Shown here piece after piece: positions 1 through 51,013 of a stretch of 51,013 nt of DNA. Numbering within the stretch: the stretch's first letter is position 1; each line of letters opens with the position of its first letter. The translations under genes were made by a program, and so were the position numbers. The notes under the pieces were generated by a model that was given only the letters and a program-made list of their open reading frames with translations, had not been told where the DNA came from and searched no databases. Source of the DNA: a virus; IMG/VR virus record IMGVR_UViG_3300020455_000019, positions 1 through 51,013 of that record. The stretch is one strand, 5' to 3'.

Positions 1-53
1 GAATCTCGCCACTGAAGTATGTCTCCAGCACGAACTTTAGAAGGAATAGTCAT
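1..53 (-). CDS. Small head-connector-like protein, partial (N-terminus only)
   Basis: The ATG lies 6 bases beyond the terminase stop codon and the frame stays open to the window edge, giving about 17 residues that begin MTIPSKVRAGDILQWRD. A short protein starting with an 'IRAGDxxxWxD' pattern commonly sits between the large terminase and the portal in lambda-like phages, where it is thought to belong to the head or head-tail connector. The position fits; the function is inferred from context and too little sequence is present to confirm it. Confidence 0.5.
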   Translation of the reverse strand, partial: MTIPSKVRAGDILQWRD

Positions 54-59
54 GTTTAA

Positions 60-1928
60 TCACCAATTAGCGACAAAACTACGCTTTTTAGCTGCTTTTT
101 GTCTCCCTGATCTTAGCGGAACCTCCTGCTTAGGCTGTTCAGGGTTACGCTTCTTCTCTAATTGATCCCAAATTGTTCTTCGATCATATCTTTGTTTAAA
201 TCTGCAAAACGCAGCGTAGGCATACACCATCTCATCTAATGCTTCATTTCTAGCATTACTTTTCTTAACCCAAATTCTTTCTTGATAGCCATGTTTATAT
301 CGCAACACTTGTCGTTCGGCTGTTAACTCTTGAAAGTAATCAGTAGTGATCGTTGGATAGAAATGTATATAACCATCACCTAATTCAGCGTCTTTCAACC
401 TGTTATGCAGTGTTGTCTTTATAGTATCAACCCCAACAGGGAACAATTGAACACCTTTCCTCAATGACTTTCCCGAAAAATTTATATCTACTTTTGTTGG
501 TTTGCCTATCGGTGGTTTACCTTTTTGGCCCATCCCCTTAATTCCAATTAAACCTAGATGAGATCTTTCTCGAACGTACTGGTAAACCTCTTGGGTAAAA
601 TGACCTCCAGTGTCGATTGCTGCTGAGTCAATTTTCAACTCAACTCCATCTTCATTTTTATATTTATCCATTAATACTTCATCCATTTGCTTCCATAGAT
701 CTGCTCTTGATGGAGAACCATAAATAACTTTTCGATCTACTAAATACATTTCTTCATTACGACCTAAACCCCAAACACTCATAGACAATCTGTCGTCTTG
801 TACGTCGCATCCAAGACTCAACATAAGAACTTCTTTTGGAGGCACACCTTTTTCGTACTTCTCAACGGCTGCTCTCTCCATCAATCCATCAGCACCAACC
901 TTGCTTGCGTATTCATCTTCCCAACACTCACCCAATGTTGTATTAATCCATGTCTTTAATTGTTCTGGATCATTCTTGCTAAGCAAAAACTCTTCTACTA
1001 AATTCGACCACTCTGCATTTGGTGAATAAGAATAAGCCGCCCAAATATGAAATCCAGCGTGACGACCATTACCTGGTTGTGTTGCTCTCCACTCACCACG
1101 CTCAACCATCCATCTTTTCTTACTGTGAGGAATTAATGCACCACATTCTTCACACGCATAAGAAGCTGTTAATGGATCATTATCTTGCCAACGCATATTT
1201 GCCCAACGCAAATATTGCATGTGACCACAATGACAGCATGGAACGTAGTATCTCCTTTGATCCGACTGTTCAAACAATCTTTCTATTCTTGAGAAATCTT
1301 TAATAGTCGGTGTACTACCAGCAACTATTTTTCTATTCCAAAAATATTGCGTTCTAGCTATACCAAGCTTGATTTGATCACCTTCAGTACCAGCCGATGC
1401 AGGATAGCCATCCGTTTCATCGAACAGGACTATTCTTCTACTTACTCTCCTGAAGCCTCTAGCACTATTTGCACCTACTAAAGATAAAACTCCACCAGGA
1501 AATTGTTTCTGTAAAATTGTATTATTACTATCTCTTGTTTTAGCATCACTGACTAAATTTGTTAAGACTTTAGTATCCCTAATCATAGGTGCTATCTCTT
1601 CTTTGCTATACCCGGCGGCATCCTCAATTGTTGGTTGCACTACCATTATTCCGCAAGGATCTTGGTGGATATGGTAAGCAATAATGTGATTTAAAATTTT
1701 AGAATATCCAACCCTAGCTGACTTCATTACCGTAACTTGTTCGATTTTAGGATCAGTAATTGCATCCATCATTGCCTTTTGATAAGGCAAAGTATGCCAT
1801 CTTCCACCTTCAGCACTTGACTCAGCACTTAAATACGCATATTCATCAGCCCACTCACTAAGAGTTAACTTTTTAGGTGGCTTAAATGCTGCATAAGCAC
1901 TTTTTTCTAATTCAGAAATACTGGTCAT
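60..1928 (-). CDS. terL: Terminase large subunit, GpA family
   Basis: ATPase-nuclease motor that cuts concatemeric DNA and pumps it into the prohead. At 622 residues it has the usual GpA-family length. Visible motifs: a Walker A-like KSARVGYSK near residues 69-77, Walker B LFDE at 168-171, coupling motif GSTPT near 204-208, and a zinc-ribbon-like pair of CxxC motifs (231/234 and 259/262) between the ATPase and nuclease parts. The C-terminal nuclease has GCDVQDDR near 373-380 (metal-binding Asp) and a later IDTGG motif. GpA relatives usually cut at a defined cos site. The start codon overlaps the HNH stop codon as TAATG, so translation is probably coupled. The gene after it is the truncated connector at the window edge. 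Confidence 0.95.
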   Translation of the reverse strand: MTSISELEKSAYAAFKPPKKLTLSEWADEYAYLSAESSAEGGRWHTLPYQKAMMDAITDPKIEQVTVMKSARVGYSKILNHIIAYHIHQDPCGIMVVQPTIEDAAGYSKEEIAPMIRDTKVLTNLVSDAKTRDSNNTILQKQFPGGVLSLVGANSARGFRRVSRRIVLFDETDGYPASAGTEGDQIKLGIARTQYFWNRKIVAGSTPTIKDFSRIERLFEQSDQRRYYVPCCHCGHMQYLRWANMRWQDNDPLTASYACEECGALIPHSKKRWMVERGEWRATQPGNGRHAGFHIWAAYSYSPNAEWSNLVEEFLLSKNDPEQLKTWINTTLGECWEDEYASKVGADGLMERAAVEKYEKGVPPKEVLMLSLGCDVQDDRLSMSVWGLGRNEEMYLVDRKVIYGSPSRADLWKQMDEVLMDKYKNEDGVELKIDSAAIDTGGHFTQEVYQYVRERSHLGLIGIKGMGQKGKPPIGKPTKVDINFSGKSLRKGVQLFPVGVDTIKTTLHNRLKDAELGDGYIHFYPTITTDYFQELTAERQVLRYKHGYQERIWVKKSNARNEALDEMVYAYAAFCRFKQRYDRRTIWDQLEKKRNPEQPKQEVPLRSGRQKAAKKRSFVANW

Positions 1929-2509
1929 TATGTGTTTTGTATTTTAGTTAATTTTATTTCTGAAAAAAAAGTTTGTTTTTCAAACCATTCTTTCATGTCC
2001 ATATTTTTTTTACTTTGATTACACGAACGACAAGAGGGAATTATATTTTTTAAAGTATGAGTCCCATTATTTTTCTTAGATACAATGTGATCTATTTCTA
2101 GCCAATTTTTTTGTTTTATATCGAAAAAATCTAAATCCACACCACAATATGCACATTTATTATTAAAAACATTTATTTTGTTGATTATATTTTTATAATT
2201 AATTTTTTCAACAAAGTTATTATTGTCTCTAAATTTTTGTCTAGATCTTTGTTCTCTATTAGCGATGCTACCTTCAAAAGTTTGATTTCTTTTAGTAGCT
2301 TTAGAAATATAATATTCTTTATTATTTATATAATGTTTATCACTTTGAACTTTTTTACAACAAACACATCTGCCGTTTTTCCTGTTAGTTGGCTTAGCTC
2401 TAATAGATTTACCAGTATTTAAGTATTCGTGATTACTCTTACATAAATCACCAAGATAATCTTCTTCGTAAAGACCTCGTTCATCAATCCACTGTTTTAT
2501 ATCTGTCAT
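1928..2509 (-). CDS. HNH endonuclease inside the terminase operon
   Basis: A 193-residue HNH nuclease. The core is CAYC near 119-122, the catalytic pair DH at 140-141 inside LEIDHIVSKK, and CRSCN at 160-164; the two CxxC pairs probably bind structural zinc. A second Cys-rich patch (CVCCK, about 48-52) lies N-terminal. It overlaps the small terminase by 4 bases (ATGA) and the large terminase by 1 base. HNH proteins next to terminases are known helpers of cos cleavage (HK97 gp74), but free-standing HNH homing endonucleases also invade such operons. Its DNA is visibly richer in A and T than the flanking terminase genes, which favours recent acquisition. Which role applies cannot be settled from the sequence. 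Confidence 0.88.
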   Translation of the reverse strand: MTDIKQWIDERGLYEEDYLGDLCKSNHEYLNTGKSIRAKPTNRKNGRCVCCKKVQSDKHYINNKEYYISKATKRNQTFEGSIANREQRSRQKFRDNNNFVEKINYKNIINKINVFNNKCAYCGVDLDFFDIKQKNWLEIDHIVSKKNNGTHTLKNIIPSCRSCNQSKKNMDMKEWFEKQTFFSEIKLTKIQNT

Positions 2510-3003
2510 GCTGCTTGTGGCTCAGCCAACTCTTCCAAAGCTTCTCTAACAATGTCATCCAAGTGACTCATTGCATTGGTGTCTAGATCAGGGATTCTTT
2601 GTTTTGCCTTTGTCGGTACACCTAAAAGCTTGGTTCTTGCTGTAGCAATGATATTTTCCCAACTTGTACGCACTTCATCCATCGAAACTAAGTCATCTTC
2701 CTTCTGTTTACGCTCTAGCTCTAATAATTCAGCCCTTAAATGTTCAGTCCTAGCTCTGCTTTCGTCATACTCAGGTATTGATTCATTTGTTCTGCTATTT
2801 CTTGGTTTATTAGTGCCGACCTTAGAAACCCTTGGCCCTGCTGACTTTTTCTTTAATTCATTCCACATCGTATCGCTGTTAATCAAAATATTTCCTTGGG
2901 CATCCTCCATTGCGGTCAACTTGCCCCTTTTTATGGACATGTAAACCGATTGCAAAGTCACCCCTAATTGCTCCGCTGCTTCCTTCCGTGAGATGAGTGG
3001 CAT
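2506..3003 (-). CDS. terS: Terminase small subunit, Nu1-like
   Basis: DNA-recognition subunit that brings the large terminase to the packaging site. The 165 residues start with a winged helix-turn-helix (RKEAAEQLGVTLQSVYMSIK, about 6-25), as in lambda Nu1. A charged linker and a predicted coiled coil (about 80-103, AEL/ELERKQKEDD) follow, and an acidic C-terminus probably contacts the large subunit. It is the first gene of the terminase operon, and the 600-base gap upstream is where lambda-type phages keep cos. The ATG at 3003 follows GTTAC with no clear Shine-Dalgarno sequence. Confidence 0.85.
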   Translation of the reverse strand: MPLISRKEAAEQLGVTLQSVYMSIKRGKLTAMEDAQGNILINSDTMWNELKKKSAGPRVSKVGTNKPRNSRTNESIPEYDESRARTEHLRAELLELERKQKEDDLVSMDEVRTSWENIIATARTKLLGVPTKAKQRIPDLDTNAMSHLDDIVREALEELAEPQAA

Positions 3004-3240
3004 GTAACAGAATCGTATGTTTGTTACATTAGCGCATTTCGTTACACGTGCTATAATGTTCGGCCTTTACTAGTGTCTGAGATAAAAAATGCTTATCTTT
3101 TAACATCTTTAACAAACTAAGTAGACTTGTGCCTAGAAAAATTTTGCGACTCGAAACTATCCCCAGAGTTTTTGCCAAAAAGTACCTTTTTTTTTAAAAC
3201 GTCTACTAAATCGTGCTATATTGCCGCAATAGCACCCAGT

Positions 3241-3290
3241 CTGTGACGTATTGCCCCACGTTGTCACGAATTGTCGCTCACTGTCACATG
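3241..3290. repeat. Five 10-bp phased units, consensus YTGTCRCRYA
   Basis: Consecutive decamers read CTGTGACGTA, TTGCCCCACG, TTGTCACGAA, TTGTCGCTCA, CTGTCACATG. A unit of exactly one helical turn places the TTGTC core on one face of the DNA, as expected for an array of bound protein subunits such as a small terminase or a replication initiator. The match is imperfect and the binding role is inferred. Confidence 0.5.
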
Positions 3291-3363
3291 ATACGACATA
3301 GCAAACGAGCCAACTTTTTTAATATTAGCTACCCCAAAAAGTAGCCTATTAGCTCAATACGTC

Positions 3364-3403
3364 ACGACGTACCACGACATACCACGCAATACAACACAAT
3401 AAA
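3364..3403. repeat. Four 10-bp phased units in the opposite orientation
   Basis: Decamers ACGACGTACC, ACGACATACC, ACGCAATACA, ACACAATAAA. Read on the minus strand they carry GTCGT/GTATTG cores resembling the array at 3241-3290, so the two arrays may form an inverted pair about 75 bases apart. Later units decay, so the boundary is approximate. Confidence 0.42.
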
Positions 3404-3564
3404 AACAACGTATTAATACCTAACGTCGCAAATCGCCTCAGACGGTCACAATTTGCTACCATATACTACTCAGCACGTTTTAGTTTGGGCTGTCTGAAGG
3501 CCATATAAAGGCCAATAATTTTAATGATTTAAGGCTAGATTCTCCAGTAAATAAAAAAAGGCAT

Positions 3565-3592
3565 AAAAAAAAGCCTAGATAATAGGCTTTTT
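3565..3592 (-). terminator. Intrinsic terminator after the 3615-4196 gene
   Basis: A 10-bp perfect stem (AAAAAGCCTA at 3568-3577 with TAGGCTTTTT at 3583-3592) encloses a GATAA loop and is followed on the minus strand by eight T. It lies just past the stop codon of the last accessory gene. The A/T flanks could also let it act on the plus strand. Confidence 0.8.
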
Positions 3593-3614
3593 AAATAGTT
3601 GTTTAATATGCTTT

Positions 3615-4196
3615 TTATCTCCTGCTAAACTCGCTTATAGAGCTTTCAAGCCTTCTCAGCTCGTCTTTAGTCTCTACTAGCTTTTTTCTTATCGCTGCTA
3701 ACTCTTCCACTGTCCAGTCTGTGCGCCTTTCATCTATGTCTATATCTTCTGCAACTCTGTATAGATTCCCTGTTGACTCGTCCCAACTTCCAATATAAAT
3801 ATTATCTATATATATAGTAAGAGCTGAAGTATGGTCTAGACCGCTAAATAAATCAGTTCTAAAGGCTTGATAGTACATACTTAAATCGAACATTAAAGAC
3901 CCTGCGCTATATCTGCAACGCAATGTGAAACCCTCGTCCCTTAGATCTTGTATGTAACTATTTAAAGAGCTACTAACAAGTTTAGACCAACTGCCATACC
4001 CTGAAATAGTTCTAATCTTTTTACCTATAAAAGGCTTGAAAAAGTCTCTTAGTTCTATTTCTACTTGATTAGCTTTCTTATTTAATACATTTCTATACTC
4101 TACTTCAGACTTGCGGTTGGATTGTTCTCTTTTTAATAGCTCTTGCTTACGAGCGGCTACATTAGCTTTCATTTCTTGGGTTTTAGTTGTTTGCAT
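3615..4196 (-). CDS. Uncharacterized protein with helical ends
   Basis: I do not recognise the family. The 193 residues have a Lys/Arg/Gln-rich helical N-terminus (about 1-50), a middle part rich in Tyr, Ser and beta-formers (about 60-145), and a charged C-terminal helix (about 155-190, VEELAAIRKKLVETKDELRR) that looks like a coiled coil. No membrane segment or Cys motif. It is the last gene before a strong terminator; its start overlaps the small ORF at 4183-4293, so it is probably translated from the same message as the 4283-4615 gene. Confidence 0.7.
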   Translation of the reverse strand: MQTTKTQEMKANVAARKQELLKREQSNRKSEVEYRNVLNKKANQVEIELRDFFKPFIGKKIRTISGYGSWSKLVSSSLNSYIQDLRDEGFTLRCRYSAGSLMFDLSMYYQAFRTDLFSGLDHTSALTIYIDNIYIGSWDESTGNLYRVAEDIDIDERRTDWTVEELAAIRKKLVETKDELRRLESSISEFSRR

Positions 4197-4293
4197 TGTT
4201 TTTTAAAAAAGAAGGAAGGTTAACAGATTTAACAGGCTTAAAACTGCCTGATTTAGGACAGTACCTAAGATTAATAGTTTTATTATTCTCCAT
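4183..4293 (-). CDS. Possible 36-residue protein bridging two genes
   Basis: ATG overlaps the end of the upstream gene by 11 bases and the ORF ends 14 bases inside the next gene. The product begins MENNKTINLRYCPKSGSFKP and is basic, with one Cys. The head-to-tail overlaps match the packing of this phage and fill an otherwise empty gap. Small size and lack of a recognisable family keep confidence moderate. Confidence 0.42.
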   Translation of the reverse strand: MENNKTINLRYCPKSGSFKPVKSVNLPSFLKNNANN

Positions 4294-4615
4294 TTAATAA
4301 CTCCATCATTTCAGTGAAAGCAGCTTTATATTTATTAGTTGAATAATCATCATTCTGTAAATCATTAACATCTATATTCAAAACAAAAGTATGGAAAGCT
4401 TCTATATCTTGCTTTTTTAGATACTCGTCAATTGCTCCATATTCAACGCCTATCTGAATAATGCGCTTAGTGTTGGCCTTAGTTCTTTTTAGTTCTCTTA
4501 AAACGTGCTGAGCTTCAACACTATTAATAGCCTCACAATATAAAGGCTGAATATGGTCAGCAACTTTAAGACCTGACTTTTTATAAGCCTTATTGATTAA
4601 AGCAATAGAGTCCAT
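4283..4615 (-). CDS. Uncharacterized 110-residue protein
   Basis: No family recognised. Mostly helical by composition, acidic at the C-terminus (MMELLNGE), no Cys motif or membrane span. It is the first gene after intergenic module A and is preceded by a promoter-like TTGTTT / TATATT pair and by the leader TTCTTTATCTT directly before the ATG. It probably starts a short operon with the two genes downstream. Confidence 0.68.
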   Translation of the reverse strand: MDSIALINKAYKKSGLKVADHIQPLYCEAINSVEAQHVLRELKRTKANTKRIIQIGVEYGAIDEYLKKQDIEAFHTFVLNIDVNDLQNDDYSTNKYKAAFTEMMELLNGE

Positions 4616-4641
4616 AAGATAAAGAATAATTAACTATTAAG

Positions 4642-4670
4642 AATATATAGATAGATAAATATTAAAACAA
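4642..4670 (-). promoter_or_regulatory. Sigma70-like promoter for the 4615 gene
   Basis: On the minus strand a TTGTTT -35 (4665-4670) is 17 bases from a TATATT -10 (4642-4647), about 27 bases upstream of the ATG. The -35 and the following RATATTWAT are also found in the second module at 5943-5970, so the element is duplicated with the module. Confidence 0.55.
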
Positions 4671-4734
4671 TATTACTTAACATATTGAAACAATTAAATT
4701 ATCCTTTACATCTAATACGTCGACTACTTTTTTT

Positions 4735-4764
4735 AATACGTCAACGTCTACTCGTCGTTGTCGT
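4735..4764. repeat. 30-base block identical to 6023-6052 (module A operator-like array)
   Basis: The block contains ACGTCAACGTC, ACTCGTCG and TTGTCGT, and is flanked by further ACGTC copies (to about 4782). The identical 30 bases recur at 6023-6052, again between a terminator and a promoter. Dense CGTC/ACG motifs suggest a protein-binding array; related ACGTCTAC also appears at about 3199 upstream of the terminase genes. Confidence 0.7.
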
Positions 4765-4817
4765 TCAATACGTCTACGTCTACTTGATATTGCTAATTTC
4801 AACTTTTTTTAAAAAAC

Positions 4818-4845
4818 AAAAAAATTAGGATTTTTAAAACCCTAA
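4818..4845 (-). terminator. Intrinsic terminator of module A
   Basis: TTAGG (4825-4829) pairs with CCTAA (4841-4845), an inner TTT/AAA extends the stem past one mismatch, and seven T follow on the minus strand. It lies downstream of the 4939-5679 gene and before the operator-like array. Confidence 0.65.
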
Positions 4846-4861
4846 AGAAATTATTTTTTTT

Positions 4862-4897
4862 ATGTGCGTATGTATGTGCGTATGTATGTGCGTATAT
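4862..4897. repeat. 12-bp tandem repeat, three units
   Basis: Unit ATGTGCGTATGT, the last copy ending ATAT. A degenerate version is at 6142-6180 in module B. Polymerase slippage could change the copy number without breaking the overlapping plus-strand frame. Confidence 0.75.
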
Positions 4898-4987
4898 GTC
4901 AAAGCTAGCGAGTCTCCGAGTCTCCGAGTCTCCGAGTCTCAAGCTGGAATCAATTCTTTTTTAACATATTTACCCATATTACCATGA
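4862..4987 (+). CDS. Possible convergent mini-ORF A (41 residues)
   Basis: Starts MCVCMCVCMCVYVKASESPS, where the Cys-Val alternation comes from a 12-bp tandem repeat. Codons 11-22 encode the same peptide (VYVKASESPSLR) as mini-ORF B at 6142, and the codon differences are all third-position synonymous changes. The ORF runs into the antisense of the 4939-5679 gene. It may be a peptide, an attenuator-like leader, or a by-product of a repeated 3' UTR. Confidence 0.3.
   Translation: MCVCMCVCMCVYVKASESPSLRVSESQAGINSFLTYLPILP
4910..4940. repeat. 8-bp tandem repeat GAGTCTCC, 3.9 units
   Basis: Four consecutive GAGTCTCC units overlap the last two bases of the minus-strand gene stop codon. The first two units match the start of the 24-bp repeat in module B. 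Confidence 0.85.
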
Positions 4988-5679
4988 GCATTAATAACAA
5001 TATTTTTGCCTTTTTTGCTACCACTACCTGAACACATAGAACACATATCACAACTTGCTTTTTTACCAGCTTCAATAGATGCTGGACAATTAATAAAACC
5101 TTTAGGAGTATTGGTATCTTTATGTTTGACTAAGAAACAATTAAAACCTAAATCGCTTGCATATAAATAATCCTCAAAACTATCGCAGCTAGCTTGTAAT
5201 ACATTCTTAAAGTCAATAGCAAAACTATGTCTGTATTGGTGTGAATAGCCTGTGTGGGACTTACAAACACTTAATAGAGGATTCCATACATTTAAAGGGA
5301 TCATTGTAGGATCACCCGCTGATCCCATACGCAAAGCTCTATTTTTTATAAGCTTTAAATCAGAATTATTGAAATAATCATACCTACCAGCTTTGTATGC
5401 TTTCCAGACCTGTAAAGGAGCTTGAAACCACTTGACATAACAGGAGTTTTGACGATTGCCAGAGTGGGGACAATCACCACAAACACCTCGATTTAAACCG
5501 TTCTTATGTGCCTCGTTAGGCTTTTCATCCTGTAATAGAATCCAGCTTTGGATCATATCACCTGTTTTTTCATTACTTGTTTTTGATTTTAATCCTGTAA
5601 GAATACATACAATTTTTTGACCTGTTAAAGGACTTAAGCCTTCAAACAAAATACGACCGTTATCATTAAATTTATTCAT
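4939..5679 (-). CDS. Cys-rich phage/plasmid protein, DUF7227-like
   Basis: 246 residues with two Cys clusters: CGDCP plus SCYV (C67, C70, C80) and CPASxxAGKKxxCDMCSMC (C198, C210, C213, C216). Between them are an R-x-GSAGDPTMIP motif (about 117-128) and TGYSHQYR (143-150). I recognise this layout from a widespread but uncharacterized protein family of phages and plasmids, probably DUF7227. The Cys clusters could bind zinc or an iron-sulfur centre; no activity is established. It follows its small partner gene by 2 bases, and the pair is bracketed by two copies of one intergenic module, so it looks like a mobile two-gene cassette. Confidence 0.75.
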   Translation of the reverse strand: MNKFNDNGRILFEGLSPLTGQKIVCILTGLKSKTSNEKTGDMIQSWILLQDEKPNEAHKNGLNRGVCGDCPHSGNRQNSCYVKWFQAPLQVWKAYKAGRYDYFNNSDLKLIKNRALRMGSAGDPTMIPLNVWNPLLSVCKSHTGYSHQYRHSFAIDFKNVLQASCDSFEDYLYASDLGFNCFLVKHKDTNTPKGFINCPASIEAGKKASCDMCSMCSGSGSKKGKNIVINAHGNMGKYVKKELIPA

Positions 5680-5681
5680 GA

Positions 5682-5915
5682 TTAATTCATCCTATTTTTA
5701 ATAACATTAATTGAAGCAACTTTTCTTAGGTTCCCGTAGCGTACGATTAAGCAAGCTATGCCATATCTTTGACAATCACTCTTATTAATTTTACCTTTAT
5801 TGGATATGTCACTGACCTCAAAATCTTTATTAGCTAAGTAATCATCTAATATTTCTTGCTTGTTTTTATAGTCTCTCCCATATGATGGTAAGACGTTAAC
5901 TTGAAAAGGATACAT
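5682..5915 (-). CDS. Small partner of the DUF7227-like protein
   Basis: 77 residues starting MYPFQVNVLPSYGRDYKNKQ. The 'PSYGRDYK...DDYLANKDFEV' layout is what I recall for a short protein often encoded next to DUF7227-type genes on plasmids and phages; function unknown. An upstream in-frame ATG at 5942 exists, but the promoter-like pair at 5943-5970 would start transcription near 5936, downstream of it. The ATG at 5915 directly follows TTATCTTTTATCTTTTATC, the leader seen before other genes here, so I prefer it. Confidence 0.68.
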   Translation of the reverse strand: MYPFQVNVLPSYGRDYKNKQEILDDYLANKDFEVSDISNKGKINKSDCQRYGIACLIVRYGNLRKVASINVIKNRMN

Positions 5916-5942
5916 GATAAAAGATAAAAGATAATTGAACAC

Positions 5943-5970
5943 ACATTACCAAAAATTAATATCAAAACAA
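5943..5970 (-). promoter_or_regulatory. Promoter of the Cys-rich cassette, twin of 4642-4670
   Basis: TTGTTT (5965-5970) is 16 bases from TAATGT (5943-5948) on the minus strand. The -35 and the adjoining ATGTTAAGYAATATTG stretch match module A. The expected message would have a leader of about 20 bases made almost entirely of the TTATCTTTTATC motif. Confidence 0.52.
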
Positions 5971-6022
5971 TATTGCTTAACATTTTGTAATAATTAATAA
6001 AACTGTACGTCAACTACTTTTG

Positions 6023-6052
6023 AATACGTCAACGTCTACTCGTCGTTGTCGT
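6023..6052. repeat. 30-base block identical to 4735-4764 (module B operator-like array)
   Basis: Same 30 bases and the same position between terminator and promoter as in module A. Flanking sequence is also similar (GTACGTCAACTAC before it, ATACGTCTA after it), so the duplication covers the whole intergenic region rather than one site. Confidence 0.72.
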
Positions 6053-6099
6053 ATGATACGTCTATTTGTAGTTGTTGATTTTTGCTTTTTAAAAATTGC

Positions 6100-6128
6100 A
6101 AAAAAAATTCAGGATAAAAAATCCTGAA
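6100..6128 (-). terminator. Intrinsic terminator of module B
   Basis: A perfect 8-bp stem TTCAGGAT (6108-6115) / ATCCTGAA (6121-6128) with a five-base loop, followed on the minus strand by eight T (6100-6107). It ends the message of the 6252-8104 gene block. The stem sequence differs from module A while its position is the same. Confidence 0.85.
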
Positions 6129-6141
6129 AAATTTATCTTTT

Positions 6142-6255
6142 ATGTGCGTACATACATGTATGCGTATGTATGTGTATGTGAAAGCCAGCGAGTCTCCGAG
6201 TCTTCGTGATAGCGAGTCTCCGAGTCTTCGTGATAGCGAGTCTCCGAGTCTTTAA
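6142..6255 (+). CDS. Possible convergent mini-ORF B (37 residues)
   Basis: Starts MCVHTCMRMYVYVKASESPS and then repeats an eight-residue unit S-E-S-P-S-L-R-D. It is preceded by TTTATCTTTT directly before the ATG, the same leader seen before the genes at 22117 and 8932. Codons 11-22 encode the same peptide as mini-ORF A with only synonymous differences. Expression is unproven; the stop overlaps the end of the minus-strand gene. Confidence 0.35.
   Translation: MCVHTCMRMYVYVKASESPSLRDSESPSLRDSESPSL
6188..6252. repeat. 24-bp tandem repeat, 2.7 units
   Basis: Unit starts GCGAGTCTCCGAGTCTTCGT and ends GATA. It sits at the 3' end of the 6252-6698 gene, in the place the 8-bp repeat occupies in module A. 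The period is a multiple of three, so the plus-strand frame stays open. Confidence 0.88.
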
Positions 6256-6698
6256 CCATAGACTGTATCTCCAAAGCAAGCTACTTGAAAGATTGAATCA
6301 GCGAGTCCTCCGTCAATTAACCCCATGTCAATTTCTTCATCATCCTTTTTAGTTTTGAAACAACTTGCAATTTGAGAAGCATAATCCCAATGCAAATTAG
6401 TTTTGTTATTGCAGATTTTGTTAATGGCTTCAAGCAGGTCTTTAATCTTGATGTTTATAGGTTCCTCATCCTCTCTATCTATGCCAGAGATAGGATCATC
6501 AAGAGTGAATTTCTTAGCCCATGCAGCACATCCTTGCCACTCGTACTCACCCTTGTAATAGCCTTCACTATCGGTTTCTATATGACCAATAGATATGTCT
6601 TCAGCCCAATAACTAGAGCCTTGTCCTATAGAACAAAAGAGAGAAGTCATATCCTCTTCAGAGAGTTCTACGCTTGATTCATATTGAACTTTAAACAT
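6252..6698 (-). CDS. Uncharacterized phage protein (YW...VACFGDTVYG type)
   Basis: 148 residues, acidic. The N-terminal SIGQGSSYWAEDI (about 23-36) and the C-terminal IDGGLADSIFQVACFGDTVYG-like ending resemble a family of small phage and plasmid proteins that I can recall only as uncharacterized. No catalytic motif is visible. It is the last of five overlapping genes (8104 to 6252) and is followed by the repeats and terminator of module B. Confidence 0.7.
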   Translation of the reverse strand: MFKVQYESSVELSEEDMTSLFCSIGQGSSYWAEDISIGHIETDSEGYYKGEYEWQGCAAWAKKFTLDDPISGIDREDEEPINIKIKDLLEAINKICNNKTNLHWDYASQIASCFKTKKDDEEIDMGLIDGGLADSIFQVACFGDTVYG

Positions 6699-6922
6699 TA
6701 GTGTTTGCCTCCAAATTCGGCTCTAGAAAAAGCATCTCTAACAGCATCTTTTAATAACTTTGATGCCAAAGTTGTTGGCGGTATAGGGTCTTGTGTAACT
6801 AAGTTAGAAAGATCCCAATCCTTGCCACAGGTGGGGCAGCTTTGAGCCATTGAGCCTTGAGCCATTGCTTTAAGCATTTCCCACTCTTCAGTAGGAAGTT
6901 TTGCGTTGATTTGATGTTTCAT
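6698..6922 (-). CDS. Small protein with a CPTCG knuckle
   Basis: 74 residues with one CPTCG motif (about 29-33), which could contribute half of a zinc site if the protein dimerises. N-terminus helical, C-terminus basic (SRAEFGGKH). It shares one base with each neighbour, so it is translationally coupled in the 8104-6252 block. Function unknown. Confidence 0.65.
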   Translation of the reverse strand: MKHQINAKLPTEEWEMLKAMAQGSMAQSCPTCGKDWDLSNLVTQDPIPPTTLASKLLKDAVRDAFSRAEFGGKH

Positions 6923-7221
6923 TAGCTTTTTAGCTCCGTATATTCTTGGTGAAGCCAGCCATCAGCATTAGCGGCTTCAGTTGCTTGAGCTTGATCCCAT
7001 AACTCAACCTGTTTAGCTTTACCTTTACCTTGGAATTGAATAGACCAATCTTTGATTGAGTTCCAGCTAACACCAGAGCCATCATCTAATACAAGAACTA
7101 TCTCATGGTTAGCAACATCCACCTGAATGTCTTTAATGAAAAACTCATCACCATTTTCATTAGTAAGAAGCTGACCTTTTAACCAATTAATATCGAAAAA
7201 TTGTGGGCCTGAAAGTTTCAT
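6922..7221 (-). CDS. Uncharacterized 99-residue protein
   Basis: No recognised family. Alternating beta-type stretches (FFIKDIQVDV, EIVLVLDDGSGVSW) suggest a small beta-sheet fold followed by a helical tail. Overlaps the next upstream gene by 4 bases (ATGA). Confidence 0.65.
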   Translation of the reverse strand: MKLSGPQFFDINWLKGQLLTNENGDEFFIKDIQVDVANHEIVLVLDDGSGVSWNSIKDWSIQFQGKGKAKQVELWDQAQATEAANADGWLHQEYTELKS

Positions 7222-7577
7222 TCTGCTTCTCCTTCACAATGTGGACATTCAGGGGAAGCAATAGGTCTTCCAGATAAGATTGCTACAAGAATCAAAACTG
7301 CTATCACTGAAGCTGGTTGATCATCATTGATGATCATTGATGAACCACCATCAGGGAATTGAAGACCTGATTCAAAGCAACAAACATAGCTAGATGTATC
7401 TCCTTTTACTTGCATAATTCCAAAGCCAACACCCTTACTTTTATCTTCAGTGTGCGACATATAAACAGGATCAAAATCCTCAATCTTTAATCCAGCAGTG
7501 TCTAAACCAACTGCGATATGACGTTCAAAGCTAGAAGCATTTGGCCCTAGCTTTTGACGTAGTTCGGTATCAGTCAT
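7218..7577 (-). CDS. Uncharacterized 119-residue protein
   Basis: No recognised family. A hydrophobic stretch ASVIAVLILVAILSG (about 90-104) could be a short membrane helix or a buried core helix. The C-terminus ends in SPECPHCEGEAE with a CPHC pair. Start overlaps the 7574 gene by 4 bases. Confidence 0.65.
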   Translation of the reverse strand: MTDTELRQKLGPNASSFERHIAVGLDTAGLKIEDFDPVYMSHTEDKSKGVGFGIMQVKGDTSSYVCCFESGLQFPDGGSSMIINDDQPASVIAVLILVAILSGRPIASPECPHCEGEAE

Positions 7578-8104
7578 ACTGTCACCTCTTCTTGAAGCTT
7601 TTTTACGTCTTCCTCTTTTTGAGCTTTAAGCAGCTTGTCAAACTCAGCTTCATATTTATCATCTAATTTTCTATAAGTTGCATAGTCTCTATCTTTAATC
7701 AACTCAGCGTCTTTAAGCTCTTCCTGAAGCTTTGGTATTTCAGCTAATTGCTTTAACTTGGCTTCCCTTAAAACTTTTAATGACTCGCTTAAGGCACAAG
7801 ACATATCTTCATCTACTCCATAAATTCCTTGATATTTTTTTGCGAATTTTTTAACAGCTTTTGTATAGCCAGCATTGCCATAAATCAAATCACTGTCTAA
7901 ATCATCCAAGATTCTGATCGCGGGATCATGAGTATCAGTATTCATAATCCTATGATTAATTGTCCTTTCTAAATCTTGACATTTTTCAAGATTAACTCTG
8001 TGAGCTTCAAGAGCTTCCTTTAAGTCAGGGAACCTATCATCAGCCTTCCATTGGTGGAAGTACTCAGGAATACGTTCAGTTGTTGTTTTTGTAGTTGTTG
8101 CCAT
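7574..8104 (-). CDS. Coiled-coil protein, function unknown
   Basis: 176 residues, rich in Lys, Glu, Asp and Leu. The C-terminal half (about 108-176) is a strong coiled-coil candidate. First gene of the block transcribed towards module B. The leader contains CTTTATCTTTTATTGG about 20 bases before the ATG, a variant of the TATCTTTTAT motif. No enzyme motif seen. Confidence 0.66.
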   Translation of the reverse strand: MATTTKTTTERIPEYFHQWKADDRFPDLKEALEAHRVNLEKCQDLERTINHRIMNTDTHDPAIRILDDLDSDLIYGNAGYTKAVKKFAKKYQGIYGVDEDMSCALSESLKVLREAKLKQLAEIPKLQEELKDAELIKDRDYATYRKLDDKYEAEFDKLLKAQKEEDVKKLQEEVTV

Positions 8105-8170
8105 AAGGCTGGACCAATAAAAGATAAAGAATTAGTTGAACAGTTTAGTCACATGCTCAGGTGATGATGT

Positions 8171-8932
8171 TTAAGAGCCTGAGAGTCTAAGAGAAGACTT
8201 GCCAGATACTTGCTTACCTAAACCAACTTTTGAGCCAGCTTCACGTCCTGATTCACGTCCTGAACCACCGCCTGTAAATCCACTACCTTTGCCTAATCGT
8301 GGATAAGTTTTGTGCATTAAAGCTTTACTAATATCCATTTCAGTGGAGTTTTTACCTCTAACAACCATTGCTGATTGATTAACTGATTCATTATTAATTT
8401 GAATTGTTCTACCTTCTTTTTCTTCGGCTTTTTTCATTTCATTCAACCTAGTCCAAACTTGATTAGCCCATGCTTTTCTAAATGAGAAATTAAAATCTCT
8501 TTTAAACCTATAACCATTAACATACTTTTTACGCTCATCAAGCAAAGCACGATCTAATGCACCTAATAAGTATTCTGTATAAAGCTTGATCTGGACTTCA
8601 TTTCCTTTCGTTGCAAATACCTCGAAATGATCTCTACAAATAACAATCTCACCATTGAAGAATCTTGCAACTCCTCCAAGAATAATTTGTTCAGATGGAG
8701 TAACTCTATTGAAAAAGATTTTACCATCACGATTAACATATTTCCAAGTAGTAGGCTCTTTTAAAGTGTCATCTAAATCAGAAGAATTAATTTTACGTTC
8801 TAACTCAGCCTGAGTAATTCCGTATTTTTTAAGCTGATCTTGTAGCTTAGCTTCAGCAACTTTACGCTCATTAGCGTTAGAGCTTGAAGTCATGCCAAGG
8901 ATCTTGGCTAAGAATGAATAATCGTTTGTCAT
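8171..8932 (-). CDS. DUF2786/DUF7168-like protein with glycine-rich tail
   Basis: 253 residues. The N-terminal 60 residues (AKILGMTSSSNANERKVAEA, then a KKYGITQAELE stretch) match the DUF2786 pattern. The middle (about 65-170) resembles the companion DUF7168 domain. The C-terminus (about 215-253) is rich in Gly, Ser and Arg and may contact nucleic acid. Such proteins are common in phages and plasmids; their role is unknown. CCTATCTTTT directly precedes the ATG. Stands between the ligase and the accessory block as a single-gene unit. Confidence 0.75.
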   Translation of the reverse strand: MTNDYSFLAKILGMTSSSNANERKVAEAKLQDQLKKYGITQAELERKINSSDLDDTLKEPTTWKYVNRDGKIFFNRVTPSEQIILGGVARFFNGEIVICRDHFEVFATKGNEVQIKLYTEYLLGALDRALLDERKKYVNGYRFKRDFNFSFRKAWANQVWTRLNEMKKAEEKEGRTIQINNESVNQSAMVVRGKNSTEMDISKALMHKTYPRLGKGSGFTGGGSGRESGREAGSKVGLGKQVSGKSSLRLSGS

Positions 8933-9007
8933 AAAAGATAGGTCTGTTGAAGACTCATTTAATATACCAGATAAGATATTGAAACGCTAGTCTGTAACAA
9001 TTCGCAA

Positions 9008-9808
9008 TCAATCAGATTCTTTCCAATAATCTTTTATTGCAATTATTCCTCTTTGTGTTTTACTGTTCATTGGATATAAATTTCTTAAACGCTTATCGTT
9101 TGGCTTAACAACAATTCCATCTGTAGGAATATAGTTTGAAAAGAATTGACTATCTAGCCATAAATTATGGCACTGTTTTATGTAGTCCCTTTTAACTATT
9201 TGATCAGCTATCGCAAAGCGTGGTATTTCAAAACCCCAACCACTTTGTAAGAATCTAAGCTGATCTAATTCAGTTGTATAACGATCAACTACTTGAAAAG
9301 CACAAAAGTTAATTTGTGAATCAATCTTATCAGGTGCTTTTTTTCTTATATGACCTGCTGCAAGTCTCTGTGATGTTGCGGGTGCTTCATTAGGTGCGTA
9401 AAGCTCACCTCTTATATGAACTACACCTCTTGCGTCAATAAACTGAGGAATATTTTCAATAAAACGCATGTGATAAGTTTTATCCTTGCCAGTCCTGTTG
9501 AAAGCAGCTACAAAAATTCCATCAACATACCTAAGCAAAATTGCAATGCCATCAATCTTAGGTTGGATAATTAAGGTTTCTTTGTCTGGAATTTTCTTGT
9601 ACCAATCATCAAAAGCATTTGTATCTATTCCTTTTAGTGCGAGTCCTTCATCAATCTTGTTAAGTACAGGATGATCTGGTGCAACAGATTTTAATTGTTT
9701 TTCTAACTGATTAAATTCTTGATCGCTTATCCTTGCGAGTCCCGCCCTATATAGTTCGCTATGCAATAAATAGTTGCCTGCGAGTTTCTCAATGTCAATC
9801 TTTTTCAT
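9008..9808 (-). CDS. DNA ligase, NAD-type adenylation domain only
   Basis: 266 residues that match the adenylation core of NAD-dependent DNA ligase. Motifs: KIDG at 84-87 (catalytic Lys84), NRTG at 104-107, RGELY at 133-137, and DGIVVKP near 233. The first 50 residues carry the YRAGLARISDQEFNQLEKQL stretch typical of the region before the nucleotidyltransferase core. The OB fold, zinc finger, HhH and BRCT parts of cellular LigA (about 650 residues) are absent. It may need a partner, or act as a minimal nick sealer as in some viruses. A start at 9835 is open but less likely: the promoter at 9848-9876 and the TTTATCTCTTATATAC leader fit the ATG at 9808. Confidence 0.85.
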   Translation of the reverse strand: MKKIDIEKLAGNYLLHSELYRAGLARISDQEFNQLEKQLKSVAPDHPVLNKIDEGLALKGIDTNAFDDWYKKIPDKETLIIQPKIDGIAILLRYVDGIFVAAFNRTGKDKTYHMRFIENIPQFIDARGVVHIRGELYAPNEAPATSQRLAAGHIRKKAPDKIDSQINFCAFQVVDRYTTELDQLRFLQSGWGFEIPRFAIADQIVKRDYIKQCHNLWLDSQFFSNYIPTDGIVVKPNDKRLRNLYPMNSKTQRGIIAIKDYWKESD

Positions 9809-9847
9809 GTATATAAGAGATAAATGATAGGGCATAAAGCCAATATC

Positions 9848-9876
9848 AATATAGTATTAGTATTAACCCTTGTCAA
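9848..9876 (-). promoter_or_regulatory. Near-consensus sigma70 promoter for the ligase gene
   Basis: TTGACA (9871-9876), a 17-base spacer and TATATT (9848-9853) on the minus strand. It overlaps the stop of the upstream gene and predicts a start near 9841, giving a leader of about 33 bases. This is the best host-type promoter in the window, so the ligase is probably expressed early by host RNA polymerase. Confidence 0.8.
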
Positions 9877-10633
9877 TTGCAGCTTTAACTTCTTTAAGCC
9901 ACATCTCAGGAAATATTTTTTTCGCTTCATCGATGGCAAGCTTGTAATAGTCGTAAGTCTTTGGAACCTTTGGTTCTTTAGTTGTGTAGTAAAACAATTG
10001 ATTTTGAACTGTATTTGCTTTCACCCTGTAAACACCACCACCTAATGCAAATACACCTTTTTCCTTGCCAGTCTTCTCGACTGGGACACTAACAAGTCTT
10101 GACATTGATTGTGTTTTCTTTTTACTTGCACGTTTAGCAAGACCTATAGGAGAAGAACTGCCTACTTTCCTGTTAGACCTAGCAAGTCCTGCGAGTGTTT
10201 GAGCGTAAAACCATGCTGGAGTTTTCTTACCTTTAAATCCATTATTAGGACTAGGAATAGCCCAAGTACCATCTTTAATATAATTTTGCGCTCTTAATGC
10301 TTTAGTAAATCTTGTTGTATAAGCCGCACCACCTGAAACCATAGGAGGAAAAAGATACTTTGCAGGTGCGTTACCTTTTCCTTCTGCTTCATTAACACTT
10401 AACTCAAGCCTATTATTATCAACAATTCCGTAACGAATACTGTTTAAGGTGTAAGGTGCTGCTTGCTCGCCAATTCTAAAATTAGCCTTCATTTGTTTTG
10501 GTATAACATTTTTCTTCATTTCAAAGCCAAGCTTCCTTAAAGCACGACCTCCAGAATATTTAAGCTGGGATTGTTCAAGAACATTTAAAGTCTTAAAAAG
10601 TTTCTTAGCTTCAAACTTAACGTACTGTCCCAT
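9863..10633 (-). CDS. Phage structural-type protein (minor tail / HK97 gp10-like)
   Basis: 256 residues, strongly basic. ALRKLGFEMKKNVIPKQMK followed by APYTLNSIRYG and KYLFPPMVSGG match a pattern I know from phage minor tail or neck proteins ('PFTLNSI ... YLxPxVxGG'). It lies among replication genes, far from the tail module, which is unusual. No nuclease or membrane motif. The assignment is by motif resemblance only. Confidence 0.55.
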   Translation of the reverse strand: MGQYVKFEAKKLFKTLNVLEQSQLKYSGGRALRKLGFEMKKNVIPKQMKANFRIGEQAAPYTLNSIRYGIVDNNRLELSVNEAEGKGNAPAKYLFPPMVSGGAAYTTRFTKALRAQNYIKDGTWAIPSPNNGFKGKKTPAWFYAQTLAGLARSNRKVGSSSPIGLAKRASKKKTQSMSRLVSVPVEKTGKEKGVFALGGGVYRVKANTVQNQLFYYTTKEPKVPKTYDYYKLAIDEAKKIFPEMWLKEVKAAIDKG

Positions 10634-10635
10634 TG

Positions 10636-10758
10636 TTAATATCTCAAAGAGCCTATGTATATATTAGCGGGTCTTCGGCGTAAGACTGGTGTCCTATGCG
10701 ACCTAACCCCCCGTATCGTTTTCAAACTTTTCCGTTTTACTATTGCGTTATCCAACAT
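10636..10758 (-). CDS. Possible 40-residue basic protein
   Basis: Starts MLDNAIVKRKSLKTIRGVRS and is very rich in Arg and Lys. A purine-rich GGGGGAAAAGGG lies a few bases before the ATG, and the stop is 2 bases before the next start codon, as expected of a coupled gene. The rest of the gap to the primase gene (10759-10839) shows nothing clear. Confidence 0.33.
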   Translation of the reverse strand: MLDNAIVKRKSLKTIRGVRSHRTPVLRRRPANIYIGSLRY

Positions 10759-10839
10759 ACAGCCCTTTTCCCCCTATACCTCTATAACTATATAAAAACA
10801 TACTAATTAATGATTAAGGTTAAGACTAGGACGTTTCCT

Positions 10840-13083
10840 TCAAAGTTCTTGATATGAGGAGGTGGCAACCTCGTCCGACCTAGACTCTTCTAACTCATAG
10901 GTATGGACACCCATTAATTCTCGTATGTAGACCCATTTGCGACTGTTTTTTGGCCCTCTACGCTTTTTCACAAGTCCCAAGTCCTTCAATATGGTTGCAA
11001 CTTGCATCTGGTCATAGCGTGATTGTCTTTCTAAAGGTTTTTCAATTACCTCAGTTAATATTTTATTAGTGGTAAATTCTTGAAGTGCATTGACTGGTGA
11101 ATTTACATAATCTGCGATCTTATTTTTCCAAGGATTATCTATTAAATATTTCTCATTTTTCTCATTAATTGTAAGTTCAGTTTCAACTGGAAGTTGCCAA
11201 GGAGTTTTATTTTTATACTCGCAAACAGCCTGTGACCAAAGCTGGTCAACTTCCATAGATAAGCCGTCACAATTAATTTGATTTTCAATAGTACAAGATG
11301 TTTCTATAACCCAGAATCTTCTTGATCCAGTTTCATCCAAAAGGAAACCATCGTGTCTGTTAGTTGAACCTACAATAATGCCTCTACGGGGAAAATCTTC
11401 TGTAACTTTGCCATAGGGAACTCTAAACATATCGGTTGATTGCGAGAGGAAAGCTTTAATTTCTCCAGACTGTTTTTTTGAATTGATATGATCCAATTCG
11501 GACATCTCCATTATCCATGAACGGTGCATGATCATTAATGCGTCCTTTGTAGAAATATCTTTAAGTGCGTCAGAAAAGAATTTACCCCCCAAGACGGCCC
11601 AAAAAGAAGATTTCCTAGCACCTTGTGGTCCCATAAGAACACAAGCATTATCGAATTTGCAACCTGGTTCGTAAACCCTTGCTACCGCTGCGATCATGGT
11701 ACATTTCAACATTTGATCGTAGATTGTTGGTTCTTCTAAAACAGCATCTTCAGGTCTTAGGTATGTGCTTGCAAGTCTGTCGATTGAGATAGGAGATTCT
11801 TTATCTCTACATTTTTCTAGATATTCTTTAACTGGGTCATAGTCATTTTCTCTAGCAACTTGTACTACGCAGTCATAAGCCAAGTCTTTTGAAATCTTAT
11901 GTCCGTGGTCAGCAAGTGCTAGATAGAATCGTTCAGGTGAAGCTGCACCTTGACATACAGTTTCAGCAAATTCAATTTGTTGCGTAAAAATGTTGTATCT
12001 AAAATCTCTTTTTTTTCTAAGTGCAAATAATAAATCATGCGCTTCAAGTCTTTCTAACCTTTCACCACTACGTTCTATATCTGAATCTTCATTATTAGTT
12101 TCTTCGTTCACATTGTTTACTCTTTGAGGAGGAGTAAAAAAATCAAAATTAGGAGGTAAAACAGTTACATTAGACCGAGGAACGTAACCATTTTTTATAG
12201 CCCAATACCAAAAAGTACCTGCTGTAATATCTTTACCGCCTGAGTTAGCAATTTGATCTATGCCACCCCAAGAAGGAGAGTGTGATTGCATAAGATTTGT
12301 TGCGTAAACGCTGTCTTTACCAGCATCTTCACAAGCTTTTATTAACCCCCAGAGTATATTTCTATACATGTGATATGTATTACTACCAGGCGTTCTTTGA
12401 GGAATACAATTCAATGCTTTTTCCACGACCTCTATTGGTTCTTTTCTGTAGTCTTTGTACTCTGAACTTTGTTTTATTTGCTCATTTACTTTGGCAGTTG
12501 GTAAACAACCTTCGATATCCTTGACGGAATAAAGTTTGTCAGAGTTATGAATAATTGTAGTTAAACCGCCTGCACTTCCATCTTCATTCATGTGATAAGT
12601 ACCAGGTAATCTCATCACTCTGGAAGGATTTTTTAAGGCTCTATCTGCATCAGCGTGATCTAATAATCTTTCTTGAATAGGCTTCCAAGTTTTTGGATCA
12701 ATAGATTTTTTTAGAATCCAATAATTGTGTATGGACTTACCGCCTGTATCTATTTGAAGGCTTGGTTCGGGGAGTCCCAAGTCTTTCCAAGCAAAGATCT
12801 GATCTTTTTTCGGCCTGTCATCCCATTCGCAAAAAAAAGCTTTACAATGCGTGATCGAGGAATCGGTGTCACCACCATCATTAACAACGATATAAACACC
12901 ACGCCCTTCTTCTTGGCATTGCGTAATCCATTTAAGATCTGCATTAGATTTTTTACCACGATCACGATCTTTAAGAGGATGACCTTTTGGATAAAAGGAT
13001 CTAAGCCTGACTTGATCTTTTGTTTTGTTTAGAAGTTGGGTAAATATTCTCCATTGGTTACGATCTAGTTTTAATTCGCTCAT
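10840..13083 (-). CDS. Primase-helicase: AEP-like primase fused to a VirE/SF3-type helicase
   Basis: 747 residues. The N-terminal half resembles archaeo-eukaryotic-type primase: acidic motif FFCEWDD (83-89) and TGGKSIHNYW (113-122), with the RVMRLPGTYH signature at 155-164. The C-terminal half is a virulence-associated E (PF05272)-type ATPase: Walker A GPQGARKS (485-492), Walker B SWIMEMSELD (522-531), sensor VGSTN (571-575), Arg finger GSRRFW (586-591). It likely primes and unwinds DNA at the phage origin. The leader CCTATCTCTTATCTAA precedes the ATG, which lies inside the upstream nuclease gene (26-base overlap). Confidence 0.9.
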   Translation of the reverse strand: MSELKLDRNQWRIFTQLLNKTKDQVRLRSFYPKGHPLKDRDRGKKSNADLKWITQCQEEGRGVYIVVNDGGDTDSSITHCKAFFCEWDDRPKKDQIFAWKDLGLPEPSLQIDTGGKSIHNYWILKKSIDPKTWKPIQERLLDHADADRALKNPSRVMRLPGTYHMNEDGSAGGLTTIIHNSDKLYSVKDIEGCLPTAKVNEQIKQSSEYKDYRKEPIEVVEKALNCIPQRTPGSNTYHMYRNILWGLIKACEDAGKDSVYATNLMQSHSPSWGGIDQIANSGGKDITAGTFWYWAIKNGYVPRSNVTVLPPNFDFFTPPQRVNNVNEETNNEDSDIERSGERLERLEAHDLLFALRKKRDFRYNIFTQQIEFAETVCQGAASPERFYLALADHGHKISKDLAYDCVVQVARENDYDPVKEYLEKCRDKESPISIDRLASTYLRPEDAVLEEPTIYDQMLKCTMIAAVARVYEPGCKFDNACVLMGPQGARKSSFWAVLGGKFFSDALKDISTKDALMIMHRSWIMEMSELDHINSKKQSGEIKAFLSQSTDMFRVPYGKVTEDFPRRGIIVGSTNRHDGFLLDETGSRRFWVIETSCTIENQINCDGLSMEVDQLWSQAVCEYKNKTPWQLPVETELTINEKNEKYLIDNPWKNKIADYVNSPVNALQEFTTNKILTEVIEKPLERQSRYDQMQVATILKDLGLVKKRRGPKNSRKWVYIRELMGVHTYELEESRSDEVATSSYQEL

Positions 13084-13450
13084 TTAGATAAGAGATAGGA
13101 TTAGAAATTATTTGAATAGCGTCTTGAACGCTACGAGCAACGCCCGTGATGCCGCCTGCTTTATTTACGCAGGAAAGCCAATTATGCTGCATAGTTGAGA
13201 GTTTGCCCTTAGCAGTTTTCACTTCGATACTTGTAAAGACTGCAAGTTTTTGTCCAACCATGTCTGAAGTGACTTCAATAGTTTTAAAGCCGATTAGATC
13301 AGAAGATCCTTTAGCCAAACCAAATTGAACTGGTCTTCCTGTTCTTAGGTCTGGAAGTTGTCCTACTTGGTTACGAAACATTCGGAGGTCGGGGAGTTGC
13401 CCCAAAGCAAGTCTTATCTCCTGTTGAAGTGTTGTTTCTTTGTTGCTCAA
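13058..13450 (-). CDS. VRR-NUC family nuclease
   Basis: 130 residues, the usual size of a stand-alone VRR-NUC domain (PD-(D/E)xK fold). Motifs: FRN (25-27), GLAKGSSDLIG (44-54) with the metal-binding Asp51, IEVKT (75-79) with Glu76 and Lys78, and Q88 of the MQHNW helix. The GGITGVARSVQDA stretch completes the family pattern. Such phage enzymes cut branched or structured DNA and often lie beside replication helicases. A small oddity is the repeated GQLPDLR (17-23 and 30-36). Confidence 0.88.
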   Translation of the reverse strand: MSNKETTLQQEIRLALGQLPDLRMFRNQVGQLPDLRTGRPVQFGLAKGSSDLIGFKTIEVTSDMVGQKLAVFTSIEVKTAKGKLSTMQHNWLSCVNKAGGITGVARSVQDAIQIISNPISYLNERIKTRS

Positions 13451-13473
13451 AAGGATAAGTTATTTTCATCAGA

Positions 13474-14163
13474 TTAAAACAGAAGTGTTTGGGTTGCAGC
13501 AAGATGGCTGGAGTCGTATCTGTAGTTATCACCTTTGGGATATGGTTCTATTTCGTAAGCTAAGTTTCTAAGCATTTCTTTTTTATCCTTTTTTGTTCCT
13601 AGTAGATAAAAGTATCTGTGTTTTCGTGGTCTGTCTTTTAGATATAAATCGTCACCATAAATTGCTTTAAGTTTGTCAATCTTGCCTTTTTCTACTCCTC
13701 TGCCAGCGTGATCCATAACGGAGGCACTATGCAGATGTTCCATACCTTTAATTTTGTAATCAGTGCGTTTAGCGGATAAGCCTGTGTAAATAAAATTGGT
13801 GGCTTGATAAATATATCCGTGGTGATTTAGTGAGGTGTCAGCGTAACTGACTACTACAACAGGGGAAGGGAGTTGTTTGAGTGTGGATGAAACAAAGAAA
13901 CTTAGCGAGTTTTTGGGAAGATTATCGTTGACCACTAATCTATTTAATTCAAGAAAATTATCTTGATAGTGACCATTAAAAGCATGTTTAATTAAGGTAT
14001 GAGCAACAGGTCTGCCATAAGAGCAGATGCCAAGAAGTGAGTTGTTTTCATATAAGCCAAAAGCGTATGAGATGGATGGGATTCTTTTTGCGTAGTGCTT
14101 ATGTAGAAACCATTCCTTACATTCTTGATTCTTAATTTTTAGAACTTTATAATTTTTTATCAC
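13474..14163 (-). CDS. Mom-like DNA modification protein (GNAT-type fold)
   Basis: 229 residues. HKHYAKRIPSISYAFGLYE (21-39), LELNRLVVNDNLPKNSLSFF (71-90), VVSYAD (104-109) and GYIYQATNFIYTG (116-128) follow the conserved blocks of phage Mu Mom. Mom modifies adenine in DNA to protect it from host restriction. It overlaps the 14160-14600 gene by 4 bases, so the pair may act together. The resemblance is clear; the actual base product and substrate are not shown by sequence. Confidence 0.78.
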   Translation of the reverse strand: MIKNYKVLKIKNQECKEWFLHKHYAKRIPSISYAFGLYENNSLLGICSYGRPVAHTLIKHAFNGHYQDNFLELNRLVVNDNLPKNSLSFFVSSTLKQLPSPVVVVSYADTSLNHHGYIYQATNFIYTGLSAKRTDYKIKGMEHLHSASVMDHAGRGVEKGKIDKLKAIYGDDLYLKDRPRKHRYFYLLGTKKDKKEMLRNLAYEIEPYPKGDNYRYDSSHLAATQTLLF

Positions 14164-14600
14164 TTAAAACGTCCCTTATCATCTATATCTAAATCTGAGG
14201 CATATAAATGTAACCCATCAAAATAACAGGGTTGGACATGATCCATAAAACTAATAGTGTTTTCTGTATTAAAAAAAGTTCTTGTTCTTGATTGTCCTCC
14301 TCTGTCATGGTTGATTTCAGTTAATGATATACCTTTAATTCCTCCGTCTTTCTTGCACAAGATAGAACAACATTCTTCAAGAATTTTTTTATCAATTCTT
14401 TCAAATTCTAAATCAAATTCTAATTCACCAACGTAAGGCTTTCTAATAAAGAAAGAAATGCGTTTGTGTTGCTCGAAAACATCTGCATCAGTGTTTGTAG
14501 CATATCTAAGAATACTGTCAATTTTTTGATCTTTCATTTTCGATCTAGCTTTTAAGCTTAAATCAATTGCAAGAGGTTTGAAATAAGGATTGTTAGTCAT
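14160..14600 (-). CDS. Uncharacterized protein coupled to the Mom-like gene
   Basis: 146 residues, mixed charge, with GELEFDLEFERID (58-70) and a later short Cys cluster (CCSILC, about 76-81). No recognised family. The 4-base overlap with the Mom-like gene makes co-translation likely and suggests a shared role, for example a regulator or accessory factor of DNA modification; this is inference. Confidence 0.66.
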   Translation of the reverse strand: MTNNPYFKPLAIDLSLKARSKMKDQKIDSILRYATNTDADVFEQHKRISFFIRKPYVGELEFDLEFERIDKKILEECCSILCKKDGGIKGISLTEINHDRGGQSRTRTFFNTENTISFMDHVQPCYFDGLHLYASDLDIDDKGRFK

Positions 14601-14636
14601 TGTTTTTAAGAATAAAAGTTATGTAAAAAGGAGTAT

Positions 14637-16064
14637 TTATGACCCCCAATTCCATTTTTCGTTTAAAGTATCGTTTGCAGGTTTTATTGTTTTCATGCCT
14701 TTATTTTTTAAGGCAAAATAAGCCCATCCTTTTTTGTAACCACGCCTTTCAGCAATAGCTAAGAAGTCCTGTAAGGTTTTTGCGTTTTTATATTCAGAAT
14801 TTCTTTGAGTTTTTTCTTCAGCGTTAAGACGAACTTCTTCTCTTTTTAACTCAATTAATTCTGCTTCTTCAAATCTTATTTTGCGTCTCGCTATTTCTTT
14901 TTCAAATCCACAACAAGGACAAACACGTTGAGGTCTGTAGGTTGCAAAACATTTTTCACAAACAGTTACGGATGGAGCTTGTTCATTCTTTCTTTTAGAT
15001 TTTGCTTTGGCATCTAAAGACCAATTTCTTACGTCATCAACAAAACCATGATCTCTTGTACTGTTTACATGATCCAGAACTATGGCAACTTTATCTTTTT
15101 GCGGTCTGAGAATACGTCCGACTTGTTGCATGTATAGCCCTTCAGATTTTGTCGGTCTGAGGAGGATTGCACAGCCAATAATCGGTAAATCAAATCCCTC
15201 TGAGACGACATCAACTGACACAAGGACTTGGATTGATCCATTGGATAGGTCATTAATAACCTGATCTCTATCATCATTCTTCATCTCACCTGTAATTATG
15301 TCAGCCTTAATTCCCGAATCATTAAATTTTTCGGCTACAGCTTCAGCATGATTTATGTCACAACAGAAAGCTACTGATGGAACTCCATTAGCGTGTTTTC
15401 TCCAATGCTCTATGGTGTCTCCTTTGATTACATATTCTTTCATCCTGTTTGCTACTTCTTCTTTAGCAAAATCACCTGCTCTGGTTTTTAATCCATCAAG
15501 GCATACAGGTTTAGGTGCTGCAAAAACTCGGTGGGGAGATAAGTAGCCAAGGTCAACAAGTTCAGGAATAGTTGGGCCAAGTATTAGATCGTCAAAAAAT
15601 TCTTTTAGGCCACGACCATCTAAACGACATGGAGTAGCGGTAACACCTAAAAGAATTGCATCTGAATAATGATTTATTATTTTGCTCCAAGATCCTGCGA
15701 CAGCATGATGGGCTTCATCAATAATAATTAAAGAAGGTTTGAATTTAGTGGTATCAAGTCTTCTGACTAATGTTTGAACTGAGGCTATCTGGGTCGGGGA
15801 GTCTTTAGGTTTGAATTTTGCAGCAATTATTCCGTGGTCTACGTTAATGGCTGCAAGTTTTTCAGATGCTTGTTTTATTAATTCTCTACGGTGAACAAGG
15901 ATAAGTACGTTGTTGTTTTTATCGACTGCACTTTGAGTTATTTGAGAAAAGACAACAGTCTTTCCTGCTCCAGTTGGCATGACAAGTAACGCAGCTTTAG
16001 TGCCATGCCCAAATGAATTTCTGCAATTTTGAATCGCTTCAGTTTGATACTTTCTTTGTTCCAC
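14637..16064 (-). CDS. SF2 DEAH-box helicase with C-terminal zinc ribbon
   Basis: 475 residues. Motif I MPTGAGKT (29-36), motif II DEAH (116-119), motif III TATP (142-145), motif VI QQVGRILRP (313-321). After the two RecA-like domains a zinc ribbon is visible (C369, C372, C382, C385), then a charged tail. It is similar to the restriction-enzyme-type helicases that many phages use in replication or recombination. No nuclease domain. Starts with GTG at 16064, directly after the stop of the upstream gene; an ATG two bases upstream is in another frame. Confidence 0.92.
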   Translation of the reverse strand: MEQRKYQTEAIQNCRNSFGHGTKAALLVMPTGAGKTVVFSQITQSAVDKNNNVLILVHRRELIKQASEKLAAINVDHGIIAAKFKPKDSPTQIASVQTLVRRLDTTKFKPSLIIIDEAHHAVAGSWSKIINHYSDAILLGVTATPCRLDGRGLKEFFDDLILGPTIPELVDLGYLSPHRVFAAPKPVCLDGLKTRAGDFAKEEVANRMKEYVIKGDTIEHWRKHANGVPSVAFCCDINHAEAVAEKFNDSGIKADIITGEMKNDDRDQVINDLSNGSIQVLVSVDVVSEGFDLPIIGCAILLRPTKSEGLYMQQVGRILRPQKDKVAIVLDHVNSTRDHGFVDDVRNWSLDAKAKSKRKNEQAPSVTVCEKCFATYRPQRVCPCCGFEKEIARRKIRFEEAELIELKREEVRLNAEEKTQRNSEYKNAKTLQDFLAIAERRGYKKGWAYFALKNKGMKTIKPANDTLNEKWNWGS

Positions 16065-16066
16065 AT

Positions 16067-16387
16067 TTATGACCCAAGATAATCGTTAACAAGATCTGTT
16101 CCGTAAACAAGAATTTCTTCTGGAAAAGGGTCGGGGCTTGTCAAAACATAATCAAGATTTTTATATCCAGATCCATCTAGCCAATCCTTTAGTTGTTGAT
16201 CTTCTTCAAGATTTTTTAAAACATCTTCCCAAAGAGACTCAACGGATGTATCAAAAGCTTTTTCTAGCTCTTTGACTGTTAATACTGTTTTTGATGAAAC
16301 ATTGATACTAATTGGATTATAACTATCTCCATCTTCAGGAGAACTGGAAGGATAACGATAAACGCCAACTAATAAATAGTAAATCAT
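16067..16387 (-). CDS. Uncharacterized acidic 106-residue protein
   Basis: No recognised family; mostly acidic with a helical middle (TVKELEKAFDTSVESLWEDV). First gene of the minus-strand replication block, divergent from the recombination operon across an 88-base gap. Stop lies 2 bases before the helicase start. Confidence 0.66.
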   Translation of the reverse strand: MIYYLLVGVYRYPSSSPEDGDSYNPISINVSSKTVLTVKELEKAFDTSVESLWEDVLKNLEEDQQLKDWLDGSGYKNLDYVLTSPDPFPEEILVYGTDLVNDYLGS

Positions 16388-16424
16388 AATTAATTAATCA
16401 AAAGTTATTTTGAGTTGCATAAGG

Positions 16425-16453
16425 TTGCATCTCACAGTATCAGGGTATATGAT
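16425..16453 (+). promoter_or_regulatory. Promoter of the recombination operon
   Basis: TTGCAT (16425-16430), 17-base spacer, TATGAT (16448-16453). An extra GTTGCATAAG directly upstream (16414-16423) makes a tandem GTTGCAT pair, which could be an operator. The promoter at 19172-19200 has the same AAGGTTGCAT and the same spacing. Confidence 0.72.
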
Positions 16454-16475
16454 GTGACAAGTTTACGCAACCCTT

Positions 16476-17336
16476 ATGAAAGGCAATGTCCAGCTAACTA
16501 ACGAGGAGTATCACTCTAAAAAAGAGTACATTTCAAAGTCTGCTTTAGATGCTGCAAGTAAAAGTGGAATTCATTATAGACACTATGCAGAAGGGCCAAA
16601 ATCAAAGCCAACTCCAGCCATGCGGATCGGATCTGCTTTTCATGGATTAATCCTTGAGCCAGAAATTTTTGATGATGAATTTATTTACAAACCTGAATTT
16701 CTAAACGCAAGAAGTAAAGAAGGTAAAGAATGGAAGGCTACTCAAGAAGAAGCTAACAAGATTGTTTTAAACGAGGATGACAAAGATCAGTTAGAGGCAA
16801 TGAAAAAGTCTCTATTTGATTGCGCTCCTGCTAAGAAGTTACTAGAAGCTACTGGAAAAGCAGAGCAAAGTTATTTTTGGGAAGATAAGGAAACTGGTCT
16901 TGGCTGCAAGTGCCGCCCTGATTATTTACTAGAAGATGGAGGAACAATTGTAGATTTAAAAACTACAACTGATGCTTCTTATAGAGGCTTTTTAAAAAGC
17001 ATTTCTAACTTCAGGTATCACGTTCAATCTGGCTGGTACATGAATGGTTTAGAGCAAGCAACTGGGACTAGGCCAGAGCGTTTTATTTTTATTGCAGTAG
17101 AAAAGACTGCTCCTTATGGAATTGGTGTTTATGAAGCTGACTTGTATATGACTGTTAATGGTTATGACCAAGCCAGAATTGATTTGCAGAAGATTGCTAA
17201 ATGGAAGGAAGAGGAAAGGTATCCAAATTATTGCACCGAGATACAACAAATCAGTTTGCCATCTTGGATGACTGGTGCTGTAAAAGGCAAGCCTCCTGTT
17301 GGCTATGACTCTATTCCTGACATTACTTTATTCTGA
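16476..17336 (+). CDS. RecE-like exonuclease (PD-(D/E)xK, DUF3799 type)
   Basis: 286 residues. A lambda-exonuclease/RecE-like nuclease that resects double-stranded ends to feed RecT. Motifs: ISKSALDAASKS (19-30), RIGSAFHGLILEP (50-62), CRPDYL (146-151) with Asp149, IVDLKTT (158-164) with Asp160 and Lys162, and HVQSGWY (182-188). It is the first gene of the operon that also holds recT. This matches the C-terminal nuclease part of E. coli RecE; the long N-terminal extension of RecE is absent, as usual in phages. Confidence 0.9.
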   Translation: MKGNVQLTNEEYHSKKEYISKSALDAASKSGIHYRHYAEGPKSKPTPAMRIGSAFHGLILEPEIFDDEFIYKPEFLNARSKEGKEWKATQEEANKIVLNEDDKDQLEAMKKSLFDCAPAKKLLEATGKAEQSYFWEDKETGLGCKCRPDYLLEDGGTIVDLKTTTDASYRGFLKSISNFRYHVQSGWYMNGLEQATGTRPERFIFIAVEKTAPYGIGVYEADLYMTVNGYDQARIDLQKIAKWKEEERYPNYCTEIQQISLPSWMTGAVKGKPPVGYDSIPDITLF

Positions 17337-17509
17337 TGGCTCAATTTACTGAATTAGATCCTCTCCAAGAGTACATATTTGATGTCATACCAGCAGAAGT
17401 CAAAGGTGAAAAGATTTCTGCAAATGGAAGGTCACTACACGAAGCCTATGAAGTTGTAAGGGCTATTTACCCTGACGCAACTATCACATGGAAAGGCAAA
17501 AAGGTATGA
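17336..17509 (+). CDS. Small protein, 57 residues
   Basis: Begins MAQFTELDPLQEYIFDVIPA. The ATG overlaps the exonuclease stop codon by one base and its own stop overlaps the next ATG (ATGA). The C-terminus RAIYPDATITWKGKKV looks like a small alpha/beta unit. No family recognised; the tight coupling supports a real gene. Confidence 0.66.
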   Translation: MAQFTELDPLQEYIFDVIPAEVKGEKISANGRSLHEAYEVVRAIYPDATITWKGKKV

Positions 17510-17682
17510 GTTGGCACTCTTCTTCTTTAGGATCTTCAATTCACCTCTTTTGGGTTTGCGAAAAGCCAACTGTTAAGGGGAGGAACATAAGGATCACAGC
17601 ACCAACGCCTGAAGACGCAAGGAAAATCCTAGATAGGAAATTTCCTGAAGCCAAAATTTTATTTAAAAAAACATTGCTATGA
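17506..17682 (+). CDS. Small protein, 58 residues
   Basis: Starts MSWHSSSLGSSIHLFWVCEK at the ATGA overlap with the upstream gene; an earlier ATG at 17488 would give a longer overlap. The ITAPTPEDARKILDRKFPEA stretch resembles the helix of small phage nucleic-acid-linked proteins. Function unknown. Confidence 0.62.
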   Translation: MSWHSSSLGSSIHLFWVCEKPTVKGRNIRITAPTPEDARKILDRKFPEAKILFKKTLL

Positions 17683-17822
17683 CTGACCAATTTAATCGTT
17701 TGTTGATGAAAGAAATTAACGAACACAAAGCATCTATTGAACGCCTTGAAAACAAACTCGACAAAGTACTTGGTGCTTTTGAAATCTTATTAACTTCTGT
17801 ACCAAAAAAGAAAAATGACTGA
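17679..17822 (+). CDS. Small coiled-coil protein, 47 residues
   Basis: MTDQFNRLLMKEINEHKASI followed by ERLENKLDKVLGAFEIL: one long amphipathic helix with a heptad pattern, then a Lys-rich end. Start overlaps the previous stop (ATGA) and its stop overlaps recT by 8 bases. Could be a RecT or exonuclease accessory factor; not established. Confidence 0.6.
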   Translation: MTDQFNRLLMKEINEHKASIERLENKLDKVLGAFEILLTSVPKKKND

Positions 17823-18480
17823 ATCAGCATTAACAAATACTCCTGAGTCTTCCGTTTACAAAAACGAAGGATCATTTGAGTTATATCAACGAATGGCTAA
17901 ATCATTAGCCCAAAGCAAATTAGTTCCTACTGCTTATCAAGGACAAGATGGATTACCAAATTGTCTAGTAGCACTGGAAATGGCGAATCGCATGAACATT
18001 AGCCCTTTGGTGGTCATGCAAAATATGAATGTTATTCATGGAAAGCCAAGCTGGTCTGCTCAGTTTGTAATCGCAACAATTACAGGATGTGGCAGGTTTG
18101 AGGACTTTGATTACGAAGAAAAAGGTACAAAGGCTATCCGATGTAAAGCTATTAGAAGAAAAGACGGAAAGGAGGTCTTTGGTGCGTGGGTAACTATGGA
18201 AATGGCACAAAAAGAAGGCTGGACTCGCAACAGTAAATGGTCAACTATGCCACAATTGATGTTGCGTTATAGGGCAGCAACTTTCTTTGGGAGACAATAT
18301 GTGGCAGATTTGCTCCTTGGGATACAAACTGAGGATGAAATAGTTGACATCCAACCTGTGAATGTAACTGTGCCTAACACACCCCATGAGGCTGCTATCG
18401 CACAACCAGAAGAAACTGAGCCTCTCGTTGTAGAGGACAAACAAATTCCTAAAGAGGCCAAAGATGACTTCGACTTCTGA
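17815..18480 (+). CDS. recT: RecT-family single-strand annealing protein
   Basis: 221 residues. SFELYQRMAKSLAQSKLVPT, LPNCLVALEMANRMNISPL and VIHGKPSWSAQFVIA are the conserved RecT core; the SKWSTMPQLMLRYRAATFFG block is the usual C-terminal part of the fold. RecT anneals complementary single strands after resection by the RecE-like enzyme encoded three genes upstream. Somewhat shorter than E. coli RecT (269). Ends with an acidic tail. Confidence 0.9.
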   Translation: MTESALTNTPESSVYKNEGSFELYQRMAKSLAQSKLVPTAYQGQDGLPNCLVALEMANRMNISPLVVMQNMNVIHGKPSWSAQFVIATITGCGRFEDFDYEEKGTKAIRCKAIRRKDGKEVFGAWVTMEMAQKEGWTRNSKWSTMPQLMLRYRAATFFGRQYVADLLLGIQTEDEIVDIQPVNVTVPNTPHEAAIAQPEETEPLVVEDKQIPKEAKDDFDF

Positions 18481-18655
18481 ATTTCTAACTGACACGCAGC
18501 TTGCCGAACGATGGCAAATGCACCGTAAAAGTTTAATTAGGTGGAGGAGCCAACGAAAAGGGCCACCATTTATTGCAATTAACGGAAAGATTCTCTACAA
18601 AATGGCTGATGTAGAGAACTACGAACAAGCCAACACTCAAGCAAATGTTTCTTAA
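18464..18655 (+). CDS. Helix-turn-helix protein, excisionase-like
   Basis: 63 residues with a MerR/excisionase-type HTH: FLTDTQLAERWQMHRKSLIR followed by WRSQRKGPPFIAING and KILYKMADVENY. This pattern (HTH_17) is found in Xis proteins and small regulators. Overlaps recT by 17 bases. Without a visible integrase, a regulator of this operon is the likelier role. Confidence 0.8.
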   Translation: MTSTSEFLTDTQLAERWQMHRKSLIRWRSQRKGPPFIAINGKILYKMADVENYEQANTQANVS

Positions 18656-18663
18656 CTTTTATC

Positions 18664-19047
18664 ATGTTTAACATCAAACTCGCAGTATTCCCACAATCAG
18701 CAGAAGATCACAAGAGGATTCGTAAGGACAAGTACGATGCAACAAAGAAGTATCCCGAATTTGGTGGGATAGCAAATGTTCCTGTTAGTGAGTTACCTGA
18801 TTTAATCAAGTATTTAACTCATGCAACACCTGACTATGACGACTATCTAAAGCAAGAAGTTGTCCCACTAAGGGCTAGTGGATATATGAATGAGTCGAAA
18901 GGAGGCAAGAAGTATTTAGGCTTGCAACTCACTAGCGATTACAACAAGCAACAGGAAGTAAACCAAGGCAAATCTATTAGCGCAAATAAAGACGCTGATA
19001 AGCCTGCTGTTCCTGAGACAAGCAAAGAGAACTCAAACTGGTTCTAA
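18664..19047 (+). CDS. Putative single-stranded DNA-binding protein
   Basis: 127 residues, last gene of the recombination operon. VPLRASGYMNESKGGKKYLG and LQLTSDYNKQQ resemble the beta strands of phage SSB-like proteins, and the C-terminus is polar and ends in an aromatic tip (ENSNWF) like the protein-binding tail of SSB. The assignment rests on these features and on the RecE-RecT context; no OB-fold signature is clear enough to be sure. Confidence 0.5.
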   Translation: MFNIKLAVFPQSAEDHKRIRKDKYDATKKYPEFGGIANVPVSELPDLIKYLTHATPDYDDYLKQEVVPLRASGYMNESKGGKKYLGLQLTSDYNKQQEVNQGKSISANKDADKPAVPETSKENSNWF

Positions 19048-19052
19048 TTAAT

Positions 19053-19145
19053 GATCGGGTAGCTTGTATTTATACAAGACTGGGATGGAATGTTCAGAAA
19101 GAATACAAGGAGGTCACGCAAAGCACCTTCATAAACTGCCCGATC
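19053..19145 (+). ncRNA. Candidate structured RNA, cloverleaf-like, about 93 nt
   Basis: A 10-bp closing helix pairs GATCGGGTAG (19053-19062) with CTGCCCGATC (19136-19145; one G-U). Inside are three hairpins: CTTGTAT/ATACAAG (19063-19078) stacked directly on the closing helix, TGTTC-AGAAA-GAATA (19091-19105), and GGAGGT/ACCTTC (19109-19130). A T-rich tail follows. It is not a tRNA: no T-psi-C or D-loop consensus. It lies between the SSB-like gene and the ParB-like promoter and may be a terminator-like 3' element, a small RNA or a regulatory switch. The strand cannot be proven. Confidence 0.55.
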
Positions 19146-19171
19146 TTTTATTACTTTTTCGTTACACAAGG

Positions 19172-19200
19172 TTGCATTGAGTTACCTCTAGTGTTATGTT
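19172..19200 (+). promoter_or_regulatory. Promoter of the ParB-like gene
   Basis: TTGCAT (19172-19177), 17-base spacer, TATGTT (19195-19200). It shares AAGGTTGCAT with the recombination promoter at 16425, so one regulator may control both. Confidence 0.68.
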
Positions 19201-19248
19201 GAGCATAAGCGTAAAGCTTTTATCTTTTATTTTTAATACTTATCTTCT

Positions 19249-20196
19249 ATGCGAAGACGTACTAGCGCAAAAAAGGCTCTTACTGCAAAAGCCAATCAAA
19301 CAAAAATTGCGAACTCAAAAGTTTCTTTTGAGATTGAATCTATTGACAAGCAATTAGCTACAGATTATTTAGCTACTAACTTTGAAAACAATAGAAAAGT
19401 TAGATCTTCTTCTGTTTCTAAAATAGTTGAAGATATTAAAGACGGTAATTTCCATTTAAGTTGGGATTGCCTTGCTTTCAATGAAGAAGGCCAATTAGTT
19501 AATGGTCAACACAGATTATCTGCTGTTATAGAAGCTGATATTCCTTGCTTATTTTATGTTTTAAGAAACATAGATCATTCAACGGTCAAGCATTTCGATA
19601 TTGGTAATAAGCGAAGCCAAGCTGATCGTATTTCAGTTCATGGGACACCAATGCACCCTAAAGCTTGTGCTGTTATTAAAGCTATGTTTGGCGAGTGGGA
19701 TGCTAATTTCACGGGATCAAGCAAGTTTGCTAACGCAAAATACGATGACATAATTGCTTCTTACTACAACAGACATTCTGAGTATTTTGAGCAACTTGAA
19801 GCTGATGGATATTTCAAAGCTAAATACATAGGTAACTATGTTGCAGCAGCTTTTAAAATTTTCTTAGAGATGAAAGTTGGTAAGGCAAGGTTTAATGAAT
19901 ATCCTCACGAAATGGAGCCTTACGAAAGAAGCACTTACTGGTTGGACTTGTGTGTTGACGGTAAATCTAAGGATACGATGATTGATTACAACACCGATCA
20001 AGCACCGTTCAAGCTTAAAGAAAAGCTAATTGCTAGGAAAGGCTTAGGTAAAACTATGTATGGGCAAGATGCTTTCAAGCTTCATTGCACTGCTGCCTAT
20101 TACTTTATGCAAGGTAGATGCCCAAATATCAGGGTAGACAACATGAAGTCTGATCCGTTTAGTGTCTTTAGAGGCATGTCAGCTTCAAATGTATAA
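19249..20196 (+). CDS. ParB/sulfiredoxin-fold protein (phage type)
   Basis: 315 residues. The N-terminal ParB-like nuclease domain shows FHLSWDCLAFNEEGQLVNGQ and the signature NGQHRL (85-90), followed by a long helical C-terminal part. Many phages encode such proteins; proposed roles include DNA binding and NTP hydrolysis, none shown here. There is no ParA, so plasmid-style partition is unlikely. The message begins after the 19172 promoter; a TATCTTTTAT copy and TTATCTTCT lie in the leader before the ATG. A 16-base hairpin element follows the stop. Confidence 0.78.
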   Translation: MRRRTSAKKALTAKANQTKIANSKVSFEIESIDKQLATDYLATNFENNRKVRSSSVSKIVEDIKDGNFHLSWDCLAFNEEGQLVNGQHRLSAVIEADIPCLFYVLRNIDHSTVKHFDIGNKRSQADRISVHGTPMHPKACAVIKAMFGEWDANFTGSSKFANAKYDDIIASYYNRHSEYFEQLEADGYFKAKYIGNYVAAAFKIFLEMKVGKARFNEYPHEMEPYERSTYWLDLCVDGKSKDTMIDYNTDQAPFKLKEKLIARKGLGKTMYGQDAFKLHCTAAYYFMQGRCPNIRVDNMKSDPFSVFRGMSASNV

Positions 20197-20201
20197 ATAA
20201 T

Positions 20202-20224
20202 GGAGAAGAACATACCTCTTCTCC
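20202..20224 (+). terminator. Hairpin after the ParB-like gene
   Basis: Perfect 8-bp stem GGAGAAGA (20202-20209) / TCTTCTCC (20217-20224) with a seven-base loop, six bases after the stop. No T-run follows, so it may stabilise the message end rather than terminate. Confidence 0.45.
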
Positions 20225-20254
20225 TATAAAGCAACTAAAATCAAATAAAAAAAG

Positions 20255-20380
20255 ATGATCCAACCTCTTGTTATTAGCAGCGTTATCAGCGCAATCTCTG
20301 TTGTAGCTGCAAAAAAGTTTCTTAGAAGAGAACCTAAGATGCAAAAAGTTCTTGAAAGGAGGAGACTTGATCCGACCTAA
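20255..20380 (+). CDS. Small membrane-like protein, 41 residues
   Basis: MIQPLVISSVISAISVVAAK forms a short hydrophobic helix; KKFLRREPKMQKVLERRRLD is strongly basic. It resembles small inner-membrane peptides, and the positive C-terminus would stay inside the cell. A-rich sequence before the ATG, no clear Shine-Dalgarno. Function unknown. Confidence 0.5.
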   Translation: MIQPLVISSVISAISVVAAKKFLRREPKMQKVLERRRLDPT

Positions 20381-20423
20381 CAAGCTAATTCCTTAGAATT
20401 GGTTTATCTCTTATCTTTATCTC

Positions 20424-20834
20424 ATGGCTTTAACTTTCAACAGTAAAACGATTAAGAAGGTTATTAGTATTGATGAGCTTGAAAAACTAAGTGATCCAGA
20501 ACTAGAGCTTGTAGAAAAAGAACTTGAAACAGCTATCAAAACCATGAATGAAAGCATGGCAGAAATAGCTCACGAAAAACATTCGCAAGGTCTTAAACCT
20601 GACTCTGACTGGCTGATAAGAATCAAGAGAAAGAAACAAATTTGTGATACTTTTTTACAAAAAATACAAACAAATATAACGCTAAATAATAGCGAATTTG
20701 TTAAACAAAAGTATCAACAAAATCTAAACAAATTGTTACAGAAAGCTCTTGGTGTTACAGAGTTTGAAGCTTTAAAAAGTGAAGCTCAAAACATTACATT
20801 TGAACAAGTCATTAACACTAAAACCACATGCTAG
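20424..20834 (+). CDS. Helical/coiled-coil protein, 136 residues
   Basis: Almost entirely helix-forming: ISIDELEKLSDPELELVEKE and KLLQKALGVTEFEALKSEAQ. No family recognised. The leader TTATCTCTTATCTTTATCTC stands directly before the ATG, the clearest plus-strand copy of the recurring leader motif. Starts a run of small overlapping genes. Confidence 0.66.
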   Translation: MALTFNSKTIKKVISIDELEKLSDPELELVEKELETAIKTMNESMAEIAHEKHSQGLKPDSDWLIRIKRKKQICDTFLQKIQTNITLNNSEFVKQKYQQNLNKLLQKALGVTEFEALKSEAQNITFEQVINTKTTC

Positions 20835-20871
20835 TGTGTTAGAAAACTACTCTAGTCTTCACAATTTAAAA

Positions 20872-21045
20872 ATGCCACAAGACTATGGCGTGAATCTTCT
20901 TTCTTATGGACTCGACTCTTGTTTCAAACCTTGGTACTCAGACGGAAAAGCTATCTACTGGGGACAGTATTGTTCTACTAGAAGCGAGGCTGAAGCAGCA
21001 GCTAAAGCCTTGGCAAATAGAGAATGGGAAAGCCCAGTTCTCTAA
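20872..21045 (+). CDS. Small protein, 57 residues
   Basis: Begins MPQDYGVNLLSYGLDSCFKP; the AIYWGQYCSTRSEAEAAAKA stretch reads like a compact beta-hairpin plus helix. A longer upstream start (20779) would run over the previous gene, so the ATG at 20872 is preferred. No known family. Confidence 0.6.
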   Translation: MPQDYGVNLLSYGLDSCFKPWYSDGKAIYWGQYCSTRSEAEAAAKALANREWESPVL

Positions 21046-21211
21046 TTTTCTTTATCAATTATTTGACAGGGACAATGCAGAACTACCACTTAAAAGCACC
21101 TATACAGGTCTTTGGGAGCAATTTCAAGAACTTCGTGAAATAGATCCAGAGTTACCAGAACACATTCGATTAAATTTTATTCTTAAATACAATGGAGCTT
21201 TCAGAAAATGA
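20906..21211 (+). CDS. Open frame with protein-like C-terminal half; start uncertain
   Basis: Only one ATG is in frame and it would overlap the 20872 gene for 140 bases. The part after 21045 reads like a real protein (LYQLFDRDNAELPLKS, then LWEQFQELREIDPELPEHI). Either the ATG at 20906 is used, or the frame is entered by re-initiation or frameshifting at the end of the 20872 gene. Ends 20 bases inside the next gene. Confidence 0.42.
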   Translation: MDSTLVSNLGTQTEKLSTGDSIVLLEARLKQQLKPWQIENGKAQFSNFLYQLFDRDNAELPLKSTYTGLWEQFQELREIDPELPEHIRLNFILKYNGAFRK

Positions 21212-21350
21212 AGGGAAAGTAGTTTCAGCTTCTGGACATCTTTTCCTAATAGAAAATGGAATCAGAAGGTGGCTTTCTACTCCACCTGATGACTATATTT
21301 GTACCAATGGCATCGCTCAGGTATCACGCAGGAAGAATGGTTCTCTATGA
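21192..21350 (+). CDS. Small protein, 52 residues
   Basis: MELSENEGKVVSASGHLFLI followed by ENGIRRWLSTPPDDYICTNG. Overlaps both neighbours (20 and 14 bases), in keeping with the compact cluster. No family recognised. Confidence 0.55.
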   Translation: MELSENEGKVVSASGHLFLIENGIRRWLSTPPDDYICTNGIAQVSRRKNGSL

Positions 21351-21618
21351 GGACACCTGTGAGTCTTGGCGAGTAAAAATCAAAACAAAACAAGAAAAAC
21401 TTGACTTACCGTTATCTAGCAAGTCTCTTGAAGATGCAGTTTTAGAAGCTGAATATCTTTACGCAGACGCTAGAGCAATAAGCCAAGGTTTACCTAAATG
21501 TATTGATTGCTTGCATTGGTTAGTTGTTAAGGCTGAATGTGGTCTTGGTTTACCCGAAGGAAAAGGTAGCGGTGGAGTTTTTGCTAAGGATTGTGCTTGT
21601 TTCTGGGCAAGGAATTAA
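21337..21618 (+). CDS. Cys-rich protein with CIDCLHW...CACF pattern
   Basis: 93 residues from the ATG at 21337 (MVLYEDTCESWRVKIKTK); the frame is open further upstream, but that region belongs to the previous gene. The C-terminus has CIDCLHW, ECGLGLPEGKGSGG and FAKDCACF, a Cys arrangement I recall from small cyanophage and marine phage proteins and a possible metal site. Function unknown. Its 3' end overlaps a minus-strand gene by 35 bases. Confidence 0.66.
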   Translation: MVLYEDTCESWRVKIKTKQEKLDLPLSSKSLEDAVLEAEYLYADARAISQGLPKCIDCLHWLVVKAECGLGLPEGKGSGGVFAKDCACFWARN

Positions 21619-21820
21619 CAACATCTTCTAGCTCATAAATATATTCTTCTGCCTGTTCCAACATTTTACTAGCTTTAAAATTCTCTAAAGCCATCATGCT
21701 AATGATTTCTGCTATCCCTTCTACACCTGCTTCTGATATTGCTATTCGTAAAGCAATTTCAATCGCTAATTCATCTTCTAATGATATTTCTGCTGTTCTC
21801 CATGATTTCTTATAGGTCAT
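21584..21820 (-). CDS. Small acidic helical protein, 78 residues
   Basis: From the ATG at 21820: MTYKKSWRTAEISLEDELAI, then AIEIALRIAISEAGVEGIAE, ending in an acidic helix. The start overlaps the upstream 58-residue gene, supporting a two-gene minus-strand unit. Convergent with the plus-strand Cys-rich gene. Confidence 0.6.
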   Translation of the reverse strand: MTYKKSWRTAEISLEDELAIEIALRIAISEAGVEGIAEIISMMALENFKASKMLEQAEEYIYELEDVVNSLPRNKHNP

Positions 21821-21986
21821 TGACAATAAGATCAATAAGATCTGCTTTCCTATAAACCATAGGCTTTTTCCCAGCCATTTGCCGCAGATACCAATTAGGA
21901 AAATGTCTTAAATGTGACTTAAAACCATCTAATTCTTTAGGTGATCTGTAAACAAAAGGTTTACCAATCCAATCAAGTAAATTCAT
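21810..21986 (-). CDS. Small basic protein, 58 residues
   Basis: MNLLDWIGKPFVYRSPKELD followed by a basic middle (SHLRHFPNWYLRQMAGKK) and a short acidic-hydrophobic end. The basic, aromatic composition fits nucleic-acid binding, but no motif is recognised. Stop overlaps the start of the 21820 gene by 11 bases. Confidence 0.58.
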   Translation of the reverse strand: MNLLDWIGKPFVYRSPKELDGFKSHLRHFPNWYLRQMAGKKPMVYRKADLIDLIVNDL

Positions 21987-21994
21987 AACGGCAT

Positions 21995-22072
21995 GAGAAT
22001 CGAGAAACCCTTTAGCTGGGGATCAGGACTAAAAGGGATTCTCTGTCTGTTGCGGAGTGCTTCCCACACTCC
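21995..22072 (+). promoter_or_regulatory. Structured leader-like element in a divergent gap
   Basis: GAGAAT (21995-22000) pairs with ATTCTC (22038-22043); inside, after a 7-base bulge, CCCTTTAG (22008-22015) pairs with CTAAAAGGG (22029-22037, one bulged A). A second hairpin GGAGTG/CACTCC (22054-22072) follows. It lies 45 bases before the 22117 gene, so it may be a cis-regulatory leader on that strand. The stems are read by eye, not from an energy calculation. Confidence 0.45.
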
Positions 22073-22116
22073 AAACTTAAAATAACTTAAAAAAAATTAC
22101 TAGCAAATTATCTTTT

Positions 22117-22326
22117 ATGCCTACTCCAAAATTTGAACTTAACGATCAAGTTAATAAAAAAAGAAACACAGGAGTTTTTTTAAAAACAGAACCTGCTGTT
22201 GGAACCATTATCAAAATCATAGAAAAGCACAATGTAAGGAAACGCATTTGCTATTACTACGGAGTAAAATGGCCTGATGGCAGGCGGTCAGAACACGCAC
22301 AACACATACTGGTTCCAGCACCATAA
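22117..22326 (+). CDS. Small beta-rich protein, SH3/KOW-like
   Basis: 69 residues: FELNDQVNKKRNTGVFLKTE, AVGTIIKIIEKHNVRKRI, YYYGVKWPDGRRSEHAQHIL. The alternating strands with V-x-W-x-DG and the final H-x-L resemble SH3-like barrels such as KOW domains. ATTATCTTTT lies directly before the ATG. Shares one base with the zinc-ribbon gene downstream. Confidence 0.62.
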   Translation: MPTPKFELNDQVNKKRNTGVFLKTEPAVGTIIKIIEKHNVRKRICYYYGVKWPDGRRSEHAQHILVPAP

Positions 22327-22544
22327 TGGTTAATAAAATTCAAGCAGACTGTCCTGAGTGTGGGAACACTAGGACTAGAGTCGTATGCACTAGGCGTGAT
22401 CCTGATGGGGTTACTATCAGACGCAGGAGATGTGTCACCTGTGACTATCGGTGGTACTCAATTCAATACCCAGAAGTTCCTGTTGCTAATCAAGAAATTA
22501 AGTGGATGAAAGGCGATGTTGCTAAATTTTGTCCTTCTACTTAA
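22326..22544 (+). CDS. NrdR-like zinc-ribbon protein
   Basis: 72 residues: CPECGNTRTRVV, then TRRDPDGVTIRRRRCVTCDY. The CPxCG / CxxC zinc ribbon with the RRRRC stretch matches the zinc finger of the NrdR repressor, but the ATP-cone domain is missing. Related stand-alone zinc ribbons are common in phages. It may bind DNA; function unproven. Confidence 0.75.
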   Translation: MVNKIQADCPECGNTRTRVVCTRRDPDGVTIRRRRCVTCDYRWYSIQYPEVPVANQEIKWMKGDVAKFCPST

Positions 22545-22809
22545 TTCCAAAAATTCTCTGTAAAAAGCTAGGAGATTCTATTTCTTTAGCTACGAGTCTT
22601 CCTTGTAACTTTGCTATTTGTTCTAAGCAAGTAGCAATAAAATAACTTTGATGTAAATTTTGACGTTGCAAAGAAATTGCATACTTACGCAAATCGTCTA
22701 TGTCATGGCTTTCTTTTATCGCAAGAACTCTTTTTTCAATTATCAATTCCTCCTCTAATGTTGGTCTAGAAGCTAAAGCCTCAAGAAACGTAAGATCTAC
22801 TGGTTTCAT
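22537..22809 (-). CDS. Small helical protein, 90 residues
   Basis: DLTFLEALASRPTLEEELII and DDLRKYAISLQRQNLHQSYF: long amphipathic helices, resembling small cyanophage proteins I can recall only as uncharacterized. Last gene of a minus-strand run of four overlapping ORFs; convergent with the zinc-ribbon gene (8-base overlap). Confidence 0.66.
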   Translation of the reverse strand: MKPVDLTFLEALASRPTLEEELIIEKRVLAIKESHDIDDLRKYAISLQRQNLHQSYFIATCLEQIAKLQGRLVAKEIESPSFLQRIFGIK

Positions 22810-22912
22810 GCTTTTCTTTTATCTTTAGCAATTTTTCTTGACGCAAGTAAGCCCGAAGCTGTTGCCTTCGTAATTCTTTGCAATGAGAGCATTGACATTC
22901 AGGCTTCATCAT
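22781..22912 (-). CDS. Small basic Cys protein, 43 residues
   Basis: MMKPECQCSHCKELRRQQLR followed by a Lys/Glu-rich helix. The CQCSHC cluster could bind metal. The second Met (22909) is an equally good start. Overlaps both neighbours (29 and 14 bases), which supports translation but also limits certainty. Confidence 0.5.
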   Translation of the reverse strand: MMKPECQCSHCKELRRQQLRAYLRQEKLLKIKEKHETSRSYVS

Positions 22913-23066
22913 TTTCTAACTCATCAGCTTTAGCAAGTAATCCTTTATAGGAATTGTGAAGTTTATGACTTGGTATGTGACGACCATCTAGAACGTAAAG
23001 CCGATCTAAACGCATTGCATGGGCAACATCTTGACCCATGACTGTTTTTATTGCTCTATTAATCAT
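22899..23066 (-). CDS. Cyanophage-type small protein (MRLDRLYVLDGRH)
   Basis: 55 residues. GQDVAHAMRLDRLYVLDGRH is a block I recall from small proteins of marine picocyanobacterial phages. Function unknown. Its start overlaps the previous stop (ATGA) and its stop overlaps the 22912 gene. Confidence 0.66.
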   Translation of the reverse strand: MINRAIKTVMGQDVAHAMRLDRLYVLDGRHIPSHKLHNSYKGLLAKADELENDEA

Positions 23067-23218
23067 TGAAGTTTTAGCGTTCGATTAGGCCATAGTCTAG
23101 CTTCAATGAAATCAACGTCTTCATTGCAAAGACTGTTGTTAGTTTGCTCGGTAGCAGCTTCAAGTATCCAGAGCGTAAAGCGTTTCCCTCGCTCGCTGCT
23201 GAAAAATAGTTTTTTCAT
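23063..23218 (-). CDS. Small protein, 51 residues
   Basis: MKKLFFSSERGKRFTLWILE, then a mixed-charge C-terminus. First gene of the four-gene minus-strand run and linked by ATGA to the next. The A/T-rich stretch upstream (23219-23250) probably holds its promoter as well as the plus-strand promoter-like pair. Confidence 0.58.
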   Translation of the reverse strand: MKKLFFSSERGKRFTLWILEAATEQTNNSLCNEDVDFIEARLWPNRTLKLQ

Positions 23219-23345
23219 TTGAAATATTCATAGAAACAGCTAAAATATTTTTGTACTTTCACAATGCAAGGTACTTATTCACGTCGAGGTGGGACTTGAT
23301 GTAGTAGAGAAGCCCCTAGTTTCGTAGAGGACACTAGGGGTTTTT
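23219..23345 (+). ncRNA. Candidate short plus-strand transcript with 11-codon ORF
   Basis: TTGAAA (23219-23224) and TAAAAT (23241-23246) with a 16-base spacer predict a start near 23253. An ATG at 23264 encodes MQGTYSRRGGT and stops at 23299. An intrinsic terminator follows: CCCCTAGT (23313-23320) / ACTAGGGG (23333-23340) plus five T (23341-23345). Promoter, tiny ORF and terminator in about 125 bases suggest a small RNA or a peptide-coding leader. The genes on both sides are on the minus strand, so this transcript would be antisense only at its edges. Confidence 0.42.
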
Positions 23346-23524
23346 CATTGTCCACGCCAATTACGAGGTCTTGTTGAATCAAGCCTAACTAATTCTTTAT
23401 CTATAGCGTTGAGGCGATGAAAGATCTCACGAATGTCTCCTTGGCGTTTATTAGAGCGATTACCAAGAACCATTAGTAAGGCTGACACCATAGCACCAAT
23501 TAAGGCAGCAGCAATTTCAGACAT
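23345..23524 (-). CDS. Small single-span membrane protein, 59 residues
   Basis: MSEIAAALIGAMVSALLMVL is a classic N-terminal membrane helix; GNRSNKRQGDIREIFHRLNA continues as a basic, then amphipathic segment. Could be a holin-like or antiholin-like peptide. Overlaps the 23517 gene by 8 bases and ends at the T-run of the convergent terminator. Confidence 0.62.
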   Translation of the reverse strand: MSEIAAALIGAMVSALLMVLGNRSNKRQGDIREIFHRLNAIDKELVRLDSTRPRNWRGQ

Positions 23525-23708
23525 TTACGTTAGGCCATGTTCCTTGCTGGATCTTAATCCATTGCTTTTGTGCCTCTATAAGATCAGGCTTTGATGTCTC
23601 TGGATCGTTAAGCACACTCCATATTTCAATTCTGTTATTAATAGATTCAACAGTTATGCCATGAGACTCGGCTATTACTTCCTTTTGCGATTGAGAAAGG
23701 AATTTCAT
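23517..23708 (-). CDS. Small protein, 63 residues
   Basis: MKFLSQSQKEVIAESHGITV followed by ESINNRIEIWSVLNDPETSK. The first half resembles the helix pair of a small HTH-like fold, but no motif is decisive. First gene of a two-gene minus-strand unit, divergent from the 23760 gene. Confidence 0.6.
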   Translation of the reverse strand: MKFLSQSQKEVIAESHGITVESINNRIEIWSVLNDPETSKPDLIEAQKQWIKIQQGTWPNVNV

Positions 23709-23759
23709 TACTTTTAAGCCATTTATGTCTAATGTAGTTATGTTTTCAACTTTTTACGC

Positions 23760-24203
23760 ATGGCAGAAACAAAAACAGACGAACCAAAAAAGAAGAATCC
23801 TCTGCAAAAGTTAAAGGAGGGCTTAGATGATAAGGAAGAACAACTGCAAGTCTTGTCTACATTTGTGCGTTTGGGAGTTGTCGTCTGGAGTGGATTTATC
23901 TTGACCTTAAATTACGTTACGATTCCTGGTCTTGGTGAACAAGAAAGGATCGACCCGACTTTTATTGCATCTGTTTTTACGGGAGCTTTAGCGAGTTTTG
24001 GCTTGGAAACAGCAAAGAAAAGAGGTGATGGAACGTATAAAGCTGATGAAGAAAAGAAGAAGGCAGAAGCAGCAGGGTTTAGCAATGGTGTTCCTTATAC
24101 CATTATCAAGGTTGAGACTCCTATAAAGTTAGTACCAGATAAACCACGCATCGATCCTATTTCTGGCAAGGAAATAGATTCACAAACAGGCAAACTTACA
24201 TGA
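23760..24203 (+). CDS. Membrane protein, possible holin
   Basis: 147 residues. A charged N-terminus (KKKNPLQKLKEGLDDKEEQL), then two hydrophobic stretches: LSTFVRLGVVVWSGFILTLN (about 32-51) and FIASVFTGALASFGLETA (about 68-85), then a Lys-rich soluble tail. Two spans near the middle are compatible with a holin. No endolysin is seen in the window, so the lysis role is only a suggestion. Stop overlaps the next ATG. Confidence 0.6.
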   Translation: MAETKTDEPKKKNPLQKLKEGLDDKEEQLQVLSTFVRLGVVVWSGFILTLNYVTIPGLGEQERIDPTFIASVFTGALASFGLETAKKRGDGTYKADEEKKKAEAAGFSNGVPYTIIKVETPIKLVPDKPRIDPISGKEIDSQTGKLT

Positions 24204-24700
24204 AACGCTTCATTCCCCTTTTGCTTTTATTAGCAGCACCAGCTAACGCAGACATCTCTATCAAACACACAGCCAGCACAAGTCTGAAGGTTGATGGAGC
24301 AGCAGTGCAGGCTATTAGAGTTCCATCTACCTACGCTGTCTCTGGTAACAACATGAAAGTTACTACTGGGGAACACTTTGGAAAATTAACAGCTCCTACT
24401 TCAACTGCCGCAGCGATCCTAGATGTCGGAGCTATGGAAGTAAATGTTGTAGGCAGTGCCTTTTCGTACGAAGAATCCTATATCCAAGGTGATGCGATTC
24501 CTGCGATAGGTCATGGAGTCGATGTCTCCGCTGGGGTCGTACCAGACATGCCTGCTTTTGGTAATACAGTTGTAACCTCTGGAGGTGTTGCTGGCACCCT
24601 GCAAGGGACCGTTCTGAGTTCAGGTTTGACAACCGTCCAAGCTGGAGGGGCAGGTACGACTGGGGTAGCTCAGTACTCATCAGAAATTACCGTTAAATGA
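24200..24700 (+). CDS. Secreted protein with signal peptide
   Basis: 166 residues. MKRFIPLLLLLAAPANA is a clear Sec signal with an A-x-A cleavage site; the mature part is rich in Gly, Ala, Thr, Val and Ser and looks like beta-strand repeats. A phage-encoded exported protein may alter the host surface or periplasm. ATG overlaps the previous stop by 4 bases. Function unknown. Confidence 0.66.
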   Translation: MKRFIPLLLLLAAPANADISIKHTASTSLKVDGAAVQAIRVPSTYAVSGNNMKVTTGEHFGKLTAPTSTAAAILDVGAMEVNVVGSAFSYEESYIQGDAIPAIGHGVDVSAGVVPDMPAFGNTVVTSGGVAGTLQGTVLSSGLTTVQAGGAGTTGVAQYSSEITVK

Positions 24701-24706
24701 TACTTA

Positions 24707-25153
24707 ATGAGTAAAATATATAAGTTATTACTGCTCATATCCTTTGCAGGCACTAGCGTTTCTGCTGTTCCCGTGGTCCCCACGTTTTCTACGGGGACTT
24801 TAAACAGCAGACAAGAAACTAAGACTGTAGTTACTGAATCGATCACTTCAGTTGATTATCGATCAGGCTACGAATACGTGGTTTCTGGTCATAACATCGA
24901 ACCAATAAATACAGATACTATTTCACCTAAAGCTGTATTAAATACACCTCAAACAGTTGATAACATCACATTTTCATGGACCTCGGTAGATGTAACTCCA
25001 AGCACAAAACCCGATTGGAAAATCAAAACTGCTGGCAACGCTTTCTCCTTTACAGAAACTCTAGCCAATCCTGGCCTTTCAAATGTAACAACAATAAACC
25101 GAACCACAACAACAGACTCTATTGTGGAATCGGTGTCTGTCTTTACTCAATAA
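24707..25153 (+). CDS. Secreted protein with signal peptide
   Basis: 148 residues. KIYKLLLLISFAGTSVSA is a Sec signal ending in an S-x-A site. The mature part is Thr/Ser-rich and beta-like (TKTVVTESITSVDYRSGYEY). Together with the preceding gene it forms an exported pair. The -1 frame beyond its stop continues into the next ORF, which lacks a good start (see findings). Confidence 0.66.
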   Translation: MSKIYKLLLLISFAGTSVSAVPVVPTFSTGTLNSRQETKTVVTESITSVDYRSGYEYVVSGHNIEPINTDTISPKAVLNTPQTVDNITFSWTSVDVTPSTKPDWKIKTAGNAFSFTETLANPGLSNVTTINRTTTTDSIVESVSVFTQ

Positions 25154-25818
25154 CATTTAGTCAGCCAGTATTTGCAAACGCTACGACTATAGCCTCTCCA
25201 TCTGCAACATCCCAAGGTTCCGTTATTAACCAAGGTATCCAGGTGCAAAGTGGTAGCTTTATGTTTCAAGAAGTAGGTGATGGAATCCGTTGTAGTGGAA
25301 CGACTCTTACCATTAATCCCTTCATCTCAAAAGTTAACACTTGGAAAGATCCGTTTGAGCCAACGTACCAAGAAAATGTATATGACGACAGTACAGATGA
25401 TAACGGTAATCTAATAAATCCAGGTGGAGTTTTATATACAAAGCCAATTAGAACTGGACAGGCACGTAATAACTTAAGCTTCAATTACGGTATAACTGCC
25501 ACGGTAGCTGTGCCGTTAGATAGACGCATGACCAATAACTGCGTAGCTGCCATGAATACCCGTGTTAAATATTTAGAACAAGCCTACAAAGCCAAGAAGT
25601 TAGATTACGCTCTTGGCCGTTTAAAAGTATGTGCAGAGCAGTTAAAGCTTGGGGTTACCTATTTAAAATCAAGTCCTAGCTACGTTGTATGTGAGGATGT
25701 AAAACTTGTAAATCCTCCTAATACACTTCCAGATCATAAACACTCTATTTCCGAGACAACCTCTGCTCCTTTTTCCTTTCAGCGAGGGACTTTACAGGAG
25801 GTTTCTTCCCCCGAATAG
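24976..25818 (+). CDS. Exported-type protein; start uncertain
   Basis: The convincing part starts after about 25110 with a signal-like VCLYSITFSQPVFA|NA, then GSVINQGIQVQSGSFMFQEV, and a helical C-terminus with three Cys (VCAEQLKLG, VVCEDVKLV). The only ATG in frame (24976) lies deep inside the previous gene, and TTG (25015) also overlaps it. The actual start may be non-canonical, or the frame may be entered by a -1 shift from the 24707 gene. Overlaps the minus-strand 25745 gene by 74 bases at the 3' end. Confidence 0.5.
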   Translation: MDLGRCNSKHKTRLENQNCWQRFLLYRNSSQSWPFKCNNNKPNHNNRLYCGIGVCLYSITFSQPVFANATTIASPSATSQGSVINQGIQVQSGSFMFQEVGDGIRCSGTTLTINPFISKVNTWKDPFEPTYQENVYDDSTDDNGNLINPGGVLYTKPIRTGQARNNLSFNYGITATVAVPLDRRMTNNCVAAMNTRVKYLEQAYKAKKLDYALGRLKVCAEQLKLGVTYLKSSPSYVVCEDVKLVNPPNTLPDHKHSISETTSAPFSFQRGTLQEVSSPE

Positions 25819-26584
25819 CTAACAACTTCTTTGTAATCTTCTTTGAAAAACTTTTAACCTGCCCTTTTAGTTGCTTCTGGACAAACTTAGCTATCGGTTG
25901 ACCAATAACAGTTACACCAACAACTGATGTAATCGCAATAGCAGATGTATTAACAAGGACAGTAGGTTGTGGAGCGTAATTACCTGCAATCTCTATAGGG
26001 TTCAATCCTTCCCAAACAGTTTCACATTTACCTGTAAGGACATCTCTCTTCCAACCTTTAATTCTGGCAAGTCCTCCTTTTCCTAACGAACCAACAGGAG
26101 TTTTAGCAAGTGTGTCTAAAGCAGGACAAGGAAGGATATCTACAATAAACTCTCCATCAATAGTTGGAACTTTAAAATCTTGTTGCCCTACATTGGTATC
26201 TCCCTCCTCGTTGTCGGAGCTATCCTTTTCTTCCACTTCCTTTCTCTTATTCCTTTTTGATTTCTTTGGAAGAACAGGAGCAACAATCTTAGGAGTTGGA
26301 GGTTTTATTTCCTCTTGTTGCTCAGGTTCAACAGTAGTAGCCCCGTCCCAATCAACAGCCATACTTTCAAGCGTTGGCATATTCCCATCACAGACATAAA
26401 AATTGCCACGTTCATCATTAGTAACTAGGTTTTTATTTTTTAAATTCCTAGCCCTTACACAGCCAGGCATTTGAATAACTGGGAAACCTATGTTTGTTGG
26501 AACTAAAGGCTTAGGTATAGAAATTATTGTTGTATCTATCGCAGCTTCAGGTATTTCTTGAACAGAAATATCTTCTATTTCCAT
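25745..26584 (-). CDS. Cyanophage-type structural-like protein, 279 residues
   Basis: IGFPVIQMPGCVRARNLKNK, TNDERGNFYVCDGNMPTLES, a charged linker with an acidic stretch (EEKDSSDNEEGD), and a hydrophobic segment SAIAITSVVGVTVIG near 215-229 followed by a Lys-rich tail. I recall similar proteins from marine phages, function unknown. Last gene of the minus-strand late block and 1 base from its neighbour. Confidence 0.62.
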   Translation of the reverse strand: MEIEDISVQEIPEAAIDTTIISIPKPLVPTNIGFPVIQMPGCVRARNLKNKNLVTNDERGNFYVCDGNMPTLESMAVDWDGATTVEPEQQEEIKPPTPKIVAPVLPKKSKRNKRKEVEEKDSSDNEEGDTNVGQQDFKVPTIDGEFIVDILPCPALDTLAKTPVGSLGKGGLARIKGWKRDVLTGKCETVWEGLNPIEIAGNYAPQPTVLVNTSAIAITSVVGVTVIGQPIAKFVQKQLKGQVKSFSKKITKKLLAIRGKKPPVKSLAERKKEQRLSRK

Positions 26585-27142
26585 TTAGCAATCATTCCAT
26601 TGGCCAGCAAGATCGCTTGCAAGGTTGCCCACAGCTTTACGGCTTTGACCAAACCAAAGACCTGCTAAAACGGGGCCAAGGATTGGGATTCCAGCAATTG
26701 CAGGAGTAACTTGAACCGATCCAGCATCAGCAATTAATTGTCCATTGGAGCGACCCTGAGCCATTTTTTCAATACAAGAAATCTGATCTGCTGTAAGTTT
26801 TCCGTCTGAGCCTTTCGGATAAATTGCAAATTGGGCTACGTCTTGTTTATGTGTATATTTCTTTTTAACCCCACCATTGAAAGTAGGCTGAGAATCATCT
26901 GTGATCGTTGTGACTAATTTTGGATCGTGTTGTTTAGAATTAAAAATCCACTCCTCTGCACCGTCAGGCTTGGTTTCACTCCTAATTTGAATTGAGCTAT
27001 AAGGAGTGCTAGAAAGCTTGGCGATGTCTGGAATACCAGAATCTTTACGAGCTAAAAGGTTCAAGCTCATAAAGTTTGTGGCAATAAGTCCTCCACCTAA
27101 CACTAAAGAAGTTAGGCCGTTAAATGATTTGAATTGAATCAT
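26585..27142 (-). CDS. Uncharacterized protein with two hydrophobic segments
   Basis: 185 residues from MIQFKSFNGLTSLVLGGGLI; an upstream in-frame Met (27217) is inside the next gene, so 27142 is preferred. Hydrophobic stretches near the start and near the end (IAGIPILGPVLAGLWFG) suggest membrane contact, for example in a tail-associated or injection role. No family recognised. Confidence 0.6.
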   Translation of the reverse strand: MIQFKSFNGLTSLVLGGGLIATNFMSLNLLARKDSGIPDIAKLSSTPYSSIQIRSETKPDGAEEWIFNSKQHDPKLVTTITDDSQPTFNGGVKKKYTHKQDVAQFAIYPKGSDGKLTADQISCIEKMAQGRSNGQLIADAGSVQVTPAIAGIPILGPVLAGLWFGQSRKAVGNLASDLAGQWNDC

Positions 27143-27143
27143 T

Positions 27144-27350
27144 CTATTTCCCGAACGGGAGTACAGATCCTGTCGATGATGGAACGCTTGGTATCTCTGG
27201 CATTGCTCCTTTAACAAGGGAAGGCAATTGCTTTTGCACTTCGCTCATTATGGATTCAGTTAATTTGCCACGTTGAAAATAAGCAAACGTTCCACCACCT
27301 ACCGCCACTACTAGAGCAGCGGTATTTATATAGGTGAGGATCTTAATCAT
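27144..27350 (-). CDS. Small single-span membrane protein, 68 residues
   Basis: MIKILTYINTAALVVAVGGG followed by TFAYFQRGKLTESIMSEVQK: one N-terminal membrane helix and a Gln/Lys-rich helix. The ATG overlaps the 27347 stop (ATGA), which favours this start over one 9 bases upstream. Location in the late block suggests a virion or lysis-related peptide. Confidence 0.62.
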   Translation of the reverse strand: MIKILTYINTAALVVAVGGGTFAYFQRGKLTESIMSEVQKQLPSLVKGAMPEIPSVPSSTGSVLPFGK

Positions 27351-27541
27351 GCAGGACAAGCCTCACCACTATCTTCAGTAGTTGCCTTGTCAGCATCTCT
27401 AGCTTCGTTAATGATTTGGCCTTGCAATTGCTGAATTTTTAGCGCAAGTGGTTCAAGTTCAGCTTTGTTTGTTTCCTGCTGTCTTTTAACAACGCCATTG
27501 TATTCTTCAACGGCAGCGTCTAATTCAGAGATAGTAGACAT
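27347..27541 (-). CDS. Small coiled-coil protein, 64 residues
   Basis: MSTISELDAAVEEYNGVVKR then QQETNKAELEPLALKIQQLQ: a heptad-patterned helix. Preceded by its own promoter-like pair and by ATTTTATCT next to the ATG, so it may start a separate message within the late block. Confidence 0.62.
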   Translation of the reverse strand: MSTISELDAAVEEYNGVVKRQQETNKAELEPLALKIQQLQGQIINEARDADKATTEDSGEACPA

Positions 27542-27564
27542 AGATAAAATGTATATACTTTGAG

Positions 27565-27593
27565 ATTCTAAACCTTCCTAAAAATATTGCCAA
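27565..27593 (-). promoter_or_regulatory. Promoter for the 27541-25745 genes
   Basis: TTGGCA (27588-27593), 17-base spacer, TAGAAT (27565-27570) on the minus strand, about 24 bases before the ATG. Good spacing and match; it lies in the only sizeable gap of this gene run. Confidence 0.6.
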
Positions 27594-27605
27594 TCCCAAT
27601 CTCAA

Positions 27606-27899
27606 TTAACTTTTCCAAGTACCTGAAACATTCGTGTTAAACGAATCAACATCTTTCCAAGTTCCATTGACAAGAACCTTTGCACTATCAACGGTCTTCC
27701 ATACACCACTAACAAGCACATAAGCAGTTAGGGAACCACCACCACCACCACTTGAAACAGGGTTAACTGCAAAAGGTAACGTCCATTCAATAAGGTCTAG
27801 AGTGCCAGAGCCTACTGTTGATTTTGCTTCTATACAAACAAAAGGCAAAGTCCATTCAACAATGTCTAACGCTAGTTGTTCAGTATTTGGTAATGCCAT
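27606..27899 (-). CDS. Repetitive small tail-associated protein, 97 residues
   Basis: Two internal duplications: LDIVEWTLPF / LDLIEWTLPF in the first half and V-x-G-x-W-K-x-VDS units in the second (VSGVWKTVDS, VNGTWKDVDS, VSGTWKS), separated by a Gly-rich linker. Small beta-repeat proteins like this occur in phage tails or on capsids. Shares one base with the 27899 gene. Confidence 0.62.
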   Translation of the reverse strand: MALPNTEQLALDIVEWTLPFVCIEAKSTVGSGTLDLIEWTLPFAVNPVSSGGGGGSLTAYVLVSGVWKTVDSAKVLVNGTWKDVDSFNTNVSGTWKS

Positions 27900-28114
27900 T
27901 AGCTTACATTTGCCTCAATACCTTCCTTGTCTGCTTTTTCTTGCGTTTCCTGCTCTTCTTCAGCATTTATCATCTTGTCAATCACTGCTGTCATATAATC
28001 CAAAGTTAATTCGTCTTTGGAACAAAATCTTTGGTAGCGTGTCTCTGAAATTTTTATCATATAAAAAAACTCATTTTGTTCAGTTGTTCCTGAGTCAAAA
28101 ATGGAATAAGCCAT
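27899..28114 (-). CDS. Small acidic protein, 71 residues
   Basis: MAYSIFDSGTTEQNEFFYMI then a Glu-rich helix (MINAEEEQETQEKADKEG). The acidic C-terminus could act as an assembly aid. Located directly after the spike gene (3-base gap), possibly a tail-fiber assembly or chaperone-like protein; not established. Confidence 0.6.
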   Translation of the reverse strand: MAYSIFDSGTTEQNEFFYMIKISETRYQRFCSKDELTLDYMTAVIDKMINAEEEQETQEKADKEGIEANVS

Positions 28115-28117
28115 AAT

Positions 28118-30724
28118 TTAAGCCTGTGTAATAGACATATCATCAAAGTAGTTAGTAGTAACACTACCGCCATAAGAGGTTACATAAACATCAATAAAAC
28201 CTGCTGCTGTTGGTGTGACTTGGGCGGTCAATTCTTGCCAAGAATAAGAATAACTAGTTGTTTCAGTAACAATATCTGCTGTCATACCGATTAACGTATT
28301 CTTTCCTATTATTAATTGTGCTGGAGTATAATTATTACTGGCATAGACCCATATTTTAACAGTCACTTGACTACCAGAAGCAACTGCAAACTTCCCAAAT
28401 TGAGTTTTTAAATAGCCGGGAGCATCACCAGTTCCGGCAACATTATTGTTATAAAAAGACCAAGAATACCCTGAACTCGTATGTCTAGTTGTTGTGTTGT
28501 TTTTAACTAAACCTCTAGGGAAATAAGTTTCATGCACATTGCTTACATTGTTTGCATTTCGTCTGTACCACGGACCTTGGAGATTTGATATAGGAGAACT
28601 AGCATAAGTTCCTGTAAATTGATCATTACTCGTTCTTAATGAAGAAGCACTACTATTTAGACCAATTTGTCTATCTGCAATCTGAGGATTATTTAAAGTA
28701 AGAGTACCTTTTGTAAGGTTCACGATGGAAGTTGGAGGATAAAAGCCTGGAGGATGAAGAGATGAATCCTGTGTATATACAAAATTATCTACAGTAATAT
28801 CAGGATCGGTATTTAGGTATGGCACAACTCCAGAAGCATTTTTACTTGTACAATTATTAACTGTTACTGCGGCCTTGTTATTATAAAAATAAAGAGAATA
28901 ATCTCCACTTGCGCTACTTATATATTCATCCAACGTTATATTGCCTACATTATTTTCAATTTTTTGATTAATTATGGCTGCTCTAGCTGTTATCTTGCCT
29001 AGATAAGTTGGATTACTAGTGTAAAGTAAACTAAAACCAGCAGACATGTCGCCTCCGACCACGTAGAATTCATAATTTTCTTTTGTTGCTGCATCAGAAT
29101 TTACCTGAACCGATCCTGCCGTGGAAGTATCTTTAAAAAAATAATCACTATAGGAAATTAATGCTGTCATTGAGACAACCAAGTTCTTGATTTTTCTCCA
29201 TCTATTACTTTGAGAATAAAAGCCATTTTGCGATGCAATATGACAACAATGAATGTCTTCTAAGGAATTATATTGCCCACTTGAATGATTTTGTTTCATT
29301 CTTACGGTTCCAATCTTACTAATATTACAACCATAAAAAGTAGCAAATTGGAAAGTTGAGTCTTTTACTAGTCCGTCTATAAAAGAACTTTCTAATGACT
29401 GAGTAGACATATTTGTTCTATCCCAACCACCGGAAACATTAATCCAACTACTATTTGCCTGGCCGGAATTACTAATACCAGAATTCATATTAGCGTACCC
29501 AGATGACGTATGTCCCAAGGTATCTATTACATATTTACATCTATTTGATTCTCTTTTATATATATTCTGATTACTTAAGTTTGAAGAAAAACCAGCATTA
29601 CTACGGCCTCCATAATATCCGATATGAGTAGATGAGCCATAATTTTTTTGCTCAAGAATTATTCTTTTATCATTAATAGACTCAATACCATACCAACATG
29701 GATCTGATGTCGTATTTAATCCTACTACTGATCGATGTGTTAACGAATCAGCAGCAGAAGATGCTTTACAAGCAATAATGTTATTTAAAACGAACGCTTG
29801 CGCTCCTTGATCTGTATCTACATACAAAGCTATTGAATTAATATTATTCCCAAAATTACTACCTAAATCAACAACAACTTCTGCCCAAACCTCAAATTTA
29901 TATCCTTTTAAATCAAAATTTAATGTATTAACAGTTGTGTTTCCAGATGAGTCAGAACAAAGCCTCAAACTGCAATTTGAGCCATAGTGTTGACCAGTGC
30001 CATTGCCTAAAAGTTTAAAAGATATTTGCTGATAACCACTTAAATCAAGTCCCCCAGTTGCCCAATATGCAGCTTTGCCCGTCCCAAAAGCAGCATCAAT
30101 GGTAATTTGATCTGAATGGTAATGTTCATTAATACGTTGATTACTGCTACCCCACATAAAAGAACTAGCAGTGACCAGACTGGTCGTAACATTGGTTGAG
30201 GCAGTCCACGTTGTTGTTCTAGGTCCAAAGGATGCAATATTTTTAGTTACAGGAGTATTCAACATTATCGTTGAATAAGTCCGAACAAAAAACTTTATAT
30301 GTACAGAGCTTGCGGTAGTATTACTAGCCGCTGTATAACCATCTAATTTGATAGTATTGTCATTCACTTTTGTAACGGTCCAAGTCCCATTCAAAGAAGT
30401 ATCACTATTTTCAAAAATAAAAATTGTACCTCCTGTACTGGGAAATTGTTTTCCAAAGTTTGAATAAGGGCCAATAGTAGTCTCACCAGTCGTCGTGGAA
30501 TAAGCAATATTTGCGTAGATACTTTGATTACTATACGACTTTTGAAAGTAACCACTAAAAACATTGCCAGTGCCAACCAATGTAGGATCAGGTGATCCCA
30601 TTATTCGCACTTCATCTCCACCACTTAAAGCCCAACTTGACGGAATTGTTGCTTTCCTATTAGCAAAAGACGTTCCATCAGCACTATCGTTTCCATTTTC
30701 GTAATCAATGTAATAAGTAGACAT
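28118..30724 (-). CDS. Tail spike, parallel beta-helix-like
   Basis: 868 residues. The N-terminus MSTYYIDYENGNDSADGTSF is the usual opening of phage beta-helix spikes and pectate-lyase-like proteins ('YVD...G.D...G'), followed by Asn/Thr/Ser/Gly-rich strand repeats, and a beta-rich C-terminal domain (TVKIWVYASNNYTPAQLIIG) resembling a carbohydrate-binding module. Likely binds or degrades a host surface polysaccharide. No catalytic residues could be assigned. Follows the giant fiber gene, so the two probably form one adsorption apparatus. Confidence 0.72.
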   Translation of the reverse strand: MSTYYIDYENGNDSADGTSFANRKATIPSSWALSGGDEVRIMGSPDPTLVGTGNVFSGYFQKSYSNQSIYANIAYSTTTGETTIGPYSNFGKQFPSTGGTIFIFENSDTSLNGTWTVTKVNDNTIKLDGYTAASNTTASSVHIKFFVRTYSTIMLNTPVTKNIASFGPRTTTWTASTNVTTSLVTASSFMWGSSNQRINEHYHSDQITIDAAFGTGKAAYWATGGLDLSGYQQISFKLLGNGTGQHYGSNCSLRLCSDSSGNTTVNTLNFDLKGYKFEVWAEVVVDLGSNFGNNINSIALYVDTDQGAQAFVLNNIIACKASSAADSLTHRSVVGLNTTSDPCWYGIESINDKRIILEQKNYGSSTHIGYYGGRSNAGFSSNLSNQNIYKRESNRCKYVIDTLGHTSSGYANMNSGISNSGQANSSWINVSGGWDRTNMSTQSLESSFIDGLVKDSTFQFATFYGCNISKIGTVRMKQNHSSGQYNSLEDIHCCHIASQNGFYSQSNRWRKIKNLVVSMTALISYSDYFFKDTSTAGSVQVNSDAATKENYEFYVVGGDMSAGFSLLYTSNPTYLGKITARAAIINQKIENNVGNITLDEYISSASGDYSLYFYNNKAAVTVNNCTSKNASGVVPYLNTDPDITVDNFVYTQDSSLHPPGFYPPTSIVNLTKGTLTLNNPQIADRQIGLNSSASSLRTSNDQFTGTYASSPISNLQGPWYRRNANNVSNVHETYFPRGLVKNNTTTRHTSSGYSWSFYNNNVAGTGDAPGYLKTQFGKFAVASGSQVTVKIWVYASNNYTPAQLIIGKNTLIGMTADIVTETTSYSYSWQELTAQVTPTAAGFIDVYVTSYGGSVTTNYFDDMSITQA

Positions 30725-30762
30725 GGCAATTAGTTAGAAAAAATGTGAATTAGGAAAGTAAA

Positions 30763-33700
30763 TTAAGAATAAACTATGTATAAATCCCCATCCGCAAATC
30801 CTGTGGTGCTCGAAGGGGCTGATGTAGAAGTAGTTATTCGCCTCATTCCATTTGCTGAACTTGCGACACTAGCTGCATGAATTTTACTGACGTAAACTTC
30901 TTCGCTAGATAACGCCCCGCCAGAACCAACGTTGTTTTGGTGGAGCATGTCAGAATGACTAGTACCGTTAAACCACTGACAAGTCGTAGAAGCAGAGGCA
31001 AAACTTATACCACCACCAGAACTAGAGTGATTATTCCATAGATAAACTTTATTATCGTTTGTGTAATACTGAAGACTTACCTTGTTAGCCCCTGCTGCAT
31101 CATTAAGCTCAAGTTCTGGATTAGTAGCTGTAATTGTTGCTGAACCTGAAGTGAAAGTAAAATTACTTTCTGCTTCGAGAGTATTGCTAGAACTAGATCC
31201 TGTAATTATACGATTATCGGCGTTGTTATTAATTGTTGTTCCACCTGATGATGGAAGGTTGGTTAGGTTTGAGCCGTCTAGTGCTGGCAAAGTTCCACCC
31301 GAAGTTATATTTGCCGCCGATAAACTTGTCAGGTTTGAACCATTACCGTGAATTTGATTGACGTAAACATTTTTACTCGATAATTTACCGCCGGAACCTA
31401 CATTTAAATCCGTTAAAAGTGTTGCCCAATTATTGCTGCTCGTATAGACCTCATAATCATCACTTGAACTAGCAGGAAATTTTAGGCCTCTATTATTAAT
31501 TGCTTGCCAAAACCACATTTGGCTATTGTAATAATGTTGATAATAAACCTGGGTACCACTAGCGTTAAAGACATCTAGAATAACTGGATTATCATGACCT
31601 CTGATATAAATTTTATGACTAGCACTATTACTTATCGTTAAATCACCCCCCGTCATCGTCAAATTACCCGTCAACGTTCCACCGCTTAAAAGCAGCTTGG
31701 TTGAATCGGTGGCACTGATGTTGGTTAAGTTTGAACCGTTTAAGGCTGGTAAAGTTCCACCAGAGGCTATATTTGCCGCCGATAAATCCGTTAAATTTGA
31801 ACCATCACCATGAATCTCGTTAACGTAAACATTTTTACCAGATAAGTCACCGCCCGAACCTACGTTTCCTTCGTGGATAACACGTTGCTGAGCCGATCCG
31901 TCGTACCACACAAATAGATTACTTACAATTAATCCAGTATTTTGATGTCCGTTGTATAGCTCTACTAATCCACTATTACTGTATGAAAGATACGCTTTAG
32001 AAGTACTACCATCATAAAAATTTATTTTAGGACTGTTAGACCCTTTAAGTGAAATCTTTTCGTGGGTAGTAGTATTGATTTCTACAGTTGAACCATCAAA
32101 AGTAAGGTTTGCTTCTCCATTCAATTCACCAGTTGTTCCAGAACCAGTGATTAAGCGATTATCTGCGTTGTTGTTGATTGTTGTTCCACTAATTGTTTGC
32201 CAACTGTTGTCGCCTCTCAAGAAAGTTGAACTACTTGCCGTACCAGAACTACCAAGACGGTCTATTGGGACTGTTCCAGCATTTAGATTTGAAGCTGAAC
32301 CTGCTGTAAATCCTCCAGACGTTCCAGAAACACTTCCAGTAACGTCTCCAATAAATTTCTTACCAGTAGCAACTTGAATATCTTCTGAAGATGTCCAAGC
32401 ATCAGTTGAATTAACCCAGTTAAATGTCTTATCTGTTGCACCTTTAAGAGTTAAACCACCACCGTCAGCAGTTGTATCGCTAGGACTTGCAACCTTACCA
32501 AGTTCTATATTTTTATCAGCGACCTCAACAGTAGTGCTATTAACTGTTGTTGTTGTGCCATTAACTGTAAGATCTCCACTTAGAGTTAATGACGCTGCAT
32601 GAATAGCACTAGAAGATAACGCTCCACTGGAACCTACGTTTCCTTGGTGGACAATAGTTTGATCACTAGATCCATCGTACCAAGTGAAATTTGAACCTAC
32701 TTTTATTGATGTGCTGTGTTCATAATTGTGTAAATAGGCATAGCCATCAGCTCGCCAAGCAAGGAACATTTTTGATGCAGTACCCTCATACCAAATAATC
32801 TCTGGGTCATTACTACCTTTGAGATGCATTTTTGCATTATTAGTACTACTAATTTGTAAACTTGAACCATCAAATTGAAGACCTGCTTCTCCATTTAAAG
32901 TATTAGTCGTTCCAGTCGCTGTGACAATCCTATTGTCTGCCTGATTATTAATTGTGACTCCAGCAGGAACGTCCTGCCAAGAACAAGTCCCGTCACCATC
33001 TTCTCTTAGGAATTTTGTGCCGCCTGATTCACCTGTAGATAATATTGCTGTTCCTTCTGGTGTAGCTGAAACTGTTTGCCAAGTATTGTCGCCTCTTAGG
33101 AACTTGGTGGTGATAGAACTTCCTGATCCGAGTCTTGCAGCATCTACTGTTCCAGCAGTAATATTATCAGCATCTAAAGCAGTTAATGAAGTTCCAACTC
33201 CGCTAAATCCTGTACTAGTAAGTAATCCAGTTGAAGGGTTATAAGTTAAACCTGTATCTGTTTCTGCTCCTTGTGATCCTGTTGCACCATCAGCAAACAA
33301 TGGATAAACAGTTTCATCAGTTGAATTGTTAGCTGTAACCGTAAATTCAGTTGCTAAAGATGCTGTAGCCGCATTACCTGAACAAGCCGCAGATGTTCCA
33401 GAACTGGTAATAAAATTAGCACCGTTAGTTAGTTGATTATTATTAGTCGGGATTGTTGGCTTGTTAGTTAAATTTGAATAGGAAATATCAATATTGGCAG
33501 TACCATCAAAGTTTGTCCCTCCGATTGTTCTTGCATTAGCTAAAGCAGTTGCTGTAGCAGCATTACCTGTTGTGTCTTGATCACCAGCAGCATTAACACC
33601 TGGAAGGTTGATGCTTGCAGTACCGTCGAAAGCGACTCCACCAATATTTACACTTGAGACTAAAGCTGTTGCAGTAGCAGCGTTTCCAGTACACGAACCA

Positions 33701-36700
33701 GCAGAGCCAGAAGTATTACCATTTACATTTCCAGTTAAATTTCCAACAAAAGTAGTTGTCGTTAAAGTTCCAGTCGAAGGATTGTAAGTTAAAGCAGAAT
33801 CTGTTTCAGCACCCTGAGAACCAGTAGCTGCATCTACAAAAATCGGATAAACAGTTTCATTGGTTGTGTTATTTGCAGTGACCGTGAATTGTGTTGCGAG
33901 TGCTGCTGTACCTGAAGTATTTTGATCGCCAGCAGAGTTGACTCCAGGCAGATCAATATTTGCTGAACCATCAAAGCTAACTCCACCTATTGTTCTAGCA
34001 GTTGCCAAAACCGTTGCTGTCGCTGCATTTCCTGTTGTATTTTGGTCGCCAGTAGTATTAACGCCTGGTAAATCTATATTTGCTGAACCATTAAAACTTA
34101 CTCCTCCTATCGTTCTTGCAGTTGCAAGTGTTGTTGCTGTATCTGCGTTACCCGTTAATGCTCCAGTTACATCTCCAGAAATTGTTCCACTTACAGTTAA
34201 AGCAGTAAGAGTCCCAACCGAGGTAAGAGAACTTGCAACAACATTAGAAGCAAGTGTCGTTCCAGTTAAATCAGCAGCAGCCGTATTAGTTGTATCAGTT
34301 GCCCATTCAAGAGTCGTAGCAGTCGATCCAGCTTTAAGCACTTGACCTGTTGTAGGAGGAGCCGCAGGTAAAGATATTGTGTAACTAGATTCTGAACCTT
34401 TATCAGTAGCTCCTTTAATTCCTATATAAGCAGTTCCATTACTATCAGCTTCAAAGAAACGAACTTCTTTATCGTTATCAACTAAAAGATTATCTGTAAG
34501 TGTCCCACCAGTTGTAGGCAAAGCAGCATCAGCAGTTGTTTGTGCAGCATCAGCAGCATCCTTAGCTGTCTTTACAGCAGCAGGGGTAGCAGCCGTAGTA
34601 GTGCTTGTGCTATCTGCTGCGTTTGTTAATTGAAGAACACCAACGGCACTTGTTGTTCCAGTAGCAATTTTTGATCCTGTAATTGCAGCAGATCCAGATA
34701 TATCAGCATCAACAATGACTCCAGCAGTAATTGAAGTAACACCTGCATTTGTTATTGCTATATCACCTGTAATCGAGACTGCTACCGCATCATCATTTGC
34801 GTCTCCAACAAGAAGTTTAGCCGATTCTAAATCAGCTAATTTTGTAAATGCAATTCCAGCACTAGCATTTATATCTGCATTAACAATCGTTCCATCAGCA
34901 AGCATTGTACTTGTAACTGTTCCACTGTCTCCAGATGTAATTACTGTTCCCGTTATGTCTGGCAAAGTGATTACTTTGTCTGATGTCGTTGGATCGGCAA
35001 CAGTTAATGTTGTTTCAAAAGCATCTGTTGTATCACCTTCAAATACAAGACTTCCTGTATTCGCAATTAAAATTTGACCTGTAACAATGCCGCCTGCTTT
35101 CGCTATTTTTTCACTTGCTACCTCTGCTATAGCATCTTGAACATTGGTAGCAGAAACGCCATCAACACCACTACCACTTGGAGAATAAGTAATATTAGTC
35201 GCAATTTGTCCTGCAACTGTTGCTGATAGATCAATCTCTTGCCAACTACTACTGGTGGAAGAAGTTGTAACACCCAAGATGTAATCTGGTGGAGCAAAAT
35301 CCTGTTGTGGAGCAGGAGCAGAAGGGTAACTTCCTGAAGTGTTTCCTACAGATATAACGACATATAAACCATCAGTATTAGCACTTGGAGTGGGAAGATT
35401 GGAACCAACAGTCAAACCACTTGAAATTCCTTCAGAAGTGCAACTAATCATTTGAGATGTTGCAGCGTTATATGTTCCCCCAAAACGCAAACTACCTTTC
35501 GTTAACGTAGTTATTGCCTGCCACGCTGTACCGTCAAAAATGTATGCATCTTCTGCAACAGTATCAAACAGAATTTGACCATTGAATTGTGCTGTTGGGA
35601 ATCCGCTTTGAGCAATAGATTGGAATATTGTTGTAGAAGAATTACTTAACTTATTACCGTCAATAGAATTTGCCGCAATTCGTGCTGCTGCAACAGTTCC
35701 TGAAGTCAATAATGTTGCACTGTGATTAGGTAAATCACTAGCTAAAAGACTTGTTAAATCTGTAACTAGACCTTTTGCATTAACTGTAACTTTTATCCCT
35801 GAACCTGCTGTTACGCCTGAATCAGCAACTGTAATTGCACCGTTTGAATCAACAGAAAGTGGACCTCCCGTTGGCACAGAAACAGCACCTACAGCACTAG
35901 CAGTTGCAAGAGGTAAATCTGAAGCAGCTAACGATCCTGTTCCTGTTACTTGCCCGAAATTATTGAAAGTAACTTTGACCGCTGTAGCTCCAGTCGTTGT
36001 TGCTGCAATAGATAATGCACCTGTTCCTGTAACTGTTAAACCACCTGCTGTAGGGACAGAAACACCACCAACGGCAGTAGCAGTTGAAACAGGCAAATCG
36101 CTTGGCAACAGTGCAGTTACAGCGGTTATTAAGCCCTGAGCGTTATAGCTAATTCCAGCACTTGTTCCAGCAGAAATTGTATTGTTAATTCCTAATTTTC
36201 CAGACGCAACATTTAAAGATCTATCAAGATCACTTGTAAGAAGCTTGGCTGCTGTAACCGTTCCATCAGTAAGCTTTGCTCCACTTATTCCACTAGCAAT
36301 TTTTGCATCAGTAACTGAACCCGCAGCAATTTTTGCAGTTGTTACAGAAGTTGCACCTAAAGCAAGCGTATCAACAGCCCCTGCTCCAATTTTGGCTGCT
36401 GTAACAGCGTCATCGGCAATTTTTACTGTTGTCACAGAAGCAGGGCCAAGACTATTGGTTTCAATTACCCCTGAGAACTTGGCTGCTGTGACGGCTCCAT
36501 CAGCAATCTTGGCAGTTGTTATTGCTGCATCAACGACAGCAGCAGTATCTACAGCATTATCAGCAAGTTTTGCTGCTGTAACTGCATTAGCCTCAATTTT
36601 TGCAGATGTAACAGCATTATTTGCTATGGCTGCTGTATCAACTGCATCATCAGCTAGTTCACTAGCTGTTATGGCATTAGCGGCTATTTCAGACGATGTA

Positions 36701-39516
36701 AGTGAATCACTTGCAATTTTTGTTCCATCTATATCTCCAGCCGACAAACTTAATTTATTTGCAGTAATTGTTGCGTTAGCTATCTTTGCTCCTGTTACTG
36801 CAAAGTTTGTTATAGCCGCTGTGTCCACTGCATCGTCTGCAAGTTCTGAAGCACCAACTGCATTTGCAGCGATCTCGCTTGCCCCTACAGAATCAGCAGC
36901 TAGTTGAGTTGCTGTGATCGTGCCAGTAGCAATATTTGCGCCTTCAATTGTTGCTGCTGCTATCTTTGCTCCTGTTACTGCGTCATCTGCTAAAGCATTT
37001 GTATCAACAGCATTGTCTGCAAGCTCGCTAGCACCTATCGCATTGGCTGCTATCTGATTTGCTGTAATTGAATTACTTGATATCTTTGAACCTGCAATAT
37101 CACCATCAGCAAGGTTTAACTTATTTCCTGTAATAGTTGTATTAGCAATCTTTGCTCCTGTTACAGCTAAGTTAAGAATGGATGCTGTATCTACAGCGTC
37201 ATCAGCTAATTCTGAAACACCGATAGCATTAGGAGCTATCTCATTGGCAGTAAGAGTATTAGCAACAATATTTCCTGCTGCAATTGTTGTTGCTGCAATA
37301 TTGGCCCCAGTAATAGTTGTTGCAGCTATTTTTGCCCCAGTGACAGCATCATCAGCTATGGCAGCAGTATCTACGGCATTATCAGCCAATTCACTTGCAC
37401 CTATAGCATTAGGAGCTATCTGACTAGCAGTTAAAGAATTAGAACCAATTTTTGCACCAGAAATATCACCATCAGCAAGATTTAATTTTGCATAAGTAAT
37501 AGTTGTATTAGCTATCTTTGCTTCTGTCACTGCAAGGTTTGCAATTGCATTGGTGTCAACAGCATCATCAGCTAATTCAGACGCACCTATTGCATTAGCA
37601 GCTATTTCTGAAGCAGTAATTGTATTAGCAATAATATTTGCTGCTCCTATTGTTGTTGCAGCTATTTTTGCCCCAGTAATAGTTGCAGCAGCTATTTTTG
37701 CTTCTGTTACAGCTAAATCTGCTAACTCTGTCGCACCAACAGCACCAACAGCAATCTTTGCGTTCGTAACAGCGTCATCACCCAATTTAATTGTACTAAC
37801 TGCATTACTAGCCAGTTCTGTTGTACCTACAGCTCCAGAAGCTATCTGTGTTGTTGTTATTGCACCTGCACCAATTTTCGCACTAGGGATATCTCCATCA
37901 GCAAGATTTAATTTCGCATAAGTAATTGAACCATCTACAACTTCATTTGTCCCTACTGCATTTGCAGCTATTTGACTACTACCAACAGAATTTGCAGCAA
38001 GCTCTGTTGATGTAATAGTTCCAGTAGCAATCTTTGCCGCTGCGATTGTCCTATCAGCAATTTTCGCTCCTGTTACAGCCGTCGCCCCTAGCTCTGTAGT
38101 GCCAACAGCTCCAGAAGCAATCTTTGCAGCAGTTACAGCATCATCAAGAATTGAACCTGTATCTACAGAATCATCTGCTAACTCACTAGCACCTACTGCA
38201 TTAGTTGCTATTTGAGTTGCTGTAATTGTATTATCTGCAATCTGAGTTGCGGTAATAGTGTTATTAACAAGTTTTGAGCCAGTAATCGTTGTTGTTGCAA
38301 TCTTTGCTCCTGTTACAGCCAAAGCAAGAATTGCATTTGTATCTACAGAATCATCTGCCAACTCTGAAGTACCTATAGCATTAGGAGCTATTTGATTTGC
38401 AGTTAAAGAATTAGGTGCAATTTTCGCTCCTGCAATATCACCATCAGATAAATTTAATTTTGCATAGACAATAGTTCCGTTAGCAATCTTGGCATTGGTG
38501 ACAGCAGCATCAATAATCGCATTTGTATCAACAGCATCGTTTGCTAATTCACTTGCTCCTACAGCATCAGCAGCTATTTGACTATTACCAACAGAGTCAG
38601 CAGCAAGTTGAGTAGCTGTAATTGTATTAGCAGCAATATTTGCAGCCGTAATTGTTGTACTAGCTATCTTGGCTCCAGTAACAGCCGCTGCTCCTAAAGC
38701 TGTTGTATCGACAGCACCAGCCGCAAGTTTTGCAGCAGTTACAGCATCATTAACAATTGCGTTTGTATCAACTGCCTCATCTGCTAACTCTGAGGCGGTA
38801 ATCGCATTAGCAGCGATTTGAGTAGATGTAAGGGTATTATCAACAAGCTTTGCTCCTGTAATAACACCATCAGTAATTTTAGATGCGGTAACAGAATTAG
38901 CTGCTAACTTTCCTGTCGTAACAGCAATATTAGCTATTGCATTTGTATCAACAGCATTATCAGCCAATTCACTTGCACCTACAGCATCAGCAGCTATTTG
39001 TGTTGACGTAATTGAATTATTAGCAATTTTTGCTCCAGGTATATCTGCATCAGCAAGGTTTAACTTGGTGGAATCAACAGCACCTGCAACTATTTTGTCA
39101 CTTGTTACAGCATTATTAGCAATAGAAAGAGTATCTACGGCGTTATCAGCTAATTCACTTGTACCAATTGCGTTAGGAGCTATTTCTGCCTCTGTGATTG
39201 CATTAGATGCTATTTGTGTCGCCGTAATCGCTCCTTCAGCTAACTCACTTGCTCCAACAGCCCCTGCTAAAATCTTAGCTGCTGTTATCGCATTATCAGC
39301 TATAGCCGCTGTGTTAACAGTATCAGTACCAAGACTCGCTAAAGCAGAACCAGGAATCGAACCAGCATCAATTAACGCAACCCCTTTTTCAATTAAAGCT
39401 TTTGCTGTTATTCGCTTGGTTTCTGATGCGCTATCATCAACTACGGCTAATTCATCAACTGCCGCTAAATCTGCCTCCGCTAATGCAGGCAATTGACTTA
39501 TTTGAAGATCAGCCAT
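30763..39516 (-). CDS. Giant repeat tail fiber, 2917 residues
   Basis: The largest gene in the window. After a short head (LQISQLPALAEADLAAVDEL), residues about 65-1100 are a long series of imperfect ten-residue units of the type ITAAKIAxxA / VGASELADxA. Later come T4/P2-fiber-like repeats (ATVLATARTIGGVSFDGSAN; about 1780-2100), then four or more copies of a module with TTINNNADNRIITGS and NGSNLTxLSAANI (about 2270-2800). The C-terminus is short and has no intramolecular chaperone motif. A repeated beta-structure fiber for host contact is the natural reading. The frame is open throughout, which is notable given so much repetition. Confidence 0.82.
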   Translation of the reverse strand: MADLQISQLPALAEADLAAVDELAVVDDSASETKRITAKALIEKGVALIDAGSIPGSALASLGTDTVNTAAIADNAITAAKILAGAVGASELAEGAITATQIASNAITEAEIAPNAIGTSELADNAVDTLSIANNAVTSDKIVAGAVDSTKLNLADADIPGAKIANNSITSTQIAADAVGASELADNAVDTNAIANIAVTTGKLAANSVTASKITDGVITGAKLVDNTLTSTQIAANAITASELADEAVDTNAIVNDAVTAAKLAAGAVDTTALGAAAVTGAKIASTTITAANIAANTITATQLAADSVGNSQIAADAVGASELANDAVDTNAIIDAAVTNAKIANGTIVYAKLNLSDGDIAGAKIAPNSLTANQIAPNAIGTSELADDSVDTNAILALAVTGAKIATTTITGSKLVNNTITATQIADNTITATQIATNAVGASELADDSVDTGSILDDAVTAAKIASGAVGTTELGATAVTGAKIADRTIAAAKIATGTITSTELAANSVGSSQIAANAVGTNEVVDGSITYAKLNLADGDIPSAKIGAGAITTTQIASGAVGTTELASNAVSTIKLGDDAVTNAKIAVGAVGATELADLAVTEAKIAAATITGAKIAATTIGAANIIANTITASEIAANAIGASELADDAVDTNAIANLAVTEAKIANTTITYAKLNLADGDISGAKIGSNSLTASQIAPNAIGASELADNAVDTAAIADDAVTGAKIAATTITGANIAATTIAAGNIVANTLTANEIAPNAIGVSELADDAVDTASILNLAVTGAKIANTTITGNKLNLADGDIAGSKISSNSITANQIAANAIGASELADNAVDTNALADDAVTGAKIAAATIEGANIATGTITATQLAADSVGASEIAANAVGASELADDAVDTAAITNFAVTGAKIANATITANKLSLSAGDIDGTKIASDSLTSSEIAANAITASELADDAVDTAAIANNAVTSAKIEANAVTAAKLADNAVDTAAVVDAAITTAKIADGAVTAAKFSGVIETNSLGPASVTTVKIADDAVTAAKIGAGAVDTLALGATSVTTAKIAAGSVTDAKIASGISGAKLTDGTVTAAKLLTSDLDRSLNVASGKLGINNTISAGTSAGISYNAQGLITAVTALLPSDLPVSTATAVGGVSVPTAGGLTVTGTGALSIAATTTGATAVKVTFNNFGQVTGTGSLAASDLPLATASAVGAVSVPTGGPLSVDSNGAITVADSGVTAGSGIKVTVNAKGLVTDLTSLLASDLPNHSATLLTSGTVAAARIAANSIDGNKLSNSSTTIFQSIAQSGFPTAQFNGQILFDTVAEDAYIFDGTAWQAITTLTKGSLRFGGTYNAATSQMISCTSEGISSGLTVGSNLPTPSANTDGLYVVISVGNTSGSYPSAPAPQQDFAPPDYILGVTTSSTSSSWQEIDLSATVAGQIATNITYSPSGSGVDGVSATNVQDAIAEVASEKIAKAGGIVTGQILIANTGSLVFEGDTTDAFETTLTVADPTTSDKVITLPDITGTVITSGDSGTVTSTMLADGTIVNADINASAGIAFTKLADLESAKLLVGDANDDAVAVSITGDIAITNAGVTSITAGVIVDADISGSAAITGSKIATGTTSAVGVLQLTNAADSTSTTTAATPAAVKTAKDAADAAQTTADAALPTTGGTLTDNLLVDNDKEVRFFEADSNGTAYIGIKGATDKGSESSYTISLPAAPPTTGQVLKAGSTATTLEWATDTTNTAAADLTGTTLASNVVASSLTSVGTLTALTVSGTISGDVTGALTGNADTATTLATARTIGGVSFNGSANIDLPGVNTTGDQNTTGNAATATVLATARTIGGVSFDGSANIDLPGVNSAGDQNTSGTAALATQFTVTANNTTNETVYPIFVDAATGSQGAETDSALTYNPSTGTLTTTTFVGNLTGNVNGNTSGSAGSCTGNAATATALVSSVNIGGVAFDGTASINLPGVNAAGDQDTTGNAATATALANARTIGGTNFDGTANIDISYSNLTNKPTIPTNNNQLTNGANFITSSGTSAACSGNAATASLATEFTVTANNSTDETVYPLFADGATGSQGAETDTGLTYNPSTGLLTSTGFSGVGTSLTALDADNITAGTVDAARLGSGSSITTKFLRGDNTWQTVSATPEGTAILSTGESGGTKFLREDGDGTCSWQDVPAGVTINNQADNRIVTATGTTNTLNGEAGLQFDGSSLQISSTNNAKMHLKGSNDPEIIWYEGTASKMFLAWRADGYAYLHNYEHSTSIKVGSNFTWYDGSSDQTIVHQGNVGSSGALSSSAIHAASLTLSGDLTVNGTTTTVNSTTVEVADKNIELGKVASPSDTTADGGGLTLKGATDKTFNWVNSTDAWTSSEDIQVATGKKFIGDVTGSVSGTSGGFTAGSASNLNAGTVPIDRLGSSGTASSSTFLRGDNSWQTISGTTINNNADNRLITGSGTTGELNGEANLTFDGSTVEINTTTHEKISLKGSNSPKINFYDGSTSKAYLSYSNSGLVELYNGHQNTGLIVSNLFVWYDGSAQQRVIHEGNVGSGGDLSGKNVYVNEIHGDGSNLTDLSAANIASGGTLPALNGSNLTNISATDSTKLLLSGGTLTGNLTMTGGDLTISNSASHKIYIRGHDNPVILDVFNASGTQVYYQHYYNSQMWFWQAINNRGLKFPASSSDDYEVYTSSNNWATLLTDLNVGSGGKLSSKNVYVNQIHGNGSNLTSLSAANITSGGTLPALDGSNLTNLPSSGGTTINNNADNRIITGSSSSNTLEAESNFTFTSGSATITATNPELELNDAAGANKVSLQYYTNDNKVYLWNNHSSSGGGISFASASTTCQWFNGTSHSDMLHQNNVGSGGALSSEEVYVSKIHAASVASSANGMRRITTSTSAPSSTTGFADGDLYIVYS
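36200..39330. repeat. Decapeptide-coding repeat tract
   Basis: Roughly 100 imperfect 30-base units coding for ten-residue motifs (A-V-D-T-x-A-I-x-x-x, A-V-G-A-S-E-L-A-D-x). Units are degenerate at the DNA level, so this is old repetition kept by selection rather than recent slippage. The antisense frames in this tract look open for long stretches only because of the repeated codons. Confidence 0.78.
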
Positions 39517-39557
39517 TTAACTCTTAGTCTTTAGGGACAGTTTATACCTTTTATGTA

Positions 39558-40427
39558 TTATGTCGCATCATCTTCTAAGAACAGCTTACTTCCATCTTCT
39601 TGCAATAAGAAATCAGTTGACTCTTGTAACATAAAACCAGGCGTTGCACCTACTTGAAGGGTAAACTCTCCAGTAGTAATAAAATCAATTTGAGTTTTTA
39701 TTATTCCAACATTAGGAATTGAGACACTACACATTGTTATTTGAGCTTCACATTCATACCAAGCATTATTAGCAGAAGCAGCAGATTCTCTATAAAGAAA
39801 AAATCGACCAAAAAAATCAGCACCTTGTTGCACCCGTAAAATTAAGCGAGCTAAATAAGATGAAAATTCTTGCCCTGTCGAATAATCAGGATCAGTCGCA
39901 ACATATCTATGTTCCCAAAAGCAAGTCATTGATCCTTGACCTTGAATCATTCCATTATCAAACTGCTTTTTATAAACGTCGCCTAAGCTACTAATTTCTA
40001 TTTGATCTCTTTGCGTTGTAAATTCATATTCTTCAATCCTTGCCAACGGTCTAAAAGAAACATTTCTAGCTTTTATCTCAATTTTTTGATCACTAGACGG
40101 ATTAACTAAAGTCTTGGCATTTAAATTTGTCCCTCCAACAGCCAAAGCAAAAGTCTCATATAAACGGACACCTCCTATATCATCGACATGAGCAAAAAAA
40201 GAGCAGTCTCTACCAGTATGTCCTGAAACTAATTCTAAATCTGATGATCCATCTATTCTTTTTATCTCAATTTTATCTCCAGTAATAATATTTGATTTAA
40301 CGCCAGTTACTGAGAATCTTTTTCTTGATGTATTTACATCACTAGGAACCATTGAAGCACTTAAACAGTGCTCCATTGATGTTCTTTTGAGTTCAATGAA
40401 CCCTCCACTCCCTAAATAGGTGGGCAT
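39558..40427 (-). CDS. Tail protein, 289 residues
   Basis: Beta-rich protein with IEIKRIDGSSDLELVSGHTG, YEFTTQRDQIEISSLGDVYK and a repeated ending FMLQESTDFLLQEDGSKLFL. The IEISSLGD block recalls the VTTLGD block of the neighbouring tube-like protein, so both may share a tube-type fold. Shares one base with its neighbour; encoded between the tip protein and the fiber. Assigned as tail by position and composition. Confidence 0.55.
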   Translation of the reverse strand: MPTYLGSGGFIELKRTSMEHCLSASMVPSDVNTSRKRFSVTGVKSNIITGDKIEIKRIDGSSDLELVSGHTGRDCSFFAHVDDIGGVRLYETFALAVGGTNLNAKTLVNPSSDQKIEIKARNVSFRPLARIEEYEFTTQRDQIEISSLGDVYKKQFDNGMIQGQGSMTCFWEHRYVATDPDYSTGQEFSSYLARLILRVQQGADFFGRFFLYRESAASANNAWYECEAQITMCSVSIPNVGIIKTQIDFITTGEFTLQVGATPGFMLQESTDFLLQEDGSKLFLEDDAT

Positions 40428-40876
40428 TATTCACCCGCTTGTTCGTTTAGTGTTAGTGCTGTAGGACGAGCAGTAGCCTCGAACGAGATGTCAGCAGATA
40501 AAATTTCGCCTTGGCTATTTGTCATAGAAACACCAGTTATAATTACTGGCAACGTAATAGACCTATCTGCTTGAGCGTGATCTTTAATTCCTAGCTCTAA
40601 TGAAAAAGTGCTTGAGGCAACATCAGTAGTCTTGATAATCTTACCTATCAAGGTCTGTGCCATTTTATCACCATTAGTTTCAGTCGACGCGCTATACCAA
40701 GAAATAGAGGCAGAGCCAGAAAGACTACGAATTCCACCTATAAGTTGTCTGTCACGATCACCTAATGTCGTGACATCTAAAGTCTCTTGAGCTGAACTAA
40801 AGCTCCATGTAGTTACAGTTGCTGCTTCAGTGCCGTCAACTTTTAAGTAACCATCACTACCTGAATAATAAGACAC
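40427..40876 (-). CDS. Tail-tube-like protein, 149 residues
   Basis: SGSDGYLKVDGTEAATVTTW, ETLDVTTLGDRDRQLIGGIR and ISFEATARPTALTLNEQAGE: the size, beta content and 'VTxLGD' element are typical of siphovirus major tail tube proteins. In canonical gene order the tube gene precedes the chaperone; here it follows the tip protein, so this may be a distal-tail paralogue instead of the main tube. Confidence 0.55.
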   Translation of the reverse strand: MSYYSGSDGYLKVDGTEAATVTTWSFSSAQETLDVTTLGDRDRQLIGGIRSLSGSASISWYSASTETNGDKMAQTLIGKIIKTTDVASSTFSLELGIKDHAQADRSITLPVIITGVSMTNSQGEILSADISFEATARPTALTLNEQAGE

Positions 40877-40907
40877 GACAATAGTTGAATTAAAGATTCA
40901 TTATATT

Positions 40908-41309
40908 CTAAGGCGAATCGAGGCAAGCAACAAATTTACATTCAACATTGCTACGTCCAGGGTAGACACTTGTCACAGTTGGAGGGCCATCATAATGCCA
41001 TTTTAACTCTGTTCTTTCAACAAAAAAAGACGTAAGATTACTAGCTGCTCCTCCAATAACACCAGTCCCCTCAAAATTTACTTCATCCCAAACAGATTGA
41101 ACTTCTTGGTAATGTAATAAAATAGTTGCAGCATCAGCGTCAGTAATATTATTAAATCCCAATGTTAAAGTTGATTCTGTTCGATGTTTTCCATATCGAA
41201 TAACAGTTTTCACGCCATTCAATGCTTGAAATTCCTTTTGAGGATATTCCCCTGGCGAATAACTTCTAGATGAAGGAACTAAATTAGTAGGTTTAAAAGT
41301 AATTGCCAT
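40908..41309 (-). CDS. Tail protein, 133 residues
   Basis: MAITFKPTNLVPSSRSYSPG then SVWDEVNFEGTGVIG and ERTELKWHYDGPPTVTSVYP. The opening 'F.P..L.PS.RSY.PG.YP' is characteristic of a small tail protein that I recall from cyanophage-type siphoviruses. Stops 5 bases from the J-like gene. Function unknown, probably a tail tip component. Confidence 0.56.
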   Translation of the reverse strand: MAITFKPTNLVPSSRSYSPGEYPQKEFQALNGVKTVIRYGKHRTESTLTLGFNNITDADAATILLHYQEVQSVWDEVNFEGTGVIGGAASNLTSFFVERTELKWHYDGPPTVTSVYPGRSNVECKFVACLDSP

Positions 41310-41314
41310 TAGCT

Positions 41315-44300
41315 TTAAAAAAGTTCAGGGAAACGAGAATTAAAATGACTATCAGAAGGATTTGTGTACCGTAGAACGCTCATGTAACCACTGTCATCAA
41401 ATGGAACATGACTTGCTGCAATTTTAATAAAGCCCTCCTCTCCATGAGTAATTGATTCAATCTTATACAACCGATCTTCAGTCGTATCATCAAGCACTGT
41501 AAATAAACTACCTTTTAAAGCACCTCCAGTTGTTCCACTTCCGTCAAAATAAAAACTACCAAATTGAACACCATTTTCTGTTTCTGGCTTCCAATAATAA
41601 ACTTTTTGAACACCACTTATGGTTTCACGACTAATAATATTGCCTTCATCATCAACACTTCCATTCTTAAATCGACTTGTATGAGTAGCTTCAGTCATTA
41701 CTCGTATATAATCCCCAGCGATTAATTTTAAAACAGAAATCGGTGTTGTTTCAAACGAAATACCATGATCAACATCTTTGCGTGTGACTAAGGCAAAAGC
41801 AGCAAATTTTTTCGCATGATTTTCATTACTACACCATCCACTCATATCAAACACTTCTTCAGGAAGTGCTTCTGCATTACTGTAAAACTCCGAATCTGAT
41901 AGTCCTGGCTTTCTATAAGCAAAAGTTTTTGCTTTGTTTTCTGGAAAACCATCGATTTCATCTTGTCTATATATAACAGTTGCTTTAAACATTTTTCTTT
42001 CTTCTGGAGTTAAAAAAGTAACCTGTAAATCTTTAATATTCCCGTCAGTAAATAATCCTTTTACCTCACTCTCCATCTGAGATTTAGTGATGTTATATCT
42101 TATAGGACCGCCATCACCAATAGTAGGGAAACTTGGCCTTAAGCTAAATTGACCACCAACGACACAAAAATCTAAGAAACAATAACCAGCATTTTGAAAA
42201 ATAAATTCTCTTATATTGAATTTTTTATCAATAATACCGTTCCATCTAAACTGATTTTGCCTGCAATAACGTGCAGCTTCTTGCATGTCATCTACCTTTA
42301 CTGCTTTTATTCCTGCTATATCGCCAGCCCCATAGTCAGTATTAGTTAATAAGTCATAAACTATTTCAACAATATTATCGGTTGATTCAAAATAACTACT
42401 TAGTCCTGTTTGAAGATCAATAGTCGTATCTGTGCCATTATCATTAATTAACCTTTGAACTTTTATACCTTCTTCGATATGACAAGACAAAGAACTAAAT
42501 TGATTAAAGTTTACTCCCGCAGCAATTCTTAATCCTCCAATTGCAAGTTTTTCATAATTAATGTTGGCTGTCGCACTTGTCTCTCCTTCATCAATTATTT
42601 CGTTAACATGAGTAATTTCATGCTCAGATCCATTTTCATGACTGGATGATTCCGTGTCATACATGAAATAATCGGCTATAGCGTTATTAGGATTTGTATC
42701 TCTTTGATCATAGAAATATGTTGTATGAGAAGAATTGTTTGAAAAATTAGTATCCCCTGCATCTTGATCAAATTGTTCATCAGGGTCTACAAACGGCTCT
42801 CCTGCGGTTAATGTAAAATTCCTTCCAGATCCATCAGATATTTGAACTTTATCACCCGTTAGATAACCTTTCCCCGAATAACCATCTTGTATTTCGTAAG
42901 TTGTATAAGAACGAGCCTGATTATCATCATTTGTCCATGATTTTACAGATTTAGTAATTTTCAAACTCTCTCCATTTGTATCCCCCACCTGAGTCACATC
43001 ATGGTGAGTAACTACAACTTCAGGCTCAGTTCGATCTTGGAATTGCACTGCAATCGCATAATAATTTACTTTTACTCCATCAGTGTTTTTTTGATATCTC
43101 CAGTCTGGGCCTGTACCATTCCTCACTGGATTTCTAGCCCTTCTAAAGCGATGCCAAATACCAGTAGGATTCCCGTCCTTATCAAACTCTTCTATTGCAG
43201 TCGTCCACATATCAGCGTATGTACCACCATCTATCGCATCTACTTCAAAAGTTGGGTTTTTGCCAACAGGGATAAGTGTGCCGCCAAACCAATATTGCCA
43301 TCGTGTTCGACCACCACCAATAAAAGTTTCAGTCAATGCAATACCATGATAATGACTAAAATATGAGTTATGACCAAGGATAGTCTTCTCTACACCATCC
43401 TCTATTGTCCCAGGATTTCCTTTGAAATTTCTTACCATAGGACTACTTTGAAAATATGATCCCGATGAGTTTGATGTCACGGTGGGACGACCCCAGTTGC
43501 CATAATTTGCCCCGTTTGGGTCTGGTCCAGGCCCAGTTCCCCAATAAACATAATCATTTAATTCAGGATTTGTTCCATCTCTATTCCAAGGTTCACCATT
43601 AACATTATTTATAGCAGGTGTTACTTGTGGAGGCTCAAAACTATCCTGCTTCCAATCAAAAGCGGGAGCAGACCAATTGTCTTCACCAATTGATTTAGGA
43701 CTGATAGCAGTAACAGGTGTTCCTGCTGCAACAGGATTGCCTGAATCATCCGTAATATAACCAGACCCTAAACCGCCTCTAACCCATTCAATATTGTTAG
43801 TAACTCCATTTCCGGCACCTACAAGTGATCTGCTCGGAAGTGTTTCAGTCTGAGCATGAAAATAAGCTGAAGCGGTAACAGTAATTACGTTTGCATCATT
43901 TCTTAACTGAAAGCTAGTAGTATGCAATTTTCCCCCATAACTCAAAACATAAAAATCTCTATCCGTATAATGATTTAAAACAACATTTCCAGGTACAGGT
44001 AAGAAACGATATTCAAGTGGTTTTTTGTTTATATGTTTTATATTAATTGAATTATATTGAGGTTGATTTGTAGAGCCTTTTACACAAAAAACTCGACTAC
44101 ATACATCCGTCCAACTAACTTTCTCTGCATCAGTATTTAAAATTTTTGCTTGTAATTTAAAGAAACTTAAACGAGTAACATATTTACTAATTGATCCCAC
44201 AGAAATAGTGCCACCGTCTTTCTCATAAGAAACAATTCTTTCTCTGCTAGGAACTTCATTTAAGTTTGCATTACCAGAGATCTGTCTCCAAACCGTACTT

Positions 44301-45751
44301 TTTATCCCTATTTGAGTTACATCACATTCTCTAGTATTTGAAAACGTAGCAATATCACATTTTTGAACCACTAAACTTTCATAAGGCATCAAAGCATCAG
44401 TTTTGTTTGTGAATCTCATCCAACCACCTTCATCCGTTTTCATCTTGTATCTCTTGCCTTGATATTGCATATTTCCAAACTGATCAGGGACACCATAAGG
44501 TGTCCAAATATTTGCATCTGTTTCTCTGTAGACCGTTGCCAATGCTGAACCAACCATATATTGCTGACCTAAAGCCATATTCGTATCCGTGTCTTCTCTT
44601 GTTGAATCAGCAACAGCCTTTGCATCTCCACTTCCCCAAGGTGAAAATTTATCCCATCTTTGATTTCGATCAGTTGCTCGCTCGTTTATGTTTTCGATCC
44701 AAGCCTCTTCATTTTCTTCTTTATGAATAATTAAATCAAAGTCATGATCTTTCCCTACCTCAACACCAGCACCAACTGGTTTACTAATACTGAGTAAGTG
44801 AACATATCTTGGGAAGAAATGAACCATCTTCTGACGTTTTATTTCTAAATCATCTTTAACTTGTCTACTCATGCCTTCTGAGAACATTAATAATTCCCAA
44901 TTAATTTTATAAGCACTTCCATTTGGCATTGGAGCGTAAACCCCAAATCTTGCGTTGGACACAGGAGTTTTTGCACTTGAAAACGAAGGTTTCCATGTCC
45001 AATTACCATTTGAATTTAAAACCTTGACCATGAAAGGATCATTCTCGTCATATTCTTTGCCGCCACGAACATCATGTGTCTGATTAAATGCCTTACCTCC
45101 ATGATCATCACTACCTTTTAAACGATTTTTTGCACGACCACCCTTAGAAAAATAAAGTTTGAACCTTGACAAAGGAAAAGCATCTAAAAATGATTCACCT
45201 AAAGCAAAACTCTTCAATTGCGGATGTTGACCTAATTCACCCTGAGAAAACAAACAAATAGCGTTAATTTCCTGACCATATTGTGTATCACAAATTCGTG
45301 ACCAAAGAAGTTGACTTGAAACTCTTATCCCATAAGGAGATCTTGCATAAACCAAAGGAATAAAAGAACCTAATACAGCTAAATCTTGTATTGTTTCAAA
45401 TCCACTAACAGGGTTAAATTTACTTCTACCTTGAACACCACTTAACTGTAAATTTGGTCCAGCATTGGGTTCTTTTGGTTTAGGAGTGAGCAAATAAAGA
45501 GCAACATTTATAGCGACACTGACTGCAACTTTTACAAAAAAAGCTTTCCATGTCATCGTACCAACCAGAGTTACAGGATCACACCTAATATCTGGAATTA
45601 ATTCATATCCTTTTCTCGAATCTTTGTGATACTTAAAAGTTAAATCTAAAAACTGTAAATACTCCTTATCAGTTATACCAAGTGCATTACATAGTTCTAT
45701 TTCATAGGGTAATAAAGTTCTAAAACCTCCAAATAGGTTAGAGGACTCCAT
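41315..45751 (-). CDS. J-like tail tip / host specificity protein
   Basis: About 1478 residues from the ATG at 45751 (a TTG at 45781 would add 10 residues). The N-terminal part has a hydrophobic stretch VAVSINVALYLLTPKPKEPN; the C-terminal third (RYCRQNQFRWNGIIDKKFNI, LDFCVVGGQFSLRPSFP, MSGWCSNENHAKKFAAFA) matches phage GpJ-like tip proteins that form the central fiber and contact the receptor. Long beta-rich middle. The position directly after the NlpC/P60-like gene is the lambda K-I-J order without a clear I. Confidence 0.82.
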   Translation of the reverse strand: MESSNLFGGFRTLLPYEIELCNALGITDKEYLQFLDLTFKYHKDSRKGYELIPDIRCDPVTLVGTMTWKAFFVKVAVSVAINVALYLLTPKPKEPNAGPNLQLSGVQGRSKFNPVSGFETIQDLAVLGSFIPLVYARSPYGIRVSSQLLWSRICDTQYGQEINAICLFSQGELGQHPQLKSFALGESFLDAFPLSRFKLYFSKGGRAKNRLKGSDDHGGKAFNQTHDVRGGKEYDENDPFMVKVLNSNGNWTWKPSFSSAKTPVSNARFGVYAPMPNGSAYKINWELLMFSEGMSRQVKDDLEIKRQKMVHFFPRYVHLLSISKPVGAGVEVGKDHDFDLIIHKEENEEAWIENINERATDRNQRWDKFSPWGSGDAKAVADSTREDTDTNMALGQQYMVGSALATVYRETDANIWTPYGVPDQFGNMQYQGKRYKMKTDEGGWMRFTNKTDALMPYESLVVQKCDIATFSNTRECDVTQIGIKSTVWRQISGNANLNEVPSRERIVSYEKDGGTISVGSISKYVTRLSFFKLQAKILNTDAEKVSWTDVCSRVFCVKGSTNQPQYNSINIKHINKKPLEYRFLPVPGNVVLNHYTDRDFYVLSYGGKLHTTSFQLRNDANVITVTASAYFHAQTETLPSRSLVGAGNGVTNNIEWVRGGLGSGYITDDSGNPVAAGTPVTAISPKSIGEDNWSAPAFDWKQDSFEPPQVTPAINNVNGEPWNRDGTNPELNDYVYWGTGPGPDPNGANYGNWGRPTVTSNSSGSYFQSSPMVRNFKGNPGTIEDGVEKTILGHNSYFSHYHGIALTETFIGGGRTRWQYWFGGTLIPVGKNPTFEVDAIDGGTYADMWTTAIEEFDKDGNPTGIWHRFRRARNPVRNGTGPDWRYQKNTDGVKVNYYAIAVQFQDRTEPEVVVTHHDVTQVGDTNGESLKITKSVKSWTNDDNQARSYTTYEIQDGYSGKGYLTGDKVQISDGSGRNFTLTAGEPFVDPDEQFDQDAGDTNFSNNSSHTTYFYDQRDTNPNNAIADYFMYDTESSSHENGSEHEITHVNEIIDEGETSATANINYEKLAIGGLRIAAGVNFNQFSSLSCHIEEGIKVQRLINDNGTDTTIDLQTGLSSYFESTDNIVEIVYDLLTNTDYGAGDIAGIKAVKVDDMQEAARYCRQNQFRWNGIIDKKFNIREFIFQNAGYCFLDFCVVGGQFSLRPSFPTIGDGGPIRYNITKSQMESEVKGLFTDGNIKDLQVTFLTPEERKMFKATVIYRQDEIDGFPENKAKTFAYRKPGLSDSEFYSNAEALPEEVFDMSGWCSNENHAKKFAAFALVTRKDVDHGISFETTPISVLKLIAGDYIRVMTEATHTSRFKNGSVDDEGNIISRETISGVQKVYYWKPETENGVQFGSFYFDGSGTTGGALKGSLFTVLDDTTEDRLYKIESITHGEEGFIKIAASHVPFDDSGYMSVLRYTNPSDSHFNSRFPELF

Positions 45752-46068
45752 TGAACTGTCGTCTTTACGAATGATAGCCAACCGCCTTTCCAGTAAACAG
45801 CCATACCATAGCCTTTTTCTGCTTTACACAGAGCTACAACACCAATATTAGCGGTTGTTGTCTGTCTTCCCCACCTTTTTAATTCATCACGAAACACCTC
45901 ATAATCTTTTTGCCTTAAACGCCTATACCAAGATCTTGGTGGCTCTGGGCTTTCAATGCCATAATTTCTTAAAACTTCTCTAGCCAGACTTAGACAATCT
46001 GCTGCCTTATGCTTGTCAGGTGTTGCGCCTAAACGATAAGGCAAACCCAAAAGCAATTCAGTTTTCAT
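45697..46068 (-). CDS. NlpC/P60-like tail protein (lambda K position), possibly inactive
   Basis: 123 residues. Starts as the family does: LPYRLGATPD, then KAADCLSLAR with the expected catalytic Cys25, and PPRSWYRRLR. The second half (NIGVVALCK, GMAVYWKGGWLSF) fits the fold, but no His is present where the catalytic dyad needs it. It may be a structural remnant or use another residue. Overlaps the J-like gene and the 46065 gene (4 bases). Confidence 0.66.
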   Translation of the reverse strand: MKTELLLGLPYRLGATPDKHKAADCLSLAREVLRNYGIESPEPPRSWYRRLRQKDYEVFRDELKRWGRQTTTANIGVVALCKAEKGYGMAVYWKGGWLSFVKTTVQWSPLTYLEVLELYYPMK

Positions 46069-46598
46069 TTGGTTCTTATATTTCCTGTTACTGGTAAATG
46101 ACCAACTAATGAACTTGTTAAAAATCTTCCAATATTTCCACCAACAGCATCAACACCTGTTGAAAGCATTATTTCTATAGTTGTTGCATCGTATCCCATT
46201 GAAGTAACAGTCCAACAATCAGTTGAGATCGTATCTTCAACAATCGTAAACGCTGTATTCATTTTACAAATATGGACATAAACACACCAACTCTTATCAA
46301 CAGCATCATGTGCATAATTCATAGACAACTTACTATAAGTAGAAGTTCCATCTCTTAACGTACTTGTATTTGATAAGACTAAAGTAGCTTCAAGATTATC
46401 TCCACTTTTAGATTGTGTTGCACCTGAATAAAGGAAACTTAGATATTTATAAACACCAGTTCCAAAAACAGGACTATTAAAAGAAATTCCAGCCCTGGTT
46501 GGCTCTGAGTTTTGAAACCTTTCTTCTGGCCCTAAAGCTCTTAGCTTTTTAGGATCATAAAAATCAATAAAAACAGATATTGGAACTAAACCTGACAT
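46065..46598 (-). CDS. Minor tail protein (lambda L/M position)
   Basis: 177 residues. ISVFIDFYDPKKLRALGPEE, AGISFNSPVFGTGVYKYLSF and a final FLTSSLVGHLPVTGNIRTK. The 'GRFL ... GxLPxTG' ending recalls small distal-tail proteins encoded after tape measure genes. ATG overlaps the NlpC-like gene; its own start overlaps the tape measure stop by one base. Position-based assignment. Confidence 0.6.
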   Translation of the reverse strand: MSGLVPISVFIDFYDPKKLRALGPEERFQNSEPTRAGISFNSPVFGTGVYKYLSFLYSGATQSKSGDNLEATLVLSNTSTLRDGTSTYSKLSMNYAHDAVDKSWCVYVHICKMNTAFTIVEDTISTDCWTVTSMGYDATTIEIMLSTGVDAVGGNIGRFLTSSLVGHLPVTGNIRTK

Positions 46599-49500
46599 TA
46601 GATTCCTATCCGTGATCTAGCGGAACGACTATTTTGTAATGATCTTAGCGTTCTTGTCTCTCCCCTTGAAGCACCTTGGTTTGCAGCCTCATTAATAATG
46701 CTACTAACAGCAGATCTTGGTACATATTCATCACCGTTAAAGTTTAATGTTGGCCCTGTGTAATTCACGGTTGTTGCACCACCGCCACCGCCTTGCATTG
46801 CAACCCCAAGTCTTCCACCTCTTCCTCTTTGCAGCGGTAAAATTGCCTCTGGGCCAGCCTCGCCCATGATCCCTAGTTGTGAACCGCCATACTTAAACAT
46901 GGTGGGTTTGCTAACAACACCGCCTTTGTAATAAGGAACAATACCGTTCTTAGCAAATGCGTTGCCTTTTGCACTCTTAATTAATTTCATATCTTTTAAA
47001 GCATCACCCAATACATCGCCTGCCTGCGTACCAACAGAAGGCGCACCTATGTTACCTAAAGCAGAAGTTAAAATACCGAACAATGGTTTGGTGATTGTTT
47101 GTCGAATCATTAATCTTGCTAAATCGGCAAGGACACTTCTTACTAAGTCTTTAATTGCAAGTTTTCCTGTTTGAACAAACTGCAATATTGAATCTTCTAA
47201 TTTCTTAAATCCATTTACTGCTACCTGTTCAAGTGCGTCATCAAAATTCTCTAATTCTTTTGCAAACTTAGCGAATGGTGAATCTCCTCCTTCGCCACCC
47301 CCAAGTAGAGCATCAAATTCCTTCTTTAGTTTCGCTAAATCTTCCGTACTACCATTTTGAGATTTCCTATAGTCTTCAATAGCTTCAGTTAATGCAGCAT
47401 ATTCTTCTTTTAATTTTGCAATTTTATTAATTCTGGAAGCTTTACCAGCTTTACTATCATTATTTTCCAGTTCTGTAATTTTTCTTTGAATATCTAATCT
47501 TCTCTTAAATACTTTATTCACATCTTCTTCAGTAGCTGAACCATCATTTAATTTTGCAATCAATCTATCTTGTGCTGTAGCAAATCTATGAGCAGCAATT
47601 GCAGCAGCAGTAAGACCAGCAGCTAAAGCAACATAAGGATTAGCGTATGCAGCAATATTTGCTTTGATCTGAGCAAGAGTTAAAGCCTTTAGCCCAATTA
47701 TAAATTTAACAATTTGTGCAATTACTAGCTTTAAATCCCATGCGATTAAAGCAATCTTAAATTTCAAAGCTGAAATAGCCGCTGCTGCCATCGCACCTCC
47801 AACTACTGCTGTAACAGATGCAAACTCATGGAAATTATCAATAACAAATCGAACAACTCCAGCCAACGCTCCAAATACTTTAGCTGCAATATTGCCAACA
47901 AAAGTAAGTGATGGAACTAATGCAGTCAGTAATTCTGCGCCAATGATTTGGAATTGCGCTCCAACATCTTTTAACGAACCACCAACTGCAATCTTCATCT
48001 TATTCATTGCAATTTGCGCTCTTGCGCCTGCCTCTTCATTTGACTCTGCAATCTTCCTTGCTAATGGTTCATATTCTTTTCCTAAGCTTGTAATAAACTT
48101 ACTTAGCATGTCTAATCCTACTGTTCCATCTTTAAGATTTTTCTGTAATTCTTGCGTAGAAATATCATTTGCTTTAGCAAACTTTGTTACTGCCGCTGGA
48201 AATCTTTCACCCAATTGTCCACTTAATTCCTCCGCAGATACCTTGCCCTTACTGAAGATTTGCACCATTGCAGTGATCGCAGATTTAACATCATCTGCAC
48301 TACCAGCAGTACCTTTAATTGCAACTGTTGTATTCAAAAATGCTTCGGTTGCGTTATGAATATTTCCACCAGCACCTAAAACAGCAGCACTCAATCTTGT
48401 CATTCCTCGTATCGCTACTTCTTGCGGTACGTTGTAAACTTCAACTGCTTTTGTAATAGCAGCTTGTGCTACTTCATAATTTTCTGTTGTTTTAGTTATT
48501 CCTCTTAATGCAATATTTGCCTTCTCAATTTGTGAAGCATATTCAGTAGAACCACCAATCGCTTGAGAAACTGGTGTCAGAACTTGACTAGCGACAAGAC
48601 CACCAGTAATCGCACCGCCTGCCATGTCACCACCAGGCCGTAACGCTTCAATACCAGCACCGATACCTGCACCTAAGAAACCAGCAGGGCCGCCAACGAA
48701 TCCAGCACCTAATATTGACTGTCCTGTTCTTCTTAAGTTTTGACCGCTGAATTTGTTTGAATTTAGCCTTGTCAACGCTTTATCTGTATTAGCAATAGCT
48801 TTTGTTGCTCTCCTAAACGAAGCAGACGCAGGATCTAAACCATTTCTAATCTCATCTAGTTTTGATCTTTGTTTTGTAAGACTATTAATATTTTTATTTT
48901 GTAATTTAGTAGAATCTGCAACTCTTACTAAATACTCATCTAAACTTTCTACTGTTTGCTTTATTCCAGAAGATTGTTTAGAAGCAAAACCTGCATCATA
49001 GACAGCTAACGCACCAGCCTTCCCTACACTTGTTTGTCCAGCAGCAGGCAACGCTTTCATCGTTGTAACTCTTGTTTTTAGCTTTTCGTTTGCTTCAGAT
49101 AATATTTTTGATAGCTCTTTATCTTTTTTAATTATAAGTTTTGAAGTTTCAACCCACTCTTTTCCACCAATTTTTAAATTTTTTAAATCTGCTCCTAAAT
49201 CTTGTATTTCAGCAGCATAACCAGCTTCTGTCTTTGGATAACTAAGAGATTGGCCTAATCCAAACTTATCTTGCCTAGATATTTTGCCAAATTTACTAAT
49301 TGTTTCTTGAACTTTTGATTCTTGTCCACCTCCTGCAAAAAATTGATCAAAAGAAGGGAATTTTAAACCAAATTTATCTCCTCTAGTTGTTGTTGAATAT
49401 CCAGTTCTTGACTTTAAATATTCAGACTCCATCCCTTTGTAAGTAGGAGATGGCAATCCAACCATCGCCATTACGTTTTGGAACTGTTGAGCTAAAGGAG

Positions 49501-50494
49501 ATTTATCTCTAAAAGCTCTAGTCGATGGGCCAGGAAAAGTCTGACCTCCAAAATAAGTAGCACCTATTGATGGGCCTAAAGTATCGGCTCTAGCATCTTG
49601 GAAAACTTTTGATCTTGCTCTACTTTCTTGAAACCTTATAGAAACTTCAGAAGCCCTTGTCTGCGCTTTTGCAAGTGCAATTTGTTCAGCAGCCCTTAAG
49701 TTTTGTTGACCTAAAATCTTTGTGTTTTGACCTTCTTCAGCATTGATTTTTGTAAGAACTTTTAAGTAACTATTTGAAGCAACATCTAAGCCTTGAGTAA
49801 GTCCAAGTGCATCTAATTGAGTTTGATTTAATCTTCCTGTATTTTTAAAATCATCAACATTATAAATAGAACCTCTTCCTGCTCCAACACTTGCTCTATC
49901 TTTAATAAAATCCATCCTGTTGCCAGCAGGAAAACTTCTTCGATCTATAGCTCCTGCTTTTGTATAAGAAACATTATTAAGAAATTTCTGTTGTGCTTCA
50001 CTTAAACTTTCAAAAGTTCTATTAGTAAGCAACAACTGTAAAGACGCAATCCTTTGATTAAAATCAGATTGTGTTCCTGAACCTCTTACATTCTTATCAG
50101 TAAAATAAGAACTACTCATTGCGCCAAAAGTGGCATCTCTGCCTGGGCCTCTTGGTGTTCCTCTTCTGGCTGTGATTTCTTTTTCTAATGCAATGCGCTC
50201 TCTAAGCACATTGTTCATTCCTTTTATATCTGAAGTTAAGGATTGATAAGCTTTCCCTTGGAAATTAGTCCTGTCTCTTAATTTCTCAAATGCTTGTATT
50301 TGCCCTTTTAATCCAGAATTAGTCCTGAAAGTTTCTTTTCCAAACTCTTTAATACTTTTAGCAATATCAATAAAAGACTTATCAGCTTTTTTGCTTCTTT
50401 CTTGTATTACTTGTAAAGCCTTTCCTAAACCCTGAACGTCTTCAAAACCATCAATAACGGCCTTTAGGGTCAGTTTTCCAACTTGTCCTGCCAT
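46598..50494 (-). CDS. Tape measure protein
   Basis: 1298 residues. Long helical coiled segments (e.g. KDKELSKILSEANEKLKTRV), a Gly/Ala-rich hydrophobic tract (FVGGPAGFLGAGIGAGIEAL) and a TP901-type core near 780-870. The C-terminus has the near-universal GEAGPEAILPLQRG. Sets tail length and helps DNA ejection. By the usual rule of about 1.5 angstrom per residue the tail would be about 190-200 nm. AAGGA before the ATG is one of the few clear Shine-Dalgarno sites; the start overlaps the previous stop (TAATG). Confidence 0.92.
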   Translation of the reverse strand: MAGQVGKLTLKAVIDGFEDVQGLGKALQVIQERSKKADKSFIDIAKSIKEFGKETFRTNSGLKGQIQAFEKLRDRTNFQGKAYQSLTSDIKGMNNVLRERIALEKEITARRGTPRGPGRDATFGAMSSSYFTDKNVRGSGTQSDFNQRIASLQLLLTNRTFESLSEAQQKFLNNVSYTKAGAIDRRSFPAGNRMDFIKDRASVGAGRGSIYNVDDFKNTGRLNQTQLDALGLTQGLDVASNSYLKVLTKINAEEGQNTKILGQQNLRAAEQIALAKAQTRASEVSIRFQESRARSKVFQDARADTLGPSIGATYFGGQTFPGPSTRAFRDKSPLAQQFQNVMAMVGLPSPTYKGMESEYLKSRTGYSTTTRGDKFGLKFPSFDQFFAGGGQESKVQETISKFGKISRQDKFGLGQSLSYPKTEAGYAAEIQDLGADLKNLKIGGKEWVETSKLIIKKDKELSKILSEANEKLKTRVTTMKALPAAGQTSVGKAGALAVYDAGFASKQSSGIKQTVESLDEYLVRVADSTKLQNKNINSLTKQRSKLDEIRNGLDPASASFRRATKAIANTDKALTRLNSNKFSGQNLRRTGQSILGAGFVGGPAGFLGAGIGAGIEALRPGGDMAGGAITGGLVASQVLTPVSQAIGGSTEYASQIEKANIALRGITKTTENYEVAQAAITKAVEVYNVPQEVAIRGMTRLSAAVLGAGGNIHNATEAFLNTTVAIKGTAGSADDVKSAITAMVQIFSKGKVSAEELSGQLGERFPAAVTKFAKANDISTQELQKNLKDGTVGLDMLSKFITSLGKEYEPLARKIAESNEEAGARAQIAMNKMKIAVGGSLKDVGAQFQIIGAELLTALVPSLTFVGNIAAKVFGALAGVVRFVIDNFHEFASVTAVVGGAMAAAAISALKFKIALIAWDLKLVIAQIVKFIIGLKALTLAQIKANIAAYANPYVALAAGLTAAAIAAHRFATAQDRLIAKLNDGSATEEDVNKVFKRRLDIQRKITELENNDSKAGKASRINKIAKLKEEYAALTEAIEDYRKSQNGSTEDLAKLKKEFDALLGGGEGGDSPFAKFAKELENFDDALEQVAVNGFKKLEDSILQFVQTGKLAIKDLVRSVLADLARLMIRQTITKPLFGILTSALGNIGAPSVGTQAGDVLGDALKDMKLIKSAKGNAFAKNGIVPYYKGGVVSKPTMFKYGGSQLGIMGEAGPEAILPLQRGRGGRLGVAMQGGGGGATTVNYTGPTLNFNGDEYVPRSAVSSIINEAANQGASRGETRTLRSLQNSRSARSRIGI

Positions 50495-50838
50495 TACTTA
50501 GAGTCCTTGTTAATTTCTTTTAATGCTGCTGCTTCCATAACCTTTAGGTCTTCAAGCATTGCAACACGGTTCTCTACATTGTATAGCTCAAACAAACCTC
50601 CTGCACCTAATAAAACTTCATATTTCAAGCCAACAAAACCACTCATGGAAACATTCCATTGAGTTTGCATCCTCAAAAACATTAATACTGTTTCCCAGTT
50701 CTGTTCCCACACAACGCATCCTTTCTCTTTCTCTTCAGGCTTCTCAGGCAGTTTAATACCAAATATCTTGGCATCTTCATCTGCCTGTTTTTCTGATTCG
50801 CTGCCACCCGAAGCCCAATAAAGAGCAGCATCAGTTAG
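50494..50838 (-). CDS. DUF1799-type C-terminal extension, reached by -1 frameshift (GT part)
   Basis: The frame opens with no ATG: a GTG at 50712 is possible, but the residues before it (LTDAALYWASGGSESEKQAD) read as coding and continue from the slippery site at 50838. The C-terminal part (WEQNWETVLMFLRMQTQWNV, GFVGLKYEVLLGAGG, EDLKVMEAAALKEI) matches DUF1799. In lambda-like tails the frameshift product (gpG-gpT) bridges the chaperone to the tape measure; the same is inferred here. Ends as TAATG on the tape measure start. Confidence 0.82.
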   Translation of the reverse strand, partial: LTDAALYWASGGSESEKQADEDAKIFGIKLPEKPEEKEKGCVVWEQNWETVLMFLRMQTQWNVSMSGFVGLKYEVLLGAGGLFELYNVENRVAMLEDLKVMEAAALKEINKDSK

Positions 50839-50844
50839 TTTTTT
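50793..50844 (-). promoter_or_regulatory. Programmed -1 frameshift signal
   Basis: Slippery heptamer A AAA AAC (50844-50838, read in the chaperone frame GAA AAA AAC) directly before TAA (50837-50835). A stem of CTGATGCTGC (50834-50825) with GCAGC-GA-ATCAG (50804-50793) closes a 20-base loop 3 bases after the heptamer. Heptamer plus downstream stem is the standard layout of a stimulated -1 site. Confidence 0.82.
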
Positions 50845-51013
50845 TCGTCAGCCGTTGCATAGAAAGTTTGAAATGCTTTTACTATTCCTTGAACAAAATC
50901 AACATCTTCTGAAAAATCTTTCAAATTTTTTTGGCTAAAAGGAATATCTTTATCTTCTTCATCTTTTATGTCTGACCAGCCAACAATGATTGATTTTAAA
51001 GCGTCATAATCTT
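50835..51013 (-). CDS. Tail assembly chaperone (G part), partial at window edge
   Basis: The last 58 residues of a phage tail assembly chaperone: IIVGWSDIKDEEDKDIPFSQ is the typical 'GW..I.DE.G..IPFS' block, followed by an acidic helix and ATADEKN. The start lies beyond the right edge. Its final codons sit in the AAAAAAC heptamer, so a fraction of ribosomes is expected to continue in the -1 frame. Confidence 0.82.
   Translation of the reverse strand, partial: DYDALKSIIVGWSDIKDEEDKDIPFSQKNLKDFSEDVDFVQGIVKAFQTFYATADEKN

Follow-up and report, generated by a model that had tools for sequence, protein, structure and literature searches.

The stretch of viral DNA analysed here (IMG/VR record IMGVR_UViG_3300020455_000019, 51,013 nt; hereafter the window) carries a 93-nt segment at 19053-19145 on the plus strand, between a recombination operon and a ParB-like gene, for which the initial annotation had proposed a cloverleaf-like fold, raising the question of whether it encodes a new phage RNA, a tRNA mimic or a regulatory or terminating structure. 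Its minimum free energy (MFE) of -28.6 kcal/mol was clearly lower than that of 200 dinucleotide shuffles (-16.6 +/- 2.7 kcal/mol; z = -4.46), none of which was equally stable, while the minus strand folded less well (z -2.05) and the plus strand gave z -2.57 when 20-nt flanks were added. A structured RNA at this site is real, and most likely regulatory, as had been suggested. We also confirmed the individual helices that had been described, namely a 10-bp closing helix (P1; GATCGGGTAG at 19053-19062 with CTGCCCGATC at 19136-19145), a hairpin stacked on it (CTTGTA-TTTA-TACAAG, 19063-19078) and two more stem-loops.

A search of the window against Rfam at gathering thresholds returned nothing. 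At permissive thresholds, however, 351 nt searched against all of Rfam gave a full-length match to RF02221 (sRNA-Xcc1) with 36.9 bits and an E value of 4.5e-5, or 1.5e-6 when the window was searched with this family alone; relatives of the window RNA in other viral contigs (see below) scored 35.5 bits (L002) and 31.0 bits (L008 and L009). The score of the window copy lies under the curated cut-off of 53 bits, and therefore an independent covariance model was built from RF02221 copies gathered by blastn with the consensus, by scanning viral and genome contigs for the core motif and with a looser pattern. A model derived with RNAalifold (R1) was limited to 7 pairs because MAFFT had misaligned P1, and it was replaced. 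An earlier, less well aligned model (R2) gave the window copy 16.4 bits and did not report it with default filters, so that its membership must be called distant. With the final model (R3; 75 copies, the window and its relatives left out) and filters off, 19047-19153 (+) was the top match in the whole window (24.1 bits, E 1.2e-4; runner-up E 0.47), and L002 and L008 scored 22.8 and 19.0 bits, respectively. The suggestion of a new phage RNA was thus not upheld, as the window RNA is a divergent, distant member of a known family, RF02221. Other genomes also contain copies that score similarly with the Rfam model (30-45 bits) and have recognisable P1, P2 and P3 helices, and in one 1.4-Mb genome (G107) 13 RF02221-like matches scored about 35-60 bits.

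The fold of the family is a three-way junction composed of P1, P2 with an internal loop and an inner hairpin, and P3. The P2 internal loop ATACAA[T/G]ACC...GGAATA is near-invariant, with AATACAA...ACC nearly invariant in 53-75 members, most of which were gathered by the core-motif pattern. Two-sided changes were found in 19 of 22 pairs, 86.6% of cells pair, and covariation reached 0.526 compared to 0.184 after shuffling and at most 0.137 when slid, in an alignment that was fitted to the structure and leans towards it. Compensatory changes, which had been named as a check on the fold, are therefore abundant in the family, but none are visible among the few near-identical close copies.

The P1, P2 and P3 helices of this architecture can all be placed in the window copy (plus strand throughout). 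According to the RF02221 alignment, the 5' strand of P2 (CTTGTATT, 19063-19070) forms 8 pairs with the 3' strand AATACAAG (19102-19109), and the internal loop retains the conserved motif ATACAAGAC (19072-19080; family form ATACAA[T/G]ACC) as well as GAATA. The short GC hairpin of the family (CCC-GNRA-GGG) is replaced by a longer inner hairpin, P2b (CTGG...(loop)...TCAG, 19080-19097), and long inner hairpin variants of this type also occur in L125, L156 and L157. P3 is formed by GGAGGT (19109-19114) and ACCTTC (19125-19130), with G 19109, the last base of the P2 3' strand, common to P3 in the alternative pairing. It encloses the loop CACGCAAAGC (19115-19124), which sits at the position of the anti-Shine-Dalgarno loop of other family members, and is followed by the P3-P1 linker ATAAA (19131-19135), at the position of their second, upstream target-pairing segment. 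Directly after P1 runs a U-rich tail, TTTTATTACTTTTT (19146-19159), which judging from its sequence may be an intrinsic-terminator-like 3' end. The strand spanning P2 and P3 (19102-19117) reads AATACAAGGAGGTCAC and resembles a strong Shine-Dalgarno site, to which the P2 strand CTTGTATT is complementary; the resemblance is possibly due to chance, because no start codon follows. A conserved peptide beginning at the AUG at the P1 edge was considered and rejected, as the window reads ATG-ATC-GGG-TAG and the frames differ between family members.

Two folds compete for the same strand. CTTGTATT can pair locally with TATACAAG, giving the stacked hairpin of the initial annotation (about -26.6), or over a long range with AATACAAG, giving the family fold (about -22.9), and by nearest-neighbour energies the latter is about 4-6 kcal/mol less stable. 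The pairs of P1, P2 and P3 are all possible in the window copy, but the computed minimum takes the competing hairpin, which excludes P2. The four-way junction proposed before hence has the lowest computed energy, whereas the family-wide consensus supports the long-range P2 and would make the RNA a three-way junction, with which the four-way arrangement probably competes as a local fold. The close copies cannot choose between the folds because their changes are neutral to both.

Overall, the window RNA resembles sRNA-Xcc1 in aligning with positions 1-87 of 87, in its P1/P2/P3 layout and ATACAA internal loop, and in its TNATG 5' flank and U-rich 3' tail; it differs in scoring under the cut-off, in its longer inner hairpin in place of CCC-GNRA-GGG, in the loss of the 3' RCC and in residing in a marine phage and not in an integron or proteobacterial prophage. 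An alternative explanation is that this likeness arose by convergence in an unrelated phage RNA whose true fold is the four-way junction, in keeping with the lowest energy of that fold, the score under the gathering cut-off and the replaced core hairpin. However, two models give the same register and both match over the full length, the ATACAAGAC motif is retained, and the 5' flank (TTAATG followed by GTCGGGT, or GATCGGGT) matches those of family members such as L116 (GATTAATG followed by ATCGGGG), and we consider convergence improbable.

The genomic setting of the RNA was then compared between the window and related contigs. Upstream lies an operon encoding an exonuclease VIII-like protein (phrog_412), a RecT-like protein (phrog_561), an HTH protein and a 127-aa ORF (18664-19047, +) without a family match, which is assigned by position only to the ssb place of a cyanophage-like exo-recT-HTH-ssb operon; in cultured Synechococcus siphophages, ssb occupies this position. 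The RNA begins 5 nt past the stop codon of the 127-aa gene and ends 103 nt before a ParB-like ORF (19249-20196, +; 315 aa, phrog_5931, function not assigned), which lies downstream in the window and also in L001 and L002. Between the two lies a promoter-like TTGCAT-17-TATGTT (19172-19200, +), recognised by eye and not called in a consensus promoter scan; by eye, its spacing is retained in L001 and L008 despite a differing neighbouring RNA or gene. The window also encodes a Mom-like DNA modification protein (phrog_1384; 13474-14163, minus strand). The exonuclease is nearest to those of phages KBS-S-2A, S-H1 and S-CBS1 and the terminase to those of marine Roseobacter phages and S-LBS1, from which we infer that the host is probably a marine bacterium, perhaps Synechococcus.

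The RNA recurs in three other viral contigs (L002, L008 and L009), where it carries 1-4 substitutions, none of which disrupts P1, P2 or P3: an A to G change at P1 position 2 in L002 and L008 retains a G-U pair, and an A to G change in the P2 3' strand of L008 retains a U-G pair. Scans of viral contigs with inner-motif and P1 patterns yielded only these three close relatives plus chance matches lacking the family fold, a blastn search of phage and plasmid sequences with the region gave no usable match, and cultured cyanophages with a similar exo-recT-ssb operon had no match to the RNA model. In a comparison of the window with L008, the RNA shows slightly stronger conservation (95.7% identity) than the neighbouring genes (ssb-position gene, 91.7%; recT+HTH, 87.1%). 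In L001 and L010 an ORF takes the place of the RNA, in L008 the RNA precedes another gene, and L003-L006 carry the ParB-like gene but no RNA; the RNA is therefore tied to the upstream operon and not to the ParB-like gene. The region 3' of the RNA appears as a variable cassette slot (window 19146-20400; L008:1650-4120), which holds the ParB-like gene in the window and two unrelated genes plus a stretch of doubtful ORFs in L008, and L001 has a small ORF where the window has the RNA.

This location suggests another reading, in which the element is only the end structure of a 3' UTR, with the long GC-rich P1 and the U-rich tail terminating the exo-recT-ssb transcript and protecting its 3' end ahead of the separate promoter that serves the variable cassette downstream, and no target in trans. 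The start 5 nt past a stop codon, the immediate passage from P1 into TTTTATTACTTTTT, the promoter-like sequence retained before different downstream genes and the absence of a cis target (see below) are all consistent with this. Yet P2, P3 and the ATACAA loop would be superfluous for a terminator and match RF02221 over its full length, and the ORF in the slot of L001 and L010 has no comparable GC-rich structure. We regard this reading as rather unlikely, although it is the main alternative.

The function of the window copy was approached through the family. The P3 loop of RF02221 copies proved to be complementary to the sequence at the Shine-Dalgarno site of the gene that follows, and the sequences involved differ between loci. 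Across 72 non-redundant loci, whose loop sequences vary widely, the mean longest perfect complement of the P3 loop was 7.0 nt for the own gene compared to 5.1 nt for swapped genes, and that of the P3-P1 linker to the stretch just upstream was 5.5 compared to 3.9 nt (0/20,000 permutations in both cases, counts that are not exact probabilities because the 72 loci are not fully independent evolutionarily). Among copies that the Rfam model found in other genomes, the signal held, with 0/5000 permutations for copies above the cut-off and 100/5000 for those below it. Examples of loop and target are CTTTGAAG with CTTCAAAG followed by GAGG (L020), CGTATAAG with CTTATACG followed by GAGG (L026), and CTTTGTGT with ACACAAAG followed by GA (L089). 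The next ORF typically starts 40-60 nt past the RNA, and its product matches the anti-repressor Ant (phrog_245) in 31 of 68 cases; Pfam matches, of which a protein may have several, were to Bro-N (19), P22_AR_N (8), AntA (6), KilA-N (6) and pRha (5). Annotated examples include ant of Haemophilus phage Aaphi23, Pasteurella phage Pmp3 and Escherichia phages.

Some copies depart from this arrangement. In L057, L066, L125 and L157, an 8-12-nt perfect complement of the P3 loop lies about 15 nt past the RNA and about 30 nt before the start codon, not at the ribosome binding site (RBS), and three of these four have long inner hairpins or variants. Two RF02221-like RNAs (L070:4572-4665 and L023:3204-3280) lack the ATACAA core; by eye, their loops CCTACTG and CTGTTTG match CAGTAGGAG and CAAACAGGAG, respectively, both downstream, and these RNAs may possibly link the C4 and sRNA-Xcc1 types. 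As to the ends, P1 starts with G in 86% of family copies, and RCC directly follows P1 in 44 of 75 copies compared to 4 of 75 in a background window, as would be expected if they were RNase P substrates like the C4 RNA of phage P1.

In the window, the corresponding complementarity was absent. Downstream of the RNA, P3 plus linker had a match of only 5 nt in each of the window, L002 and L008, under the shuffled mean (P(null) 0.99 for the window). No 9-nt target was present near a coding-strand start codon in the window, no antirepressor (Ant/BRO/KilA-N) was found among the window ORFs scanned, and the copy does not carry the 3' RCC. Potential targets elsewhere in the window were rejected, as matches fell only inside genes or on non-coding strands. 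These results bear on the possibility that the RNA switches translation of the ParB-like gene (19249-20196) in cis, in the manner of antirepressor-linked members, since family copies normally control the following same-strand gene about 40-60 nt downstream. The ParB-like gene, however, starts 103 nt from the RNA and has a promoter-like sequence of its own in between, the 5-nt complementarity equals chance in the window, L002 and L008, and the RNA and the gene occur separately in L008 and L001; a cis switch is largely refuted and in our judgement very improbable. Orphan copies without a cis match exist in Xanthomonas as well, for example L081 and L192.

We slightly favour, at just above an even balance, the explanation that the window RNA is a divergent orphan of the sRNA-Xcc1 class, a C4-like RNA derived from the 3' end of the recT-ssb operon and acting in trans. 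In the proposed mechanism, an acceptor-like P1 would hold the P2 arm, with its conserved ATACAA...GGAATA internal loop, and the P3 arm; the P3 loop would pair with the Shine-Dalgarno sequence of the target and the P3-P1 linker just upstream of it, and translation would be blocked. For most copies the target would be the next gene, often a phage antirepressor. The window RNA would instead form the last, 3' section of the exo-recT-ssb transcript, with P1 plus the U-rich tail at its end and its 5' edge freed by RNase P or a similar nuclease, and would act on a non-adjacent RNA. Its target might be the mRNA of another phage (superinfection control), an mRNA of the host or a phage gene lying beyond the window.

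Identified in Xanthomonas campestris as an 88-nt RNA (PMC2996969), sRNA-Xcc1 was found in 2010 and was assigned no function, with genome-wide target predictions only. It has been reported in Xanthomonas integron cassettes, and it has so far been described as an sRNA that acts in trans and is connected with Xanthomonas virulence regulators. Our literature search, which did not cover the 2011 RNA Biology paper on sRNA-Xcc1, found no publication with both "sRNA-Xcc1" and "antirepressor". The loop and linker complementarity provides a specific, testable target for dozens of sRNA-Xcc1 copies. It suggests, with the case for and against evenly weighted in our view, that the sRNA-Xcc1 RNAs form a large, C4-type class of bipartite antisense RNAs silencing phage antirepressors, and that the orphans in integrons and in the window phage are immunity-type RNAs which became separated from their target gene and act in trans on other phages. 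The integron-borne copies would then be candidate anti-phage immunity RNAs and not dedicated virulence regulators, and the window would add to the orphans one from a marine, cyanophage-like virus, while nearly all other copies are in proteobacterial prophages.

Compared to known RNAs, the window RNA shares with tRNAs at least 7 acceptor-like pairs followed by TA, and the helix is acceptor-like as the initial annotation had observed. It lacks the D, anticodon and T arms as well as the 3' RCC, however, and in sequence it does not mimic a tRNA; a tRNA or tmRNA identity was rejected, with 0 genes found by ARAGORN. The sar RNA of P22 and 24B_1 of phi24B probably differ from the window RNA in structure and arrangement. 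Both are small phage RNAs described as antirepressor repressors (PMC12197685).

A close parallel is the C4 RNA (RF01695) of phages P1 and P7, which has three stems and two loops, of which b' occludes the RBS and a' binds upstream, and whose P1 is cut at the 5' edge by RNase P (PMC5320573); it targets ant mRNA (PMC12197685). The C4 RNA of phage P27, upstream of ant, shares the layout of the RF02221 family and pairs its P3 loop CCTTTTTC with GAAAAAGG at the ant RBS and its linker ACGCCAA with TTGGCGT. The RF01695 model had no match in the window, L002 or L008 records and did not match RF02221 copies, and therefore we claim only that RF02221 most likely functions in the manner of C4 RNA, without being C4 itself. 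Two phages, Aaphi23 (L018) and Stx phage P27 (L020), carry a C4 RNA and a separate sRNA-Xcc1 RNA, and in P27 each of these precedes its own ant gene. The P2 arm of C4 is unlike that of the RF02221 family, and the window copy differs further in having no adjacent target. Similar to C4, however, the RF02221 family has a closing helix with RNase-P-type edges and a two-part complementarity ordered as in C4, and is sited upstream of ant, which would place it beside the P1 C4 RNA as a second, widespread antisense class controlling phage antirepressors.

Follow-up and report, generated by a model that had tools for sequence, protein, structure and literature searches.

Genes and features at the right edge of the record

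The locus lies on the minus strand at the right edge of a 51,013-base IMG/VR virus record (IMGVR_UViG_3300020455_000019), the whole of which was analysed and is called the window here. The 3' part of a tail assembly chaperone gene (the G frame, frame 0) occupies 50835..51011, comprising 58 codons and a stop, and is cut by the window edge. On the minus strand the frame reads GCT GAC GAA AAA AAC TAA at its end, and a first-pass annotation of this DNA had given the last four of these codons in the same form. The slippery heptamer, A AAA AAC, occupies 50844-50838, and TAA, the 0-frame stop, lies directly 3' of it at 50837-50835. A -1 slip leads into LTDAALYWASGG... and on through a T-like extension (50494..50838, minus strand) of 114 codons and a stop. 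The same annotation had given this frame 115 open codons; the frame is indeed open, and the count was corrected to 114 from the slip point, or 117 from the previous stop. The extension terminates at 50496-50494 in TAATG, overlapping the ATG of a gene for a 1298-aa protein (46598..50494, minus strand) that was assigned to the PHROG tape measure families. The tape-measure gene thus stands directly downstream of the cassette, and the tail-tube side lies beyond the window; the records of Sweeny, T1, MED16, Silvanus and HK578 carry an annotated major tail protein on that side.

The extension matched the DUF1799 profile (PF08809) over its residues 42-109 (50512..50715, minus strand) with an E value of 4.5e-12 and a score of 46.5 bits, compared to a curated cut-off of 26. 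This bears out the earlier description of a DUF1799-like domain without an ATG of its own: no ATG precedes the domain, and the earliest one in the -1 frame lies within it, 155 nt past the stop. The earliest possible start of any kind was a GTG at 50712, 125 nt past the stop and one codon within the DUF1799 match, which begins at 50715. The predicted structure of the extension had a pLDDT of 70.6.

The motif AAAAAACTRA occurred once in the whole 51,013-base record, and in-phase A AAA AAC or G GGA AAC was found at 2 of 14,059 codon positions (rate 0.00014) in 36 larger, hand-picked open reading frames. When the two ends of the record were joined, the chaperone G frame did not continue, and the record was therefore taken as a fragment. 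Its left end (window 1-59) lies just beyond a terminase gene and its right end (51013) cuts the chaperone, so that at least the chaperone start is missing, and probably the head and tail-tube genes as well.

Three further genes of the record were observed, all on the minus strand. The product of the gene at 13474-14163 strongly matched phrog_1384 (E 4.9e-58), a Mom-like DNA modification protein, suggesting that the phage may modify its own DNA. An open reading frame of 2917 aa at 30763-39516 is tail-fibre-like, with many repeated matches to tail fibre families (18 stretches of phrog_892). A large tail-protein open reading frame at 41315-45781, if read from its first TTG, overlaps the preceding gene (45697-46068) by 85 bases.

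Identity of the upstream part

To characterize the upstream part, we compared it with protein families and predicted folds. The chaperone fragment in the record matched phrog_313 (3.5e-4) and phrog_569 (5.9e-4). Among 46 full-length chaperone relatives, all matched phrog_569, and 35 matched PF08748 (Phage_TAC_4) at E<=0.1, with a best value of 2.3e-6; at that threshold, the PF08748 match was absent in the closest full-length relative, L006. A model of the L006 chaperone (pLDDT 65.5) matched viral predicted structures in a BFVD fold search, the best named match being the tape measure chaperone of Klebsiella phage Solomon (E 2.4e-4), followed by weaker matches to the tape measure chaperones of Ec_L1 and Scapp. 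The fold search returned no good PDB match for this model, and a sequence search of the chaperone and extension alignments against PDB chains returned nothing useful. By family and by predicted fold, the upstream part is a tail assembly chaperone.

We also observed that the two chaperone halves fall into phrog_569 and phrog_680. Both families go by the name 'tail length tape measure protein', a label that the T1 and K50evo11 records bear as well. For the two PHROG families this looks like a mislabel.

The slip site and stop are conserved in viral relatives

To examine the junction in relatives, we scanned viral contigs with the fused protein, which yielded 181 relatives (the best 80 of 181 kept), and with a profile of the extension, which yielded 570 relatives (80 of 570 kept, nine contigs being shared with the first set) together with 4 relatives in genomes. 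Since the search patterns of the extension profile sit at least 50 codons downstream of the slip site, this second scan did not select for the site. In the first set, a heptamer followed immediately by a 0-frame stop was found in every one of the 80 junctions examined, the window's own and those of 79 loci (AAAAAAC in 25, GGGAAAC in 55), and locus L066, outside this count, likewise reads GGGAAAC TGA. In the second set, the same arrangement was found in 81/81 junctions (GGGAAAC in 65, AAAAAAC in 16). The downstream part lies in the -1 frame throughout both sets.

We pooled the two sets (less one conforming locus, L132) and added junctions from three named phages and from a further three genome loci, giving 166 junctions, of which 121 carry GGGAAAC. 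Nine IMG/VR contigs stand twice among the 166, and thinning by shared 8-mers to 60 sequences, the window included, was meant to remove repeats. All 60 non-redundant junctions have the heptamer (GGGAAAC in 43, AAAAAAC in 17) with the stop at the same place directly after it (TAA in 39, TGA in 20, TAG in 1). These results demonstrate that the slip site is real and strongly conserved. The A-rich heptamer had been remarked upon as unlike the GGGAAAG of lambda; the difference holds, and the peculiarity does not, the A-rich form being usual for the DUF1799 chaperone family.

The same junctions bear on the suspicion that a misassembled or missequenced A run has split one gene into two frames. A homopolymer run in a metagenome contig invites it, yet over 150 distinct contigs, isolates and genomes show this split, and 121 of the 166 pooled junctions carry GGGAAAC. 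The GGGAAAC relatives rule such an error out, and we assign it a negligible probability.

They also bear on whether the DUF1799 part could be a separate protein, translated by coupling or re-initiation at a start codon of its own, as its annotation as an own gene in the S-CBS1, RC1, phiAH14a, MED16 and HK578 records would suggest. A -1-frame ATG within 60 nt of the stop was present in only 3 of the 60 sequences and a start with a Shine-Dalgarno-like site in 1, and the first start in the window comes only 125 nt downstream, where the domain match has already begun. Neither the phase of the heptamer nor the wobble covariation described below would, moreover, be needed for a separate gene, and we consider this reading highly improbable. 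The first-pass annotation had proposed aligning the junction in related phages and had named homologues with separate parts and a good start as contrary evidence. The alignment revealed the -1 overlap and X XXA AAC kept in relatives and a start codon mostly absent, rather than that arrangement.

In loci L022-L031, a marine clade, the site reads AAG GAG GGA AAC, a Shine-Dalgarno-like string that runs into G GGA AAC. This string is probably too near the heptamer for the usual role of an upstream stimulator.

Hold-out genomes and named phages

To assess the arrangement outside these sets, we searched for the DUF1799 family in 369 and 385 genomes from two bacterial classes, of which 10 and 18, respectively, had a match. 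After removal of known loci, 28 hold-out loci in 26 genomes remained, one of them below the family cut-off and some of them probably close relatives of one another. An in-phase A AAA AAC or G GGA AAC ahead of a -1 DUF1799 frame was present in 24 of the 28 loci; the stop follows the heptamer immediately in 19, after 3 nt in 3, and after 21 and 27 nt in the remaining two. A AAA AAT with an abutting stop was present in one further locus, and three (two of them in one genome) have no such heptamer. Some hold-out loci possess starts before the DUF1799 domain. Elsewhere in the upstream frames of 25 hold-out loci and eight named phages, neither heptamer occurred at any of 4,283 in-phase codon positions. 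These counts indicate that the heptamer type is a trait of the family and that the abutting stop, outside the marine group, is common and not fixed. In one hold-out locus, L203, eight A precede the C and the stop, and this locus could combine polymerase and ribosome slippage.

Additionally, we examined 13 records of DUF1799 type, 12 of which were chosen from two sets of records, one of them comprising 783 phage records with a similar place, and one of which, T1, was taken by accession. The heptamer with an abutting stop was found in 11 of the 13 (T1, MED16, Smarc2, Silvanus, HK578, K50evo11, ESP2949-1, S-CBS1, RC1, R656 and phiAH14a), and the extensions of all 11 scored above the DUF1799 cut-off. 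The other two depart from the motif: Klebsiella phage Sweeny reads GCA AAA GTT TAA, and Pectobacterium phage Ymer has GGGTTTG 9 nt before the stop. Frameshift products were already annotated in the Sweeny, Smarc2 and Silvanus records.

Codon usage at the junction points to tandem ribosome slippage

Tandem slippage requires that a codon's wobble base be the same as the two bases that open the following codon. In all 60 non-redundant sequences, the codon preceding the last two codons of the heptamer has A as its third base where AAA AAC follows and G where GGA AAC follows. The silent wobble base of the Ala and Glu codons at this place segregated with heptamer type as 12:0 against 0:16, with a nominal p of 3e-8 that, the 60 sequences being kin, is not that of independent draws. 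The last codon before the stop was AAC in 60/60, compared to 36 of the 110 Asn codons found in the rest of these frames. A wobble base that switches with the heptamer points to tandem tRNA slippage.

These data also address the proposal that the fusion arises from RNA polymerase slipping on the A7 run, with one A added, instead of from the ribosome. The window does carry an A7 run, and a published study describes a 7-A cassette that gave 10% frameshift product in E. coli, with poly-A length correlated with yield (PMC3711429). In 43 of the 60 non-redundant sequences, however, GGGAAAC stands at the same place and in the same phase; these versions, having no A run, argue against polymerase slippage as well as against homopolymer error. 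The wobble base covaries as tandem re-pairing predicts, and polymerase slippage needs no folding after the site, yet such folding was seen (below). We regard polymerase slippage as an improbable source of the fusion, although in the window itself, as far as the sequence can tell, it may contribute a share.

A Shine-Dalgarno-like stimulator was sought as anti-SD pairing 4-24 nt upstream of the site and compared with synonymous shuffles. The results showed no selection for such pairing (mean z -0.27 over the 60 sequences), and the upstream anti-SD duplex in the window had an energy of -1.7 kcal/mol.

A hairpin directly downstream of the slip site

Directly past the slip site lies a predicted hairpin, H1 (50793..50834, minus strand), in which CTGATGCTGC (50834-50825) pairs with GCAGC (50804-50800) and ATCAG (50797-50793). 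The stem proposed at first pass was recovered in every particular: 10 pairs, one 2-base bulge and a beginning 3 nt past the heptamer. Its inner 5 bp (GCTGC/GCAGC, 50829-50825 with 50804-50800) are conserved in kind, and its outer 5 bp (CTGAT/ATCAG, 50834-50830 with 50797-50793) are specific to the window clade, although several close relatives lack intact pairing there. The stem differs in register between clades, from GCTGC/GCAGC with the outer CTGAT/ATCAG in the window clade to GCYGC/GCGGC in others. The spacer had been called shorter than usual. The outer stem does begin at 3 nt, but the inner stem opens 8 nt past the heptamer, which probably leaves nothing anomalous in the spacing.

In the window alone, H1 was not distinguishable from chance: the 54-nt stretch folded at -13.2 kcal/mol (z -1.51), a value matched by 16 of 200 dinucleotide shuffles, and z was -1.02 against protein-keeping shuffles. 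Four sequences were folded singly; among them L036 and L060 reached z values of -2.8 and -2.9, and L022 did not take the expected stem (z +0.17). Across the 60 sequences, folding directly past the slip site was stronger than in shuffles that keep protein and codon use (mean z -1.29). This was replicated in 33 loci outside the 60, namely those with a heptamer and a stop within 30 nt among the 28 hold-out loci and eight named phages (36 in all), where the mean z of -1.74 was the lowest among 34 positions. Silent third positions agreed with the stem: where they face a fixed G, a pyrimidine was found in 54/55 cases at the first Ala codon and 43/51 at the second, compared to 248/471 Ala codons elsewhere, and in 115/122 Gly codons compared to 318/445 elsewhere. 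The support for the predicted stem is comparative.

A second hairpin and a tentative pseudoknot

About 50 nt downstream of the site, we identified a second predicted hairpin, H2 (50745..50787, minus strand), formed by CAGGCAG/CTGCCTG (50787-50781 with 50751-50745) and GATGCCAA/TTGGTATT (50775-50768 with 50762-50755). This region gave the strongest folding peak of the 60 sequences (mean z -1.77). In the window, the 48-nt stretch with H2 folded at -19.0 kcal/mol (z -3.16 against synonymous shuffles), and in the window clade two of its pairs showed changes on both sides. In the 33 other loci, H2 was weak (mean z -0.45 to -0.72). The predicted hairpin H2 is a mark of the window's virus group.

The loop of H1 (50818-50810) can also pair with a stretch 3' of H2 (50743-50735), giving a tentative helix within 50735..50818 (minus strand). 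The 3' signal might accordingly be a pseudoknot in which this loop-tail helix joins H1 and H2, with a hairpin inserted in the last loop; such an element would add to the frameshift reading. The strength of the H2 peak fits a pseudoknot, and so do the pairing of 93% of cells of the helix in the window clade and the folding of its segment pair (mean z -0.75 over 55 sequences; window -2.22, neighbouring pair -3.32). On the other hand, that segment pair ranked 9 of 171, the helix was 72% paired in clade B and showed one covarying pair only (UA/UG/CG), and it draws on an invariant Trp codon and common Pro codons. It can, moreover, be a plain stem that excludes H1, as in the minimum-energy fold of 125 nt of the window, and the weakness of H2 in other loci counts against it too. 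With one covarying pair and a rank of 9 among 171, the pseudoknot is only tentative, and we consider it possible but rather doubtful.

We further compared the structure of H1, H2 and the loop-tail helix with slid controls in hand-picked clade alignments; as the structures were drawn from folds of the same sequences, they are favoured over these controls. In the window clade (24 sequences), 95.1% of cells were paired, compared to 26-48% when slid, and shuffles reached the covariation score in 3/500 cases and the number of pair types in 305/500. In clade B (24 sequences), 86.5% of cells were paired, compared to 35-63% when slid, and shuffles reached the covariation score in 0/500, the both-side changes in 461/500 and the pair types in 194/500. 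In clade C (12 sequences, H1 and H2 only), 92% of cells were paired with no covariation, a level reached by 500/500 shuffles, which speaks neither for nor against the structure. Naive mutual information over 66 aligned sequences was dominated by relatedness and gave no usable helix. A third, weaker folding peak was observed in the extension of relatives about 150-200 nt past the slip site (mean z -1.16 at offset 151).

Interpretation and relation to known systems

Taken together, the evidence makes it very probable that the cassette of this sea-water phage directs a programmed -1 ribosomal frameshift yielding a lambda-like pair of tail assembly chaperones. The G and GT reading put forward at first pass is supported by comparison across relatives, through the heptamer in 60/60, the -1 overlap and the lack of a start. 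Most ribosomes would terminate at the TAA next to A AAA AAC and release a short G protein of the Phage_TAC_4 type. In a minority, both tRNAs would slip back by one base and pair again on the heptamer, and translation would continue through the DUF1799 part to yield a GT fusion, with the stem 3-8 nt past the heptamer as the likely stimulator. By analogy with lambda, G would coat the tape measure, the T part would recruit tail-tube subunits, and the G:GT ratio would be set by the frequency of slipping. The yield may be small, as one study lists both AAAAAAC and GGGAAAC as low-efficiency motifs in E. coli (PMC4066793).

The gene order of the record agrees with that of lambda, in which the tube gene is followed by G, the T extension and the tape measure, with a -1 shift near the end of G on X XXA AAZ. 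Lambda differs in that its site is GGGAAAG with the G stop 15 nt further on, whereas the record has A AAA AAC with the stop immediately behind it and an extension of DUF1799 type. The founding paper is reportedly that of Xu, Hendrix and Duda in 2004. According to another paper, the T part of lambda binds the tail-tube protein and the G part the tape measure (PMC5009743).

Closer counterparts were found among DUF1799-type phages. Phage T1 (Drexlerviridae) has GCA AAA AAC TAA ahead of a -1 DUF1799 frame, like the record, although it is distant in sequence and each half is entered in its own record as a protein by itself. For Silvanus and Sweeny, the annotation already includes a frameshift product of a tape measure chaperone with a DUF1799 extension. 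The 'pre-tape measure frameshift protein' of Serratia phage Smarc2 likewise includes a DUF1799 extension, annotated by a join in its record, with GTA AAA AAC TGA at the site, in another host and with distant sequence.

Similar slip sites have also been described in the literature on other phages. Papers report GGGAAAC immediately upstream of TGA in Burkholderia phage KL1, with a stem-loop by mfold (PMC3483164), and AAAAAAC adjoining the stop in Acinetobacter phage Loki (PMC5313236). These are single phages, each described there with an extra gene before the tape measure, and they are likened to the record by slip site. Two papers give AAAAAAC and GGGAAAC as tail chaperone slip sites of phiCbK-like Caulobacter phages (phiCbK/Colossus; PMC3556154), and G_GGA_AAC and A_AAA_AAC as those of haloviruses HCTV-1 and HCTV-2 (PMC5009743). 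These viruses belong to other phage groups.

The mechanism is therefore already known, and what is new here is the family-wide rule. A literature search, with subscription papers mostly outside it, found no statement of a family-wide heptamer-stop rule, and for DUF1799 it found one paper, in which the part is listed as a separate protein. In its fullest form, the proposal is that X XXA AAC TRA acts as a single unit of slip site and stop throughout the DUF1799 chaperones, to which the marine clade adds a two-hairpin, possibly pseudoknotted 3' element; we offer this form as a rather doubtful speculation.

These results indicate that the split is a conserved cassette and not an error, and that annotators should join the two genes, given that in several GenBank records the DUF1799 part stands alone as a hypothetical protein. 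The pattern X XXA AAC TRA, with AAC and not AAG, also offers a natural bacterial case of a stop abutting a -1 slip site. One paper, citing Rous sarcoma virus and barley yellow dwarf virus, considers -1 sites with a stop codon immediately 3' of them and relates that bacterial and human-cell test constructs suggest competition between release factor and slippage when the stop abuts (PMC4373837). As that competition was suggested in constructs, the phage cassette could be used to test the question in a natural setting.
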